DNA of 38,950 nucleotides from a bacterium (GTDB lineage: Bacteria > Verrucomicrobiota > Verrucomicrobiia > Verrucomicrobiales > Akkermansiaceae): positions 1 through 38,950 of the forward strand of contig JAAEZT010000030.1 in NCBI GenBank assembly GCA_018222765.1. Direction: 5' to 3'. Below the pieces are notes generated by a model. That model was given only the letters and a program-made list of their open reading frames with translations. It was not told the DNA's origin and ran no database searches. Shown here one piece after another: positions 1 through 38,950 of the stretch; within the stretch, counting starts at the first letter, position 1; each line of letters begins with the position of its first letter. The position numbers were made by a program, and so were the translations under genes.

Positions 1-1
1 T

Positions 2-166
2 GACGATGCGGCCGGTGTCGGAAACACGCTCACCAGTTTCGGTTTCGCAAACCTTCCGCGAACTTACGCGTTCAATATTGAGGTCGTTGAAGCGATTCCC
101 GAGCCTTCCTCCCTTGCTCTGCTTGGTTTGGCCGGACTCACCCTGATGGGCCGTCGCCGCAAATAA
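2..166 (+). CDS. PEP-CTERM sorting-domain protein, C-terminal end (partial)
   Basis: Only the last 54 codons are in the window; the gene begins upstream of base 1. Reading from base 2, the open frame ends at TAA 164-166. The tail contains the motif IPEPSSLALLGLAGL followed by a hydrophobic stretch and a basic end, GRRRK. That is the three-part PEP-CTERM signal: Pro-Glu-Pro, a transmembrane helix, and an Arg/Lys cluster. In this family the signal directs an exported protein to the exosortase system, which processes it at the cell envelope, often for exopolysaccharide-associated proteins. The preceding visible residues give no further domain assignment. A strong hairpin terminator follows 23 bases after the stop, so this is the last gene of its transcript. 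The anchor call is confident; the function of the rest of the protein is unknown. Confidence 0.85.
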   Translation, partial: DDAAGVGNTLTSFGFANLPRTYAFNIEVVEAIPEPSSLALLGLAGLTLMGRRRK

Positions 167-189
167 GAAAATCTCTCATACCTTCTATC

Positions 190-230
190 GGGGCGATCGG
201 ATTATCCGACCGCCCCGTTTCTTTTTCTCC
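190..230 (+). terminator. Rho-independent terminator after the PEP-CTERM gene
   Basis: A 12-base stem at 190-201 pairs with 205-216 around a 3-base TTA loop, with one A/C mismatch (GGGGCGATCGGA against TCCGACCGCCCC). It is followed directly by the T-rich run GTTTCTTTTTCTCC. This is a textbook intrinsic terminator placed between the PEP-CTERM gene and the next start codon at 245, so the hydrolase downstream needs its own promoter or depends on read-through. Confidence 0.85.
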
Positions 231-244
231 CAATTCTTTCAGCC

Positions 245-1189
245 ATGAAACAGAGCCTTCCTCTCCTCCTCGCTATTCCGCTTTTTGCTCTTCCGGCCGC
301 GGGCCAGGCCAAGGCCCCGAGTTATGATGCGTCCGTTCCCAAGCCAACTTTGTCGGAGGTCGCTTACGGTTCACACGCGCGACAGACCCTCGACTTCTGG
401 AAGGCCCAATCCTCCAAACCAACTCCCCTTGTCTTTGTCATTCATGGTGGAGGGTGGCAGGGCGGCACCAAGGAACGCCTGAATCGTTTTGCCGATCCCA
501 ATGCGCTCCTCAAAGCCGGCATTTCCGTCGTCGCCATCAACTACCGCCTCATTTCCCACGCTCTGGAAGAAAAGGTCAAACCTCCCGTCAAAGCCCCTCT
601 CCACGACGCCGCCCGCGCGCTGCAATTCGTGCGAAGCAAGGCCACCGAATGGAACATTGATAAGAAGCGCATCGGGGCCGCAGGCGGATCTGCAGGGGCC
701 TGTTCCTCGCTTTGGCTTGCCTTTCACGACGACCTCGCCGATCCAAAAAGCAAAGATCCTATCGCCCGGGAATCCACGCGACTCTGGTGCGCCGCCGTCA
801 TGGGAGCCCAAACTACCCTCGACCCCAGACAGATGAAGGAATGGACTCCCAACAGCCGATACGGCGGGCACGCCTTTGACCTAAAACCCTTCGACAAGTT
901 TCTTGCGAACCGTGAATCCATTCTCAAGTGGATCACCGAATATTCTCCCTACGCTCTCGTCTCGAAAGGAGATCCTCCGGTCTATCTGATCTACAATTCC
1001 CCACCCGCGCTCGGCAAGGCCCAGAAAGATCCCACCCACACTTCCAACTTCGGCGTGAAACTTCAGGAACATTGCCGCGCCACCGGAGTCAACTGCGAGC
1101 TCGTTTACCCCAAGGCACCCAAAGCAGTTCACGCCAACCCGACCGCCTACTTAATCGAAAAACTCAGGAAGCCCTCGCAGAAAGACTAG
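245..1189 (+). CDS. Secreted alpha/beta hydrolase (esterase/lipase, BD-FAE/HSL-like)
   Basis: This 314-residue protein has an N-terminal Sec signal peptide (about residues 1-22, hydrophobic core LPLLLAIPLFALPA, cleavage near GQA). It has the oxyanion-hole motif HGGGW at 67-71 and the nucleophile elbow GGSAG with Ser149, preceded by DAARALQFVR and WNID, the usual spacing in this family. His296 near the C-terminus is the likely catalytic histidine. Proteins of this type hydrolyse ester bonds such as acetyl or feruloyl groups on plant or algal polysaccharides, but the exact substrate cannot be read from the sequence. It starts at ATG 245 with no clear Shine-Dalgarno sequence. It converges on the gene at 1196, leaving only 6 bases between the two stop codons. 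The fold is confident; the specificity is not. Confidence 0.85.
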   Translation: MKQSLPLLLAIPLFALPAAGQAKAPSYDASVPKPTLSEVAYGSHARQTLDFWKAQSSKPTPLVFVIHGGGWQGGTKERLNRFADPNALLKAGISVVAINYRLISHALEEKVKPPVKAPLHDAARALQFVRSKATEWNIDKKRIGAAGGSAGACSSLWLAFHDDLADPKSKDPIARESTRLWCAAVMGAQTTLDPRQMKEWTPNSRYGGHAFDLKPFDKFLANRESILKWITEYSPYALVSKGDPPVYLIYNSPPALGKAQKDPTHTSNFGVKLQEHCRATGVNCELVYPKAPKAVHANPTAYLIEKLRKPSQKD

Positions 1190-1195
1190 ACCAGA

Positions 1196-3493
1196 TCAGC
1201 GGTAAAGCAGAACCCCCGCCCTTCTTGGAGCAAACTCCTCAAGTCCCGTTTCCCAGGAATTCACGATCTCCTTTCTTGGCTTCAAGCTCTTAATCGCGGC
1301 CTCTGTTTTCGGATGCCGCAAAAGAGTGTTCAGCTTTTCAATCTCCCACTTTTTGGGATAGAGCTCCCGTAAGGTCTGTGCCAACAAAATGCCCAATTCC
1401 ACTGAAGGACAATTCGCGGGATCTTTTAAAATAATACGCACCCCACCGCATTCCTCATTGGCGAATTTGCTCGCGGTGGGCGTGAAGCGAACAGGCACGA
1501 ACGCCAACCCGGGCAGCTTAGCCGCGGAGAGTTTTCGAGCGAACGCCTCTTCGTCAATGTAGCTCGCACCAAAAACTTCAAAAGGAAACTTCGTCCCCCG
1601 CCCGACCGAGACATTGGTGAATTCCAGCAAACCAAGCCCCGGATAAAGCGTCGCCGCCGCGAGATTGGGCATGTTGGGTGAGGGCTTGATCCACGGCAGT
1701 CCGGTTTCATCAAACCGCATCCCACGCTTCCAATTCTCAACCGGAATGACGGTGAGCTTTAGCTTGGGGCAATGTTCTTTTTGATACAGCCGCGCAATTT
1801 CTCCGATTGTCATTCCGTGTTGCACCGGCACCTGGTGAAAAGAGGTGAAGGTTGGCTCACCATCACGCATGGGACCGGCCACCTTATTAGCTCCGATGGG
1901 ATTCACGCGGTCGAGAACGACAAAGTTCAAACCCGCGTCCTCCGCCGCCTCCATCGCCAGGCCCATCGTTGAAATGAAGGTATAGAATCGCGTCCCGATA
2001 TCCTGCATATCAAAAACGAGGGCATCGATCTTCGCGAGGTGTTCGGCTTTAGGTTTGCGACGATCTTCCCCGGCATAAAGACTCACAACCGGAAGTTTCG
2101 TTTTATCATCCACTCCATCCTCAACCTTCTCATCCAAAGTCCCCCGAATCCCGTGCTCGGGTCCGAAAAGCAACTTGAGGTCCACCTTGTCAGAACGATG
2201 CAAGAGATCGATCGTCGTGACGCGCCTCTTGTTGATCCCGGTCTGATTCGTAATCAAGCCCACGCGCATTCCTTTCAGCACTGCGAATTGATCTCGCTCC
2301 AAAACATCGACCCCATTCAGCACATTGGGAGACTTCGGCGGCTTCGGCACCACTTGCGGAAGAGTTTCTGTCACGGTCGAAAAATCAAAGCCTGTGGCCT
2401 TTGCGGCGAGAGTTCCCAGCTTACTCCGCAAGGCGAGCACGTTGCCGCCAGAAGGATGGTTTCGGTTGCTCAGAAAAATCACAAAGCTCTCGCTGGCCCG
2501 ATCGATCCACATCGAAGTCCCCGTCCATCCGGTGTGCCCAAATGATCCTTTGGGGTACAACTCACCTCGCAACGAGGAATAGGGCGAATCGATATCGAAG
2601 CCCAGACCCCGGCGAAACTCGATATTCGCAGGCGACTGCACCGAAGTCATGAGACGAATCGTCTCAGGCTTCAGAACTCCACCGCCGCCATTCAGGAGCA
2701 CCCGGGCAAAGCAGGCCAGATCATCAGCAGAGCTAAAAAGCCCCGCATGTCCTGCCACTCCACCCATCCGTCGTGCCGTCGGGTCGTGCACGATTCCTCT
2801 CAAGAGACTCCCATCCGCAAGAAGCGTGGTGGGGGCAATCCGGCCCTTCAATTTGGGATCGGGCAAGTAGAACGTTTCCTTCATTCCCAATGGCAGAAAG
2901 ATTTCCTGCCGACAATAGTCCTGAAGAGGCATCCCGGAAACCCGCGCTACGATTTCGCCCAGCAGGATAAAATTGAGGTCACTGTATCGATAGTCGACCC
3001 CTGCTTTCCCCTGTGACGGTTCGCCAGCAGCCATGACAATACCATTCTGATATCCACTCCACTCATAACCTCTGCGTATTCCCGCGGCCAAACCCGAGGT
3101 GTGCGTGAGAAGATGCCGAATGGTAATCTTCGGTTTATTGGAATCTCCGATCAACTCCGGGAGGTAGCGCTGCACGGGCGCATCGAGATCGATCTTCCCT
3201 TCCTCGGTCAATTTCATGACCGAAGGAGTCGTCGCCACCACTTTGGTCAAGGACGCGAGGTCATAGATGGTCTCTTTCGTCGCCCCTTCCACTACGGGTT
3301 CCAATTGTCGCTGCCCATAGCTCTTCTGATAAATCCCCTGCCCGTGTTCCAAATGGAGAACCCCGCCCGGCATCCGTTTGTCCGTGACCCCCTTCTCAAT
3401 CAGAACATCGATCTCTCGCAATACTTTGAGATCAAGCCCTTGCGCACAAGTGGGGGAATACGTGGCAAGGAAAACAAGGAATCGAATCATCAT
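1196..3493 (-). CDS. Serine beta-lactamase-family hydrolase fused to NamZ/DUF1343 exo-muramidase domain
   Basis: From ATG 3493 the protein is 765 residues with a signal peptide (MMIRFLVFLATYSPTCAQG). The frame stays open upstream to 3622, but that adds 43 residues without signal character and would overlap the neighbouring gene, so the internal start is preferred. Residues about 20-370 are a penicillin-binding/beta-lactamase-type serine hydrolase: SLTK at 81-84 (nucleophile Ser81, Lys84), YSDLN at 170-174, HTG at 320-322. Residues about 393-765 are a DUF1343 domain with GLITNQTG near 412-419 and GPEHGIRG with Glu446-His447. In Bacillus subtilis the separate proteins AmiE (YbbE, serine-hydrolase family) and NamZ (YbbC, DUF1343) act together on peptidoglycan fragments, removing peptides and terminal MurNAc. 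The fusion therefore looks like a two-step muropeptide-processing enzyme in the periplasm or outside the cell. Substrate is inferred from family. The next gene upstream on the same strand ends at 3556. Confidence 0.85.
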   Translation of the reverse strand: MMIRFLVFLATYSPTCAQGLDLKVLREIDVLIEKGVTDKRMPGGVLHLEHGQGIYQKSYGQRQLEPVVEGATKETIYDLASLTKVVATTPSVMKLTEEGKIDLDAPVQRYLPELIGDSNKPKITIRHLLTHTSGLAAGIRRGYEWSGYQNGIVMAAGEPSQGKAGVDYRYSDLNFILLGEIVARVSGMPLQDYCRQEIFLPLGMKETFYLPDPKLKGRIAPTTLLADGSLLRGIVHDPTARRMGGVAGHAGLFSSADDLACFARVLLNGGGGVLKPETIRLMTSVQSPANIEFRRGLGFDIDSPYSSLRGELYPKGSFGHTGWTGTSMWIDRASESFVIFLSNRNHPSGGNVLALRSKLGTLAAKATGFDFSTVTETLPQVVPKPPKSPNVLNGVDVLERDQFAVLKGMRVGLITNQTGINKRRVTTIDLLHRSDKVDLKLLFGPEHGIRGTLDEKVEDGVDDKTKLPVVSLYAGEDRRKPKAEHLAKIDALVFDMQDIGTRFYTFISTMGLAMEAAEDAGLNFVVLDRVNPIGANKVAGPMRDGEPTFTSFHQVPVQHGMTIGEIARLYQKEHCPKLKLTVIPVENWKRGMRFDETGLPWIKPSPNMPNLAAATLYPGLGLLEFTNVSVGRGTKFPFEVFGASYIDEEAFARKLSAAKLPGLAFVPVRFTPTASKFANEECGGVRIILKDPANCPSVELGILLAQTLRELYPKKWEIEKLNTLLRHPKTEAAIKSLKPRKEIVNSWETGLEEFAPRRAGVLLYR

Positions 3494-3555
3494 CGGGATG
3501 AATTTACTACGGACCGGGCCACCCGCTCTTCCAAACTCTTCTTTATTCGTAAGCG

Positions 3556-6500
3556 CTATTGATTCTGTGTTACGATCACTCTGGCATACTTTTGACCTTC
3601 CGACTCCGGAGCGAGAGACCATTGCGTGATGATGGAGTTTCCGTTTCGAGCCGATTGGTTCAGAAGAATGGCCTCGCTATCTTGCCAGGTCTCGAGATCA
3701 CTGGAAACTTCGACCCTGACGCTGACATCGTCCGCCCCCAAGATTCGTGGAAGTTCCAAAACCGGAAGGCCGTCGATCATGCGAATGATAACACCATTCG
3801 GGTCGCCCAAGGCGTAGGAAAAAAGATCGGTATCAGGATTTCCGGTGAAGGGAACGGAATCGCTTCCTCCCGGAGCGCCACCCGAATCGAGGCTCGCTCG
3901 CCAGTTTTGAGGAAGGGCATGATCGGGTGCTGAATTCGGAGAAACCAAAACGAGGCTGTAGCCAAGGCCGTCGGCCTCGCCAGGCCAGGGCGCTTGGTCA
4001 CCGAAACGGACCGTATGCAAGGGTGATCCATCGGCGGCTCTCAAGGTCAATTGCTCACCACCATTGTCGAGCCGGGAGGGATAGGTTCCAAGGATGGTGG
4101 CACTATCTCCGAAGGCAGATGTGAACGCGGCAGCATCAGCAACCAGAACGACTCGCTGACCGGGGGTAAGTGTGGTGTCGTCTCCAAAACTGAAAGCAAT
4201 GCCCTGCGTAAAGGCCACTCCGGCGAGATCGACGTCTTGATCGGAAATATTCAGCAATTCAATGTATTCCGAGAGCTCTCCCTGAGGGTCGCTCGGATGG
4301 TAATGGATTTTTGAAATCACCAAGTTCTCCGCAGTCGCAGGCACGCCCGCGAGGAAAGTCGCTTCATTGAGGGCACTCCAGGTCGTTCCTTCCAAACTGC
4401 GGGCGCGCACGGTCGTTGTATTATCAATCGAAAGCGGGCGGGACCCCGTAAGCGAAAGATCAAATACCATGTCGCCACTGCCGGGTCGTTGGTTGTGCAC
4501 TTCGACAGCGATGAAGTTGACTCCCTCAACAAGAAGCCCCGGATCAAAGGTGTAGGTATCGAAAACGCCTTCGACACCATCGTTGATAGAGCCCGTGTCG
4601 AATCCAATGACGCCCTCCGGCATATTATCGCGGACGGCTTCAACTCCGTTGATGAAAACGACTGCTCCACCATCGGCGTGAATTTGAAAAGAAGCCTCGC
4701 TAATCGTGGAGACATTGGTGATATCGAAGGTCTTTCGACAATAGAAGGTCATGTGGCGATCCCAGTTAATGATCGAGTTTAACGTCGTTCCGTTGATGCC
4801 CCCGAACCCGATAGGTGCCGATCCGGAATCCCAGGCTGAGTCATCGAACCCCGGGGCCCGCCAAGCTCTCCCGAGATCACCACCGTCATAAAATTTCCAA
4901 TCTGACCCCGCTTCGATACTGGTGAAGCTTTTCGATGACCCCGGAAATTGCAAAGCGGTTGGATTGATCCCTCCTCCCACGAGGCGCGGGTCGCTCCCAT
5001 CAACCGTGTAATAAATGTCTCCGGTGTTGTTGGTGATCGCGAGCCCGAATCCCGGCGTTACTCGCCCACCGTGCTGATTGAAAACCGGCGCATCGATATT
5101 TGGGAACATTCCCGCGGAGCGCATCTGCCCGATGACCACATCCGACCTGGTCGGCGCGTTAACATCAACAATCCAATCGACGTAATTCTGAAACAAATCA
5201 GGCGTGTAGAGTCCATTTGCCGCTTCGAAATCACGAGCCACCTCGGTCCATCTCGCAATCTCCGGAATGACCGTCCGGGAGATGCTTTCCGAGAGATCAG
5301 TAAAGTCTTCCTGAACTCGCTCCGGTGACAACATGCCGCCATTGAAGAAGTGCTTCTGCGCTCGATCAGCCATGCGGATATTGAATTCATCGTGCAGCTT
5401 TAAGGCTCCAATCATATTTCCCGGGCCACCATTGTCCGTGGTATTGGCCGTCGATCCGGCACCCGCATTTCCGCCACGACGGTTAAGGAAGTCATTATCC
5501 CACATGAAGAACTTAAACTTGCCGCCCGGTTCACGCTTGCGCCCGGCGACCCAGTTGTGTTGCGGATACCAATCGTGTTCATTCCCGCCGTAGAAGTTCA
5601 AGAGCATGTAGTCGATGTAGCTGTCGATATCCATGTAGTCTTTCACCACCTCGTAGTTGCCCTTGTTGGCAACCATGTGATCCCAGGCCGTTTTTTCCCC
5701 CTGGGAAACAAAGATCCCACTGCGACCCTTCATAATGTCGTAGTCTTCTTCCTCACCTCCAAGGTGGGTCGCCATGAAGTCAGCGTTGGGACGTTCCATG
5801 AGATGGAATTGCCCGTAATACTCTCCGTTCAGATAGACGTGCACGAACCGCCCTCGCATCGAAAGATGCCCTTCTTCAAGTTGCCGGTCAAAGAAGTAGC
5901 GATTACGAACATAAACAGCTCGCGAGTGGGTATAGTGGCGGGAGAAAATCGAATCGTGGCTTCCGTTTCGGAGAAGGATCTGGTCGAAGCTATCGACAGC
6001 AGTCTCGCCACCGTATTCAGTCTCGCTAAAGAGATCAAACTTCAGACGCTTGGGACCGTACTTTGATTTGAAGCTGACCCGTAGGGCATTTTTCGGATAA
6101 AGCGTGTATTGGCCGCCAAATCTTTCGATCCCTGCGTCGACCTGAAATCCATCACGCCCGTCAGGGAAAAACATTTCAATCGATACCGGGATTTCCGGCG
6201 GGCTCATGATGGGTGTGGTCGGCACATCCTCTTGGGTCACCAATGAGATACTGGGAATCTCGAGAAGAGCGTCACGCATTTGAGAACCCCAAGCCCCATT
6301 CCCGGTGATAATCGGAGACATGTTGGAATGACCCACCACTTCATCAACGAAGAGGTAGGTCTGGGTATCGGTATTGGTGCTCTCATATCCAGACTTTTCA
6401 GCCATCGCTCTCACGATGGTATTGCTATCAATCGTCAATGTAAGCACAGGTGATTCATCAGGCGATGGCGGAGTAACCTCTGCACTCGCTGGTCCTGGAG

Positions 6501-7125
6501 GAGTGCCATCAGTGGTGTAGCGAATGCTCGCACCGGGAGTTGCGGTGGTGACTTCGAGTTGAAACGGGGCCTCATAAAATCCCCGCTTGTGACTGAAGGT
6601 GGTATCTTTCACGAATCCAAGAACGGAGTCATTGTTCGCTTCCCCCGGAGTGGGAGTTTGAAAATACCCGTAGCTTTCTTCGCCGGGAGTCAGACCGTAG
6701 GAGACATCGGAATATTGCTGAGGGAATGTCGGAGAAAACTCCTGATGAATCGTTCCATCCGGTTTGATCAGGGCGAGGTATTCGCCACCTTCGGAAAGCT
6801 TGAAGTTCGCATGTAACTCAGCTCCCGCCGGAGTGCCATTGGATGCGTAGATGAGGAGACGTGATCCCGGCGTCAAGGTAGTGTTCAGAGGAAAGGTCCA
6901 CTTGGTGAGATCCTCCAGGTCATCGGTCAGGTGCCAACCGGTCAACACCAGATCCGTAGCGCTTGAATTGTGGATCTCGATCCAATCGGGCGCACTTCCA
7001 TCGCCCAAGCTCAGCGTGCCGCTGTTGTTAGCCATGAACTCCGAGATCACGGGCGCGTTGATTTGCGCCGAAACCGAGAGGGTAAAGTTGGCTAATAAGA
7101 AGCCGGTCAAAAATTTAGTCATCAT
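3556..7125 (-). CDS. Secreted multidomain LTD / CotH-kinase-like / chitobiase-C-domain protein
   Basis: This protein has about 1,189 residues and an N-terminal signal peptide (TKFLTGFLLANFTLSVSAQ). Domains in order: a lamin-tail (LTD) domain at about 24-160 (VISEFMANNSG, DWIEIHNSS); a chitobiase/beta-hexosaminidase C-terminal-like module at about 180-260 (SIRYTTDGTPP); a CotH-type protein-kinase-like domain at about 315-640 (MERPNADF, FFMWDNDF); a second chitobiase-C-like module near 700-760 (IYYTVDGSDPR); a galactose-binding-like stretch at about 770-900 (SDWKFYDGGDLG); and a second LTD at about 930-1040 (YIELLNISDQDVDLAG). The open frame reaches a TTG at 7128, but ATG 7125 or 7122 is the likelier start. 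CotH proteins phosphorylate spore-coat proteins in Bacillus, but exported versions like this are not characterised. The fold calls are good; kinase activity is inference. No PEP-CTERM or other sorting tail is visible. Confidence 0.85.
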   Translation of the reverse strand: MMTKFLTGFLLANFTLSVSAQINAPVISEFMANNSGTLSLGDGSAPDWIEIHNSSATDLVLTGWHLTDDLEDLTKWTFPLNTTLTPGSRLLIYASNGTPAGAELHANFKLSEGGEYLALIKPDGTIHQEFSPTFPQQYSDVSYGLTPGEESYGYFQTPTPGEANNDSVLGFVKDTTFSHKRGFYEAPFQLEVTTATPGASIRYTTDGTPPGPASAEVTPPSPDESPVLTLTIDSNTIVRAMAEKSGYESTNTDTQTYLFVDEVVGHSNMSPIITGNGAWGSQMRDALLEIPSISLVTQEDVPTTPIMSPPEIPVSIEMFFPDGRDGFQVDAGIERFGGQYTLYPKNALRVSFKSKYGPKRLKFDLFSETEYGGETAVDSFDQILLRNGSHDSIFSRHYTHSRAVYVRNRYFFDRQLEEGHLSMRGRFVHVYLNGEYYGQFHLMERPNADFMATHLGGEEEDYDIMKGRSGIFVSQGEKTAWDHMVANKGNYEVVKDYMDIDSYIDYMLLNFYGGNEHDWYPQHNWVAGRKREPGGKFKFFMWDNDFLNRRGGNAGAGSTANTTDNGGPGNMIGALKLHDEFNIRMADRAQKHFFNGGMLSPERVQEDFTDLSESISRTVIPEIARWTEVARDFEAANGLYTPDLFQNYVDWIVDVNAPTRSDVVIGQMRSAGMFPNIDAPVFNQHGGRVTPGFGLAITNNTGDIYYTVDGSDPRLVGGGINPTALQFPGSSKSFTSIEAGSDWKFYDGGDLGRAWRAPGFDDSAWDSGSAPIGFGGINGTTLNSIINWDRHMTFYCRKTFDITNVSTISEASFQIHADGGAVVFINGVEAVRDNMPEGVIGFDTGSINDGVEGVFDTYTFDPGLLVEGVNFIAVEVHNQRPGSGDMVFDLSLTGSRPLSIDNTTTVRARSLEGTTWSALNEATFLAGVPATAENLVISKIHYHPSDPQGELSEYIELLNISDQDVDLAGVAFTQGIAFSFGDDTTLTPGQRVVLVADAAAFTSAFGDSATILGTYPSRLDNGGEQLTLRAADGSPLHTVRFGDQAPWPGEADGLGYSLVLVSPNSAPDHALPQNWRASLDSGGAPGGSDSVPFTGNPDTDLFSYALGDPNGVIIRMIDGLPVLELPRILGADDVSVRVEVSSDLETWQDSEAILLNQSARNGNSIITQWSLAPESEGQKYARVIVTQNQ

Positions 7126-7237
7126 CAATAGGCTGGAAAAGAGTCAGTCTGATGTCCCCTTTTTGGGTGTCTTCATCATGATAAGAAGAACAGTGGTTGT
7201 ATTGGAAACCCACCACTATTGGCTCAGCGACCGCATT

Positions 7238-7266
7238 GTTAAAAACAAATAGCTCCACCCCGTCAA
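7238..7266 (-). promoter_or_regulatory. Possible sigma-70-like promoter for the LTD/CotH gene
   Basis: On the minus strand TTGACG (7266-7261) is followed after 17 bases by TTTAAC (7243-7238). These resemble -35 and -10 boxes and would leave a leader of roughly 105 bases before ATG 7125. The -10 box matches the consensus at only four of six positions, so this is a weak call. The rest of the 7126-7399 divergent intergenic region shows nothing else convincing. Confidence 0.25.
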
Positions 7267-7399
7267 TCCCAGCATCAAAAAAACCATTTGTGACAAGCTC
7301 TTCTCGCGAGGCTCTGTCAGCATCACGCTCATAGCTTCTGTCCATCCCGTTAGCGGGCTGGCATCATCGCCAAAAATAGCATAGTAATTCTCTCACACC

Positions 7400-8260
7400 A
7401 TGATCCGTATCCTTGCCGTCCTCTTTATCCTCGCCCCCTCTCTCATCTTTGGCAAAGAGATCCCTCTCATCGCCATCTCCTACAACATCCGAAACGACAA
7501 CGGAGGAGATAAAGGACCTAAAAACTGGGACGACCGAAAAGGTACTCTCGCGGCCTACCTCTCGGAACACAAGGCGAGCATCATTGGATTACAGGAAGTC
7601 AAACACAAGCAGCTCCTCGACATGGACAAGGCTCTCCCGAACCACACTTATGTGGGAGTCGGCCGGGACGATGGCAAGACCGCCGGAGAATTCTCACCCA
7701 TCTTTTACGATCGCCGGATTTGGAAACTCGATCCAAAAGAACACGGCACCTTTTGGCTTTCCGACACTCCCGATGTCATCGCCAGCCGGACCTGGGGACA
7801 TTACCATAACCGGATCTGCACTTGGGCTCGCTTAATCAAAATCGACGACCCGAAAAACGAATCAGCCCTTTACGTTTTCAACACGCACTGGGATCACAAA
7901 AGTCAGGCGGCTCGCGTGAAGTCAGGCGCCCTGATCTTGAAAAAAGTCAAAACCCGCGCCCAACAAAACGATCCCTACCTCGTCATGGGCGATTTCAATG
8001 CCACCATTGAAAATCCCGCAATCATCCAGTTTCTCAAATCCGGCCTCCTCCTCGATCACGCCGAAGATAAAGTGAAATCCTCCAGCCACTGGAAAGCAGC
8101 GCTCGTCCCGGGCTTGCGCATCGACCACATCTTCACCTCGTCTTCCATCAAGAAAGCGAGCGTTCAGGTCGACTCCAATGGCGACAAAGACGGGAACGCC
8201 GCGTCGGACCACCATCCCGTCCGGCTCATGGTTCCGCAATTCATCGAAGCCGAAAAATAA
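7400..8260 (+). CDS. Exported endonuclease/exonuclease/phosphatase-family protein
   Basis: This 286-residue protein has a signal peptide (MIRILAVLFILAPSLIFG, residues 1-18). The metal-dependent EEP fold is shown by its conserved blocks: SYNIR with Asn29, GLQEV with Glu66, MGDFNAT in the middle of the C-terminal half, and SDHHPV with Asp270-His271 near the end. The length fits single-domain members. The family includes DNases, sphingomyelinases and sugar- or lipid-phosphate phosphodiesterases; secreted members in environmental bacteria are usually nucleases or phosphatases, and the sequence does not decide between them. It starts at ATG 7400 with no obvious Shine-Dalgarno sequence. It is a single-gene unit, divergent from the CotH-like gene and convergent with the esterase gene at 8420. 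Confidence 0.87.
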   Translation: MIRILAVLFILAPSLIFGKEIPLIAISYNIRNDNGGDKGPKNWDDRKGTLAAYLSEHKASIIGLQEVKHKQLLDMDKALPNHTYVGVGRDDGKTAGEFSPIFYDRRIWKLDPKEHGTFWLSDTPDVIASRTWGHYHNRICTWARLIKIDDPKNESALYVFNTHWDHKSQAARVKSGALILKKVKTRAQQNDPYLVMGDFNATIENPAIIQFLKSGLLLDHAEDKVKSSSHWKAALVPGLRIDHIFTSSSIKKASVQVDSNGDKDGNAASDHHPVRLMVPQFIEAEK

Positions 8261-8419
8261 GCTCCTCGTTCTTATAAATTTCCGACACGAAAGAAGAGAC
8301 TTGGGGCTGAGGTCATCCTGAATACTGACTTAGGTCGACACAACCCCACTACGGCACCTCAACCAAATTAGACAGGTTTCAGCGGGAAGTTCGGGACCTC
8401 ATGAAGCATGGCGGTCATG

Positions 8420-11365
8420 CTACTTCCTTGAGATCGTCCGATCAATCACGCCGCTGACGTCGGCCCAGTCATCAAACTCCACCGCGCTACTCTTGCCATT
8501 GATCCCTTTGGGACGGGTGATTTTCGGGGCTAGCGTCTTGCTGGGCACAGTGTAGATGAGTGGGATATCTTCATCATCCTGCCAGAGCGCAAAACGGCTT
8601 TTGAGGCTATCGGCCAACACCGCCATCTCGGGACCGAAGTTCACACCTTGGTCATCGGCCACCATTGACTTGCCAGTGAGAAACACAATGCCGCTCATCG
8701 CTGTCGGCGTGAAGCAATGCATGTAGACATTGTATTCGAAGGTGGCGGTCGAGTCACCAAGCTCGGGCTTCGGCGAAGGAAGCTGCCCCCAAGAGCCCCC
8801 ATCCGGCACTGCTTTGGATTTCATCATAGCGGGAATATTTTCACCCCAGTAGTTCCTCCAGTCCGCAATGTATCGGCGTACGTTGGCAAGGTAATAGGGA
8901 TTGTCGAAATACTTGCTCCCAATGGTCTTGTAATCAGGCATGAGAGTCGGGGTGTCCTTGAGAAAGCCCGGCGCGATCCAATTCTTCAGCGGAATATCCT
9001 TCTTGGCCTTCAGGAAAATAATCCCAACCGGCCGTCCGGTTTTGGCGGAAATGCTATTGCCAAAAGCAGCCGCGAGACCCTCGGCATCTTTCCAGTAAGC
9101 TGCAAGACGATTACCCCACTTGCCATCGGCCCCCATGACCCGGGGAGTCCGTGAGGTGCAGATGCTAAAGCGACTGGGATCAGCCCGGCCGTCACGGTTC
9201 GACTGGTTCTGAATCATGCGCACGATCTGTCCGGAAGGCTCGACCTTGGGCACCTTGATCTTATCAACCGGAGCAACGACACACCAAACATCGCCGAAGA
9301 CGATACCAGAGATGACCCGCTCATGAATTTTTTCGCCGTCCTTGGTAAAATGCACCTTCAGTGTGTATGCCTTCGGGCCGGCTTTCATCGGTGGCAGAGT
9401 CACTTTCCACTCGGCCATCTCAGGTGTCACCTCGATAGTCTTCTTGATGTCACCAAACTCAAAATGGACCTGACACTCACCTTCTTCCGGAGTGCTTTGC
9501 CATTCACCATGCTGCCGTGTTGACCCCCAAATCGTGACCGGCTTGTCAGCCTGGAAAATCGCATTATCGCGGAACTGCACGCTCAACAGCGGCATCTTAC
9601 GATATTCGTAAACATTCCCAACCGTGCTCGGATCAATAAGCTCACCCGCAACCTTGAGCTTCTCATCCGGCCAGTCCTTGCTGGTGACCATTTTTTGGTC
9701 GAAGTAAATGAAAGGCGTCATCGGCAATAAGGCCTCGTTGTAAAGATTGGGCTGGTAGCCGATCTCACCAGTCCCATAAGAAACACCCAGCGGATTCTTC
9801 ACCTCGGACGAGGACACGATTACCTTGTCGCCGGTGATCTTCATCCTGGCCGGATGCCAGACGCGATCCTTTCCCGCGACGAAGAAGAGCTTCACCTGAT
9901 CGTCTCCCTTCGGAATCACTTTCGGATTGGCATAGTTGGTCGAGTCTTTGTGCCGTCCGACCGCATTGTAGGCAGTTCCAGCCACGACCAAGCCGCCCTC
10001 GGCATGATCGAATTCGATGATCACTCTATCTCCTTCGACCTTGTAGGATTTGAACATCGGCCCATCCACGACGAGGTCTTTTTTACCATATTGATTCTTG
10101 AGCGCGTGCAGCGCCAGTCGCTGTCCCGGCACGGCCTTGCACTGATAATGAATCGCGCCACTGATATCGATCTGCGATGCCATTCCGGTGTGAGGAATGT
10201 CACGCGCCAGCCATGTTCCGAGTCGCATCTCGGCTCCAGGATCGATACTCGGTTTGTTGACCTCCTTGCCAACATGCTTCATCGCCGCGCTGTAGAATTG
10301 ATGAAAATACACCGGCAACTCCGGCTTGTCCCAAACGATGCGCCAACCGCGGATGAGACTGTGCAGGTTGTTGTAGTATGGCAGCCCTTCGCCCATATTA
10401 GCGTATCCCTGATTCCAAATTGCCCCTCGAATCGCATAGGGCACGACCGGACTCATGCGGCCATTGTAGAGCCAATTGGCATCCCGATTGGAACTGAGGT
10501 TCCCGGGAACAGGGGCGCTTATCTCTTTCGCCTCCCCGCCCTTCTTAATGGTCGCTTCATTGGCTGCAATCTGGTCTTCCAGTGATTTATAGAATTCCCC
10601 CCAAGCCCTCTGATGCTCGGGCGTGGTTGGATCGGTCATAAGACACTTCTGATGAATCGCTTTGCTGTAATCATCTTTTGCCGAGGCATAGCCCTCACGC
10701 GGCACCCAGGCCTGGATCGCAGTCTGGCTGAATGAACAATTCAGGATCCCGATGGGCACCTTCACCTCCTGATAAATCTCATGTGCGAAGGCAAAGGCAA
10801 TCGCACTGTAGTTCCGGTATTCGCCATTTTTCCAGGCACCCGTGGCTTTCTTGATCGGATGCAATTGCGAGGTCACAGAACTCACTTGAAATTCGCGAAT
10901 CGGAACGACCTTGCCCTCGTTCGCTGCCGTAAACTCATCGGCGAGCTTGGCGACTTTGCTCTTTCCCACGATCCACTGCATGTTGGATTGGCCGGACGCC
11001 ATCCAAACCTCACCAACAAGAACATCGGTGAGCGTTTCTTTCTTTCCACCTTCTTCGCTGATGACGAGTTCAGCCGGTCGAAAACTGGCCTTGAGGTCAT
11101 GCAATTCAATCGTCCACTTGCCGTCCTTTCCCGCGGTCGCGGATTTCTTCTGACCTGCAAACTCAACAGTCACCTTCGTCCCCGGCTTGCTCCAGCCCCA
11201 AACCGGAACAGACATCCCCCGCTGAAGAACAGCGTGATCGTGGAAGGGAGCTCCAAGTTGGACCGCGAGGTCACGAGGACCCTCCGGTTCGTTCGCCGCA
11301 CTGGAAATAAATGTCGAAAAAGCAAGAGCAACCGCCGTGGCGATTCCATGAACAAAGTTTTTCAT
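8420..11365 (-). CDS. Sialate O-acetylesterase-family protein with a duplicated, degenerate second half
   Basis: This is a 981-residue secreted protein (signal peptide about 1-24, AVALAFSTFISSAA). Residues about 33-560 form a complete SASA/DUF303 esterase. It has an N-terminal beta-sandwich (VLQRGMSVPVWGW), the nucleophile block GEVWMASGQSNMQW with Ser127, and a late His406 in DISGAIHYQCK. Such enzymes remove acetyl groups from sialic acids or polysaccharides. Most family members have about 480-650 residues, so this one is far too long. Residues about 591-981 resemble the first half again: AIFQADKPVTIWG matches the beta-sandwich, GDVWCVVAPVDK aligns with the nucleophile block but has Val700 where Ser127 would be, and PVGIIFLKAKKDIPLKNWI aligns with PIGILNCSFSQTAIQAWV. 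The second half therefore looks like a catalytically dead repeat, perhaps for binding or structure. The gene stands alone between two convergent or spaced neighbours. Confidence 0.85.
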   Translation of the reverse strand: MKNFVHGIATAVALAFSTFISSAANEPEGPRDLAVQLGAPFHDHAVLQRGMSVPVWGWSKPGTKVTVEFAGQKKSATAGKDGKWTIELHDLKASFRPAELVISEEGGKKETLTDVLVGEVWMASGQSNMQWIVGKSKVAKLADEFTAANEGKVVPIREFQVSSVTSQLHPIKKATGAWKNGEYRNYSAIAFAFAHEIYQEVKVPIGILNCSFSQTAIQAWVPREGYASAKDDYSKAIHQKCLMTDPTTPEHQRAWGEFYKSLEDQIAANEATIKKGGEAKEISAPVPGNLSSNRDANWLYNGRMSPVVPYAIRGAIWNQGYANMGEGLPYYNNLHSLIRGWRIVWDKPELPVYFHQFYSAAMKHVGKEVNKPSIDPGAEMRLGTWLARDIPHTGMASQIDISGAIHYQCKAVPGQRLALHALKNQYGKKDLVVDGPMFKSYKVEGDRVIIEFDHAEGGLVVAGTAYNAVGRHKDSTNYANPKVIPKGDDQVKLFFVAGKDRVWHPARMKITGDKVIVSSSEVKNPLGVSYGTGEIGYQPNLYNEALLPMTPFIYFDQKMVTSKDWPDEKLKVAGELIDPSTVGNVYEYRKMPLLSVQFRDNAIFQADKPVTIWGSTRQHGEWQSTPEEGECQVHFEFGDIKKTIEVTPEMAEWKVTLPPMKAGPKAYTLKVHFTKDGEKIHERVISGIVFGDVWCVVAPVDKIKVPKVEPSGQIVRMIQNQSNRDGRADPSRFSICTSRTPRVMGADGKWGNRLAAYWKDAEGLAAAFGNSISAKTGRPVGIIFLKAKKDIPLKNWIAPGFLKDTPTLMPDYKTIGSKYFDNPYYLANVRRYIADWRNYWGENIPAMMKSKAVPDGGSWGQLPSPKPELGDSTATFEYNVYMHCFTPTAMSGIVFLTGKSMVADDQGVNFGPEMAVLADSLKSRFALWQDDEDIPLIYTVPSKTLAPKITRPKGINGKSSAVEFDDWADVSGVIDRTISRK

Positions 11366-11623
11366 AAGCTAATTTAGAGAAGAACCATAGCTGCCGAAAA
11401 AATGAACCGAATTTTTAACGCACAACCTGTCCCTGTTTAAGCAAGAGGATCAATCAGGAATGACTCTCAGGGTGAAATAGGCCTACACCTTGGGCCAAGA
11501 CGGGTCACCATTCAATGGTTTTCAAGCAGCAACCGATCCTACCGACTTCAATCGAGTCCCAATCTCGAGACAGCCTCATGGACCGACAGCCGGATGGGGC
11601 TATGTGTCGAAACAGAGCCACTC

Positions 11624-12472
11624 TCACGGCATGCTCTTTTCGATAAACTCCCAAGTTTCCAGACCCCACTTTCCCTCGGTCATGCACTTGGGATTATGCA
11701 GAAACTTCCTTGAGGGATCCTTGCGATTGAGACAACACGACCCCTCCGGGTAGTCACTCACCTCAGCAGGCAATTGGGTGAAATCGTAAGTAATTTTAAG
11801 CTGGTCCAGAGCCTCTCGGAACTTTCTGGTATTGAGTCCCCCTTGAACAATTCGAAGCTTCAGAGACTTCTTGATCGCCTCCGCTTCCTTCACAAACTCC
11901 GGAACATAATTTCTGACGCTCGAATCCGTCGTGCTCGTACCCCCGCCGGCATCCAGCGCCACTGCGACCGAAAAAACATCGAGATATTTTGATCCCCAGT
12001 AAAGGGAACCGGCGGCTCCCATGGAGAATCCCATGATAGTTCGCTTGCTCCTGTCTTTTGCGATGGCGTATTTTTTCTCAAGATGTGGCAACAATTCCTT
12101 GATTACATTGGTTTCAGGCATCTTCCCCTTGGCCCCATCCCGCCAAACTGTTCCGCCGTATTTTTCAGGAAATACGACAATCGCATCCCGGATCTTCCCC
12201 GCTTTCCTCGCGGCTTCATAACTGAGCATGACTTCGGGCGAAGAATTGCCACCACCCGCACCATGAAGAAACACGATCAAAGGATACGGCCCCTTGTCCT
12301 CGCTGTATTCCGGGGGCAAATACAGGGTGTGAATAATTTCATTCCCCGTGACAGGCCCCTTGAAGATCAAATTCTTTTGATACTTTCCTTGGTGAACAGC
12401 AGCAGCCTTTTGGCCCTGGGCCACACCCATTCCAAGTGCACAGAGAGCTAGAAGCATTCGTATCGTCATCAT
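11624..12472 (-). CDS. Secreted esterase, PHB-depolymerase/feruloyl-esterase-like alpha/beta hydrolase
   Basis: This 282-residue protein has a signal peptide (MLLALCALGMGVAQGQ). The core shows LPPEYSEDKGPYPLIVFLHG, with the oxyanion motif HGAGG at 70-74, and the nucleophile elbow GFSMG with Ser150 followed by AAGSLYWG. This arrangement is typical of the esterase-D/LpqC/PHB-depolymerase-like group that acts on polymer side chains. The C-terminus is odd. The usual Gly-His-x-x-Trp catalytic histidine region is not clear; instead there is a Cys-rich stretch (GSCCLNRKDP, then HNPKC) before EGKWGLETWEFIEKSMP, where His and Lys positions may have shifted. It is divergent from the sulfatase at 12593 across a 120-base gap, which must hold promoters for both. 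The fold is good; activity is less certain. Confidence 0.78.
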   Translation of the reverse strand: MMTIRMLLALCALGMGVAQGQKAAAVHQGKYQKNLIFKGPVTGNEIIHTLYLPPEYSEDKGPYPLIVFLHGAGGGNSSPEVMLSYEAARKAGKIRDAIVVFPEKYGGTVWRDGAKGKMPETNVIKELLPHLEKKYAIAKDRSKRTIMGFSMGAAGSLYWGSKYLDVFSVAVALDAGGGTSTTDSSVRNYVPEFVKEAEAIKKSLKLRIVQGGLNTRKFREALDQLKITYDFTQLPAEVSDYPEGSCCLNRKDPSRKFLHNPKCMTEGKWGLETWEFIEKSMP

Positions 12473-12592
12473 TATTTGGATTCTTGTTTAGCGCCAAGAA
12501 AACAACACCTCGCCCCAACTAGGAAGATAAAAACCCTCGAAGCCGGTTTTCCGGTTTTGCGTCTATCCAGACTCAATGTTAACTCCCCTCCC

Positions 12593-14011
12593 ATGATACG
12601 CGTATTAGCCGCCCTGTTTCTAGCTGCCACTTTTGTCACCGCCGAGACACGTAAACCCAACATCATTTACGTCATGGTCGACGACCTCGGATATGGCGAC
12701 CTCGGTTGTTACGGCCAAAAGACACTCAAGACTCCGCATCTCGACAGGATGGCGTCACAAGGAATGAAGTTTACCGATCACTATTCCGGTCACACCGTGT
12801 GCCGCCCATCCAGGTTGGTCCTCTGGCTTGGCCAGCACGTCGGAACGACGAAAGTCAACGGCAACATCAAGGCTGGTCTAACGGGAAAAGAAATGACCGT
12901 CGCCAAGAAACTCAAGAAAGCGGGATACACCACCGGAGGGGTCGGAAAGTGGGCTCTCGGACATGTTAGTAAGCCAGAGGAAATCAACAATCCCGGACAT
13001 CCTAACAACAACGGATTCGACTACTGGTTCGGCTACATGAATCAGTCCAACGCTCACAATTTCTATCCCACCTTTCTTTGGGAGAACAAGACCCAGATCA
13101 AACTCCCGGGAAATGTCATCAGTGATGATCCCCGCGGAGCAGGACGTGTCGCGAGCAAGAAAGTTACCTATTCCCACCACAAAATGGTCGATCGCGGTTT
13201 TGAGTTCATCCGTAAAAACAAAGATAATCCCTTCCTTCTCCATATGCATTGGACCATCCCGCACACTAATAACGAAGCGGGCCGCGTGACTGGAGATGGT
13301 CAGGAGGTTCCCGACTACGGAATTTACAAAAACAAGGACTGGCCGACTCCCGAGAAAGGCTTCGCGGCCATGATCACCATGATGGACGACGATATGGGCA
13401 AGCTCTTCAAACTGCTCAAGGAACTCAAAATCGACAACAACACCCTGGTCATCTTTACCTCCGACAACGGGCCACACAACGAAGGTGGACACAAGCACGA
13501 GTTCTTCGATTCCAACGGACCGCTGAAGGGACACAAACGCTCCATGCATGACGGTGGAATTCGCGTTCCCTTCATCGCAAGATGGCCCGAAAAGATTAAG
13601 GCCGGTACCGTGTCCGACCTTCCCTCCGCCTTCTGGGATTTCCTTCCAACCGCTTGCGAAATCGCTGGCACAAGCTCTCCGGATAACATCGACGGCATTT
13701 CCTATCTCCCGACCCTTCTAGGAAAATCCGACCAACAGAAAAAACACGACTACCTCTACTGGAGCAGCCGGGAAGGCTCCACCTCTATTGGTGTCCGGCA
13801 TCAGAACTGGAAGCTCGTCAAATATCGCGAAACCAAGGCGAACAAGAAAAAGAGAACCAAACCAAACGGGCCGGACGACTGGCGACTCTACGACATTTCC
13901 AAAGACCCTGGCGAAGAGAACGATCTTGCCAAAGAGAAACCCGAACTGGTCTTGAAGATCAAAGGCCTTGTTGAACGGGACAAACTCCCCCTCTCCGCTC
14001 AACGTAAATGA
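12593..14011 (+). CDS. Secreted type-I (formylglycine) sulfatase, arylsulfatase A-like
   Basis: The start is placed at ATG 12593, giving 472 residues with a clean signal peptide (MIRVLAALFLAATFVTAE). The open frame extends 39 codons upstream, but that part lacks secretion features and reaches into the neighbour's promoter region. Residues 22-41 (PNIIYVMVDDLGYGDLGCYG) hold the metal-binding Asp30-Asp31. The sulfatase signature CRPSR at 70-74 contains Cys70, the residue matured to formylglycine by a formylglycine-generating enzyme (none is encoded here). Further blocks are GGVGKWALGH, FTSDNGPHNEGGH and HDGGIRVPFIARWP. Such enzymes hydrolyse sulfate esters on polysaccharides such as carrageenan, fucoidan or chondroitin. 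The substrate is not readable. It is a single-gene unit that converges on the DUF1552 gene at 14109. Confidence 0.92.
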   Translation: MIRVLAALFLAATFVTAETRKPNIIYVMVDDLGYGDLGCYGQKTLKTPHLDRMASQGMKFTDHYSGHTVCRPSRLVLWLGQHVGTTKVNGNIKAGLTGKEMTVAKKLKKAGYTTGGVGKWALGHVSKPEEINNPGHPNNNGFDYWFGYMNQSNAHNFYPTFLWENKTQIKLPGNVISDDPRGAGRVASKKVTYSHHKMVDRGFEFIRKNKDNPFLLHMHWTIPHTNNEAGRVTGDGQEVPDYGIYKNKDWPTPEKGFAAMITMMDDDMGKLFKLLKELKIDNNTLVIFTSDNGPHNEGGHKHEFFDSNGPLKGHKRSMHDGGIRVPFIARWPEKIKAGTVSDLPSAFWDFLPTACEIAGTSSPDNIDGISYLPTLLGKSDQQKKHDYLYWSSREGSTSIGVRHQNWKLVKYRETKANKKKRTKPNGPDDWRLYDISKDPGEENDLAKEKPELVLKIKGLVERDKLPLSAQRK

Positions 14012-14063
14012 AATACCCCTAATCCCACCGGGGTTGCGTCCAACAACGTCGCCCCAGGGGAGA

Positions 14064-14083
14064 GGGAAGCTCCAGCTTTCCCC
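14064..14083. terminator. Possible bidirectional hairpin between convergent genes
   Basis: GGGAAGCT at 14064-14071 can pair with AGCTTTCCC at 14074-14082, with one bulged base and a 2-base gap, so the loop would need to open a little. It lies between the sulfatase stop (14011) and the DUF1552 stop (14109), where a shared terminator would be expected. No clear T-run follows on either strand, so the call is weak. Confidence 0.3.
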
Positions 14084-14108
14084 GTCTACCGCGATTCGAA
14101 CTTATGGA

Positions 14109-15446
14109 TCAGATCAGCTCACCGACGATTCCAGTGGAGTCTCCGAAGCGGGTATTCTTCAGGCCGATCTGTTGAAGCTGGGTGGAGAAGATATTGGAGA
14201 ACGGGGTGTCCCTGGTGAATTTGAGGTATTGGCCGTGTTTGAAGCCTAGCTTTTTGCCTCCGGCGAGAACGAGGGGGTAGTTCCGGTTGGTGTGGGTGGT
14301 GCTGTTGCTGCTGCCGTAGAGGAAGGTGGTGTAGTCGAGAAGGCTGTCGCTGGATTCCGGAGCTGCCGAGGTGTTTCGCATCCGGGTCAGGAAGTGGGAG
14401 AACTCGGTGGCAAGGAAGCGATCCCACTTACCAAGAGGTTCTACCCCGTCAGCCTTGTTCCAGGCGTGAGCCAGTCCGTGAAGGTGTTTCCCGAAGCCGA
14501 GGAGTTGAGGGAATTTTCCACCCAAAGTGGTGGCGTCGCCCATGCTGGCGATTTGGTAGGTGGCGACCCGTGTGGAGTCGGTTTGAAACGCCAGATGAAT
14601 CAACTCATACATTGTGCGAATATACTGTTCGGGGATCTGGTGATCAGAGTCGAGCTTAAGGCGTTCTCGTTCTTCGTCGGTCAAGGTCGGTTTGGCGATG
14701 TCGATCCAGGCCTGGGATTGTTCGACGTGTTTTTCCACCTGCCGGACCGAGTCCATGTATTCGTCGAGCTTCTGCTGGTCGTGATTACCAAGCTTGCGGC
14801 GAACGTTGTTGGCATCTTCGAGGACAAGGTCGAGAAGGTGAGCGGAACTTTTGAGTCTACGGCGATTTCTCGCAGTGTCCGGATCGCCGGCACCGAAGAG
14901 GCGTTCGTAGATACGGCGGGGTTGGTTGACGGCAGGAATCGGGCGGCCGTGTTTGTTGAAGGAGAGAGTACTGGATCGAGTGGGTTCGCCCACTCCACCA
15001 TCGGTGGACATGATCAGCGAGTCGTAACGGGTTTGGCCGGCATAATGCTCTGCGACAACCTGATCCATGGACTGAACATTCCGTAGATTGTTGGTGAGAA
15101 TGTTCCAACCAGTAAGGAATGTGTCAGCACTGTCGTGTCCGTCAATCTTTTCGGCTTCAGGGTGAGAAAGTCCGCCAAGAACAGTGAGATGATCGCGATG
15201 AGGCTCCAGTGGTTTGAGACTCTTGTTGAACTGAAAGTCCTTACCTTCGCCTTTGGGGAACCAGTGCCAGTCTTGTTTGTCTTCCTGCAAGGGTAGAGAG
15301 ACTCCGAAAGGAAAATAGACAACACCGAGCCTGGCGGGAGGCGGAGTGGTCTTCTTGCCACTGGCCATGCAGTCCAGCACCGGAAGGGCAAGACAAGCTC
15401 CTGCTCCCCGGAGAAATGTGCGTCGACCAATGTGTTGATTCCTCAT
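14109..15446 (-). CDS. DUF1552 protein (partner of DUF1592 cytochrome), copy 1
   Basis: This 445-residue protein begins with a twin-arginine-like signal (GRRTFLRGAGACLALPVLDC), so it is probably exported folded by Tat. The body matches the DUF1552 family: ARLGVVYFPFGV after the signal, GGLSHPEAEK, SLIMSTDGGVGEPTRSSTLS and the C-terminal block DYTTFLYGSSNS. The family is a distant relative of the alkaline-phosphatase-like DUF1501 proteins and has no established reaction. Its start codon overlaps the stop of the upstream DUF1592-type gene by one base (TAATG at 15448-15444), which points to translational coupling and a shared task. Length is normal. Family assignment is confident; function is unknown. 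Confidence 0.9.
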   Translation of the reverse strand: MRNQHIGRRTFLRGAGACLALPVLDCMASGKKTTPPPARLGVVYFPFGVSLPLQEDKQDWHWFPKGEGKDFQFNKSLKPLEPHRDHLTVLGGLSHPEAEKIDGHDSADTFLTGWNILTNNLRNVQSMDQVVAEHYAGQTRYDSLIMSTDGGVGEPTRSSTLSFNKHGRPIPAVNQPRRIYERLFGAGDPDTARNRRRLKSSAHLLDLVLEDANNVRRKLGNHDQQKLDEYMDSVRQVEKHVEQSQAWIDIAKPTLTDEERERLKLDSDHQIPEQYIRTMYELIHLAFQTDSTRVATYQIASMGDATTLGGKFPQLLGFGKHLHGLAHAWNKADGVEPLGKWDRFLATEFSHFLTRMRNTSAAPESSDSLLDYTTFLYGSSNSTTHTNRNYPLVLAGGKKLGFKHGQYLKFTRDTPFSNIFSTQLQQIGLKNTRFGDSTGIVGELI

Positions 15447-17866
15447 TACTTTGTCAAAAAGGCTTTACTAGTTACGATGCTTTCAACCAGTGATTGCAAA
15501 CGAAGGCCATTTTTTAGTGATTTTTTTGTAATTTCTTCGACCAACGGCTCATCAGAGAACTCCAGGGAGCGCCCCATGGCGTAGGCTAAAAGCTTACTGG
15601 TGAGTGCTTGAGCAAATTGTTGCCTCCGCTCGGTGAGCAGGTATTTCTTGAGTTCATCCAAATTCTTCAACTCTCTGCCATCGGGGAGCTTGCCCGTGGA
15701 ATCCACCGGATGACGGGCCACGACTTTCTTCCCGTGTTTGCGGGGGATTTCCTCACGGATCAAACCAGTAGCTCCGTAGGCTTCGAACATTTGCCCCCAG
15801 GGATCAATGTTTCGATGGCAATCGGCACAGGCCGGATCACCCCGATGAATGCCAAGTTGCTCGCGGATGGGCAGTTTCGAAAATTTGGGATCACTTTCGT
15901 CGAGTGGCGGAACATTGGGCGGAGGAGGAGGAGGAGGATCATTGAGCAGGTTTTTGCGAACGAAGACCGCCCGCTTGATGATGCTGGAGTCATATCCGGT
16001 CGAATGCCCCAGCAAAACTGAGCCATGGGTCAAGACCCCACCCCGCTCCGCTGACTTTTTGACTTTGCGAAAGTCTCCTCCGTAAACCCCTTCGATCTTG
16101 TAATGATCTGCCAGTTCCTGGTTCACCAATTGAAAGTCCGACTCGATGAAGTTCTCCGCCGAGAGATTCCTGCGTAGGATCTCCCCGAAAAAGTGAATCG
16201 TTTCATTCCGGAAATTCTCCTTAAGATCCGGATGTGGTTTCCCATAGATATTGGGTTCGATTTCAATGCGATCAATGGCATCCACATCCAGCCATTGGGT
16301 GGCGAAGGTTCGAATGAACTCATCAGCGCGCGGGTCTTTCACCATTCGTGCCACCTTTTGTCGCAGGGCGTCTGGCTCGGTAAGCTTGTTCTGATTCGCG
16401 AGATCTCGTAGCCAATCATCGGGAAGAGTATTCCATAGGAAGTAAGAAAGTCTGGCGGCAAGCTCATGGGAGTTAAGTTTCCTTTTCTCCTGAGATTCAG
16501 GCTCCATCAGATAGAGAAAGTCTTGTGAAACCAAGACCAGCACCAAGGTCTCTCTCAGCGCCTCTTCAAAGCTTGGAAAATCGGGGCGAATCCTCGTGAA
16601 GAATGAAGTGAGCTTCTCAACCTCCTCAGGAGCCACTTCTTTCCGCCAAGCCTTCGGTAGGAAATCCTTTAGAATGTGCGCAACTTGTTTCGCTTCGTTG
16701 TCCGGATACTTCTCTTTGGAATCAATCAGAATGTCTTGATGGTGTTTGGGTGGCCAAGACTCATAGATGGGGCCTTTAAATTCCACGGACTCGACGACCA
16801 GGTAAGGAAGATCGGGGTCTTCGATGCGGAAGTTTCGATCCTTCCCTTTCTCATCTTTTCTTTTCTCCATTTTGACCTCCGCGTATTCGTTGGCAACATT
16901 CATCACGTTGACCAAGAGCCCTGGGTATTTCCCCTGACCGCGCACTGGAAGCGGGAAGTTCTCCAACCTTCCTCGAAAGACATATTCGTGCATCCCTTGT
17001 TTTGTAATGTCCAGTTCGGCAAGAGTCTTTTCCTGAAGCAAAGTGTCCGGACGATACCCAACAACGACCCTTAACCTGGGGATCGGACCCTTTTTCTCCG
17101 GCAGATCAGCCTTCACCTTGACCCGGATTTCGAAAGGGCCTTCGTCCGGGTAGTCATCCTTAATCCGACCAATGAAGCGGACCTTGGGACCCAGACGATT
17201 TCCGGCAATTTCGCCCCTCTCCATCCGGACTTTGCTAGACTCCTTGAAAGTGTGGTGAAACATCTTGGGCTGAGGGCCAGTGATTATCACTTTGTCGAGA
17301 GCATCTCGGGCCGCGCTAATATAGTGCTCCATTTGTTCGCCAGTCATCTGGAGAGAGCTGCCATTATTACGAAGCCCGTCTCGCGACATCGGATCCTGGG
17401 GGATGTCCTGAATGTGGTTGATATCGAGCCCCAACAGGTCCCGCATCGTGTTCTGATACTGGTCACGAGTGAGTCTGCGCAGGACGACCTGTCCGCCTTT
17501 ACTTTGGTGGACTTTGTGGGCGTGTTCGATGGTGGCATTGAGCCAATCCAGAACAATTTTGCGCTCTTCGGCAGTGAGGTCCTCTTCGTCATCAGGTGGC
17601 ATTTCCCCGAGGTTGATCACTCCCCGGACATCATGCCATGTTTCGGCGGACCGGTCCTTGATCATGTCGGAAGAGAGGGTATCGAGGCGGATTTTCCCTT
17701 TCTGCTTCTGCTCACCGTGACAGCCGAAACATTTATTCTCGAGAATGGGTCGCACCTGATCTTCGTATCCGCCGGGAGCCGCCGGCGAATCTGGCTTGGC
17801 GGCCAGAGAGCCGCAAAACATCAAGAGCAGAGGTAAATATTTCAAGCTGGTCAGGATCCTTAACAT
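15446..17866 (-). CDS. PSCyt1-PSD (DUF1587/1595/1592/1588/1585) haem protein, copy 1
   Basis: This is an 806-residue exported protein (signal about 1-23, LKYLPLLLMFCGSLAA). The domain order is standard for the family. A PSCyt1 cytochrome-like domain holds the haem motif CFGCH at 46-50. DUF1587 is near 128-195 (LRRLTRDQYQNTMRDLLG). A beta-rich middle follows, about 220-370. DUF1595 is near 395-460 (KAWRKEVAPEEVEKL), DUF1592 near 470-600 (LAARLSYFLWNTLPDD), DUF1588 carries a poly-Pro tract (NDPPPPPPPNVPPLDES) and a second haem-like motif CADCH, and DUF1585 ends the protein. Two CxxCH sites suggest covalent haem c and a periplasmic redox role, but the substrate is not established for the family. 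It is the first gene of a coupled pair with DUF1552. An AGAACCAG spacer with an upstream GGAAG gives it one of the few Shine-Dalgarno-like leaders in this window. Confidence 0.92.
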   Translation of the reverse strand: MLRILTSLKYLPLLLMFCGSLAAKPDSPAAPGGYEDQVRPILENKCFGCHGEQKQKGKIRLDTLSSDMIKDRSAETWHDVRGVINLGEMPPDDEEDLTAEERKIVLDWLNATIEHAHKVHQSKGGQVVLRRLTRDQYQNTMRDLLGLDINHIQDIPQDPMSRDGLRNNGSSLQMTGEQMEHYISAARDALDKVIITGPQPKMFHHTFKESSKVRMERGEIAGNRLGPKVRFIGRIKDDYPDEGPFEIRVKVKADLPEKKGPIPRLRVVVGYRPDTLLQEKTLAELDITKQGMHEYVFRGRLENFPLPVRGQGKYPGLLVNVMNVANEYAEVKMEKRKDEKGKDRNFRIEDPDLPYLVVESVEFKGPIYESWPPKHHQDILIDSKEKYPDNEAKQVAHILKDFLPKAWRKEVAPEEVEKLTSFFTRIRPDFPSFEEALRETLVLVLVSQDFLYLMEPESQEKRKLNSHELAARLSYFLWNTLPDDWLRDLANQNKLTEPDALRQKVARMVKDPRADEFIRTFATQWLDVDAIDRIEIEPNIYGKPHPDLKENFRNETIHFFGEILRRNLSAENFIESDFQLVNQELADHYKIEGVYGGDFRKVKKSAERGGVLTHGSVLLGHSTGYDSSIIKRAVFVRKNLLNDPPPPPPPNVPPLDESDPKFSKLPIREQLGIHRGDPACADCHRNIDPWGQMFEAYGATGLIREEIPRKHGKKVVARHPVDSTGKLPDGRELKNLDELKKYLLTERRQQFAQALTSKLLAYAMGRSLEFSDEPLVEEITKKSLKNGLRLQSLVESIVTSKAFLTK

Positions 17867-17987
17867 CTGGTTCTTCCGGGGGCTCTATCGCTGGTTGAAT
17901 TGAACTTGGTGACTCGGAAACCAAATTCAGTTTTGCACCTCAGATGGGAACCGTTCGTAATCTCTATACGCTAGTTTGTAGGCCAAC

Positions 17988-18013
17988 ATACGGGACAAAT
18001 CTGTCCCTTGTAT
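17988..18013 (-). terminator. Strong palindrome between the two PSD operons, possible terminator
   Basis: The six-base arms GGGACA (17992-17997) and TGTCCC (18002-18007) enclose a 4-base loop, with flanking ATAC and GTAT that can extend the stem past a 2-base bulge. It lies 37 bases past the stop of the DUF1552 gene at 18050 and upstream of the next operon. On the minus strand it is followed by GTTGGCC rather than a T-run, so it may instead be a processing site or an interspersed palindrome. Confidence 0.4.
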
Positions 18014-18049
18014 CAATGGCTGAGACATCCAGAGCCGAAAGCCGTCGCC

Positions 18050-19366
18050 CTATCCCCAAATCGAACTCGCGGTGGCGTTGGCGTCCGCAAAGCGGTCGAT
18101 CTTGACCCCAGCGTCCTGAAGCATGGTGGTCCACAGGTTCGCGAGAGGAGTATTTTCCTTCTCTGCCAAGCGGTGCTCGCCATGTTGGAGCCCTTTGAAT
18201 CCACCACCCGTCAATAGGCAGGGCACATTAGTATTGCGGTGAGCGGTGCGGAGTCCCCCGCCATTGTAGACGAGGCTGTTGTCGAAAAGCGTGCCGCCAT
18301 TCGGATCGAGCGGATCCTTGATGGCGCGGAGCTGGTCGATGAAACCGGAGTAGAGCTGCATCCATTTCTTCGTTCGCTTCAGATTGAGCTCATGCAGTGA
18401 GACATTGGAGCCATAGTGCGAAAGGGTGTGCGGCGAAGAGGACATGCCCATGCTCTGGAGCAGGCCGGCATCGGGCATGCGATAGGTTACTACTCTGGTA
18501 GAGTCGGTTTGCCAAGCGGCGAGGATCATCTTGAACATGGTCTTGATCTCCGGCTCTCCCTGCATCCCTTCCGGGGGCTTGGTCTGGGTGGTCTTGGGAT
18601 ATGGAATGTCGATCCACTCTTCTTCACGACTCAGACCAAGTTCGATATCGCGAATGCTGGTGGTGTAGTCCTCCAGTTTCTCCCTGTCATCTTTGCTCAG
18701 CATGCGTTTCGTCGAGTTCCCTTCGAACTCCAGGATATCGAAGATGCTGCGGCGTTGTTTGAGCGTGTGCAGCATTTCCTCCCGGCTGACATCCCCGCCA
18801 AAGATCTTGAAGAAGACTTCCAGCGGAGAGGCAAAACCCGGCAGCGGGCTGCCATCTTCGCGATAGGACATGGCCACCCCGCCATGACCATTACCGGAGT
18901 CGCTGTTTTCACAGTTGAGCTGCAGACTTTCATGGCGGGTCCCCTTCCCCAAGTGCTGTGCAGCCACCTGATCGCAGGAAATGCTGTTGTGCCGCGCCTT
19001 GCCCGAAAAGCCGACCACATTGGCGCAGGTCAGGACGGCTTCGCTGCCCTCGTGAGGCTGCTTGTTCTCTGCGTTTGTGAAGTTGGAGACCATGGTCACA
19101 TGCCCGAGATTCTTCTTCATCGGATCCCAACCGGCAGGCAAGGCCAGGTCCTTCAGGCTGCCACCTTCCGTTGGGTAGAAATGCTTCTCCATGTGGCCGT
19201 GACCCATCGACATCCAGAGAAGGCGACGCACGGAGTTTTTGGCGAGTTCCTTTTCAGTAGCTGCTTGAACAGAAGAAGGAAGCAGGCTGGACAAGAACGG
19301 CAGCGTTAAAGCCTTTGTTCCGTTACGGAGAAAAGTACGCCGGTTAGAAGTGGTTGTGAGGTTCAT
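18050..19366 (-). CDS. DUF1552 protein, copy 2, last gene of the sigma-led operon
   Basis: This 438-residue protein opens with a Tat-type signal (NRRTFLRNGTKALTLPFLSS). Family blocks are visible: LLWMSMGHGHMEKHFYP after the signal, SNFTNAENKQPHEGSEAVLT, a central IFDILEFEGNS segment, DSTRVVTYRMPDAG, and the end block FDNSLVYNGGGLRTAHRNTN. It is only moderately similar to copy 1 at 14109, so the two are diverged paralogues and not a recent duplication. ATG 19366-19364 overlaps the TGA of the preceding hydrolase (ATGA), so it is likely translated by coupled re-initiation. As for the rest of the family, no reaction is known. The context suggests an exported partner of the DUF1592-type protein at 20277. 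Confidence 0.9.
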   Translation of the reverse strand: MNLTTTSNRRTFLRNGTKALTLPFLSSLLPSSVQAATEKELAKNSVRRLLWMSMGHGHMEKHFYPTEGGSLKDLALPAGWDPMKKNLGHVTMVSNFTNAENKQPHEGSEAVLTCANVVGFSGKARHNSISCDQVAAQHLGKGTRHESLQLNCENSDSGNGHGGVAMSYREDGSPLPGFASPLEVFFKIFGGDVSREEMLHTLKQRRSIFDILEFEGNSTKRMLSKDDREKLEDYTTSIRDIELGLSREEEWIDIPYPKTTQTKPPEGMQGEPEIKTMFKMILAAWQTDSTRVVTYRMPDAGLLQSMGMSSSPHTLSHYGSNVSLHELNLKRTKKWMQLYSGFIDQLRAIKDPLDPNGGTLFDNSLVYNGGGLRTAHRNTNVPCLLTGGGFKGLQHGEHRLAEKENTPLANLWTTMLQDAGVKIDRFADANATASSIWG

Positions 19367-20274
19367 TGGGAAATCTTGGGGCTCAAAGGTTTGGTATCTT
19401 TCTTGTCAGTTGCATTCTCTGATTCGGCTTCTTCAATAATTTCCATGTCGCTTAACCATTGCAAATAAAGATCCGGCCAAGTGGAAAGCGGGTGCTTTTT
19501 AGGTCGCAAGGAGAATCCGTGACCACCCTTGTCAAAGAAGTGGACTCGAATGGATGCGCCGGCTTCTTTCAAAGCTTCTCCATAGATTTCACTTCCAGGA
19601 AAAAAACCGTCGTCTCTGGCCGATACGATCAGGGTTGGGCTGATTTCATTGGAAACCGTAAACTCCTTACTCAGTGCCTTCCCCTTGTTCATGTAGGCCG
19701 GGTAAAGCAAAACCGTGAAGTCTGGTTTGCAGCTGACATCGTCAAGCTCATCGACTTCCTCATAGGTTTGAATATCAAAACCGGCACTGACCCGGGCCGC
19801 AAGGTGTCCTCCCGCCGAAGAACCCATCACTCCAATCCGCCTTGGGTCGATGTTCCACTCTGATGCTCGCGAGCGGACAGTTCGGACTGCTCGCTGAACA
19901 TCCTGAAACGCTTCACTCCGTTTCTTTGGAGCGCGGTAAATCAGAATATATGCGGAGATTCCGTGATCATTGAGCCATTTGGCGATCGGGGTCATCTTCG
20001 TCGTGACAAGATGGCTATACCCTCCTCCCGGACATAAAATGATCGCGGGTCCAGGCTTCTTCTTACCGGGAGCCGGGAAATAGCGCAACGAAGGCTGGGT
20101 GATATCGGTAAGGCGGATGTGTCCATCTCCTCGATCAGGCTTAGGCGTTCCCATGCCTTCGTTATTTTGACTCGCGACATCTTTGGGCCAGAGCTTAATG
20201 ATCTCGCTTGCCTTCTCCTCTCCCTGGAGAATCGAGACGGCGAGAAATAGAACGAATGGAATGAGGCGATCCAT
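19363..20274 (-). CDS. Exported alpha/beta hydrolase, acetylxylan-esterase-like
   Basis: This 303-residue protein has a signal peptide (MDRLIPFVLFLAVSILQGEE). It has the oxyanion motif CPGGGY at 81-86, DVQRAVRTVRSRASEWNID before the elbow, and the elbow GSSAGGH with Ser153. A later SARDDGFFPG and GGHGFSLRP provide the acid and His. These match the BD-FAE/XynB-like esterases that deacetylate xylan and related polysaccharides. It lies inside the sigma-led operon between the DUF1592-type gene (2 bases upstream) and DUF1552 (4-base overlap). A hydrolase in that position is not the usual arrangement, which has DUF1592 and DUF1552 directly adjacent as at 14109-17866. Its job is probably linked to the same exported process. 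Fold is confident; acyl substrate is unknown. Confidence 0.87.
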   Translation of the reverse strand: MDRLIPFVLFLAVSILQGEEKASEIIKLWPKDVASQNNEGMGTPKPDRGDGHIRLTDITQPSLRYFPAPGKKKPGPAIILCPGGGYSHLVTTKMTPIAKWLNDHGISAYILIYRAPKKRSEAFQDVQRAVRTVRSRASEWNIDPRRIGVMGSSAGGHLAARVSAGFDIQTYEEVDELDDVSCKPDFTVLLYPAYMNKGKALSKEFTVSNEISPTLIVSARDDGFFPGSEIYGEALKEAGASIRVHFFDKGGHGFSLRPKKHPLSTWPDLYLQWLSDMEIIEEAESENATDKKDTKPLSPKISQ

Positions 20275-20276
20275 GA

Positions 20277-22862
20277 TTATCGATTCGAAAACGGTTCACT
20301 GGTTACAATTTTTTTGATCATGGCCCGAACCGGAAAATCATCAGGCTCCAATTCGTTTAATGACTTTTCGATCATTGGCAGATCGGTGAAACTCACGTCG
20401 CGACCCAAGGCATAGCATAACAGCCCTTCGAAGATCGAAGCTGCCACCGCCCTCTCCTCCTTCATCAGGGCCGCTTTGAGTCCATGCACATCTTTGAATG
20501 TCTCGCCATTGGGCAACTCTCCGCTGGCATCGACGGGATAGATTTTCTTAGGGCGGCGGGAAACTTGCTGAGCTTCCTGCGCTTCCGTGACCAGTTCCTC
20601 ATCCCGCCAAAGCCCGACGGCATCAAAGTTTTCCAATCCCAAGCCAATGAAATCGAAGCGCGCATGACAGGAGGCGCATTGCGCTTTGGTCTGATGCAGC
20701 TCGACCAAGGAGCGCACACTGGCCAAGGGATTCGCTCCGGCATCCAATTCAGGAACGTTCGGAGGAGGTGGCGGTGGCGGGTCATTGAGCAGGATCTCTT
20801 TCACCAACGAACCACGAATCACGGGAGACGTTCGATTTCCCATCGTGCCGGCCGACAAAAACGCGGACTGGGTCATCAATCCGCCGCGCGGTGACCCGGG
20901 TGGCAGCTGGAGCTTTTTAAAGGCATCACCAGCATAGATCTCCGCAAGGCCGTACTTCATCGCCAGCACCCCATTGACCATCACGAAATCAGAATCGATG
21001 AGATTGGCAGCGGACAGATTCTCCTTCACCAGCGTTTTGAAAAACTCAATCGGCTCCTGTCTCGCGGCTTGAATCATCCCGTCGGTGCGGTGCAGTAACA
21101 ACTTCGAGTTCAGAGTGAGCGAGTCGAATCGATCCAAGTGCGTCCATTGCGACATGAACCCTTTGAAGAATTGGTCCGCGAGGGGGCTGTCCAACATCCG
21201 GTCAAGCTGCTGCTCCAGAACCGCAGGTTTGAGAAGCTCACCGCCCTCAGCCAACTGCAACAGTTCTTTGTCAGGAGGGCTACTCCAGAGGAAATAGGAA
21301 AGGCGATTCGCCATGCTGACGGCATCGAGAGTTCTCTCCTTCGCCGCCTTCTCCCGGGGTTCCAGCAGGTAGAGAAAACGGGTGGATGTCAGGATCATCG
21401 CAAGCGGATCGACGATCGCCTCCCGGAAACTGAGTCCGGCTTTGCGCTTTTCTCGATAGAATCTGAAGAGCCTGTCTTGATAGCCCTCCGGAAGCCCGCG
21501 TTTACGAAACGCGATCTCGGCAAATTCAGCCAAGAATCGAGCAGCAACAGAATCGAACCCCTCGTCGGTCGCGGTCGCCAATTGATACTTCTCGACCAAT
21601 TTCTCAAAGGGCGACTTGGGATCGTAGAAGGGTCCTTCAACTTCCATCCACTTGGCAAAGATGGTGTCTTTCGGAGCTTCCGGCTCGATCGGCCGGTACT
21701 GATGATAGAACTGCTCGGAGCTTGGCCCACCGCGTTTATCCTCCAGCAAATAGAGGTGTCGCCTGGACTGGTGCCAGTGGTCCGGGCGAAAGTCAGGCTG
21801 AAACGCAGGGTAGTAAAGGGTTTCATGGGTCGAAGGTTCTTCAATCGTTCCTCGAATCCAAAAACTCCCGAATGCCCTTCCGTGCTTGCCGCCCAGTTTT
21901 CCGTTCTTCTCCATCAGGCGGACCCCGCGACGGATGTTGACACCATCGACCACGCCGCCGCAAAAACGAACGCGGTAGTGGGCCCGGGCATCCTGCCGAA
22001 CGAAGACGTTCACATGTTCCACCAGCAGATCATGCGACAACATGCGGCCCTTGGCATGGATGTGCAGGTTCCGCTCGTAGTATTCCCGCTGTCCCTTCCA
22101 AACACCATTTTTGGCATTCGGGCCATCCGTATCGTAGGTAGCCCATTCCTTATCGGTAAGTCCGGCTTCAGCAGGCGTTTTTCCCTGTTCCTTGACCAGC
22201 CTGACCTTCTCCATAATTTCGTAGATCCGCTTGCTCCGACCTTCCGTGTTGGCGAACTCCTTCCGCTCAAGCACTTTGGACTCCTGCCTCGGCTCACAGG
22301 CCCAATGCAATGCCGTGCGGGCGACTTCCCGGCCGTAAGCGAAATACTTCTCCAGCTCGATCGCACTCAGAGATTGGTTCTGGCCGATGGTGTCAAATCG
22401 TCCGCCGGGGTCATCGGGCAACTTGTCAGGCGAGAGCCGTATCCCCATGAGGTTCTTGATCGTCGCGGTGTATTCCCGCTGATTCAGACGTCTCAGAGCG
22501 ATTTCGCCACCGCTGTCCCGGAGTAACTTGTGAGCGGCCTGCAAGGCTTCCGTTAAATCCCCCACCACTCCGGCCAACTCATCCTTCGGCGGGCGCGGTT
22601 TCTTTTTTGGCGGCATTTCGCCCGCGTTGAGTTGGTCGAGGATGTCCTGCCAGTGCAGCGCATCTGTGCTGTTTCCAATTGAACGAGTTAATCCCTCGAG
22701 ATTGAGATCTGCTTTCGAAGTGGCCTCGTCATGGCAATCGTAACAATGCGTTTCGAAGAAGGGTTCGATCGACTTTGGAATGGGAATTCCAGTTTCATCG
22801 CCCAGCACCGGGCTAGTTAAGAGTCCGACAATGGGAAAGATTTTGGAGGCCGCCTTATTCAT
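20277..22862 (-). CDS. PSCyt1-PSD (DUF1587/1595/1592/1588/1585) haem protein, copy 2
   Basis: This 861-residue exported protein (signal about 1-21, KIFPIVGLLTSPVLGDE) has the same architecture as the copy at 15446. PSCyt1 carries CYDCH near residue 40, followed by LNAGEMPPKKKPRPP. DUF1587 has LRRLNQREYTATIKNLMG. A long beta-rich middle follows (HAHYRVRFCGGV-type segments, about 260-400). The DUF1595/1592 core has SMANRLSYFLWSSPPDKE, DUF1588 has the poly-Pro tract and the second haem motif CASCH in KAQCASCHARFDFIGLG, and DUF1585 is at the end. The start codon lies 8 bases inside the end of the FecR gene, which indicates tight coupling. Two CxxCH motifs suggest haem c and a periplasmic electron-transfer or oxidation role; the substrate is not known. 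Confidence 0.92.
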   Translation of the reverse strand: MNKAASKIFPIVGLLTSPVLGDETGIPIPKSIEPFFETHCYDCHDEATSKADLNLEGLTRSIGNSTDALHWQDILDQLNAGEMPPKKKPRPPKDELAGVVGDLTEALQAAHKLLRDSGGEIALRRLNQREYTATIKNLMGIRLSPDKLPDDPGGRFDTIGQNQSLSAIELEKYFAYGREVARTALHWACEPRQESKVLERKEFANTEGRSKRIYEIMEKVRLVKEQGKTPAEAGLTDKEWATYDTDGPNAKNGVWKGQREYYERNLHIHAKGRMLSHDLLVEHVNVFVRQDARAHYRVRFCGGVVDGVNIRRGVRLMEKNGKLGGKHGRAFGSFWIRGTIEEPSTHETLYYPAFQPDFRPDHWHQSRRHLYLLEDKRGGPSSEQFYHQYRPIEPEAPKDTIFAKWMEVEGPFYDPKSPFEKLVEKYQLATATDEGFDSVAARFLAEFAEIAFRKRGLPEGYQDRLFRFYREKRKAGLSFREAIVDPLAMILTSTRFLYLLEPREKAAKERTLDAVSMANRLSYFLWSSPPDKELLQLAEGGELLKPAVLEQQLDRMLDSPLADQFFKGFMSQWTHLDRFDSLTLNSKLLLHRTDGMIQAARQEPIEFFKTLVKENLSAANLIDSDFVMVNGVLAMKYGLAEIYAGDAFKKLQLPPGSPRGGLMTQSAFLSAGTMGNRTSPVIRGSLVKEILLNDPPPPPPPNVPELDAGANPLASVRSLVELHQTKAQCASCHARFDFIGLGLENFDAVGLWRDEELVTEAQEAQQVSRRPKKIYPVDASGELPNGETFKDVHGLKAALMKEERAVAASIFEGLLCYALGRDVSFTDLPMIEKSLNELEPDDFPVRAMIKKIVTSEPFSNR

Positions 22863-24384
22863 TCGTCACCTCCCAAATCGCTTCTTCCGAGACAGAAAAC
22901 GAGCCCAAAAGTTTCGTTTCCAATTGATGGCGCAAATTCTCCAGCTCAGCAATTTCCTCCTTGGAGAGAACCTCGGTCAGAAAGAGCGACCATCTTGGTT
23001 GGCCCCAATTTGTTTCCTCGTAAACCTCCCCTTCACGCTCGATGAGAAGCAACCCGGAGGTTTGGTGATTCATGATCTCTCCAAACACGAGATCCAACTG
23101 GACGCTGTCGCCCTCCAAATCGAACCACGGACCGCAGGCAAATCCGGCCATGGCATTCAAGCAGGGATACGAGGGATGGTTCGTGCGGGGAATCCCCAGC
23201 TCTTTGAAGGGAGAGTCGCGGCGCGAACCTTCGAAGACCGGCTTTCCATTGATCGCGACAAGCAGATGATTATCGGCATAACCCCAAAACCGATACCGTC
23301 CTTTCTTCGGCGGGCTAACTGTTCCCTGATACCAGGCAAGCCAACCAAACTCCCGCGAGTACGGGGCGAGGCCTGCCCGATCCGGGAATGTTTTGAAATT
23401 CCCCGCAATTCCGGAAAATCGCAGGGGCGAGCCTTCCTTCATCGCATCTAAACTTGCGCGGTCCGTGAAACCGGATTTCACAAGAGGGAGAATCTGACGC
23501 GCGATGACATCCTGATTCCGCTTTTGTCGCGGAATAACGGGTGAACCTTCGAAACCGAGAATTCTACCACGCAAAGACCTCGACTCTGGTGATCGCGATA
23601 TCGCCGTAAGCTCGGCAATATTAAGATGCATGTCAGAGAGCAGCTGGGTCTTTCCGTCCCGACTAAACTTGGCGAGATCGCCGGCAAACATCCGCTGTTC
23701 GTCCTTACCACTTTCTCCGTTGATGGCAATCTGGCCATCCAGCACGAGCACCCTCGAACCCGACTCGTTTGCCTTCACAACGAAACTCGTTCCCAGGTCG
23801 GTAATTTTTCGCTCGGGCGTATCAACGACGAATCCAATTCCTTGCGGAGGCACGACCAGCTTCATTTCTCCTTTGGAGAGGTTCACATGCATTGTGCTTT
23901 CCAAATCCAAGGACAGGGGAGCCGTGGCCAGGGCATGAACCCCGGAATCGCGGTAAGCCAACTCAACCAAGCCCGTGTCCATCGTAAGCTCATCGCCGGC
24001 AAACAGTTCGTCTCCGACCGCCAATCGCCGATCTCCATTCACCCGGCCCTCGCCTTCGACATGAATCACTCTTGCGACAAGCAATTTCGATTCGCGCGGA
24101 TTCCAATCCACGAAGAGAAAGAGCCCAAGCACCACCAAGGCCACGATGCCCGCTGCCATTGGCCAAAACCGCTTGATCGAGGGAATATCGGGCTCAACGG
24201 AGTCGGTCAGGAATTCTTCATCCGCGGCGAGCTGCTGCCACTTCGAATCAATCGTAGCCAATGTTCGCAGAGATCTGCGCGCCTCGGGGTCAGTTCGAAG
24301 CAGTTCCTCCAGAAGAGCAAACTCCTCAGATGAAATCGCGCCATCCAAATAACGATGCAGTAACTTTTCCTCGTCCCCTGTCAT
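22855..24384 (-). CDS. FecR-type anti-sigma-like membrane protein with C-terminal PA14-like ectodomain
   Basis: This 509-residue protein is arranged as a one-pass signal transducer. Residues 1-70 form a cytoplasmic anti-sigma-like segment (LLHRYLDGAISSEEFALLEE). One transmembrane helix lies at about 74-93 (WPMAAGIVALVVLGLFLFVD). A FecR domain follows at about 100-235, with the block TPERKITDLGTSFVV. At about 300-470 a PA14-like module contains GWLAWYQGTVSPPKKGRYRF, followed by GYADNHLLVAINGKPVF. PA14-type domains often bind glycans. The start overlaps the sigma gene stop by 4 bases (ATGA at 24384-24381). The likely role is to hold or activate the sigma factor in response to an extracellular ligand. 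Topology and domain order are well supported; glycan binding and the direction of regulation are inference. Confidence 0.83.
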   Translation of the reverse strand: MTGDEEKLLHRYLDGAISSEEFALLEELLRTDPEARRSLRTLATIDSKWQQLAADEEFLTDSVEPDIPSIKRFWPMAAGIVALVVLGLFLFVDWNPRESKLLVARVIHVEGEGRVNGDRRLAVGDELFAGDELTMDTGLVELAYRDSGVHALATAPLSLDLESTMHVNLSKGEMKLVVPPQGIGFVVDTPERKITDLGTSFVVKANESGSRVLVLDGQIAINGESGKDEQRMFAGDLAKFSRDGKTQLLSDMHLNIAELTAISRSPESRSLRGRILGFEGSPVIPRQKRNQDVIARQILPLVKSGFTDRASLDAMKEGSPLRFSGIAGNFKTFPDRAGLAPYSREFGWLAWYQGTVSPPKKGRYRFWGYADNHLLVAINGKPVFEGSRRDSPFKELGIPRTNHPSYPCLNAMAGFACGPWFDLEGDSVQLDLVFGEIMNHQTSGLLLIEREGEVYEETNWGQPRWSLFLTEVLSKEEIAELENLRHQLETKLLGSFSVSEEAIWEVTNE

Positions 24385-24929
24385 GATGTCTGGTTGATCG
24401 TTCGTTCAATGCAACGTTGCAATTCCCGCCGAATCCTTGCGAGGAGTTGATAAAGCGAACCCTCGCTCCGTCCCAGTTGGGCTGCCATTTCGCGAATCGA
24501 CTGATCCCGCCCATACGCTGCCAGCGCCAATTCCCGGCGCTCTTTCGGCAATCGCTGAATGCATCCCTCAAGCGCCTCCAACTGCCGGTTGCGCATCGGC
24601 AGCTCATCCGCCGCCTCGTCCGCGAGTAACTTCACGATATCCTCCGACAAGACCAGACGATCCCGCGCGAAACGTCGTCGGGTCATGAGCAACTCGTAGC
24701 GCGCAATCATGCAAGCCCATGCTCCAAACGCGTGATGATCGTCCAACGAAGAAAACTTGCGCCACGCCGCAATACTCACATCCTGCATCACCTCGTCGAC
24801 CTCCTGCGCGCGCGGACAGCACGACCGCACAAAGGCCCGCAGCTCCGGCTCATGATGCGTCCACAGCCGCAGAAACGCCTCATGGAAATCCATCAGATCG
24901 TTCGGATGTTGGGGATCTTCATCAGCCAT
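24381..24929 (-). CDS. ECF-like sigma factor, Rhodopirellula/Verrucomicrobium type, copy 1
   Basis: This 182-residue cytoplasmic protein shows region 2 in FVRSCCPRAQEVDEVMQDVS and the following AAWRKFSSL, and region 4 in ERRELALAAYGRDQSIREMA followed by QLGRSEGSLYQLLARIRREL, a helix-turn-helix. Length fits a two-region ECF sigma factor. Between the regions it has the signature ARDRLVLSE, also found in the paralogue at 33906. It is the first gene of a five-gene operon (24929 to 18050), with an anti-sigma-like partner directly behind it. In this family the sigma factor normally drives its own operon and related targets; autoregulation here is inferred. The promoter must lie in the 153 bases before 24929, after the sulfatase stop at 25083; none could be picked out. 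Confidence 0.9.
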   Translation of the reverse strand: MADEDPQHPNDLMDFHEAFLRLWTHHEPELRAFVRSCCPRAQEVDEVMQDVSIAAWRKFSSLDDHHAFGAWACMIARYELLMTRRRFARDRLVLSEDIVKLLADEAADELPMRNRQLEALEGCIQRLPKERRELALAAYGRDQSIREMAAQLGRSEGSLYQLLARIRRELQRCIERTINQTS

Positions 24930-25082
24930 ATAATGAGACTCTTCACCCCTTTGCTGCCGTAGATTCGGAAATTTGACGAATTATTTCTGAATCCTTGGTT
25001 ATTTCTCGATCACGCGCAGCGGATAGACCGAGTCAAAACAACCGAAATGAGTCAGCGTAAACGCTTCGAATCACCGGCAAAC

Positions 25083-26474
25083 CTACTTCGCGGGCCGCTT
25101 TTCGTAGGCATCTTCGTTCACCAGCCCCGGCTGCATCCTGGTCCACCATTGATCGTAAATCTTACGCAGTTGAGCCACGACTTCGGGATGTTCACCGATA
25201 ACATTTTTAGTTTCACCAGGGTCGTTCTTGAGGTCGAAAAGCTCCTCCCCTTTCTTGTTATTGACCAGAGTGAATCGTTTGTTCTGGATGGAAACTCTTT
25301 TGTATTTCGATTGGGCGGCCTCACCCGGCAACCAGGCACCGACGTGGTGCACCAAATGCCGGTCGTCCTCCCAATCGGTCTCGGGGTTCTTGAAAATGGG
25401 AACCAGACTTCGCCCCTCAACCTGTTGCTTGAGCTGATCGGTCATCGTGGTGCCGGTAAGTTCCAGGAGGGTCGGCATGATGTCCATCTGGCTGATGAGC
25501 GTTGCGCACTCTGAACCACCCTGAATGCCGCCGCCCGGCCATCTGATAAAAACAGGCACACGGGTACCGCCCTGGTACGGGTGTCCCTTTTGACCATTCA
25601 TCCCGGCATTGTAAATTTTTGAGGTTCCCGAAGCGCCATTGTCACTTCCAATGAAGATGAATAAAGTATTGTCCGCGATGCCCCATTCTTCGAGTTGCTG
25701 AATCAGCTCGCCGATACGTTTATCAATGTTTTCAACCTCCCAATAGATCTTCGCAACCTGTGTTGTCATGTCCGGATGGGACCCAAGGAATTTTTTATAA
25801 TCCTCATTGGGCATATCACTCGAATCCTCTTTGTAAGGGCCGTGGGGCGATTTGGGTGGGAGATAAACGAAAAAGGGTTTCTTTGCCTGACGTTGAACGT
25901 CCATCCATTCGGTCGCTTTCTCGAAAAATAAATCAGTAGGGTAGGTGCCATCCATTCTCTGCGGTTTTTCATTGTGAGAAATGGTGGCTTTCATTCTTGA
26001 GCCCTTTTCGTACATCCAGCACTCATCAAACCCGCGATTCTCGGGACGGTAAGGCCCTTCATTGCCATTGTGCCACTTGCCGAAAAAACCCGTGGCATAC
26101 CCGGCTGTTTTGAGAGCTTGCGACAGCGTGATCGTATCCAGACTCAAGCGCTCGCGCCCTTGGATGGTATGGGTCACACCGCCCAAAAACTCATGGCGGC
26201 CACTCAGGAGTTTCGCACGGCTGGGGGAACACCGTGCACTGGAATGATACCGCGTTAAGAGCAGACTTTCTTTTTTAAGGGCGTCAATATTGGGGGTTTT
26301 GATGATGGGATTTCCTAAGCAGGTATAATTCCCATAGCTGGAATCATCCGGCATGATCACGATGATGTTCGGTTTCGATCCCGCGGGTTTGGAATCCGGC
26401 TCTGCGGATGCGACCGTAGCGTTCGCGAGGATGGCTGCCGTGATCAGCAGAAGAGGTAAGAATGGGGATTTCAT
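25083..26474 (-). CDS. Secreted type-I (formylglycine) sulfatase, copy 2
   Basis: This 463-residue protein has a signal peptide (FLPLLLITAAILANATVASA). The catalytic features are the metal residues Asp43-Asp44 in NIIVIMPDDSSYG, and CSPSR at 82-86, where Cys82 would become formylglycine. They continue with FGKWHNG, GSDNGASGTS and GTRVPVFIRWPGGG. The C-terminal part, GEELFDLKNDPGETKNV, is typical for arylsulfatase-like enzymes. Sequence details differ clearly from the sulfatase at 12593, so substrates may differ. It sits 153 bases upstream of the sigma factor gene on the same strand, so read-through into that operon is possible. Substrate cannot be assigned; the presence of two sulfatases fits use of sulfated marine polysaccharides. 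Confidence 0.92.
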   Translation of the reverse strand: MKSPFLPLLLITAAILANATVASAEPDSKPAGSKPNIIVIMPDDSSYGNYTCLGNPIIKTPNIDALKKESLLLTRYHSSARCSPSRAKLLSGRHEFLGGVTHTIQGRERLSLDTITLSQALKTAGYATGFFGKWHNGNEGPYRPENRGFDECWMYEKGSRMKATISHNEKPQRMDGTYPTDLFFEKATEWMDVQRQAKKPFFVYLPPKSPHGPYKEDSSDMPNEDYKKFLGSHPDMTTQVAKIYWEVENIDKRIGELIQQLEEWGIADNTLFIFIGSDNGASGTSKIYNAGMNGQKGHPYQGGTRVPVFIRWPGGGIQGGSECATLISQMDIMPTLLELTGTTMTDQLKQQVEGRSLVPIFKNPETDWEDDRHLVHHVGAWLPGEAAQSKYKRVSIQNKRFTLVNNKKGEELFDLKNDPGETKNVIGEHPEVVAQLRKIYDQWWTRMQPGLVNEDAYEKRPAK

Positions 26475-26562
26475 GGGGGTGAACTTGTACTAATTTATGG
26501 ATGTCATTGTTTTTATGGATTTCTTGGAAAGGATGCCAAAAATGAGGGAACTTTTGTTCTTT

Positions 26563-27504
26563 TTACTGAGAGCTCTGCGTCCGCAAGAACATTCTTGGTT
26601 CGGTGAAGGTCATCTGAACGACCGCGTCACCATTGCTGTCAGTGGTTAGGATGTGCTCGTCGAGCCCTCCAATCGTACCTGGATCGCCTGGATCACCTTG
26701 GGTCAGATGCAAGACAGTTGTTCCCGGATTGAACTCCAAGGATACCGAGGAGCGGAGTTCATAGGCGGTGTTGCTCTTTCCTTCGAGCGTCAGTTCGTAG
26801 ACGTTACCACTGATTCGTCGAAACGAAGTGATCTCCAGGAAGCTTCCAGGAACGGGAGCGTCATCGAGAACGAACGAGAAGTCCCTCTCGGGCTCCGTTT
26901 GGAACGGGTTTGCAGCCGCAAAGTCCAGACGTGCGGCGCCATAAGCCCCCGTAATAGAGTCGAAGCGCCAAAAGAACTCGCCGTCATTGCTGCTCCCAGA
27001 ATCGGCCAACACCGAAAACCAGACCTGCGTTCCTCCAGGCAGATTCGTCGGGGGTACGTTTGCCTCGAACACATAAATGTCTTCCTCCTCGGGATCTCCA
27101 CCGAAGTTTTCTCCTGTGTCGACAATCTCTGTAAAGGTGACCCTAGTGGAGCTTAGGATATTTCCCTGGTCCGGCAGCTCACCAGAATCCGCGTAAAAGA
27201 TGATGTCGAATGATATGGGAGTAGTGGGTACATCGTTGTCGTCGAAATACCCCCACCATTTTACGCTGCGGACGGTTACTGGAGAAGCCAGAGTCAAGTT
27301 GTCGGCCGCTTGCGCGCCCCTGTTAGAAAGACCGTTAACATCTGATATGGTGCCGGCGTCTGAAGAACTGGGATTAGCGACCCGCTGTGAGAAAACGGGT
27401 GCAGCCAGGGAAACTCCAGGCAATGCGATTGCTACAAAGAGCCCACTCAAGAAGGTGCGAATCAGGCTTACGTTGAGAAGAGAGGATGTGGGAAAGCGTT
27501 TCAT
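26563..27504 (-). CDS. Secreted protein of unknown function, beta-rich
   Basis: I do not recognise this 313-residue protein. It has an N-terminal signal peptide (about 1-34, ending SLAAP), then a beta-rich body with acidic and Gly/Ser-rich loops (NLTLASPVTVRSVKWWGYFD, then FWRFDSITGAYGAARLDFA). The body resembles surface proteins with a repeated choice-of-anchor type fold. The tail, TFTEPRMFLRTQSSQ, resembles the short C-terminal ending common in secreted verrucomicrobial proteins, but it is not a PEP-CTERM signal. It lies 88 bases upstream of the sulfatase at 25083 on the same strand, so both may share a transcript. A role in surface attachment or glycan binding is possible but not shown by the sequence. 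Confidence 0.7.
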   Translation of the reverse strand: MKRFPTSSLLNVSLIRTFLSGLFVAIALPGVSLAAPVFSQRVANPSSSDAGTISDVNGLSNRGAQAADNLTLASPVTVRSVKWWGYFDDNDVPTTPISFDIIFYADSGELPDQGNILSSTRVTFTEIVDTGENFGGDPEEEDIYVFEANVPPTNLPGGTQVWFSVLADSGSSNDGEFFWRFDSITGAYGAARLDFAAANPFQTEPERDFSFVLDDAPVPGSFLEITSFRRISGNVYELTLEGKSNTAYELRSSVSLEFNPGTTVLHLTQGDPGDPGTIGGLDEHILTTDSNGDAVVQMTFTEPRMFLRTQSSQ

Positions 27505-27603
27505 ATAGAATTGAAGAAGCCAATGTTACAGGTGGACTTCCAGTGGTGCTCCGACCTGCCGCATTTTTTTGGCAATTTCTTTAGAGCCCATCAGATTTGC
27601 GTC

Positions 27604-27726
27604 CATCTGTGCTCATCCGTGAAAATCTATGTTCCAAAATTTCCAACACAGATTCGCTTCGCTCGACACAGATGAACACGAATTAACACGAATGGGCTTC
27701 GCCCTTAATTTACATCTGCGGTTCAT
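27604..27726. repeat. Intergenic element with a 10-base period and an internal inverted arrangement
   Basis: CATCTGTG (27604-27611), CATCCGTG (27614-27621) and AATCTATG (27624-27631) repeat every 10 bases. The opposite orientation follows with CACAGATT (27647-27654), CACAGATG (27667-27674), CACGAATT (27677-27684) and CACGAATG (27687-27694), also on a 10-base grid. A GGGCTTCGCCC hairpin (27694-27704) and a further unit CATCTGCG (27713-27720) complete it. The last unit runs into the stop codon of the beta-helix gene at 27723. Similar CATCTGTG-type tracts occur between genes of many environmental bacteria, so this may be a mobile interspersed repeat. Its function is unknown. Confidence 0.7.
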
Positions 27727-30578
27727 TCCTGAGCCACCGGTGCCGCAATCACGACCATTCCCAGCAGCGGCGACGCGCCTTCCACCTCGATGCGGAGGTC
27801 GACGCCTTCACTTGATCCAAAGTTGGCGTCGCTGACTCGGAAGCGATGTTCTTTCCAGAAGGGTTTGTTTTTCAGTTCAAAGTCGACGGTGTCGCCGAGC
27901 TTTATGCCAGCCTGCCCTTGGTAGTAAGTCTTGATATTGCAGTGGTCTTCGATCCGGAAATAGAGCGTAATTTCGACTTCCTTGATCGCCCCGTTCTGAA
28001 ACCCGGGATCGGTCACCTTCAACTCGAAACTGTTGCCCTCCACCAAACGCGCGGACGGCAACCGACGCCCATCCTGCGAGTCCTTGGCCAAGCCCGAGTT
28101 CGGGACGATCAAGGCGTCCTCCATGCGCAGGTTGCTCATGTCCAACTCCAGTCCGTATCCCTTGGGGAACGGCTGGTTCGCATCGGCGAGGATATAGACT
28201 GTCTCGATGGGATTCCCGGGCTGGAATTCTGCGGCAGCGGAGCGCAAAAACCCTTTCGCGAAATGAAAGTCCTCAAAGGATACCTGTCCCTCGTTCTCGA
28301 ATCCGAGGTGATGCGAACCCGCTCCGCCCGACTGCACCGTAATCCTAGCGCCTTTTCCACAATGGATGCTGTTCGCTCCCCGGTTGCTCGGTCCGGTAAT
28401 CGACGTTTGTTGACCGAAGAAAAGTCCGCCCTGAATGTCCCAGGTTTTATCCGACGTCCCCATCGCAAGACAGCAATAGAATCGGGCTTCTCCAGCGAAA
28501 CTCGGATACGTCCTGATGCCGTAAGTCCCATCGCGCCCGCCGATGTGATTGATGTTGCAGGTGGACGAGATGATGTCGAAAGACTTTGCCCCATTTTTGA
28601 ACGCGTAACCTTGTTGAAGCTGCTCACCGCCAACCATCAGGGCTTGGCCGCTGGAATCGTCGACGGTCATGAAGGTGTGCGAAGCATGGTTGAAAATGCT
28701 CATCACGACATAGTTGTCGCAGCCGTTGAGATAGATGGGCTCGTAGGCCTCATTCACCCTGAATTTGAACTCCTCCAACGCTGACGTCTTTGGGCTACTG
28801 GGAAGCCACGCATTCCGCCAGAAATCAGGCTTGATGTGACAGTTCTGGATCCGCCCTCCGGAAGAGTGGTTCGCCCGGTAGGTGGCCCGAAGTCCACCGA
28901 TGAAGGAATACTCCACGAGGTGGTGATCACCATTGAGCTCCAGTCCCAGCCAGGGATTCGAAGCCGAGCAGTCGATGACGTAGTTCCCCTCTCCATTGGC
29001 TCGCACCATCCAGGGATACTTTTTGAAGTTCTTGTATTCCTGGTTCGGGTAATAGAAGCCGATCCCGCGCAATCCGCTACCGTCCCCGAGGGTGAGAAAC
29101 GGCGTTCCATTTTCATCCCCCTCGCCCGTCTCGATGAACAAAGCACTGCCCAATTGCTCTTTGGGCTTGTTGCCCAGGACATGACGCCCCCCGCTGTTGC
29201 CTCGAAGCTCCACTCCCTCACCCAGGTTCAACGCTTCGGTGATCCGATATTCACCATCGGGCACGAACACGATCCCACCATCGTTGGCGGAAGCCGCCTC
29301 GATCGCTTTCTTCAAAGCCGCTGTGTCATCGGCTTTTCGATCGCCAACCGCTCCGTAGTCCTGGACGTTGAACAGATCAGATTTCGCCGGCTTGCGGGTT
29401 CGGTCGTAGGTGTTATTGAAAGTCGGCAGCTTCTCGTCATAATGATGCTCGCGATACACCGTTCGGCGACCGAGAATCTCCGTCTTCCCCTTGACGGTGC
29501 AGTTCACGAGTTCGGCGACTCCATTTCGAATCGAGATCGAACGTTTCCCTCCTTCAATGCTGGTGGTGTGCATTTTGTAGTGGGTGCGGTCCTTACCCCA
29601 GATTCCGTATTCAGATCCCTGCAAGGTACTCCCCACGATTCGGAAGCCTTTCGCGTCGTCTACATGGAGTGCAGTGTCGCAATCCGTAACGGAGAAATAG
29701 GACAGCTCTCCGCTGGCATCATCCCCTGAAACGCCGCGCTCGAAGTGGAGTCCTTTCTGATACCCGGAGACGGTAGAAAAACCGGCATAGAATCCATCCA
29801 TTTCGTATATGTGTAGACCGGTTCCGTGCTGGCGCATGTAGGCGGCATGCACACCGCCTTCGGGAGGACTGCCCGGCAGCTGCGACCAAGTCCAGTAGTC
29901 AGGTGAAAAGTGGATGGTATCGTAGCGTGAAACGGCAAAGCTTCGATCGGCCGAAAGCCCGGTGTGAAGTGGGCTGCCGTAGATACCACGCAAGCAGCAG
30001 GTGCTCGCCTGAGAGAGATCGATGCCGCGCCCGGGATTGATGAGATTGATATTCTCGATCGTTACCACCGAGGCTTGCCCCCGGATCACCAAAGGGGACT
30101 CTGCTAACGAATTTGAACCCGTTGAGTACGAGACCTGCTGTTCGGGATGCCAGAAGGTCAGGTCTCTCACCCCACAACCACTGCCTTTGATCAGCACACT
30201 CTGTTCGTGCTCCTGGTTGTGAATCATCAGGATCGTCCCCTGAGCTGGGCGGTCCGGACTGATTTGACTCCAGCGACCGCGAAGAAAAACGTTCGAGGCA
30301 ATCGTCAGCATACCCTCCAATCGGTATCGGCCCTCCGGCAGGAAAACCGTACCGCCCCCGGCCGCGCTGGCGTCGTCGATAGCCTTTTGAATGGCGGGTG
30401 TGCAGTCGGCAGTGGCAGGATCGTCCGGCAGGTCGTATGCCGCGTCAGTCAACGAGCAGAACGCGACGATCACGTCATCTGTCGGAAATTTGGGATCATC
30501 AGCAATCACCCGCCACCTCTCGTCGCTCATGGCCGGAGTGGTGAGAAGACAGCCACATAGAGCAAAGAGCATTTTCAT
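27723..30578 (-). CDS. Secreted tandem beta-helix protein, pectate-lyase-3/GH55-like
   Basis: This 951-residue protein has a signal peptide (MLFALCGCLLTTPAMSDE). It holds two copies of a right-handed beta-helix start unit. The first, at about 66-100, has AIDDASAAGGGTVFLPEGRY; the second, at about 425-460, has AIEAASANDGGIVFVPDGEY, preceded by FNVQDYGAVGDRKADDTAA. Each is followed by a helix body with repeated short strands. Paired beta-helices are typical of GH55 exo-beta-1,3-glucanases and of related pectate-lyase-3 proteins; which applies cannot be read. The C-terminal 150 residues form a beta-sandwich-like tail. The gene is the last of the sigma-led operon, 9 bases behind the glycoside hydrolase at 30588. 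Polysaccharide cleavage is the likely role. Confidence 0.8.
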   Translation of the reverse strand: MKMLFALCGCLLTTPAMSDERWRVIADDPKFPTDDVIVAFCSLTDAAYDLPDDPATADCTPAIQKAIDDASAAGGGTVFLPEGRYRLEGMLTIASNVFLRGRWSQISPDRPAQGTILMIHNQEHEQSVLIKGSGCGVRDLTFWHPEQQVSYSTGSNSLAESPLVIRGQASVVTIENINLINPGRGIDLSQASTCCLRGIYGSPLHTGLSADRSFAVSRYDTIHFSPDYWTWSQLPGSPPEGGVHAAYMRQHGTGLHIYEMDGFYAGFSTVSGYQKGLHFERGVSGDDASGELSYFSVTDCDTALHVDDAKGFRIVGSTLQGSEYGIWGKDRTHYKMHTTSIEGGKRSISIRNGVAELVNCTVKGKTEILGRRTVYREHHYDEKLPTFNNTYDRTRKPAKSDLFNVQDYGAVGDRKADDTAALKKAIEAASANDGGIVFVPDGEYRITEALNLGEGVELRGNSGGRHVLGNKPKEQLGSALFIETGEGDENGTPFLTLGDGSGLRGIGFYYPNQEYKNFKKYPWMVRANGEGNYVIDCSASNPWLGLELNGDHHLVEYSFIGGLRATYRANHSSGGRIQNCHIKPDFWRNAWLPSSPKTSALEEFKFRVNEAYEPIYLNGCDNYVVMSIFNHASHTFMTVDDSSGQALMVGGEQLQQGYAFKNGAKSFDIISSTCNINHIGGRDGTYGIRTYPSFAGEARFYCCLAMGTSDKTWDIQGGLFFGQQTSITGPSNRGANSIHCGKGARITVQSGGAGSHHLGFENEGQVSFEDFHFAKGFLRSAAAEFQPGNPIETVYILADANQPFPKGYGLELDMSNLRMEDALIVPNSGLAKDSQDGRRLPSARLVEGNSFELKVTDPGFQNGAIKEVEITLYFRIEDHCNIKTYYQGQAGIKLGDTVDFELKNKPFWKEHRFRVSDANFGSSEGVDLRIEVEGASPLLGMVVIAAPVAQE

Positions 30579-30587
30579 CGATCTGAG

Positions 30588-32162
30588 TTATTCAAAAGTT
30601 GCGATCAGTTGATCGAGCTTGGGGAGCACTTCCTGATCTTCCGGCGAGACGAGTTTCACCTCGATCTGAAACCCTTTTCCGGCCGGCAGATCGGCGAACG
30701 ATGCCTTCGCCGGCGTGCGAGCGACCTGTTTCGCGAAGCCGGGAACCAACGAGTAAGTCTCCCGGGAATCCTGCCACTCGGACCACTGATCGATCTGGCC
30801 ATCGCCATCCTGATCGACTCCCGCTCTCATCTTGGCCGTTCCGACCCAGGGACCGTCACTGACGAAGTCGGTCTCGGTCTGGGTAATCAGGTAGAACTTG
30901 CCGTCGGCGAACATGATATCGGGATCCGGATGCCCCGAGCCGATGTGTCCGTAAAAGCGGAACGGTTGGTTAATATTTTCTGAGGTGAAAAGCCCGACGC
31001 TCATCCCCGCCCGATCATGGGCACCGGCCGGATCGTAGTCGCCCACCAGGTAATACTGTCCCCCGATCGCGATGGCCGCCCAGTCGCCGAAGGCGTCTTG
31101 TTCGGGCTCGTGGATCTCATAGGTCACCACCTTTTCTTCACCCTTCCAATGGGGGTGCTCAAAGGTGCCCGTCTTCCCCGTCGGCTTGGTGCGATAGTCG
31201 ACGGCCGGCTCGAGAATCTGAAAGTCCGTAATACCAGTCTCGCTCACCATGTGACTGGCCAGGGGGGAATCCCAGGAGCGTTTGGAGGCATCGATGGGCT
31301 GCCAGTTCTCCGAGATCATGTGGAACTTGCCCTCGAGGTCGCGAATCACACCGACGTCAGACCCTCCCCAGGGCGCGTCGAAAGCGAGGCCTTTGTCTTC
31401 TCCCGGGATACCATCGCGTAGGTCGCTATCGATGATGAGATGCGGGTCACGGTCGTTGGGCCGGTCATAGTAGAAGTAGGTTTTCCCATCGGCGTATTCC
31501 GCCGTGGTCACCGTTGGCGCGGCCGCGGTCGGCCCGTAGTGGACCCAGTGGATCATGTCGCGGCTGTGCCAGGCGTGGTAACCACTTTTCCAGGCTCGTT
31601 TAAGTGGGGGCTTACTGTAATCGCCTTTCCATTCACTGGGTTGATACTGATTCGGGAAGGGTGTAGTCACTAGTTTATCGTCATATCCCTTGAGGGTGAC
31701 TTCTTCCTCCACGAATCCTTCGAGCGAGAAGCCAAGCGGCGCAGGCGGCTTCCGGTTCTTTTTCTTAGCGTCTGCGACTTTAGCTTGATAGGCATCCACG
31801 AGTTGCTCGCCTGACCGGTACTGAGCGATTATCCAATGATCATTGGGACCATGACTGATCAGCACCGGGGCGTTCTTCATGTTGGGCTGGTAGAGTTTAT
31901 GAGGCTGCCAGTTCATCCACTCCACGCTTTGCCTTAGCTCAACATCCTGCAGTCGGGTCGGGTCGGAAAATGTTTTCAACTGACTGGAGAAAGACACCTC
32001 TGGCTTCTCAGCAGCGGCATGACCGTCCGCGATCTTGATACCGTTGGTGTCGGCGATAAATGCCTGCCAATCCTCAGTCGTTGAGATTTGCCACTGAGGT
32101 TGACGATCATCGGCGAATAAACTGGAAGTGAGCAAACAAGCCCATAGCAATTTGAATTTCAT
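30588..32162 (-). CDS. Secreted beta-propeller glycoside hydrolase, GH43/GH117-like
   Basis: The start is set at ATG 32162, giving 524 residues with a signal peptide (MKFKLLWACLLTSSLFADD). The open frame extends 94 codons upstream into the SASA gene but without secretion features. Features of a five-bladed beta-propeller glycosidase are visible: AWHSRDMIHWVHYGP, FDAPWGGSDVGVIRD with acidic residues, FGDWAAIAIGGQYYLVGDYD, and GHPDPDIMFADGKFYLITQT. These repeats of strand-plus-Trp/Asp fit GH43-, GH32- or GH117-like enzymes that release arabinose, fructose or anhydro-galactose residues. Family and substrate cannot be fixed further by eye. It is the fourth gene of the sigma-led operon, 37 bases after the SASA esterase gene. 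Confidence 0.78.
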   Translation of the reverse strand: MKFKLLWACLLTSSLFADDRQPQWQISTTEDWQAFIADTNGIKIADGHAAAEKPEVSFSSQLKTFSDPTRLQDVELRQSVEWMNWQPHKLYQPNMKNAPVLISHGPNDHWIIAQYRSGEQLVDAYQAKVADAKKKNRKPPAPLGFSLEGFVEEEVTLKGYDDKLVTTPFPNQYQPSEWKGDYSKPPLKRAWKSGYHAWHSRDMIHWVHYGPTAAAPTVTTAEYADGKTYFYYDRPNDRDPHLIIDSDLRDGIPGEDKGLAFDAPWGGSDVGVIRDLEGKFHMISENWQPIDASKRSWDSPLASHMVSETGITDFQILEPAVDYRTKPTGKTGTFEHPHWKGEEKVVTYEIHEPEQDAFGDWAAIAIGGQYYLVGDYDPAGAHDRAGMSVGLFTSENINQPFRFYGHIGSGHPDPDIMFADGKFYLITQTETDFVSDGPWVGTAKMRAGVDQDGDGQIDQWSEWQDSRETYSLVPGFAKQVARTPAKASFADLPAGKGFQIEVKLVSPEDQEVLPKLDQLIATFE

Positions 32163-32199
32163 GTATTGATCTGATTGTAGCTTCCACTGCCGATCGAAG

Positions 32200-32952
32200 C
32201 TACGGTCTGCCGTCTTCAGCGGGCTTTTCTCCCTTGATAAGCGCATAGCCCTGGCGGGCAAAACGCTGCCCGAGAATGATGTAACCCTCCGGCCTGTTGT
32301 AGTGAACTGCGTTGCTGACCTTCCCATCCTTTTCTCGATCATTAAGATCATCCACGTCGACCCAGGCACCACTAGGATCTTCATCGACAATTTCCATCTG
32401 GATCTTTCGCATTGCCCCCCAACTTGGTTTCTTTTGACCAGCATCGCTCAGGCGGCCGATGACAATGTTCATGTCCGGGCGCTCCAGATCACGGCGCAGC
32501 TTTGAAATCAAAAGCTTTAAGGAATCTTTATAGGCAGGCTGTCCGCCGCCGTTGGCATCACGTTCTCCCTGCATCCAGCAAAACGTGACGGACTCAAACT
32601 TAGGATGTTTCTTCAGCATCCCTTTGTATTGATCGAGAATAGGTTGATAAAACTCAACCTTTCCGCCCTTGTGAATCCTCTTTATGTGTCCCTCATCAAG
32701 TCCATTCTTTTTGGCAATACCCTGCCATTCTTCGAGCCACCTGCATATGGGCTGACCACCTTTTGCCACTTTGATATAAACGACCTTTTCATCCTTAAAC
32801 TGTTTCTTCGCCTCCGTCATGAACCCGGTCTCCGGATCCATCCCCGCCATGTTCGATTGCCCGGATAGGATAAAGAGATGAACGGGTTTCTCTGCCACGG
32901 ATTCAGAAGCAAATATGGCTGTGAGAGCGAATAATAGTAAAAAGGGCTTCAT
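32200..32952 (-). CDS. Secreted SASA/DUF303 carbohydrate esterase, short form
   Basis: This 250-residue protein has a signal peptide (MKPFLLLFALTAIFASESVA). The nucleophile block is FILSGQSNMAG with Ser33, the second block is FCWMQGERDA, and the catalytic pair is placed near Asp202 and His217 in NAVHYN. It is the single-domain SGNH-like type (CE6-related), in contrast to the long form at 8420. Such enzymes remove acetyl groups from xylan or similar polymers. It is the third gene of the sigma-led operon, 37 bases from the anti-sigma-like gene and 37 bases from the next gene, so it belongs to the same transcript. Substrate is inferred from family only. Confidence 0.87.
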   Translation of the reverse strand: MKPFLLLFALTAIFASESVAEKPVHLFILSGQSNMAGMDPETGFMTEAKKQFKDEKVVYIKVAKGGQPICRWLEEWQGIAKKNGLDEGHIKRIHKGGKVEFYQPILDQYKGMLKKHPKFESVTFCWMQGERDANGGGQPAYKDSLKLLISKLRRDLERPDMNIVIGRLSDAGQKKPSWGAMRKIQMEIVDEDPSGAWVDVDDLNDREKDGKVSNAVHYNRPEGYIILGQRFARQGYALIKGEKPAEDGRP

Positions 32953-32989
32953 TTAGATAGTAACGGGTTATGGAGCGATAGGTTTAAGG

Positions 32990-33913
32990 TTAATTGGGTT
33001 TGGCTGGCGGCTTACAGGTGTCAACCAACTGCACTTGAACGGCATCGAGGTATAAGTCAGGCACGGACATCTCAGGATTGAGATGCCAGACTCCCAACGC
33101 AACCATGATACTACGGGTCCCTTCAGGGATTTCGAGCGAGGCGCTGACTTCATGCCAATTGCCTTGTTCGTCTTTCTCAGGAAGGTGCTTTCGCTCCACT
33201 CCCTGCAGGATCATGGCGTCAGAATTCCATCGGTCTGTCCAAGCCTGTCTGACGTCTTCAGGCGCTTGACCGAATGCCACTATTCTCACGTGGAATCCTG
33301 GGTTTTGCCCCGTAAAGGGAGCCATAAAAGAACCCTTTACCCTCAGACTTCTCACATACCCCGACTCCAAATCCGGATAGTCGTGTAAATCCACTATTCG
33401 GCTGAGAGATTCTGACCGATTGCCAGCTTTCGGAGTAAGGCGTCCCATTCGCTTACCTTCAAAAGCCGAAATACCGCCTTTGGGCGTCACCGAAACCAAA
33501 CGTCCACACCACTCATTTGCTTTTACCGGGAGATGTGTCGGCAGCTCTATATCTGAATCCTCAAAGCCCTCAGAGACAATCTCCTGGCTCGTCCTGGTAA
33601 TCTCCCCGCCGCGGGGCACGACATAGGCCCATACCACCGAAGCGCTAAACAGCCCGATCAGAAGCCCAGCTGCAGAACCCGGATTGATCCAGGCAAAATG
33701 GCTTTTAAGCGGACGGCTGATTTCTTTTTTTACCAGTGTTAATTGCTCCGCCTGTTCCCGAAGGTGACTATCGACACGGCTCGCAGCCAGAAAGGTCTGT
33801 CGTAGCTCCTCATCTGTCTTGAGCAGGGCTTCCAGCTGTTCGACATCGACCTCGTCGGCCATGCCTGTCAGGTAACGATCAATGAGGTCCTCGTGTTCCG
33901 TTGATTTATTCAT
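32990..33913 (-). CDS. Anti-sigma-like membrane protein with lectin-like C-terminal ectodomain
   Basis: This 307-residue protein has a cytoplasmic N-terminal segment (LIDRYLTGMADEVDVEQLEA), similar in layout to the FecR protein at 22855. One transmembrane helix lies at about 78-98 (PGSAAGLLIGLFSASVVWAY). An outside domain at about 110-300 resembles galactose-binding or CBM-like jelly rolls (GFEDSDIELP, then GNWHEVSASLEIPEGTR and DLYLDAVQVQLVD). No FecR domain is visible. The gene overlaps the sigma factor stop by 8 bases, so the two are made together. The layout suggests it binds the sigma factor inside and a ligand, possibly a sugar, outside. Ligand binding is inference; the topology is clear. 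Confidence 0.78.
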   Translation of the reverse strand: MNKSTEHEDLIDRYLTGMADEVDVEQLEALLKTDEELRQTFLAASRVDSHLREQAEQLTLVKKEISRPLKSHFAWINPGSAAGLLIGLFSASVVWAYVVPRGGEITRTSQEIVSEGFEDSDIELPTHLPVKANEWCGRLVSVTPKGGISAFEGKRMGRLTPKAGNRSESLSRIVDLHDYPDLESGYVRSLRVKGSFMAPFTGQNPGFHVRIVAFGQAPEDVRQAWTDRWNSDAMILQGVERKHLPEKDEQGNWHEVSASLEIPEGTRSIMVALGVWHLNPEMSVPDLYLDAVQVQLVDTCKPPAKPN

Positions 33914-34445
33914 GGTTTCCTCCCTGGGTTTGTAGTTCGCGGTAAACGCACTCTCGAAGCGACGCCCGCAGACGCCCGATGAGTTTGTAGAGACTGTTGG
34001 CCGTCCGGTTGGTGGCTTCGGCGAGCTCCTTTACGCCTCCGTCCCGCATGCTGGCGGCAAACACGAGCTGACGCTGTTCGTCGCCCATTTTCTTAAGACA
34101 GCAATTCAGGGCCTCTCTTTCCTTCTCAAGTTCATCCCCCGTGGTGGGCATGGCCTCATTGGCGAGCAGTTCCAACAATTCTTCGCTTAAGACGAGTCGA
34201 TCCCGGGCCGCTTTGCGCCGTGCTCTCAAGGCCTCGTAGCGAACAATGACCCGAGCCCACGTGAAAAAGCCCTCCTCCTGCTGCAACTGGTGCAGCTTCT
34301 TCCACATTACGACGCTTGCTTCCTGGAGCACGTCATCCACCGCAGGCCAGTTCGGAAGCAGCGAGCGTGCAAAGACCCGCAAATCCCGTTCGTGGCGCAC
34401 GAACAAGCGCATAAAATCTGACTGGTCTATCGGTCCGTATGACAT
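33906..34445 (-). CDS. ECF-like sigma factor, Rhodopirellula/Verrucomicrobium type, copy 2
   Basis: The start is placed at ATG 34445 (MSYGPIDQSDFMRLF), giving 179 residues. An upstream in-frame ATG at 34487 adds 14 residues without homology to the paralogue. Region 2 is seen in FARSLLPNWPAVDDVLQEAS and region 4 in FAASMRDGGVKELAEATNRT followed by ANSLYKLIGRLRASLRE. It shares the middle signature ARDRLVLSE and LLELLANEA with the sigma factor at 24381, so the two are paralogues. It leads a second operon (34445 to 27723) that contains an anti-sigma-like gene and three carbohydrate-active genes. The promoter would lie in the 229 bases before it; no box was convincing. Regulation of its own operon is inferred from the arrangement. 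Confidence 0.9.
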   Translation of the reverse strand: MSYGPIDQSDFMRLFVRHERDLRVFARSLLPNWPAVDDVLQEASVVMWKKLHQLQQEEGFFTWARVIVRYEALRARRKAARDRLVLSEELLELLANEAMPTTGDELEKEREALNCCLKKMGDEQRQLVFAASMRDGGVKELAEATNRTANSLYKLIGRLRASLRECVYRELQTQGGNHE

Positions 34446-34674
34446 ACGTGTTACCCATAGACTTCCGTATTCAACCCGACCTGCCAAAGTTTTTTCCCAA
34501 AACTCTGGCAGGGCACATCCTATTCAGCATTTTTCCCTTTTCGCTTCTCCAAGATACTCATCATAGAATCTCCCGAAATGATCAACAGAAACGGTTCGCC
34601 GATAACGATCGCAGACGTTTTCGATCAACTTCCCTGGGTCTGTCCAAGGAAGCCGAAATCAAGGCACCACGACC

Positions 34675-35922
34675 TCAGTCGAACATTTCCAGTATGGGCT
34701 TCCCTCTTGTCCCACCCACGTGAAAGGGACGTCCGGTCGCGGTGAGGAACGGCTTCTCGCGAGGGATGCCAGCGGCGTGTGCGATAGTGGCATGAAAGTC
34801 CCCCACGGTGTGTGGCACATCGGGTGTCGCGCCGCGTTCATCACTTTCTCCGAGCACAAAGCCTCGTTTCACTCCAGCACCGGCAAGACCAACGGTGAAG
34901 CAAAGCGGGTAGTGTCCACGCCCCGCTCCACTGTAATCCGGCTTACGCCCGAACTCAGTTGCCAACACCACCAGCGTCGAGTCGAGCATACCCGAACCTT
35001 CAAGATCGCGAATGAGGGCCGCGTAACCTTGGTCAAAGGAAGGAGCAATGTCGCTCATGTCTCCCTTGATATCCTGATGCATGTCCCAACCATCGCTGGT
35101 CACCTCGACGAAGCGTACCCCGGCCTCGACCAGCTGCTTCGCTAACAGACAACCCTGACCAAACTTGGAGTCGCCATAGAGCTCGCGCGTCGCCTTGTCG
35201 GCCTGCCCCAGGTCGAAGGCCTTGAGATCCTTGCTTCGCAGCAGGCGTAGGGTTTCATCGTAAAAGTCACGATAGGCGCCGACATTGCTATCCTGATATT
35301 TTGCGACAAACCTTTCACTGAGGGTATTCGCCAGTTCGAGCTTCGATTTCAGGCGCCGCGGCCCACCATCGATGTCTAGATTTTCCAATCCAGCTGACGG
35401 TTCGAGAATGGGGATGGGGCTGTAGGTCGGCGCGAAGAAACCATTGCCGTAGCGCGGTGGTTCATTGATGCAGGCCGAGCTAGGCAAGGTATCATGGCTG
35501 GCTCCGAGGTAGTGCTGCGCCCAGGCCCCGAGGTTGGGATGCTTGATTGTGTTGCGTTCGGCAAAAGCCGTGCGCATAAAATACTGGGCCGGTCCGTGCA
35601 CGCCAATCTTGGCAGTCATCGTGCGAATCAGGGAGATGCGATCCGCCACCTTGGCAGTTTCAGGCAAGTATTCCGTCACCTGATAATCCGCGGAGGTTTT
35701 AATCACATCGGCTGGTCCCTTGGCTTTACCCTTTTTGGGGTCGAAGGTGTCGATGTGGCTCATGCCTCCCTTGACATTGATGAAGATGATCCGCTTGGCG
35801 GAACCGAATCCGGCCAGGCCCTGGGTCGATTCCAATTGATACCCGCGGGCTAATTGAGGAAAAACCGAGAGGCCGAAGGCGGTTTTTGCCGCTCGCTCGA
35901 TAAAGTGTCGTCGATGGATCAT
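34675..35922 (-). CDS. DUF1501 exported protein
   Basis: This 415-residue protein has a twin-arginine-like start (HRRHFIERAAKTAFGLSVFP). Family blocks are GGMSHIDTFDPKKGKAKGP near residue 55, GYGNGFFAPTY-like segments in the centre (PPRYGNGFFAPTYSPIP), VEVTSDGWDMHQDIKGDM, and TLVVLATEFGRKPDYSGAG near the end. DUF1501 proteins are a branch of the alkaline-phosphatase-like superfamily and are commonly encoded next to DUF1549/DUF1553 haem proteins, as here (46 bases upstream). No reaction is established. It is the last gene of its group; the sigma factor gene at 34445 starts a new unit. Length and architecture are ordinary. Confidence 0.92.
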   Translation of the reverse strand: MIHRRHFIERAAKTAFGLSVFPQLARGYQLESTQGLAGFGSAKRIIFINVKGGMSHIDTFDPKKGKAKGPADVIKTSADYQVTEYLPETAKVADRISLIRTMTAKIGVHGPAQYFMRTAFAERNTIKHPNLGAWAQHYLGASHDTLPSSACINEPPRYGNGFFAPTYSPIPILEPSAGLENLDIDGGPRRLKSKLELANTLSERFVAKYQDSNVGAYRDFYDETLRLLRSKDLKAFDLGQADKATRELYGDSKFGQGCLLAKQLVEAGVRFVEVTSDGWDMHQDIKGDMSDIAPSFDQGYAALIRDLEGSGMLDSTLVVLATEFGRKPDYSGAGRGHYPLCFTVGLAGAGVKRGFVLGESDERGATPDVPHTVGDFHATIAHAAGIPREKPFLTATGRPFHVGGTRGKPILEMFD

Positions 35923-35968
35923 GAGTTTAAGTGATTAGGTGAAAGCAAATGTTTGAATGAGTCCCGGC

Positions 35969-37984
35969 CTACTGAACGAAGAGAAACTCGGGAGTATTGA
36001 AGAGAGTCCAAGCCAACTCCCCGAGGGAGAGCCCTTTCTTGATTTCATTCTGCAGCAGCTTCTTTTCTTCCGATGTTGGCAAGCGGCTAAAGAAGCTCAG
36101 GTAAATTTCCTCCAGCGATTCCCCCGCCGAATTCCTAGAACTGACCGCCTTCATGAGCCGGGACTCCGGGTCCATCAGCAGCTCCTTGAACTCTCCATTC
36201 ATTAGCATGAGCGTTTGGGGAATGCTCCCCTCGCGGCTGCCGTCATCGGCGATCTCGCGCGAAGACTGACCAAACATCCGGAGGAAGTGACCATCCCGCT
36301 CGGGTTGCGGTAACTCCGAGGCCCGGAGCACGTATGAGCGACCGAATTTAGGCGGCATGTTTCCCGAACCGGCGAGATCCATCTCGGAAAGCCGTTTCTT
36401 GCTTCCGTTCCCGATATACCCAGCCTTCTTGAAGGCCAGCGTAACATCCTGTAAAGCCTTGGTACTCGATTCGATCGCATCGAAATCCAGAGCAAAGCGA
36501 GTGGTCTGATGCGACTTGTCCACCTGAAATTGATCGATCTCCGGGCCGTGTGCCAGAATCAAAATAGAGTCCCAGGTTTGTTCGGCAGTCATCCGGCGAA
36601 GCACGGGCCCGGCGAAGAGGTAGCCGTCGATGTCCCCGATGGCTGGCGTCGGATTAGCCTCGGCCTGATAGGCCTTGGTATTAAAAACGATCCGCTGAAA
36701 CTCACGGAGGTCAAACTTAAGATCGACCATCATTTTCGTGAGATCAGCTAACAGTTTTGGGTTGGAGCCCGACTTGAGATCGTCGAGGTCGTAGATTGGT
36801 TCGTGCACCGCGATCCCGAACATTTGCTTCCAGAGTCGATTGGCGATGTTGGCCGCGAAACGCGGATTGTCGTGATGAGTCATCCAAGTCGCGAACGAAT
36901 CGCGCAGCGTGTGGGCGTTCTCCAGGTCCACCTGATAGGGGGAAAGCTTACGGTCGGCTTGGCTCCAGGAAATCAGGCGAGGCGTGACCTTAGATCCCGG
37001 CTTCACATCATCGTATGCGTAGTCCTCCGGGTAGATCAGTGCGTTTGTCCCCGTGTCCTTAATCCGGTGCATGCTCGGAGAGAAGACGGTGGCGCCATCC
37101 TGTTTGGTCAGATCGGCGTGGGTCTTGATGCGATTTCCAACTTTGCGGGGATCCCGATGACTCACATCGGTCGCACCGAAAAAAGACGCCATTTCATAGA
37201 ACTCCCTCTGGGTCCAGTCAGCGAGCGGGTGGTCGTGGCATTGGGCGCAACTCACGTTGGCACCGAGGAAAGCGGTCAGGGTGTTCGACAGGCTGTCCAA
37301 TGGCATGCCTGTATCACGCAGCAAATATCCGGTCGCACCGTTTGTCGCCGTACTGCCATCGGCGGCGAGCATGGCTAGAACCGTCTTGTCCCAAGGACGG
37401 TTTGCCCGAATACCATCCTTCAACCAACGCTCATAGAGACCATACTTGGCGCGCTTGATAGCCGACTTGAGACGGAGCATATCGGCATGCCAATTAAACT
37501 GATGAGACACGTAACCCTCGCTCACGAGCAACTCATCAATGAGATCGGCGCGTTTTTTGGGATCAGCATCCTCCACAAAGCTCTTTGCTTCGGCCGGACT
37601 CGGAATACGTCCGACTGTATCAAGGTAGATCCGGCGCACGAAAACCCCATCGCTGGATGGAGCATTTCGCTTCTGACCTCCAGCCGCGAGTTTTGCAGCA
37701 ATCTCTTGGTCGATACCCGCAGCCCGCTGCTGGACCTGTTGCCAGCTCAGGGCGAGGTCACGATTACGCTCAACCGGCGCAGGATTTTTGACCGAGGAAA
37801 GCGGAGCCAACTCCAGTGGCTTGAACTCCTTCTCGACCGCCTTACCCGGAACGTCCCTTCCCTTGGCCTTTCTCTTGGCTTGCCGCATTTCCTTCTTCGA
37901 CAGCTCTTCCGCAGGGAGGAGTTGGGGCACGGTCAATCCAATTAAACCGACTGCGGCCAGAGACAAAAAGACGGGGCGTTTCAT
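35969..37984 (-). CDS. DUF1549/DUF1553 (PSCyt2-PSD1) haem protein lacking PSCyt1
   Basis: This 671-residue protein has a signal peptide (FLSLAAVGLIGLTVPQLLPA). After it comes a short charged linker (KKEMRQAKRKAKGRDVPGK) instead of the PSCyt1 haem domain that usually opens these proteins. DUF1549 spans about 90-300 with GVFVRRIYLDTVGRIPSPAE and one CxxCH, CAQCH at 246-250. DUF1553 spans about 355-625 with NPRFAANIANRLWKQMFG and SREGSIPQTLMLMNGEF. It is presumably a periplasmic haem protein with an unknown substrate. DUF1501 follows after 46 bases, and a DUF1552 gene precedes it by 229 bases. Mixed partner types (DUF1501 and DUF1552) in one cluster are noteworthy. Confidence 0.9.
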   Translation of the reverse strand: MKRPVFLSLAAVGLIGLTVPQLLPAEELSKKEMRQAKRKAKGRDVPGKAVEKEFKPLELAPLSSVKNPAPVERNRDLALSWQQVQQRAAGIDQEIAAKLAAGGQKRNAPSSDGVFVRRIYLDTVGRIPSPAEAKSFVEDADPKKRADLIDELLVSEGYVSHQFNWHADMLRLKSAIKRAKYGLYERWLKDGIRANRPWDKTVLAMLAADGSTATNGATGYLLRDTGMPLDSLSNTLTAFLGANVSCAQCHDHPLADWTQREFYEMASFFGATDVSHRDPRKVGNRIKTHADLTKQDGATVFSPSMHRIKDTGTNALIYPEDYAYDDVKPGSKVTPRLISWSQADRKLSPYQVDLENAHTLRDSFATWMTHHDNPRFAANIANRLWKQMFGIAVHEPIYDLDDLKSGSNPKLLADLTKMMVDLKFDLREFQRIVFNTKAYQAEANPTPAIGDIDGYLFAGPVLRRMTAEQTWDSILILAHGPEIDQFQVDKSHQTTRFALDFDAIESSTKALQDVTLAFKKAGYIGNGSKKRLSEMDLAGSGNMPPKFGRSYVLRASELPQPERDGHFLRMFGQSSREIADDGSREGSIPQTLMLMNGEFKELLMDPESRLMKAVSSRNSAGESLEEIYLSFFSRLPTSEEKKLLQNEIKKGLSLGELAWTLFNTPEFLFVQ

Positions 37985-38189
37985 TCTACGAAGGAATTAT
38001 GGAGCACAGGAAAAGCTTCTGACGAAGAACTATTTTTACCTGAGTTACTCTTAAAACCATTTTCCGTCATCAAAGTTTCAAAGTTCCATGAGATATTTTT
38101 GCCATGATCGGGCATTCAGCTGGGCCAGAGCAGAAATAATGTTCTCCGATATCACCGCACAAACCATCCACGCGGTCACTATAATTAAA

Positions 38190-38213
38190 GGGAGAGGCTG
38201 ATTCCCAACTCCC
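38190..38213 (-). terminator. Possible terminator after the third DUF1552 gene
   Basis: On the minus strand GGGAG (38213-38209) can pair with CTCCC (38194-38190) around a 14-base loop in which a further short pairing is possible, followed by TTTAATTAT. It begins immediately after the stop codon at 38216-38214. The stem is short, so the call is moderate at best. If real, the DUF1549/DUF1553 gene downstream would be transcribed separately; the 38 to 38.2 kb gap otherwise shows nothing. Confidence 0.35.
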
Positions 38214-38950
38214 CTAACCATTGGCTTTACCAGGCTTGCTTTTTCCAAAAAGTGATTTTAGTTCGTTCACTTTGGTCAACACGACCCGGCCATTTCGCTC
38301 ACTGGTATTCCCGCTCAGGGTAATCGGCGTGCCGACGTGGTAGGCCAGGTTGAATCCGTGAAAATCCCTGAAGCTCACTTCGATCCTCACCGACTCCTTC
38401 CCCGCGACATCGATGTAGAAGACTTTGGCTTCATCGAGATTGTCCGACATGCGCAGACGACCTTGGACGGTCAGTTTACCCTGGCCGAATTTCACCCAAC
38501 TCTCGAAAGGACGTTCCTGGAATTCGTCGAATTCTCCCCCACCAAGCCCCGGGAGCGGAGCCGAGGAATTGGCGAAGGATTCGGAGTCGACACCAAATTT
38601 TTGAAGCAAAGAAAGATGAAGCCGTCCTAGCTCCTGATTTTTGGAATAGCGGAGATAGCGTCCTGTCTTGAGCTTCCCGCCGCCTTTACCGGCGAGAATA
38701 ATCGGAATTCGCTGGGCAGTGTGATTATCACTGTGCCCCATCCCGGACCCGAAGAGAACGACACTGTGATCCAGCAAGGAACCGTTCTGATCTTTGTATG
38801 ACTTCAGCTTGGTCAGGAGGTAGTCGAACTTCTCCATATGCCAAAGGCTGATCTTGAGAAGGGCGTCGATATTTTCCCGACTGAAGTTTCGGAAAAAGTG
38901 CGAGAGGTAATGGTGCTGTTTTCGAATCCCGAGAAAATCGAAGACCATGC
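38214..38950 (-). CDS. DUF1552 protein, copy 3 (partial), with extra C-terminal domain
   Basis: The gene runs off the right edge; the last 244 or more residues are visible. The DUF1552 core ends with SVVLFGSGMGHSDNHTAQRI, GKLKTGRYLRYSKNQELGRL and FGVDSESFANSSAPLPGLGG. A further 100 residues follow (about 148-244), with KLTVQGRLRMSDNLDEAKVF, VRIEVSFRDF and GTPITLSGNTSERNGRVVLT. Copies 1 and 2 stop soon after the core and lack this part. The strand pattern is similar to a small OB-fold-like beta barrel, but I cannot identify it firmly. It precedes the DUF1549/DUF1553 gene by 229 bases on the same strand. The reaction of the family is unknown. Confidence 0.85.
   Translation of the reverse strand, partial: MVFDFLGIRKQHHYLSHFFRNFSRENIDALLKISLWHMEKFDYLLTKLKSYKDQNGSLLDHSVVLFGSGMGHSDNHTAQRIPIILAGKGGGKLKTGRYLRYSKNQELGRLHLSLLQKFGVDSESFANSSAPLPGLGGGEFDEFQERPFESWVKFGQGKLTVQGRLRMSDNLDEAKVFYIDVAGKESVRIEVSFRDFHGFNLAYHVGTPITLSGNTSERNGRVVLTKVNELKSLFGKSKPGKANG

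Follow-up and report, generated by a model that had tools for sequence, protein, structure and literature searches.

Gene organisation

The window considered here – the whole stretch of DNA analysed, covering contig positions 1 to 38950, with the contig ending at 38950 – contains two operons led by sigma factors, the second of which lies behind the first on the same strand. Their genes and features are the following:

34446-34502, minus strand: leader ahead of the sigma ATG, a possible promoter region judging by base identity with relatives
33906-34445, minus strand: ECF-type sigma factor of TIGR02989 (Sig-70_gvs1), 161 bits against a cut-off of 124.55, ATG at 34445
32990-33913, minus strand: anti-sigma factor of 307 aa, of no Pfam or NCBIfam family, placed in a 31-member alignment
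32200-32952, minus strand: SASA-type carbohydrate esterase with a signal peptide (PF03629, 82.4 bits, cut-off 24.8)
30588-32162, minus strand: GH43-like secreted protein, likely a glycosidase (PF04616, 26.4 bits, cut-off 32.2)
27723-30578, minus strand: tandem pectate-lyase-like beta-helix protein (PF12708 in two stretches)
26563-27504, minus strand: protein of no Pfam or NCBIfam family, between the beta-helix and sulfatase genes
25083-26474, minus strand: sulfatase (PF00884, 186.6 bits), part of a recurring cassette
24381-24929, minus strand: paralogous sigma factor leading the second operon (TIGR02989, 162.7 bits)
22855-24384, minus strand: anti-sigma factor of the second operon, with a FecR domain and a weak PA14 match (Pfam)
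20277-22862, minus strand: Planctomycete-type cytochrome (PSCyt1/PSD2-5/PSCyt3; Pfam) led by the second sigma factor

The start of the first anti-sigma gene overlaps the sigma gene by 8 bases, and the chain then continues across gaps of 37, 37 and 9 bases into the SASA, GH43-like and beta-helix genes. Both the order and the spacing are as an earlier, sequence-only reading had described them, with the GH43-like gene starting at the ATG of its signal peptide (the longest frame runs to 32444); the same reading correctly saw two paralogous sigma factors sharing an ARDRLVLSE stretch, each of which passes the TIGR02989 cut-off. The sulfatase lies outside the interval it covered (27723-34445).

Of the 57 leader bases, 44 to 46 are the same in L033, L034 and L035 – codes of this form denote genome regions of relatives that hold a sigma factor of the same kind or related genes – and the leader is non-coding there, with an in-frame TAG four codons ahead of the sigma ATG. 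Within these 57 bases, -35 and -10 elements could not be assigned, and a scan of the operon for sigma-70 promoters and terminators gave results at chance level.

The enzyme genes

The esterase assignment stands, its product being 90% identical to the copy in L037, and so does the tandem beta-helix. The ‘beta-propeller glycosidase’ of the sequence-only reading is a less secure case. The protein has copies in L037 (78% identity), L038 (77%) and L040 (41%), the last of which likewise gives a weak PF04616 match below the cut-off (26.8 bits). Sequences in the PDB gave no match at E up to 1, and a structure model built from 4 sequences reached a mean pLDDT of 42 and was not used for fold search, so that the name glycosidase is likely but unproven. 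Plasmid sequences held no match to this protein.

The beta-helix gene, with one distant relative among 194 other genomes of the family, appears to be an addition in this genome; an AlgE-like epimerase identity was rejected for its product, as only about 54 residues match and their motif is common to many such proteins. The sulfatase is 84%, 83% and 66% identical to those of L038, L040 and L041, and only 35% identical to that of L037.

As to substrate, nine loci holding relatives of the GH43-like gene were collected, and ten proteins from three of them were scanned with Pfam. L164 carries GH29, GH95 and GH28 with a sulfatase, L168 carries GH29 and a GH141 insertion domain with a sulfatase, and L162 carries GH95. 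Fucoidan, which these loci suggest, was set aside and no substrate is named, because GH29 and GH95 have no match in this genome.

Recurrence of the cassette

The order sigma, anti-sigma, SASA, GH43-like, sulfatase is found again in L037 and L040; L038 has it as well, interrupted by two additional genes. This recurrence speaks for more than chance. A search for the operon in other Verrucomicrobiota, proposed as a check by the sequence-only reading, thus came out partly in its favour: the order is partly conserved, but the recurring set includes the sulfatase, which it had missed, and not the beta-helix gene.

The association is not invariable. Close relatives of the sigma pair have no operon found behind them in L033 and L035, and in L034 lead into an unrelated cytochrome operon. 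Conversely, the SASA gene, in most cases accompanied by GH43-like and sulfatase genes, also sits behind anti-sigma factors only about 30% alike (L037, L040, L041), so that the pairing of sensor and enzymes is not strict. In L043, a sensor of the family found here precedes sulfatases and an alginate lyase (204 bits). Pairs standing alone and a cassette found behind different pairs are what would be expected if the sigma pair and the enzymes were mere neighbours, with the targets of the sigma factor lying elsewhere; against this speak the short gaps, which hold no minus-strand terminator-like site (in a scan that yields no more such sites than shuffled sequence), and the recurrence of the cassette in other genomes, and we regard such independence as quite unlikely.

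Architecture of the anti-sigma factor

The 307-residue protein can be divided into three parts:

33719-33913, minus strand: cytoplasmic part, residues 1-65, three helices predicted in a structure model; proposed sigma-binding domain (ASD)
33617-33673, minus strand: single hydrophobic, putatively transmembrane segment, about residues 81-99, from hydropathy and conservation
33014-33595, minus strand: extracytoplasmic jelly-roll, residues 107-300, of predicted CBM-like fold (structure model, Foldseek, VIA-align); proposed glycan sensor

That residues 1-65 would bind the sigma factor is suggested by their position and by their agreement with the sigma factor in relatives. The transmembrane segment has low pLDDT in the model. 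For the outer half, VIA-align gave Z 11.3-12.3 over 137 to 150 residues against CBM4/16/22/61, including CBM61 (2xom; Z 12.3, 138 aligned residues, rmsd 3.0) and CBM22 (1dyo; Z 12.1, 143 aligned, rmsd 3.2). The top-ranked structural match is a phage baseplate protein (Z 12.6), and HpiC1-type cyclases share the fold; neither kind of protein is known for sugar binding. At E up to 0.1, Pfam CBM families matched none of the 31 members of the alignment. The outer half is a predicted CBM-like jelly-roll and a putative sugar sensor. No FecR domain was found in this protein by Pfam or NCBIfam, and no report of the family turned up in a literature search whose coverage lacked most subscription papers.

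A survey of sigma factors of this kind

The 111 loci examined contain 113 such sigma genes, and an ORF in the anti-sigma position follows 111 of them, the other two lying at contig ends; 107 of these 111 ORFs contain a 19-residue stretch with a mean hydropathy of at least 1.5. The survey covered 64 of the 66 non-own sigma matches that exceeded the cut-off, the remaining two being at contig ends. L101 is the same place as L039, and L107 the same as L040; these are counted twice in the 111-locus figures, as in the 107-locus and 118-pair figures below. The sensor described here occurs in 9 of 73 anti-sigma factors in the survey of the genome itself and its genus; the 45 of 111 seen overall is no frequency, because 36 loci were fetched by their sensor.

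DUF7133 proteins, GDSL lipases and Planctomycete-type cytochromes often come first after pairs of this sigma kind. Where the pair lacks this sensor (first genes counted at 44 of 48 loci, three being cut by region ends and one short), Planctomycete-type cytochromes are the commonest first genes (PSCyt1 in 16); sulfatases account for 6, and GH20, GH25 and 3-keto-disaccharide hydrolase for 1 of 44 each. Behind anti-sigma factors of this sensor family the first genes are mixed. It is therefore too narrow to expect a glycan-enzyme operon behind sigma factors of this kind in general. These first genes, so often other than glycosidases, and the many ligands bound by jelly-rolls would also suit an anti-sigma factor that senses the cell envelope – its own exopolymer, a surface protein or the state of secretion – and controls enzymes for envelope remodelling rather than feeding. 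The cassette that recurs here, however, consists of an esterase, a GH43-like protein and a sulfatase, and L043 adds the alginate lyase, so envelope sensing seems to us unlikely, if worth keeping in mind.

Comparison with known systems

In the sigma/anti-sigma-controlled polysaccharide utilisation loci of Bacteroidetes, the two factors are placed ahead of secreted glycan enzymes, and the sequence-only reading had proposed the operon as an analogue from the Planctomycetes–Verrucomicrobia–Chlamydiae (PVC) group. The likeness holds in that secreted enzymes of carbohydrate type come directly after a sigma and anti-sigma pair, but nothing indicates the same mode of signalling for this anti-sigma factor. 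SusD (PF07980), whose absence that reading had noted from the window, has no match in the entire genome (97.8% complete; a Bacteroides control matched), and a plug-domain search – not one with SusC’s own model – placed five TonB plug domains in the genome and none on this contig. Signalling through FecR and an outer-membrane TonB-dependent transducer, to which these five domains and the FecR domain of the second operon’s anti-sigma factor might point, is thus very improbable for an anti-sigma factor that has no FecR domain and ends in a CBM-like jelly-roll. FecR-containing anti-sigma factors of the same kind of genome resemble it in position, N-terminal part and single hydrophobic segment, but differ in the periplasmic half, which is not of the jelly-roll family.

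Because the outer half is predicted to be a CBM-like jelly-roll, RsgI of Clostridium thermocellum offers a closer working analogue. SigI/RsgI systems combine a single-pass anti-sigma factor with a divergent, often carbohydrate-binding C-terminal domain, several paralogues reading different substrates (PMC12203970). Here too a single membrane helix precedes a domain of carbohydrate-binding fold, albeit by prediction only; the differences are a TIGR02989 sigma factor, a Gram-negative envelope and sugar binding predicted from fold alone. The RsgI N-terminal domain of Pfam had no match in the anti-sigma factor at E up to 0.01, and with the limit at E 0.1 no domain of that name came up in the 31 relatives.

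Both window sigma factors belong with the Sig-70_gvs1 proteins of Rhodopirellula and Verrucomicrobium; the sigma factor itself is no different from others of that family, and what is unusual is the anti-sigma factor and the apparent exchange described below. Sulfatase and glycosidase genes also adjoin in the related PVC bacterium Pontiella agarivorans, where the authors indicate nearby two-component systems and TonB-dependent transporters and, in the accessible part of their text, do not point to a sigma factor (PMC10880615).

Apparent exchange within anti-sigma genes

Each of the two operons differs from one relative by what looks like an exchange inside the anti-sigma gene:

33585-33615: change-over point against L032, where DNA identity in 60-base windows passes from 0.6-0.7 to 0.90-0.95

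L032 resembles the second operon of the window in its sigma factor (0.67) and ASD (0.55), and the first operon in its sensor (0.88). In the second operon, the change-over against L085 likewise falls inside the anti-sigma gene, with a DNA match starting at 24078 and rising sharply near 23900, and the cytochrome is 98% identical to its L085 copy over 226 aa. These are the only two clear cases, and both come from short sequences – a contig of 3251 bases for L032, from a MAG with the label Boseongicola, and one of 7164 bases for L085 – as might be expected had metagenome contigs been mis-assembled. Yet the cases are separate, both anti-sigma genes are in frame and overlap their own sigma gene by 4 bases, and the sigma factor and ASD of L032 agree with each other; mis-assembly is hence an improbable explanation.

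The scan for such cases took in only pairs whose sensor parts have at least 80 aa, and the downstream chain of the window’s own operon, missed by the automatic chain rule, was set from gene coordinates. With the duplicate loci removed, 2 of 2 pairs whose sensors are alike but whose sigma factors are not have a downstream gene in common, and so do 2 of 20 pairs in which the sigma factors are alike and the sensors are not. Downstream genes thus go with the sensor half more than with the sigma factor, though linkage may account for this. Sensors above 0.6 with sigma factors below 0.5 are seen in 2 of 118 pairs (2 of 115 without duplicates), and, of 107 loci, 56 have one and the same best partner for sigma factor and ASD, and 51 for sigma factor and sensor – figures that weaken free exchange as a general rule. 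Rank correlations, calculated with no permutation test on 38 dereplicated entries (42 before near-identical ones were removed), were 0.43 for sigma and ASD and 0.22 for sigma and sensor, with partial values of 0.40 and 0.16.

A weaker third pattern was also seen: in L046, L050 and L053 the sensors show a likeness of 0.46-0.52 to their counterparts in several freshwater-type loci (L051, L054, L056, L057, L059-L061 and L063 in the pairs listed), with sigma factors only 0.20-0.23 alike, which may reflect old divergence.

A working model

Taken jointly, the data lead us to favour, if by no great measure, a sigma-controlled glycan-enzyme operon with a CBM-like sensor on its anti-sigma factor. The N-terminal helices of the latter would hold the TIGR02989 sigma factor at the membrane until the outer domain touches a polysaccharide – perhaps a sulfated and acylated one – or its breakdown product. 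The anti-sigma factor would then be inactivated, probably through proteolysis in or near the membrane helix (a site-2 protease family member is present in the genome, as in 14 of 14 control genomes), and the freed sigma factor would transcribe its own operon, supplying the SASA esterase, the GH43-like protein, the beta-helix enzyme and perhaps the sulfatase, all with presumed activities.

The chimeric anti-sigma genes suggest two exchangeable modules, one made up of the sigma factor with its binding domain, the other of the sensor with the enzymes. More broadly, and as a proposal to which we give slightly less than even credence, glycan sensing in Verrucomicrobiota may be plug-and-play: in-frame recombination inside the anti-sigma gene would join a sigma and ASD module to a module of CBM-fold ectodomain and enzymes, re-wiring which sigma factor reads which glycan, with traces in both operons of the window. 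The natural chimeras mark where to cut for domain-swap reporters, and an anti-sigma family that has no name in Pfam, and whose outer domain is predicted to be CBM-like, would provide a concrete sensor to assay. Both bear on how such bacteria – this genome has 137 sulfatase-domain matches and no SusD – choose enzymes for each glycan.

Operon organisation

The order and spacing of the five minus-strand genes proposed in the sequence-only reading are borne out by the gene calls in the window, a complete contig in which a conserved leader precedes the sigma factor gene:

34446-34502, minus: leader before the sigma ATG, with 44 to 46 of 57 bases conserved in L033, L034 and L035 (related loci in other genomes)
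33906-34445, minus: sigma factor
32990-33913, minus: anti-sigma factor
32200-32952, minus: SASA gene
30588-32162, minus: GH43-like gene
27723-30578, minus: beta-helix gene

This anatomy and its conservation are the demonstrated part. In profile searches, the sigma factor scores 161 bits against TIGR02989 and its paralogue at 24381-24929, which heads a second operon, 162.7 bits, both above cut-off; the source genome (87 contigs, 4.33 Mb, 97.8% complete) holds eight such sigma factors above cut-off and two slightly under. The operon's sigma thus belongs to a known family, paired with an unnamed anti-sigma family that matches none in Pfam or NCBIfam.

The leader is non-coding in L033, L034 and L035. 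Because their in-frame TAG reads TGG in the window, the longer TTG-started sigma frame (to 34487) is probably a false start; a conserved non-coding leader would fit a sigma gene with its own promoter. Upstream on the same strand (34675-37984, minus) lie a DUF1501 gene and, upstream of that, a 671-residue protein with no NCBIfam match, the sigma gene following about 230 bases further on. Close relatives of the sigma/anti-sigma pair in L033 (1879-3334) and L035 (9460-10915) have no downstream operon that we could find.

The anti-sigma family and its predicted fold

Among 194 other family genomes, anti-sigma relatives are full-length in six (30-36% identity) and shorter or weaker in four, so that the family, own genome included, occurs in 11 of 195. 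One scan with the family of this outer (sensor) part gave 36 loci, labelled Verrucomicrobiota (34), Planctomycetota (one) and Boseongicola (one).

The structural model (mean pLDDT 81.9) predicts three helices at residues 3-65 and a jelly-roll at 107-300; residues 66-101, membrane segment included, are uncertain. Few alignment columns are invariant or close to it across 31 relatives, and several of these (A81, A82, G83, G87, S92, V94 and A96) fall in this segment (33617-33673, minus). The top-ranked solved structure for the jelly-roll is a phage baseplate protein (Z 12.6); CBM61 and CBM22 (Z 12.0 to 12.3), CBM16 and CBM4 (Z 11.2 to 11.5), an endo-arabinanase module, HpiC1-type cyclases and the sugar-binding domain of Fbs proteins are also among the best matches, and a Foldseek search is consistent with this list. 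Given so mixed a list, the predicted fold is compatible with sugar binding without proving it; no Pfam CBM family matches any of the 31 relatives. Such domains serve as sensors in C. thermocellum RsgI proteins, according to passages of PMC12203970.

A recurring enzyme cassette

The identity of the SASA gene is solid, the GH43-like protein falls under the Pfam cut-off and the beta-helix protein has two PF12708 matches. The expectation that the operon recurs in other genomes held for the sigma, anti-sigma, SASA and GH43-like genes (L037 and L040, and L038 with an insertion), but not for the beta-helix gene, which has one distant relative (31-34%) in the 194 genomes. Behind its sigma gene, L037 (single cell AG-430-C07) carries anti-sigma (34%), SASA (90%), GH43-like (78%) and sulfatase genes, the last only 35% identical to the window's; L040 carries anti-sigma (29%), SASA (67%), GH43-like (41%), sulfatase (83%) and a further SASA gene (87%); and L038 carries an anti-sigma gene, a 1480-residue protein, SASA (88% DNA match), GH43-like (77%), a 222-residue frame and a sulfatase (84%). 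In L041 (1927-4032), one 701-residue open frame joins SASA and sulfatase (66% to the window's).

With 137 sulfatase-domain matches in 4.33 Mb, mere nearness of one sulfatase means little; it is the 83-84% identity in L038 and L040 that argues for counting the window's sulfatase (25083-26474, minus), just outside the operon, in the cassette. Members of the GH43-like family turn up sporadically, in 17 of 387 phylum genomes and 10 of 198 genera (E up to 1e-60). In L164 of another family (4487-17739), a GH43-like gene clusters with GH29, GH95 and GH28 genes and with sulfatase genes; a sigma gene and an anti-sigma-like gene come after the cluster. GH29 and GH95 have no matches in the source genome.

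Proposed mechanism

Most likely, a glycan would be read by the outer jelly-roll, whereupon the anti-sigma would be inactivated, perhaps through cleavage at the conserved membrane helix, and the sigma would turn on its own operon. The source genome encodes a member of the site-2 protease family, as do all 14 control genomes. The genome has no SusD, and its five TonB plug domains all lie on contigs other than the operon's, so a direct sensor is more likely here than a transducer of the Bacteroidetes type.

Apparent exchange within anti-sigma genes

L032, a locus found by the sensor-family scan, matches the window at 33600-32200 with 88% DNA identity. Its sigma and anti-sigma N-terminal part have no match in this operon and instead match the second one (24235-24890, 68% DNA identity; sigma 70%). 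In 60-base windows, identity jumps at about 33600, just past the membrane segment, remains between 0.87 and 1.00 until about 32600 and then drops to 0.65-0.85 within the SASA gene, as would a recombined tract. L085, of the same genus as the window, came from surveying that genus for the sigma, with 64 of 66 non-own matches over cut-off covered. It shares with the second operon (20277-24929, minus) the outer half of the anti-sigma, at 0.91, and the cytochrome gene, at 98% over 226 residues, but its sigma and the proposed sigma-binding N-terminal part reach only 0.29 and 0.27. At DNA level the match starts at 24078 and climbs steeply near 23900, placing the change-over within or near the FecR domain, about 70 codons past the membrane segment.

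Together, these comparisons show a change-over within the anti-sigma gene of each window operon, relative to one relative each, and hence suggest module exchange. Only these two cases combine sensors above 0.6 with sigmas below 0.5 (118 pairs with sensors above 0.6; 5886 in total), so such exchange would be rare, or quickly blurred.

Downstream genes

Leaving out two duplicate loci (L101 and L107), a downstream gene (at least 40% identity; locus pairs not independent) is common to 43/56 pairs with both sensor and sigma alike, 2/2 with the sensor only, 2/20 with the sigma only and 16/2328 with neither (with duplicates, 44/57, 2/2, 2/21 and 16/2392). Physical linkage alone could produce this association, since the sensor lies nearer the enzymes than the sigma does; and in L037, L040 and L041 cassette genes follow sensors whose likeness is only about 0.3, which argues against strict sensor-enzyme pairing.

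First downstream genes of this sensor family (27 scanned, with overlaps) are DUF7133 (six), SASA (five), GDSL lipase (five), PSCyt1 (four), 3-keto-disaccharide hydrolase (two), alginate lyase (one) and sulfatase (one); those of other anti-sigmas (44 scanned) are PSCyt1 (16), PSCyt2 (14), PSD1 (13), sulfatase (six), GH20 (one) and GH25 (one). Carbohydrate enzymes are thus one among several outputs of such sigma/anti-sigma pairs.
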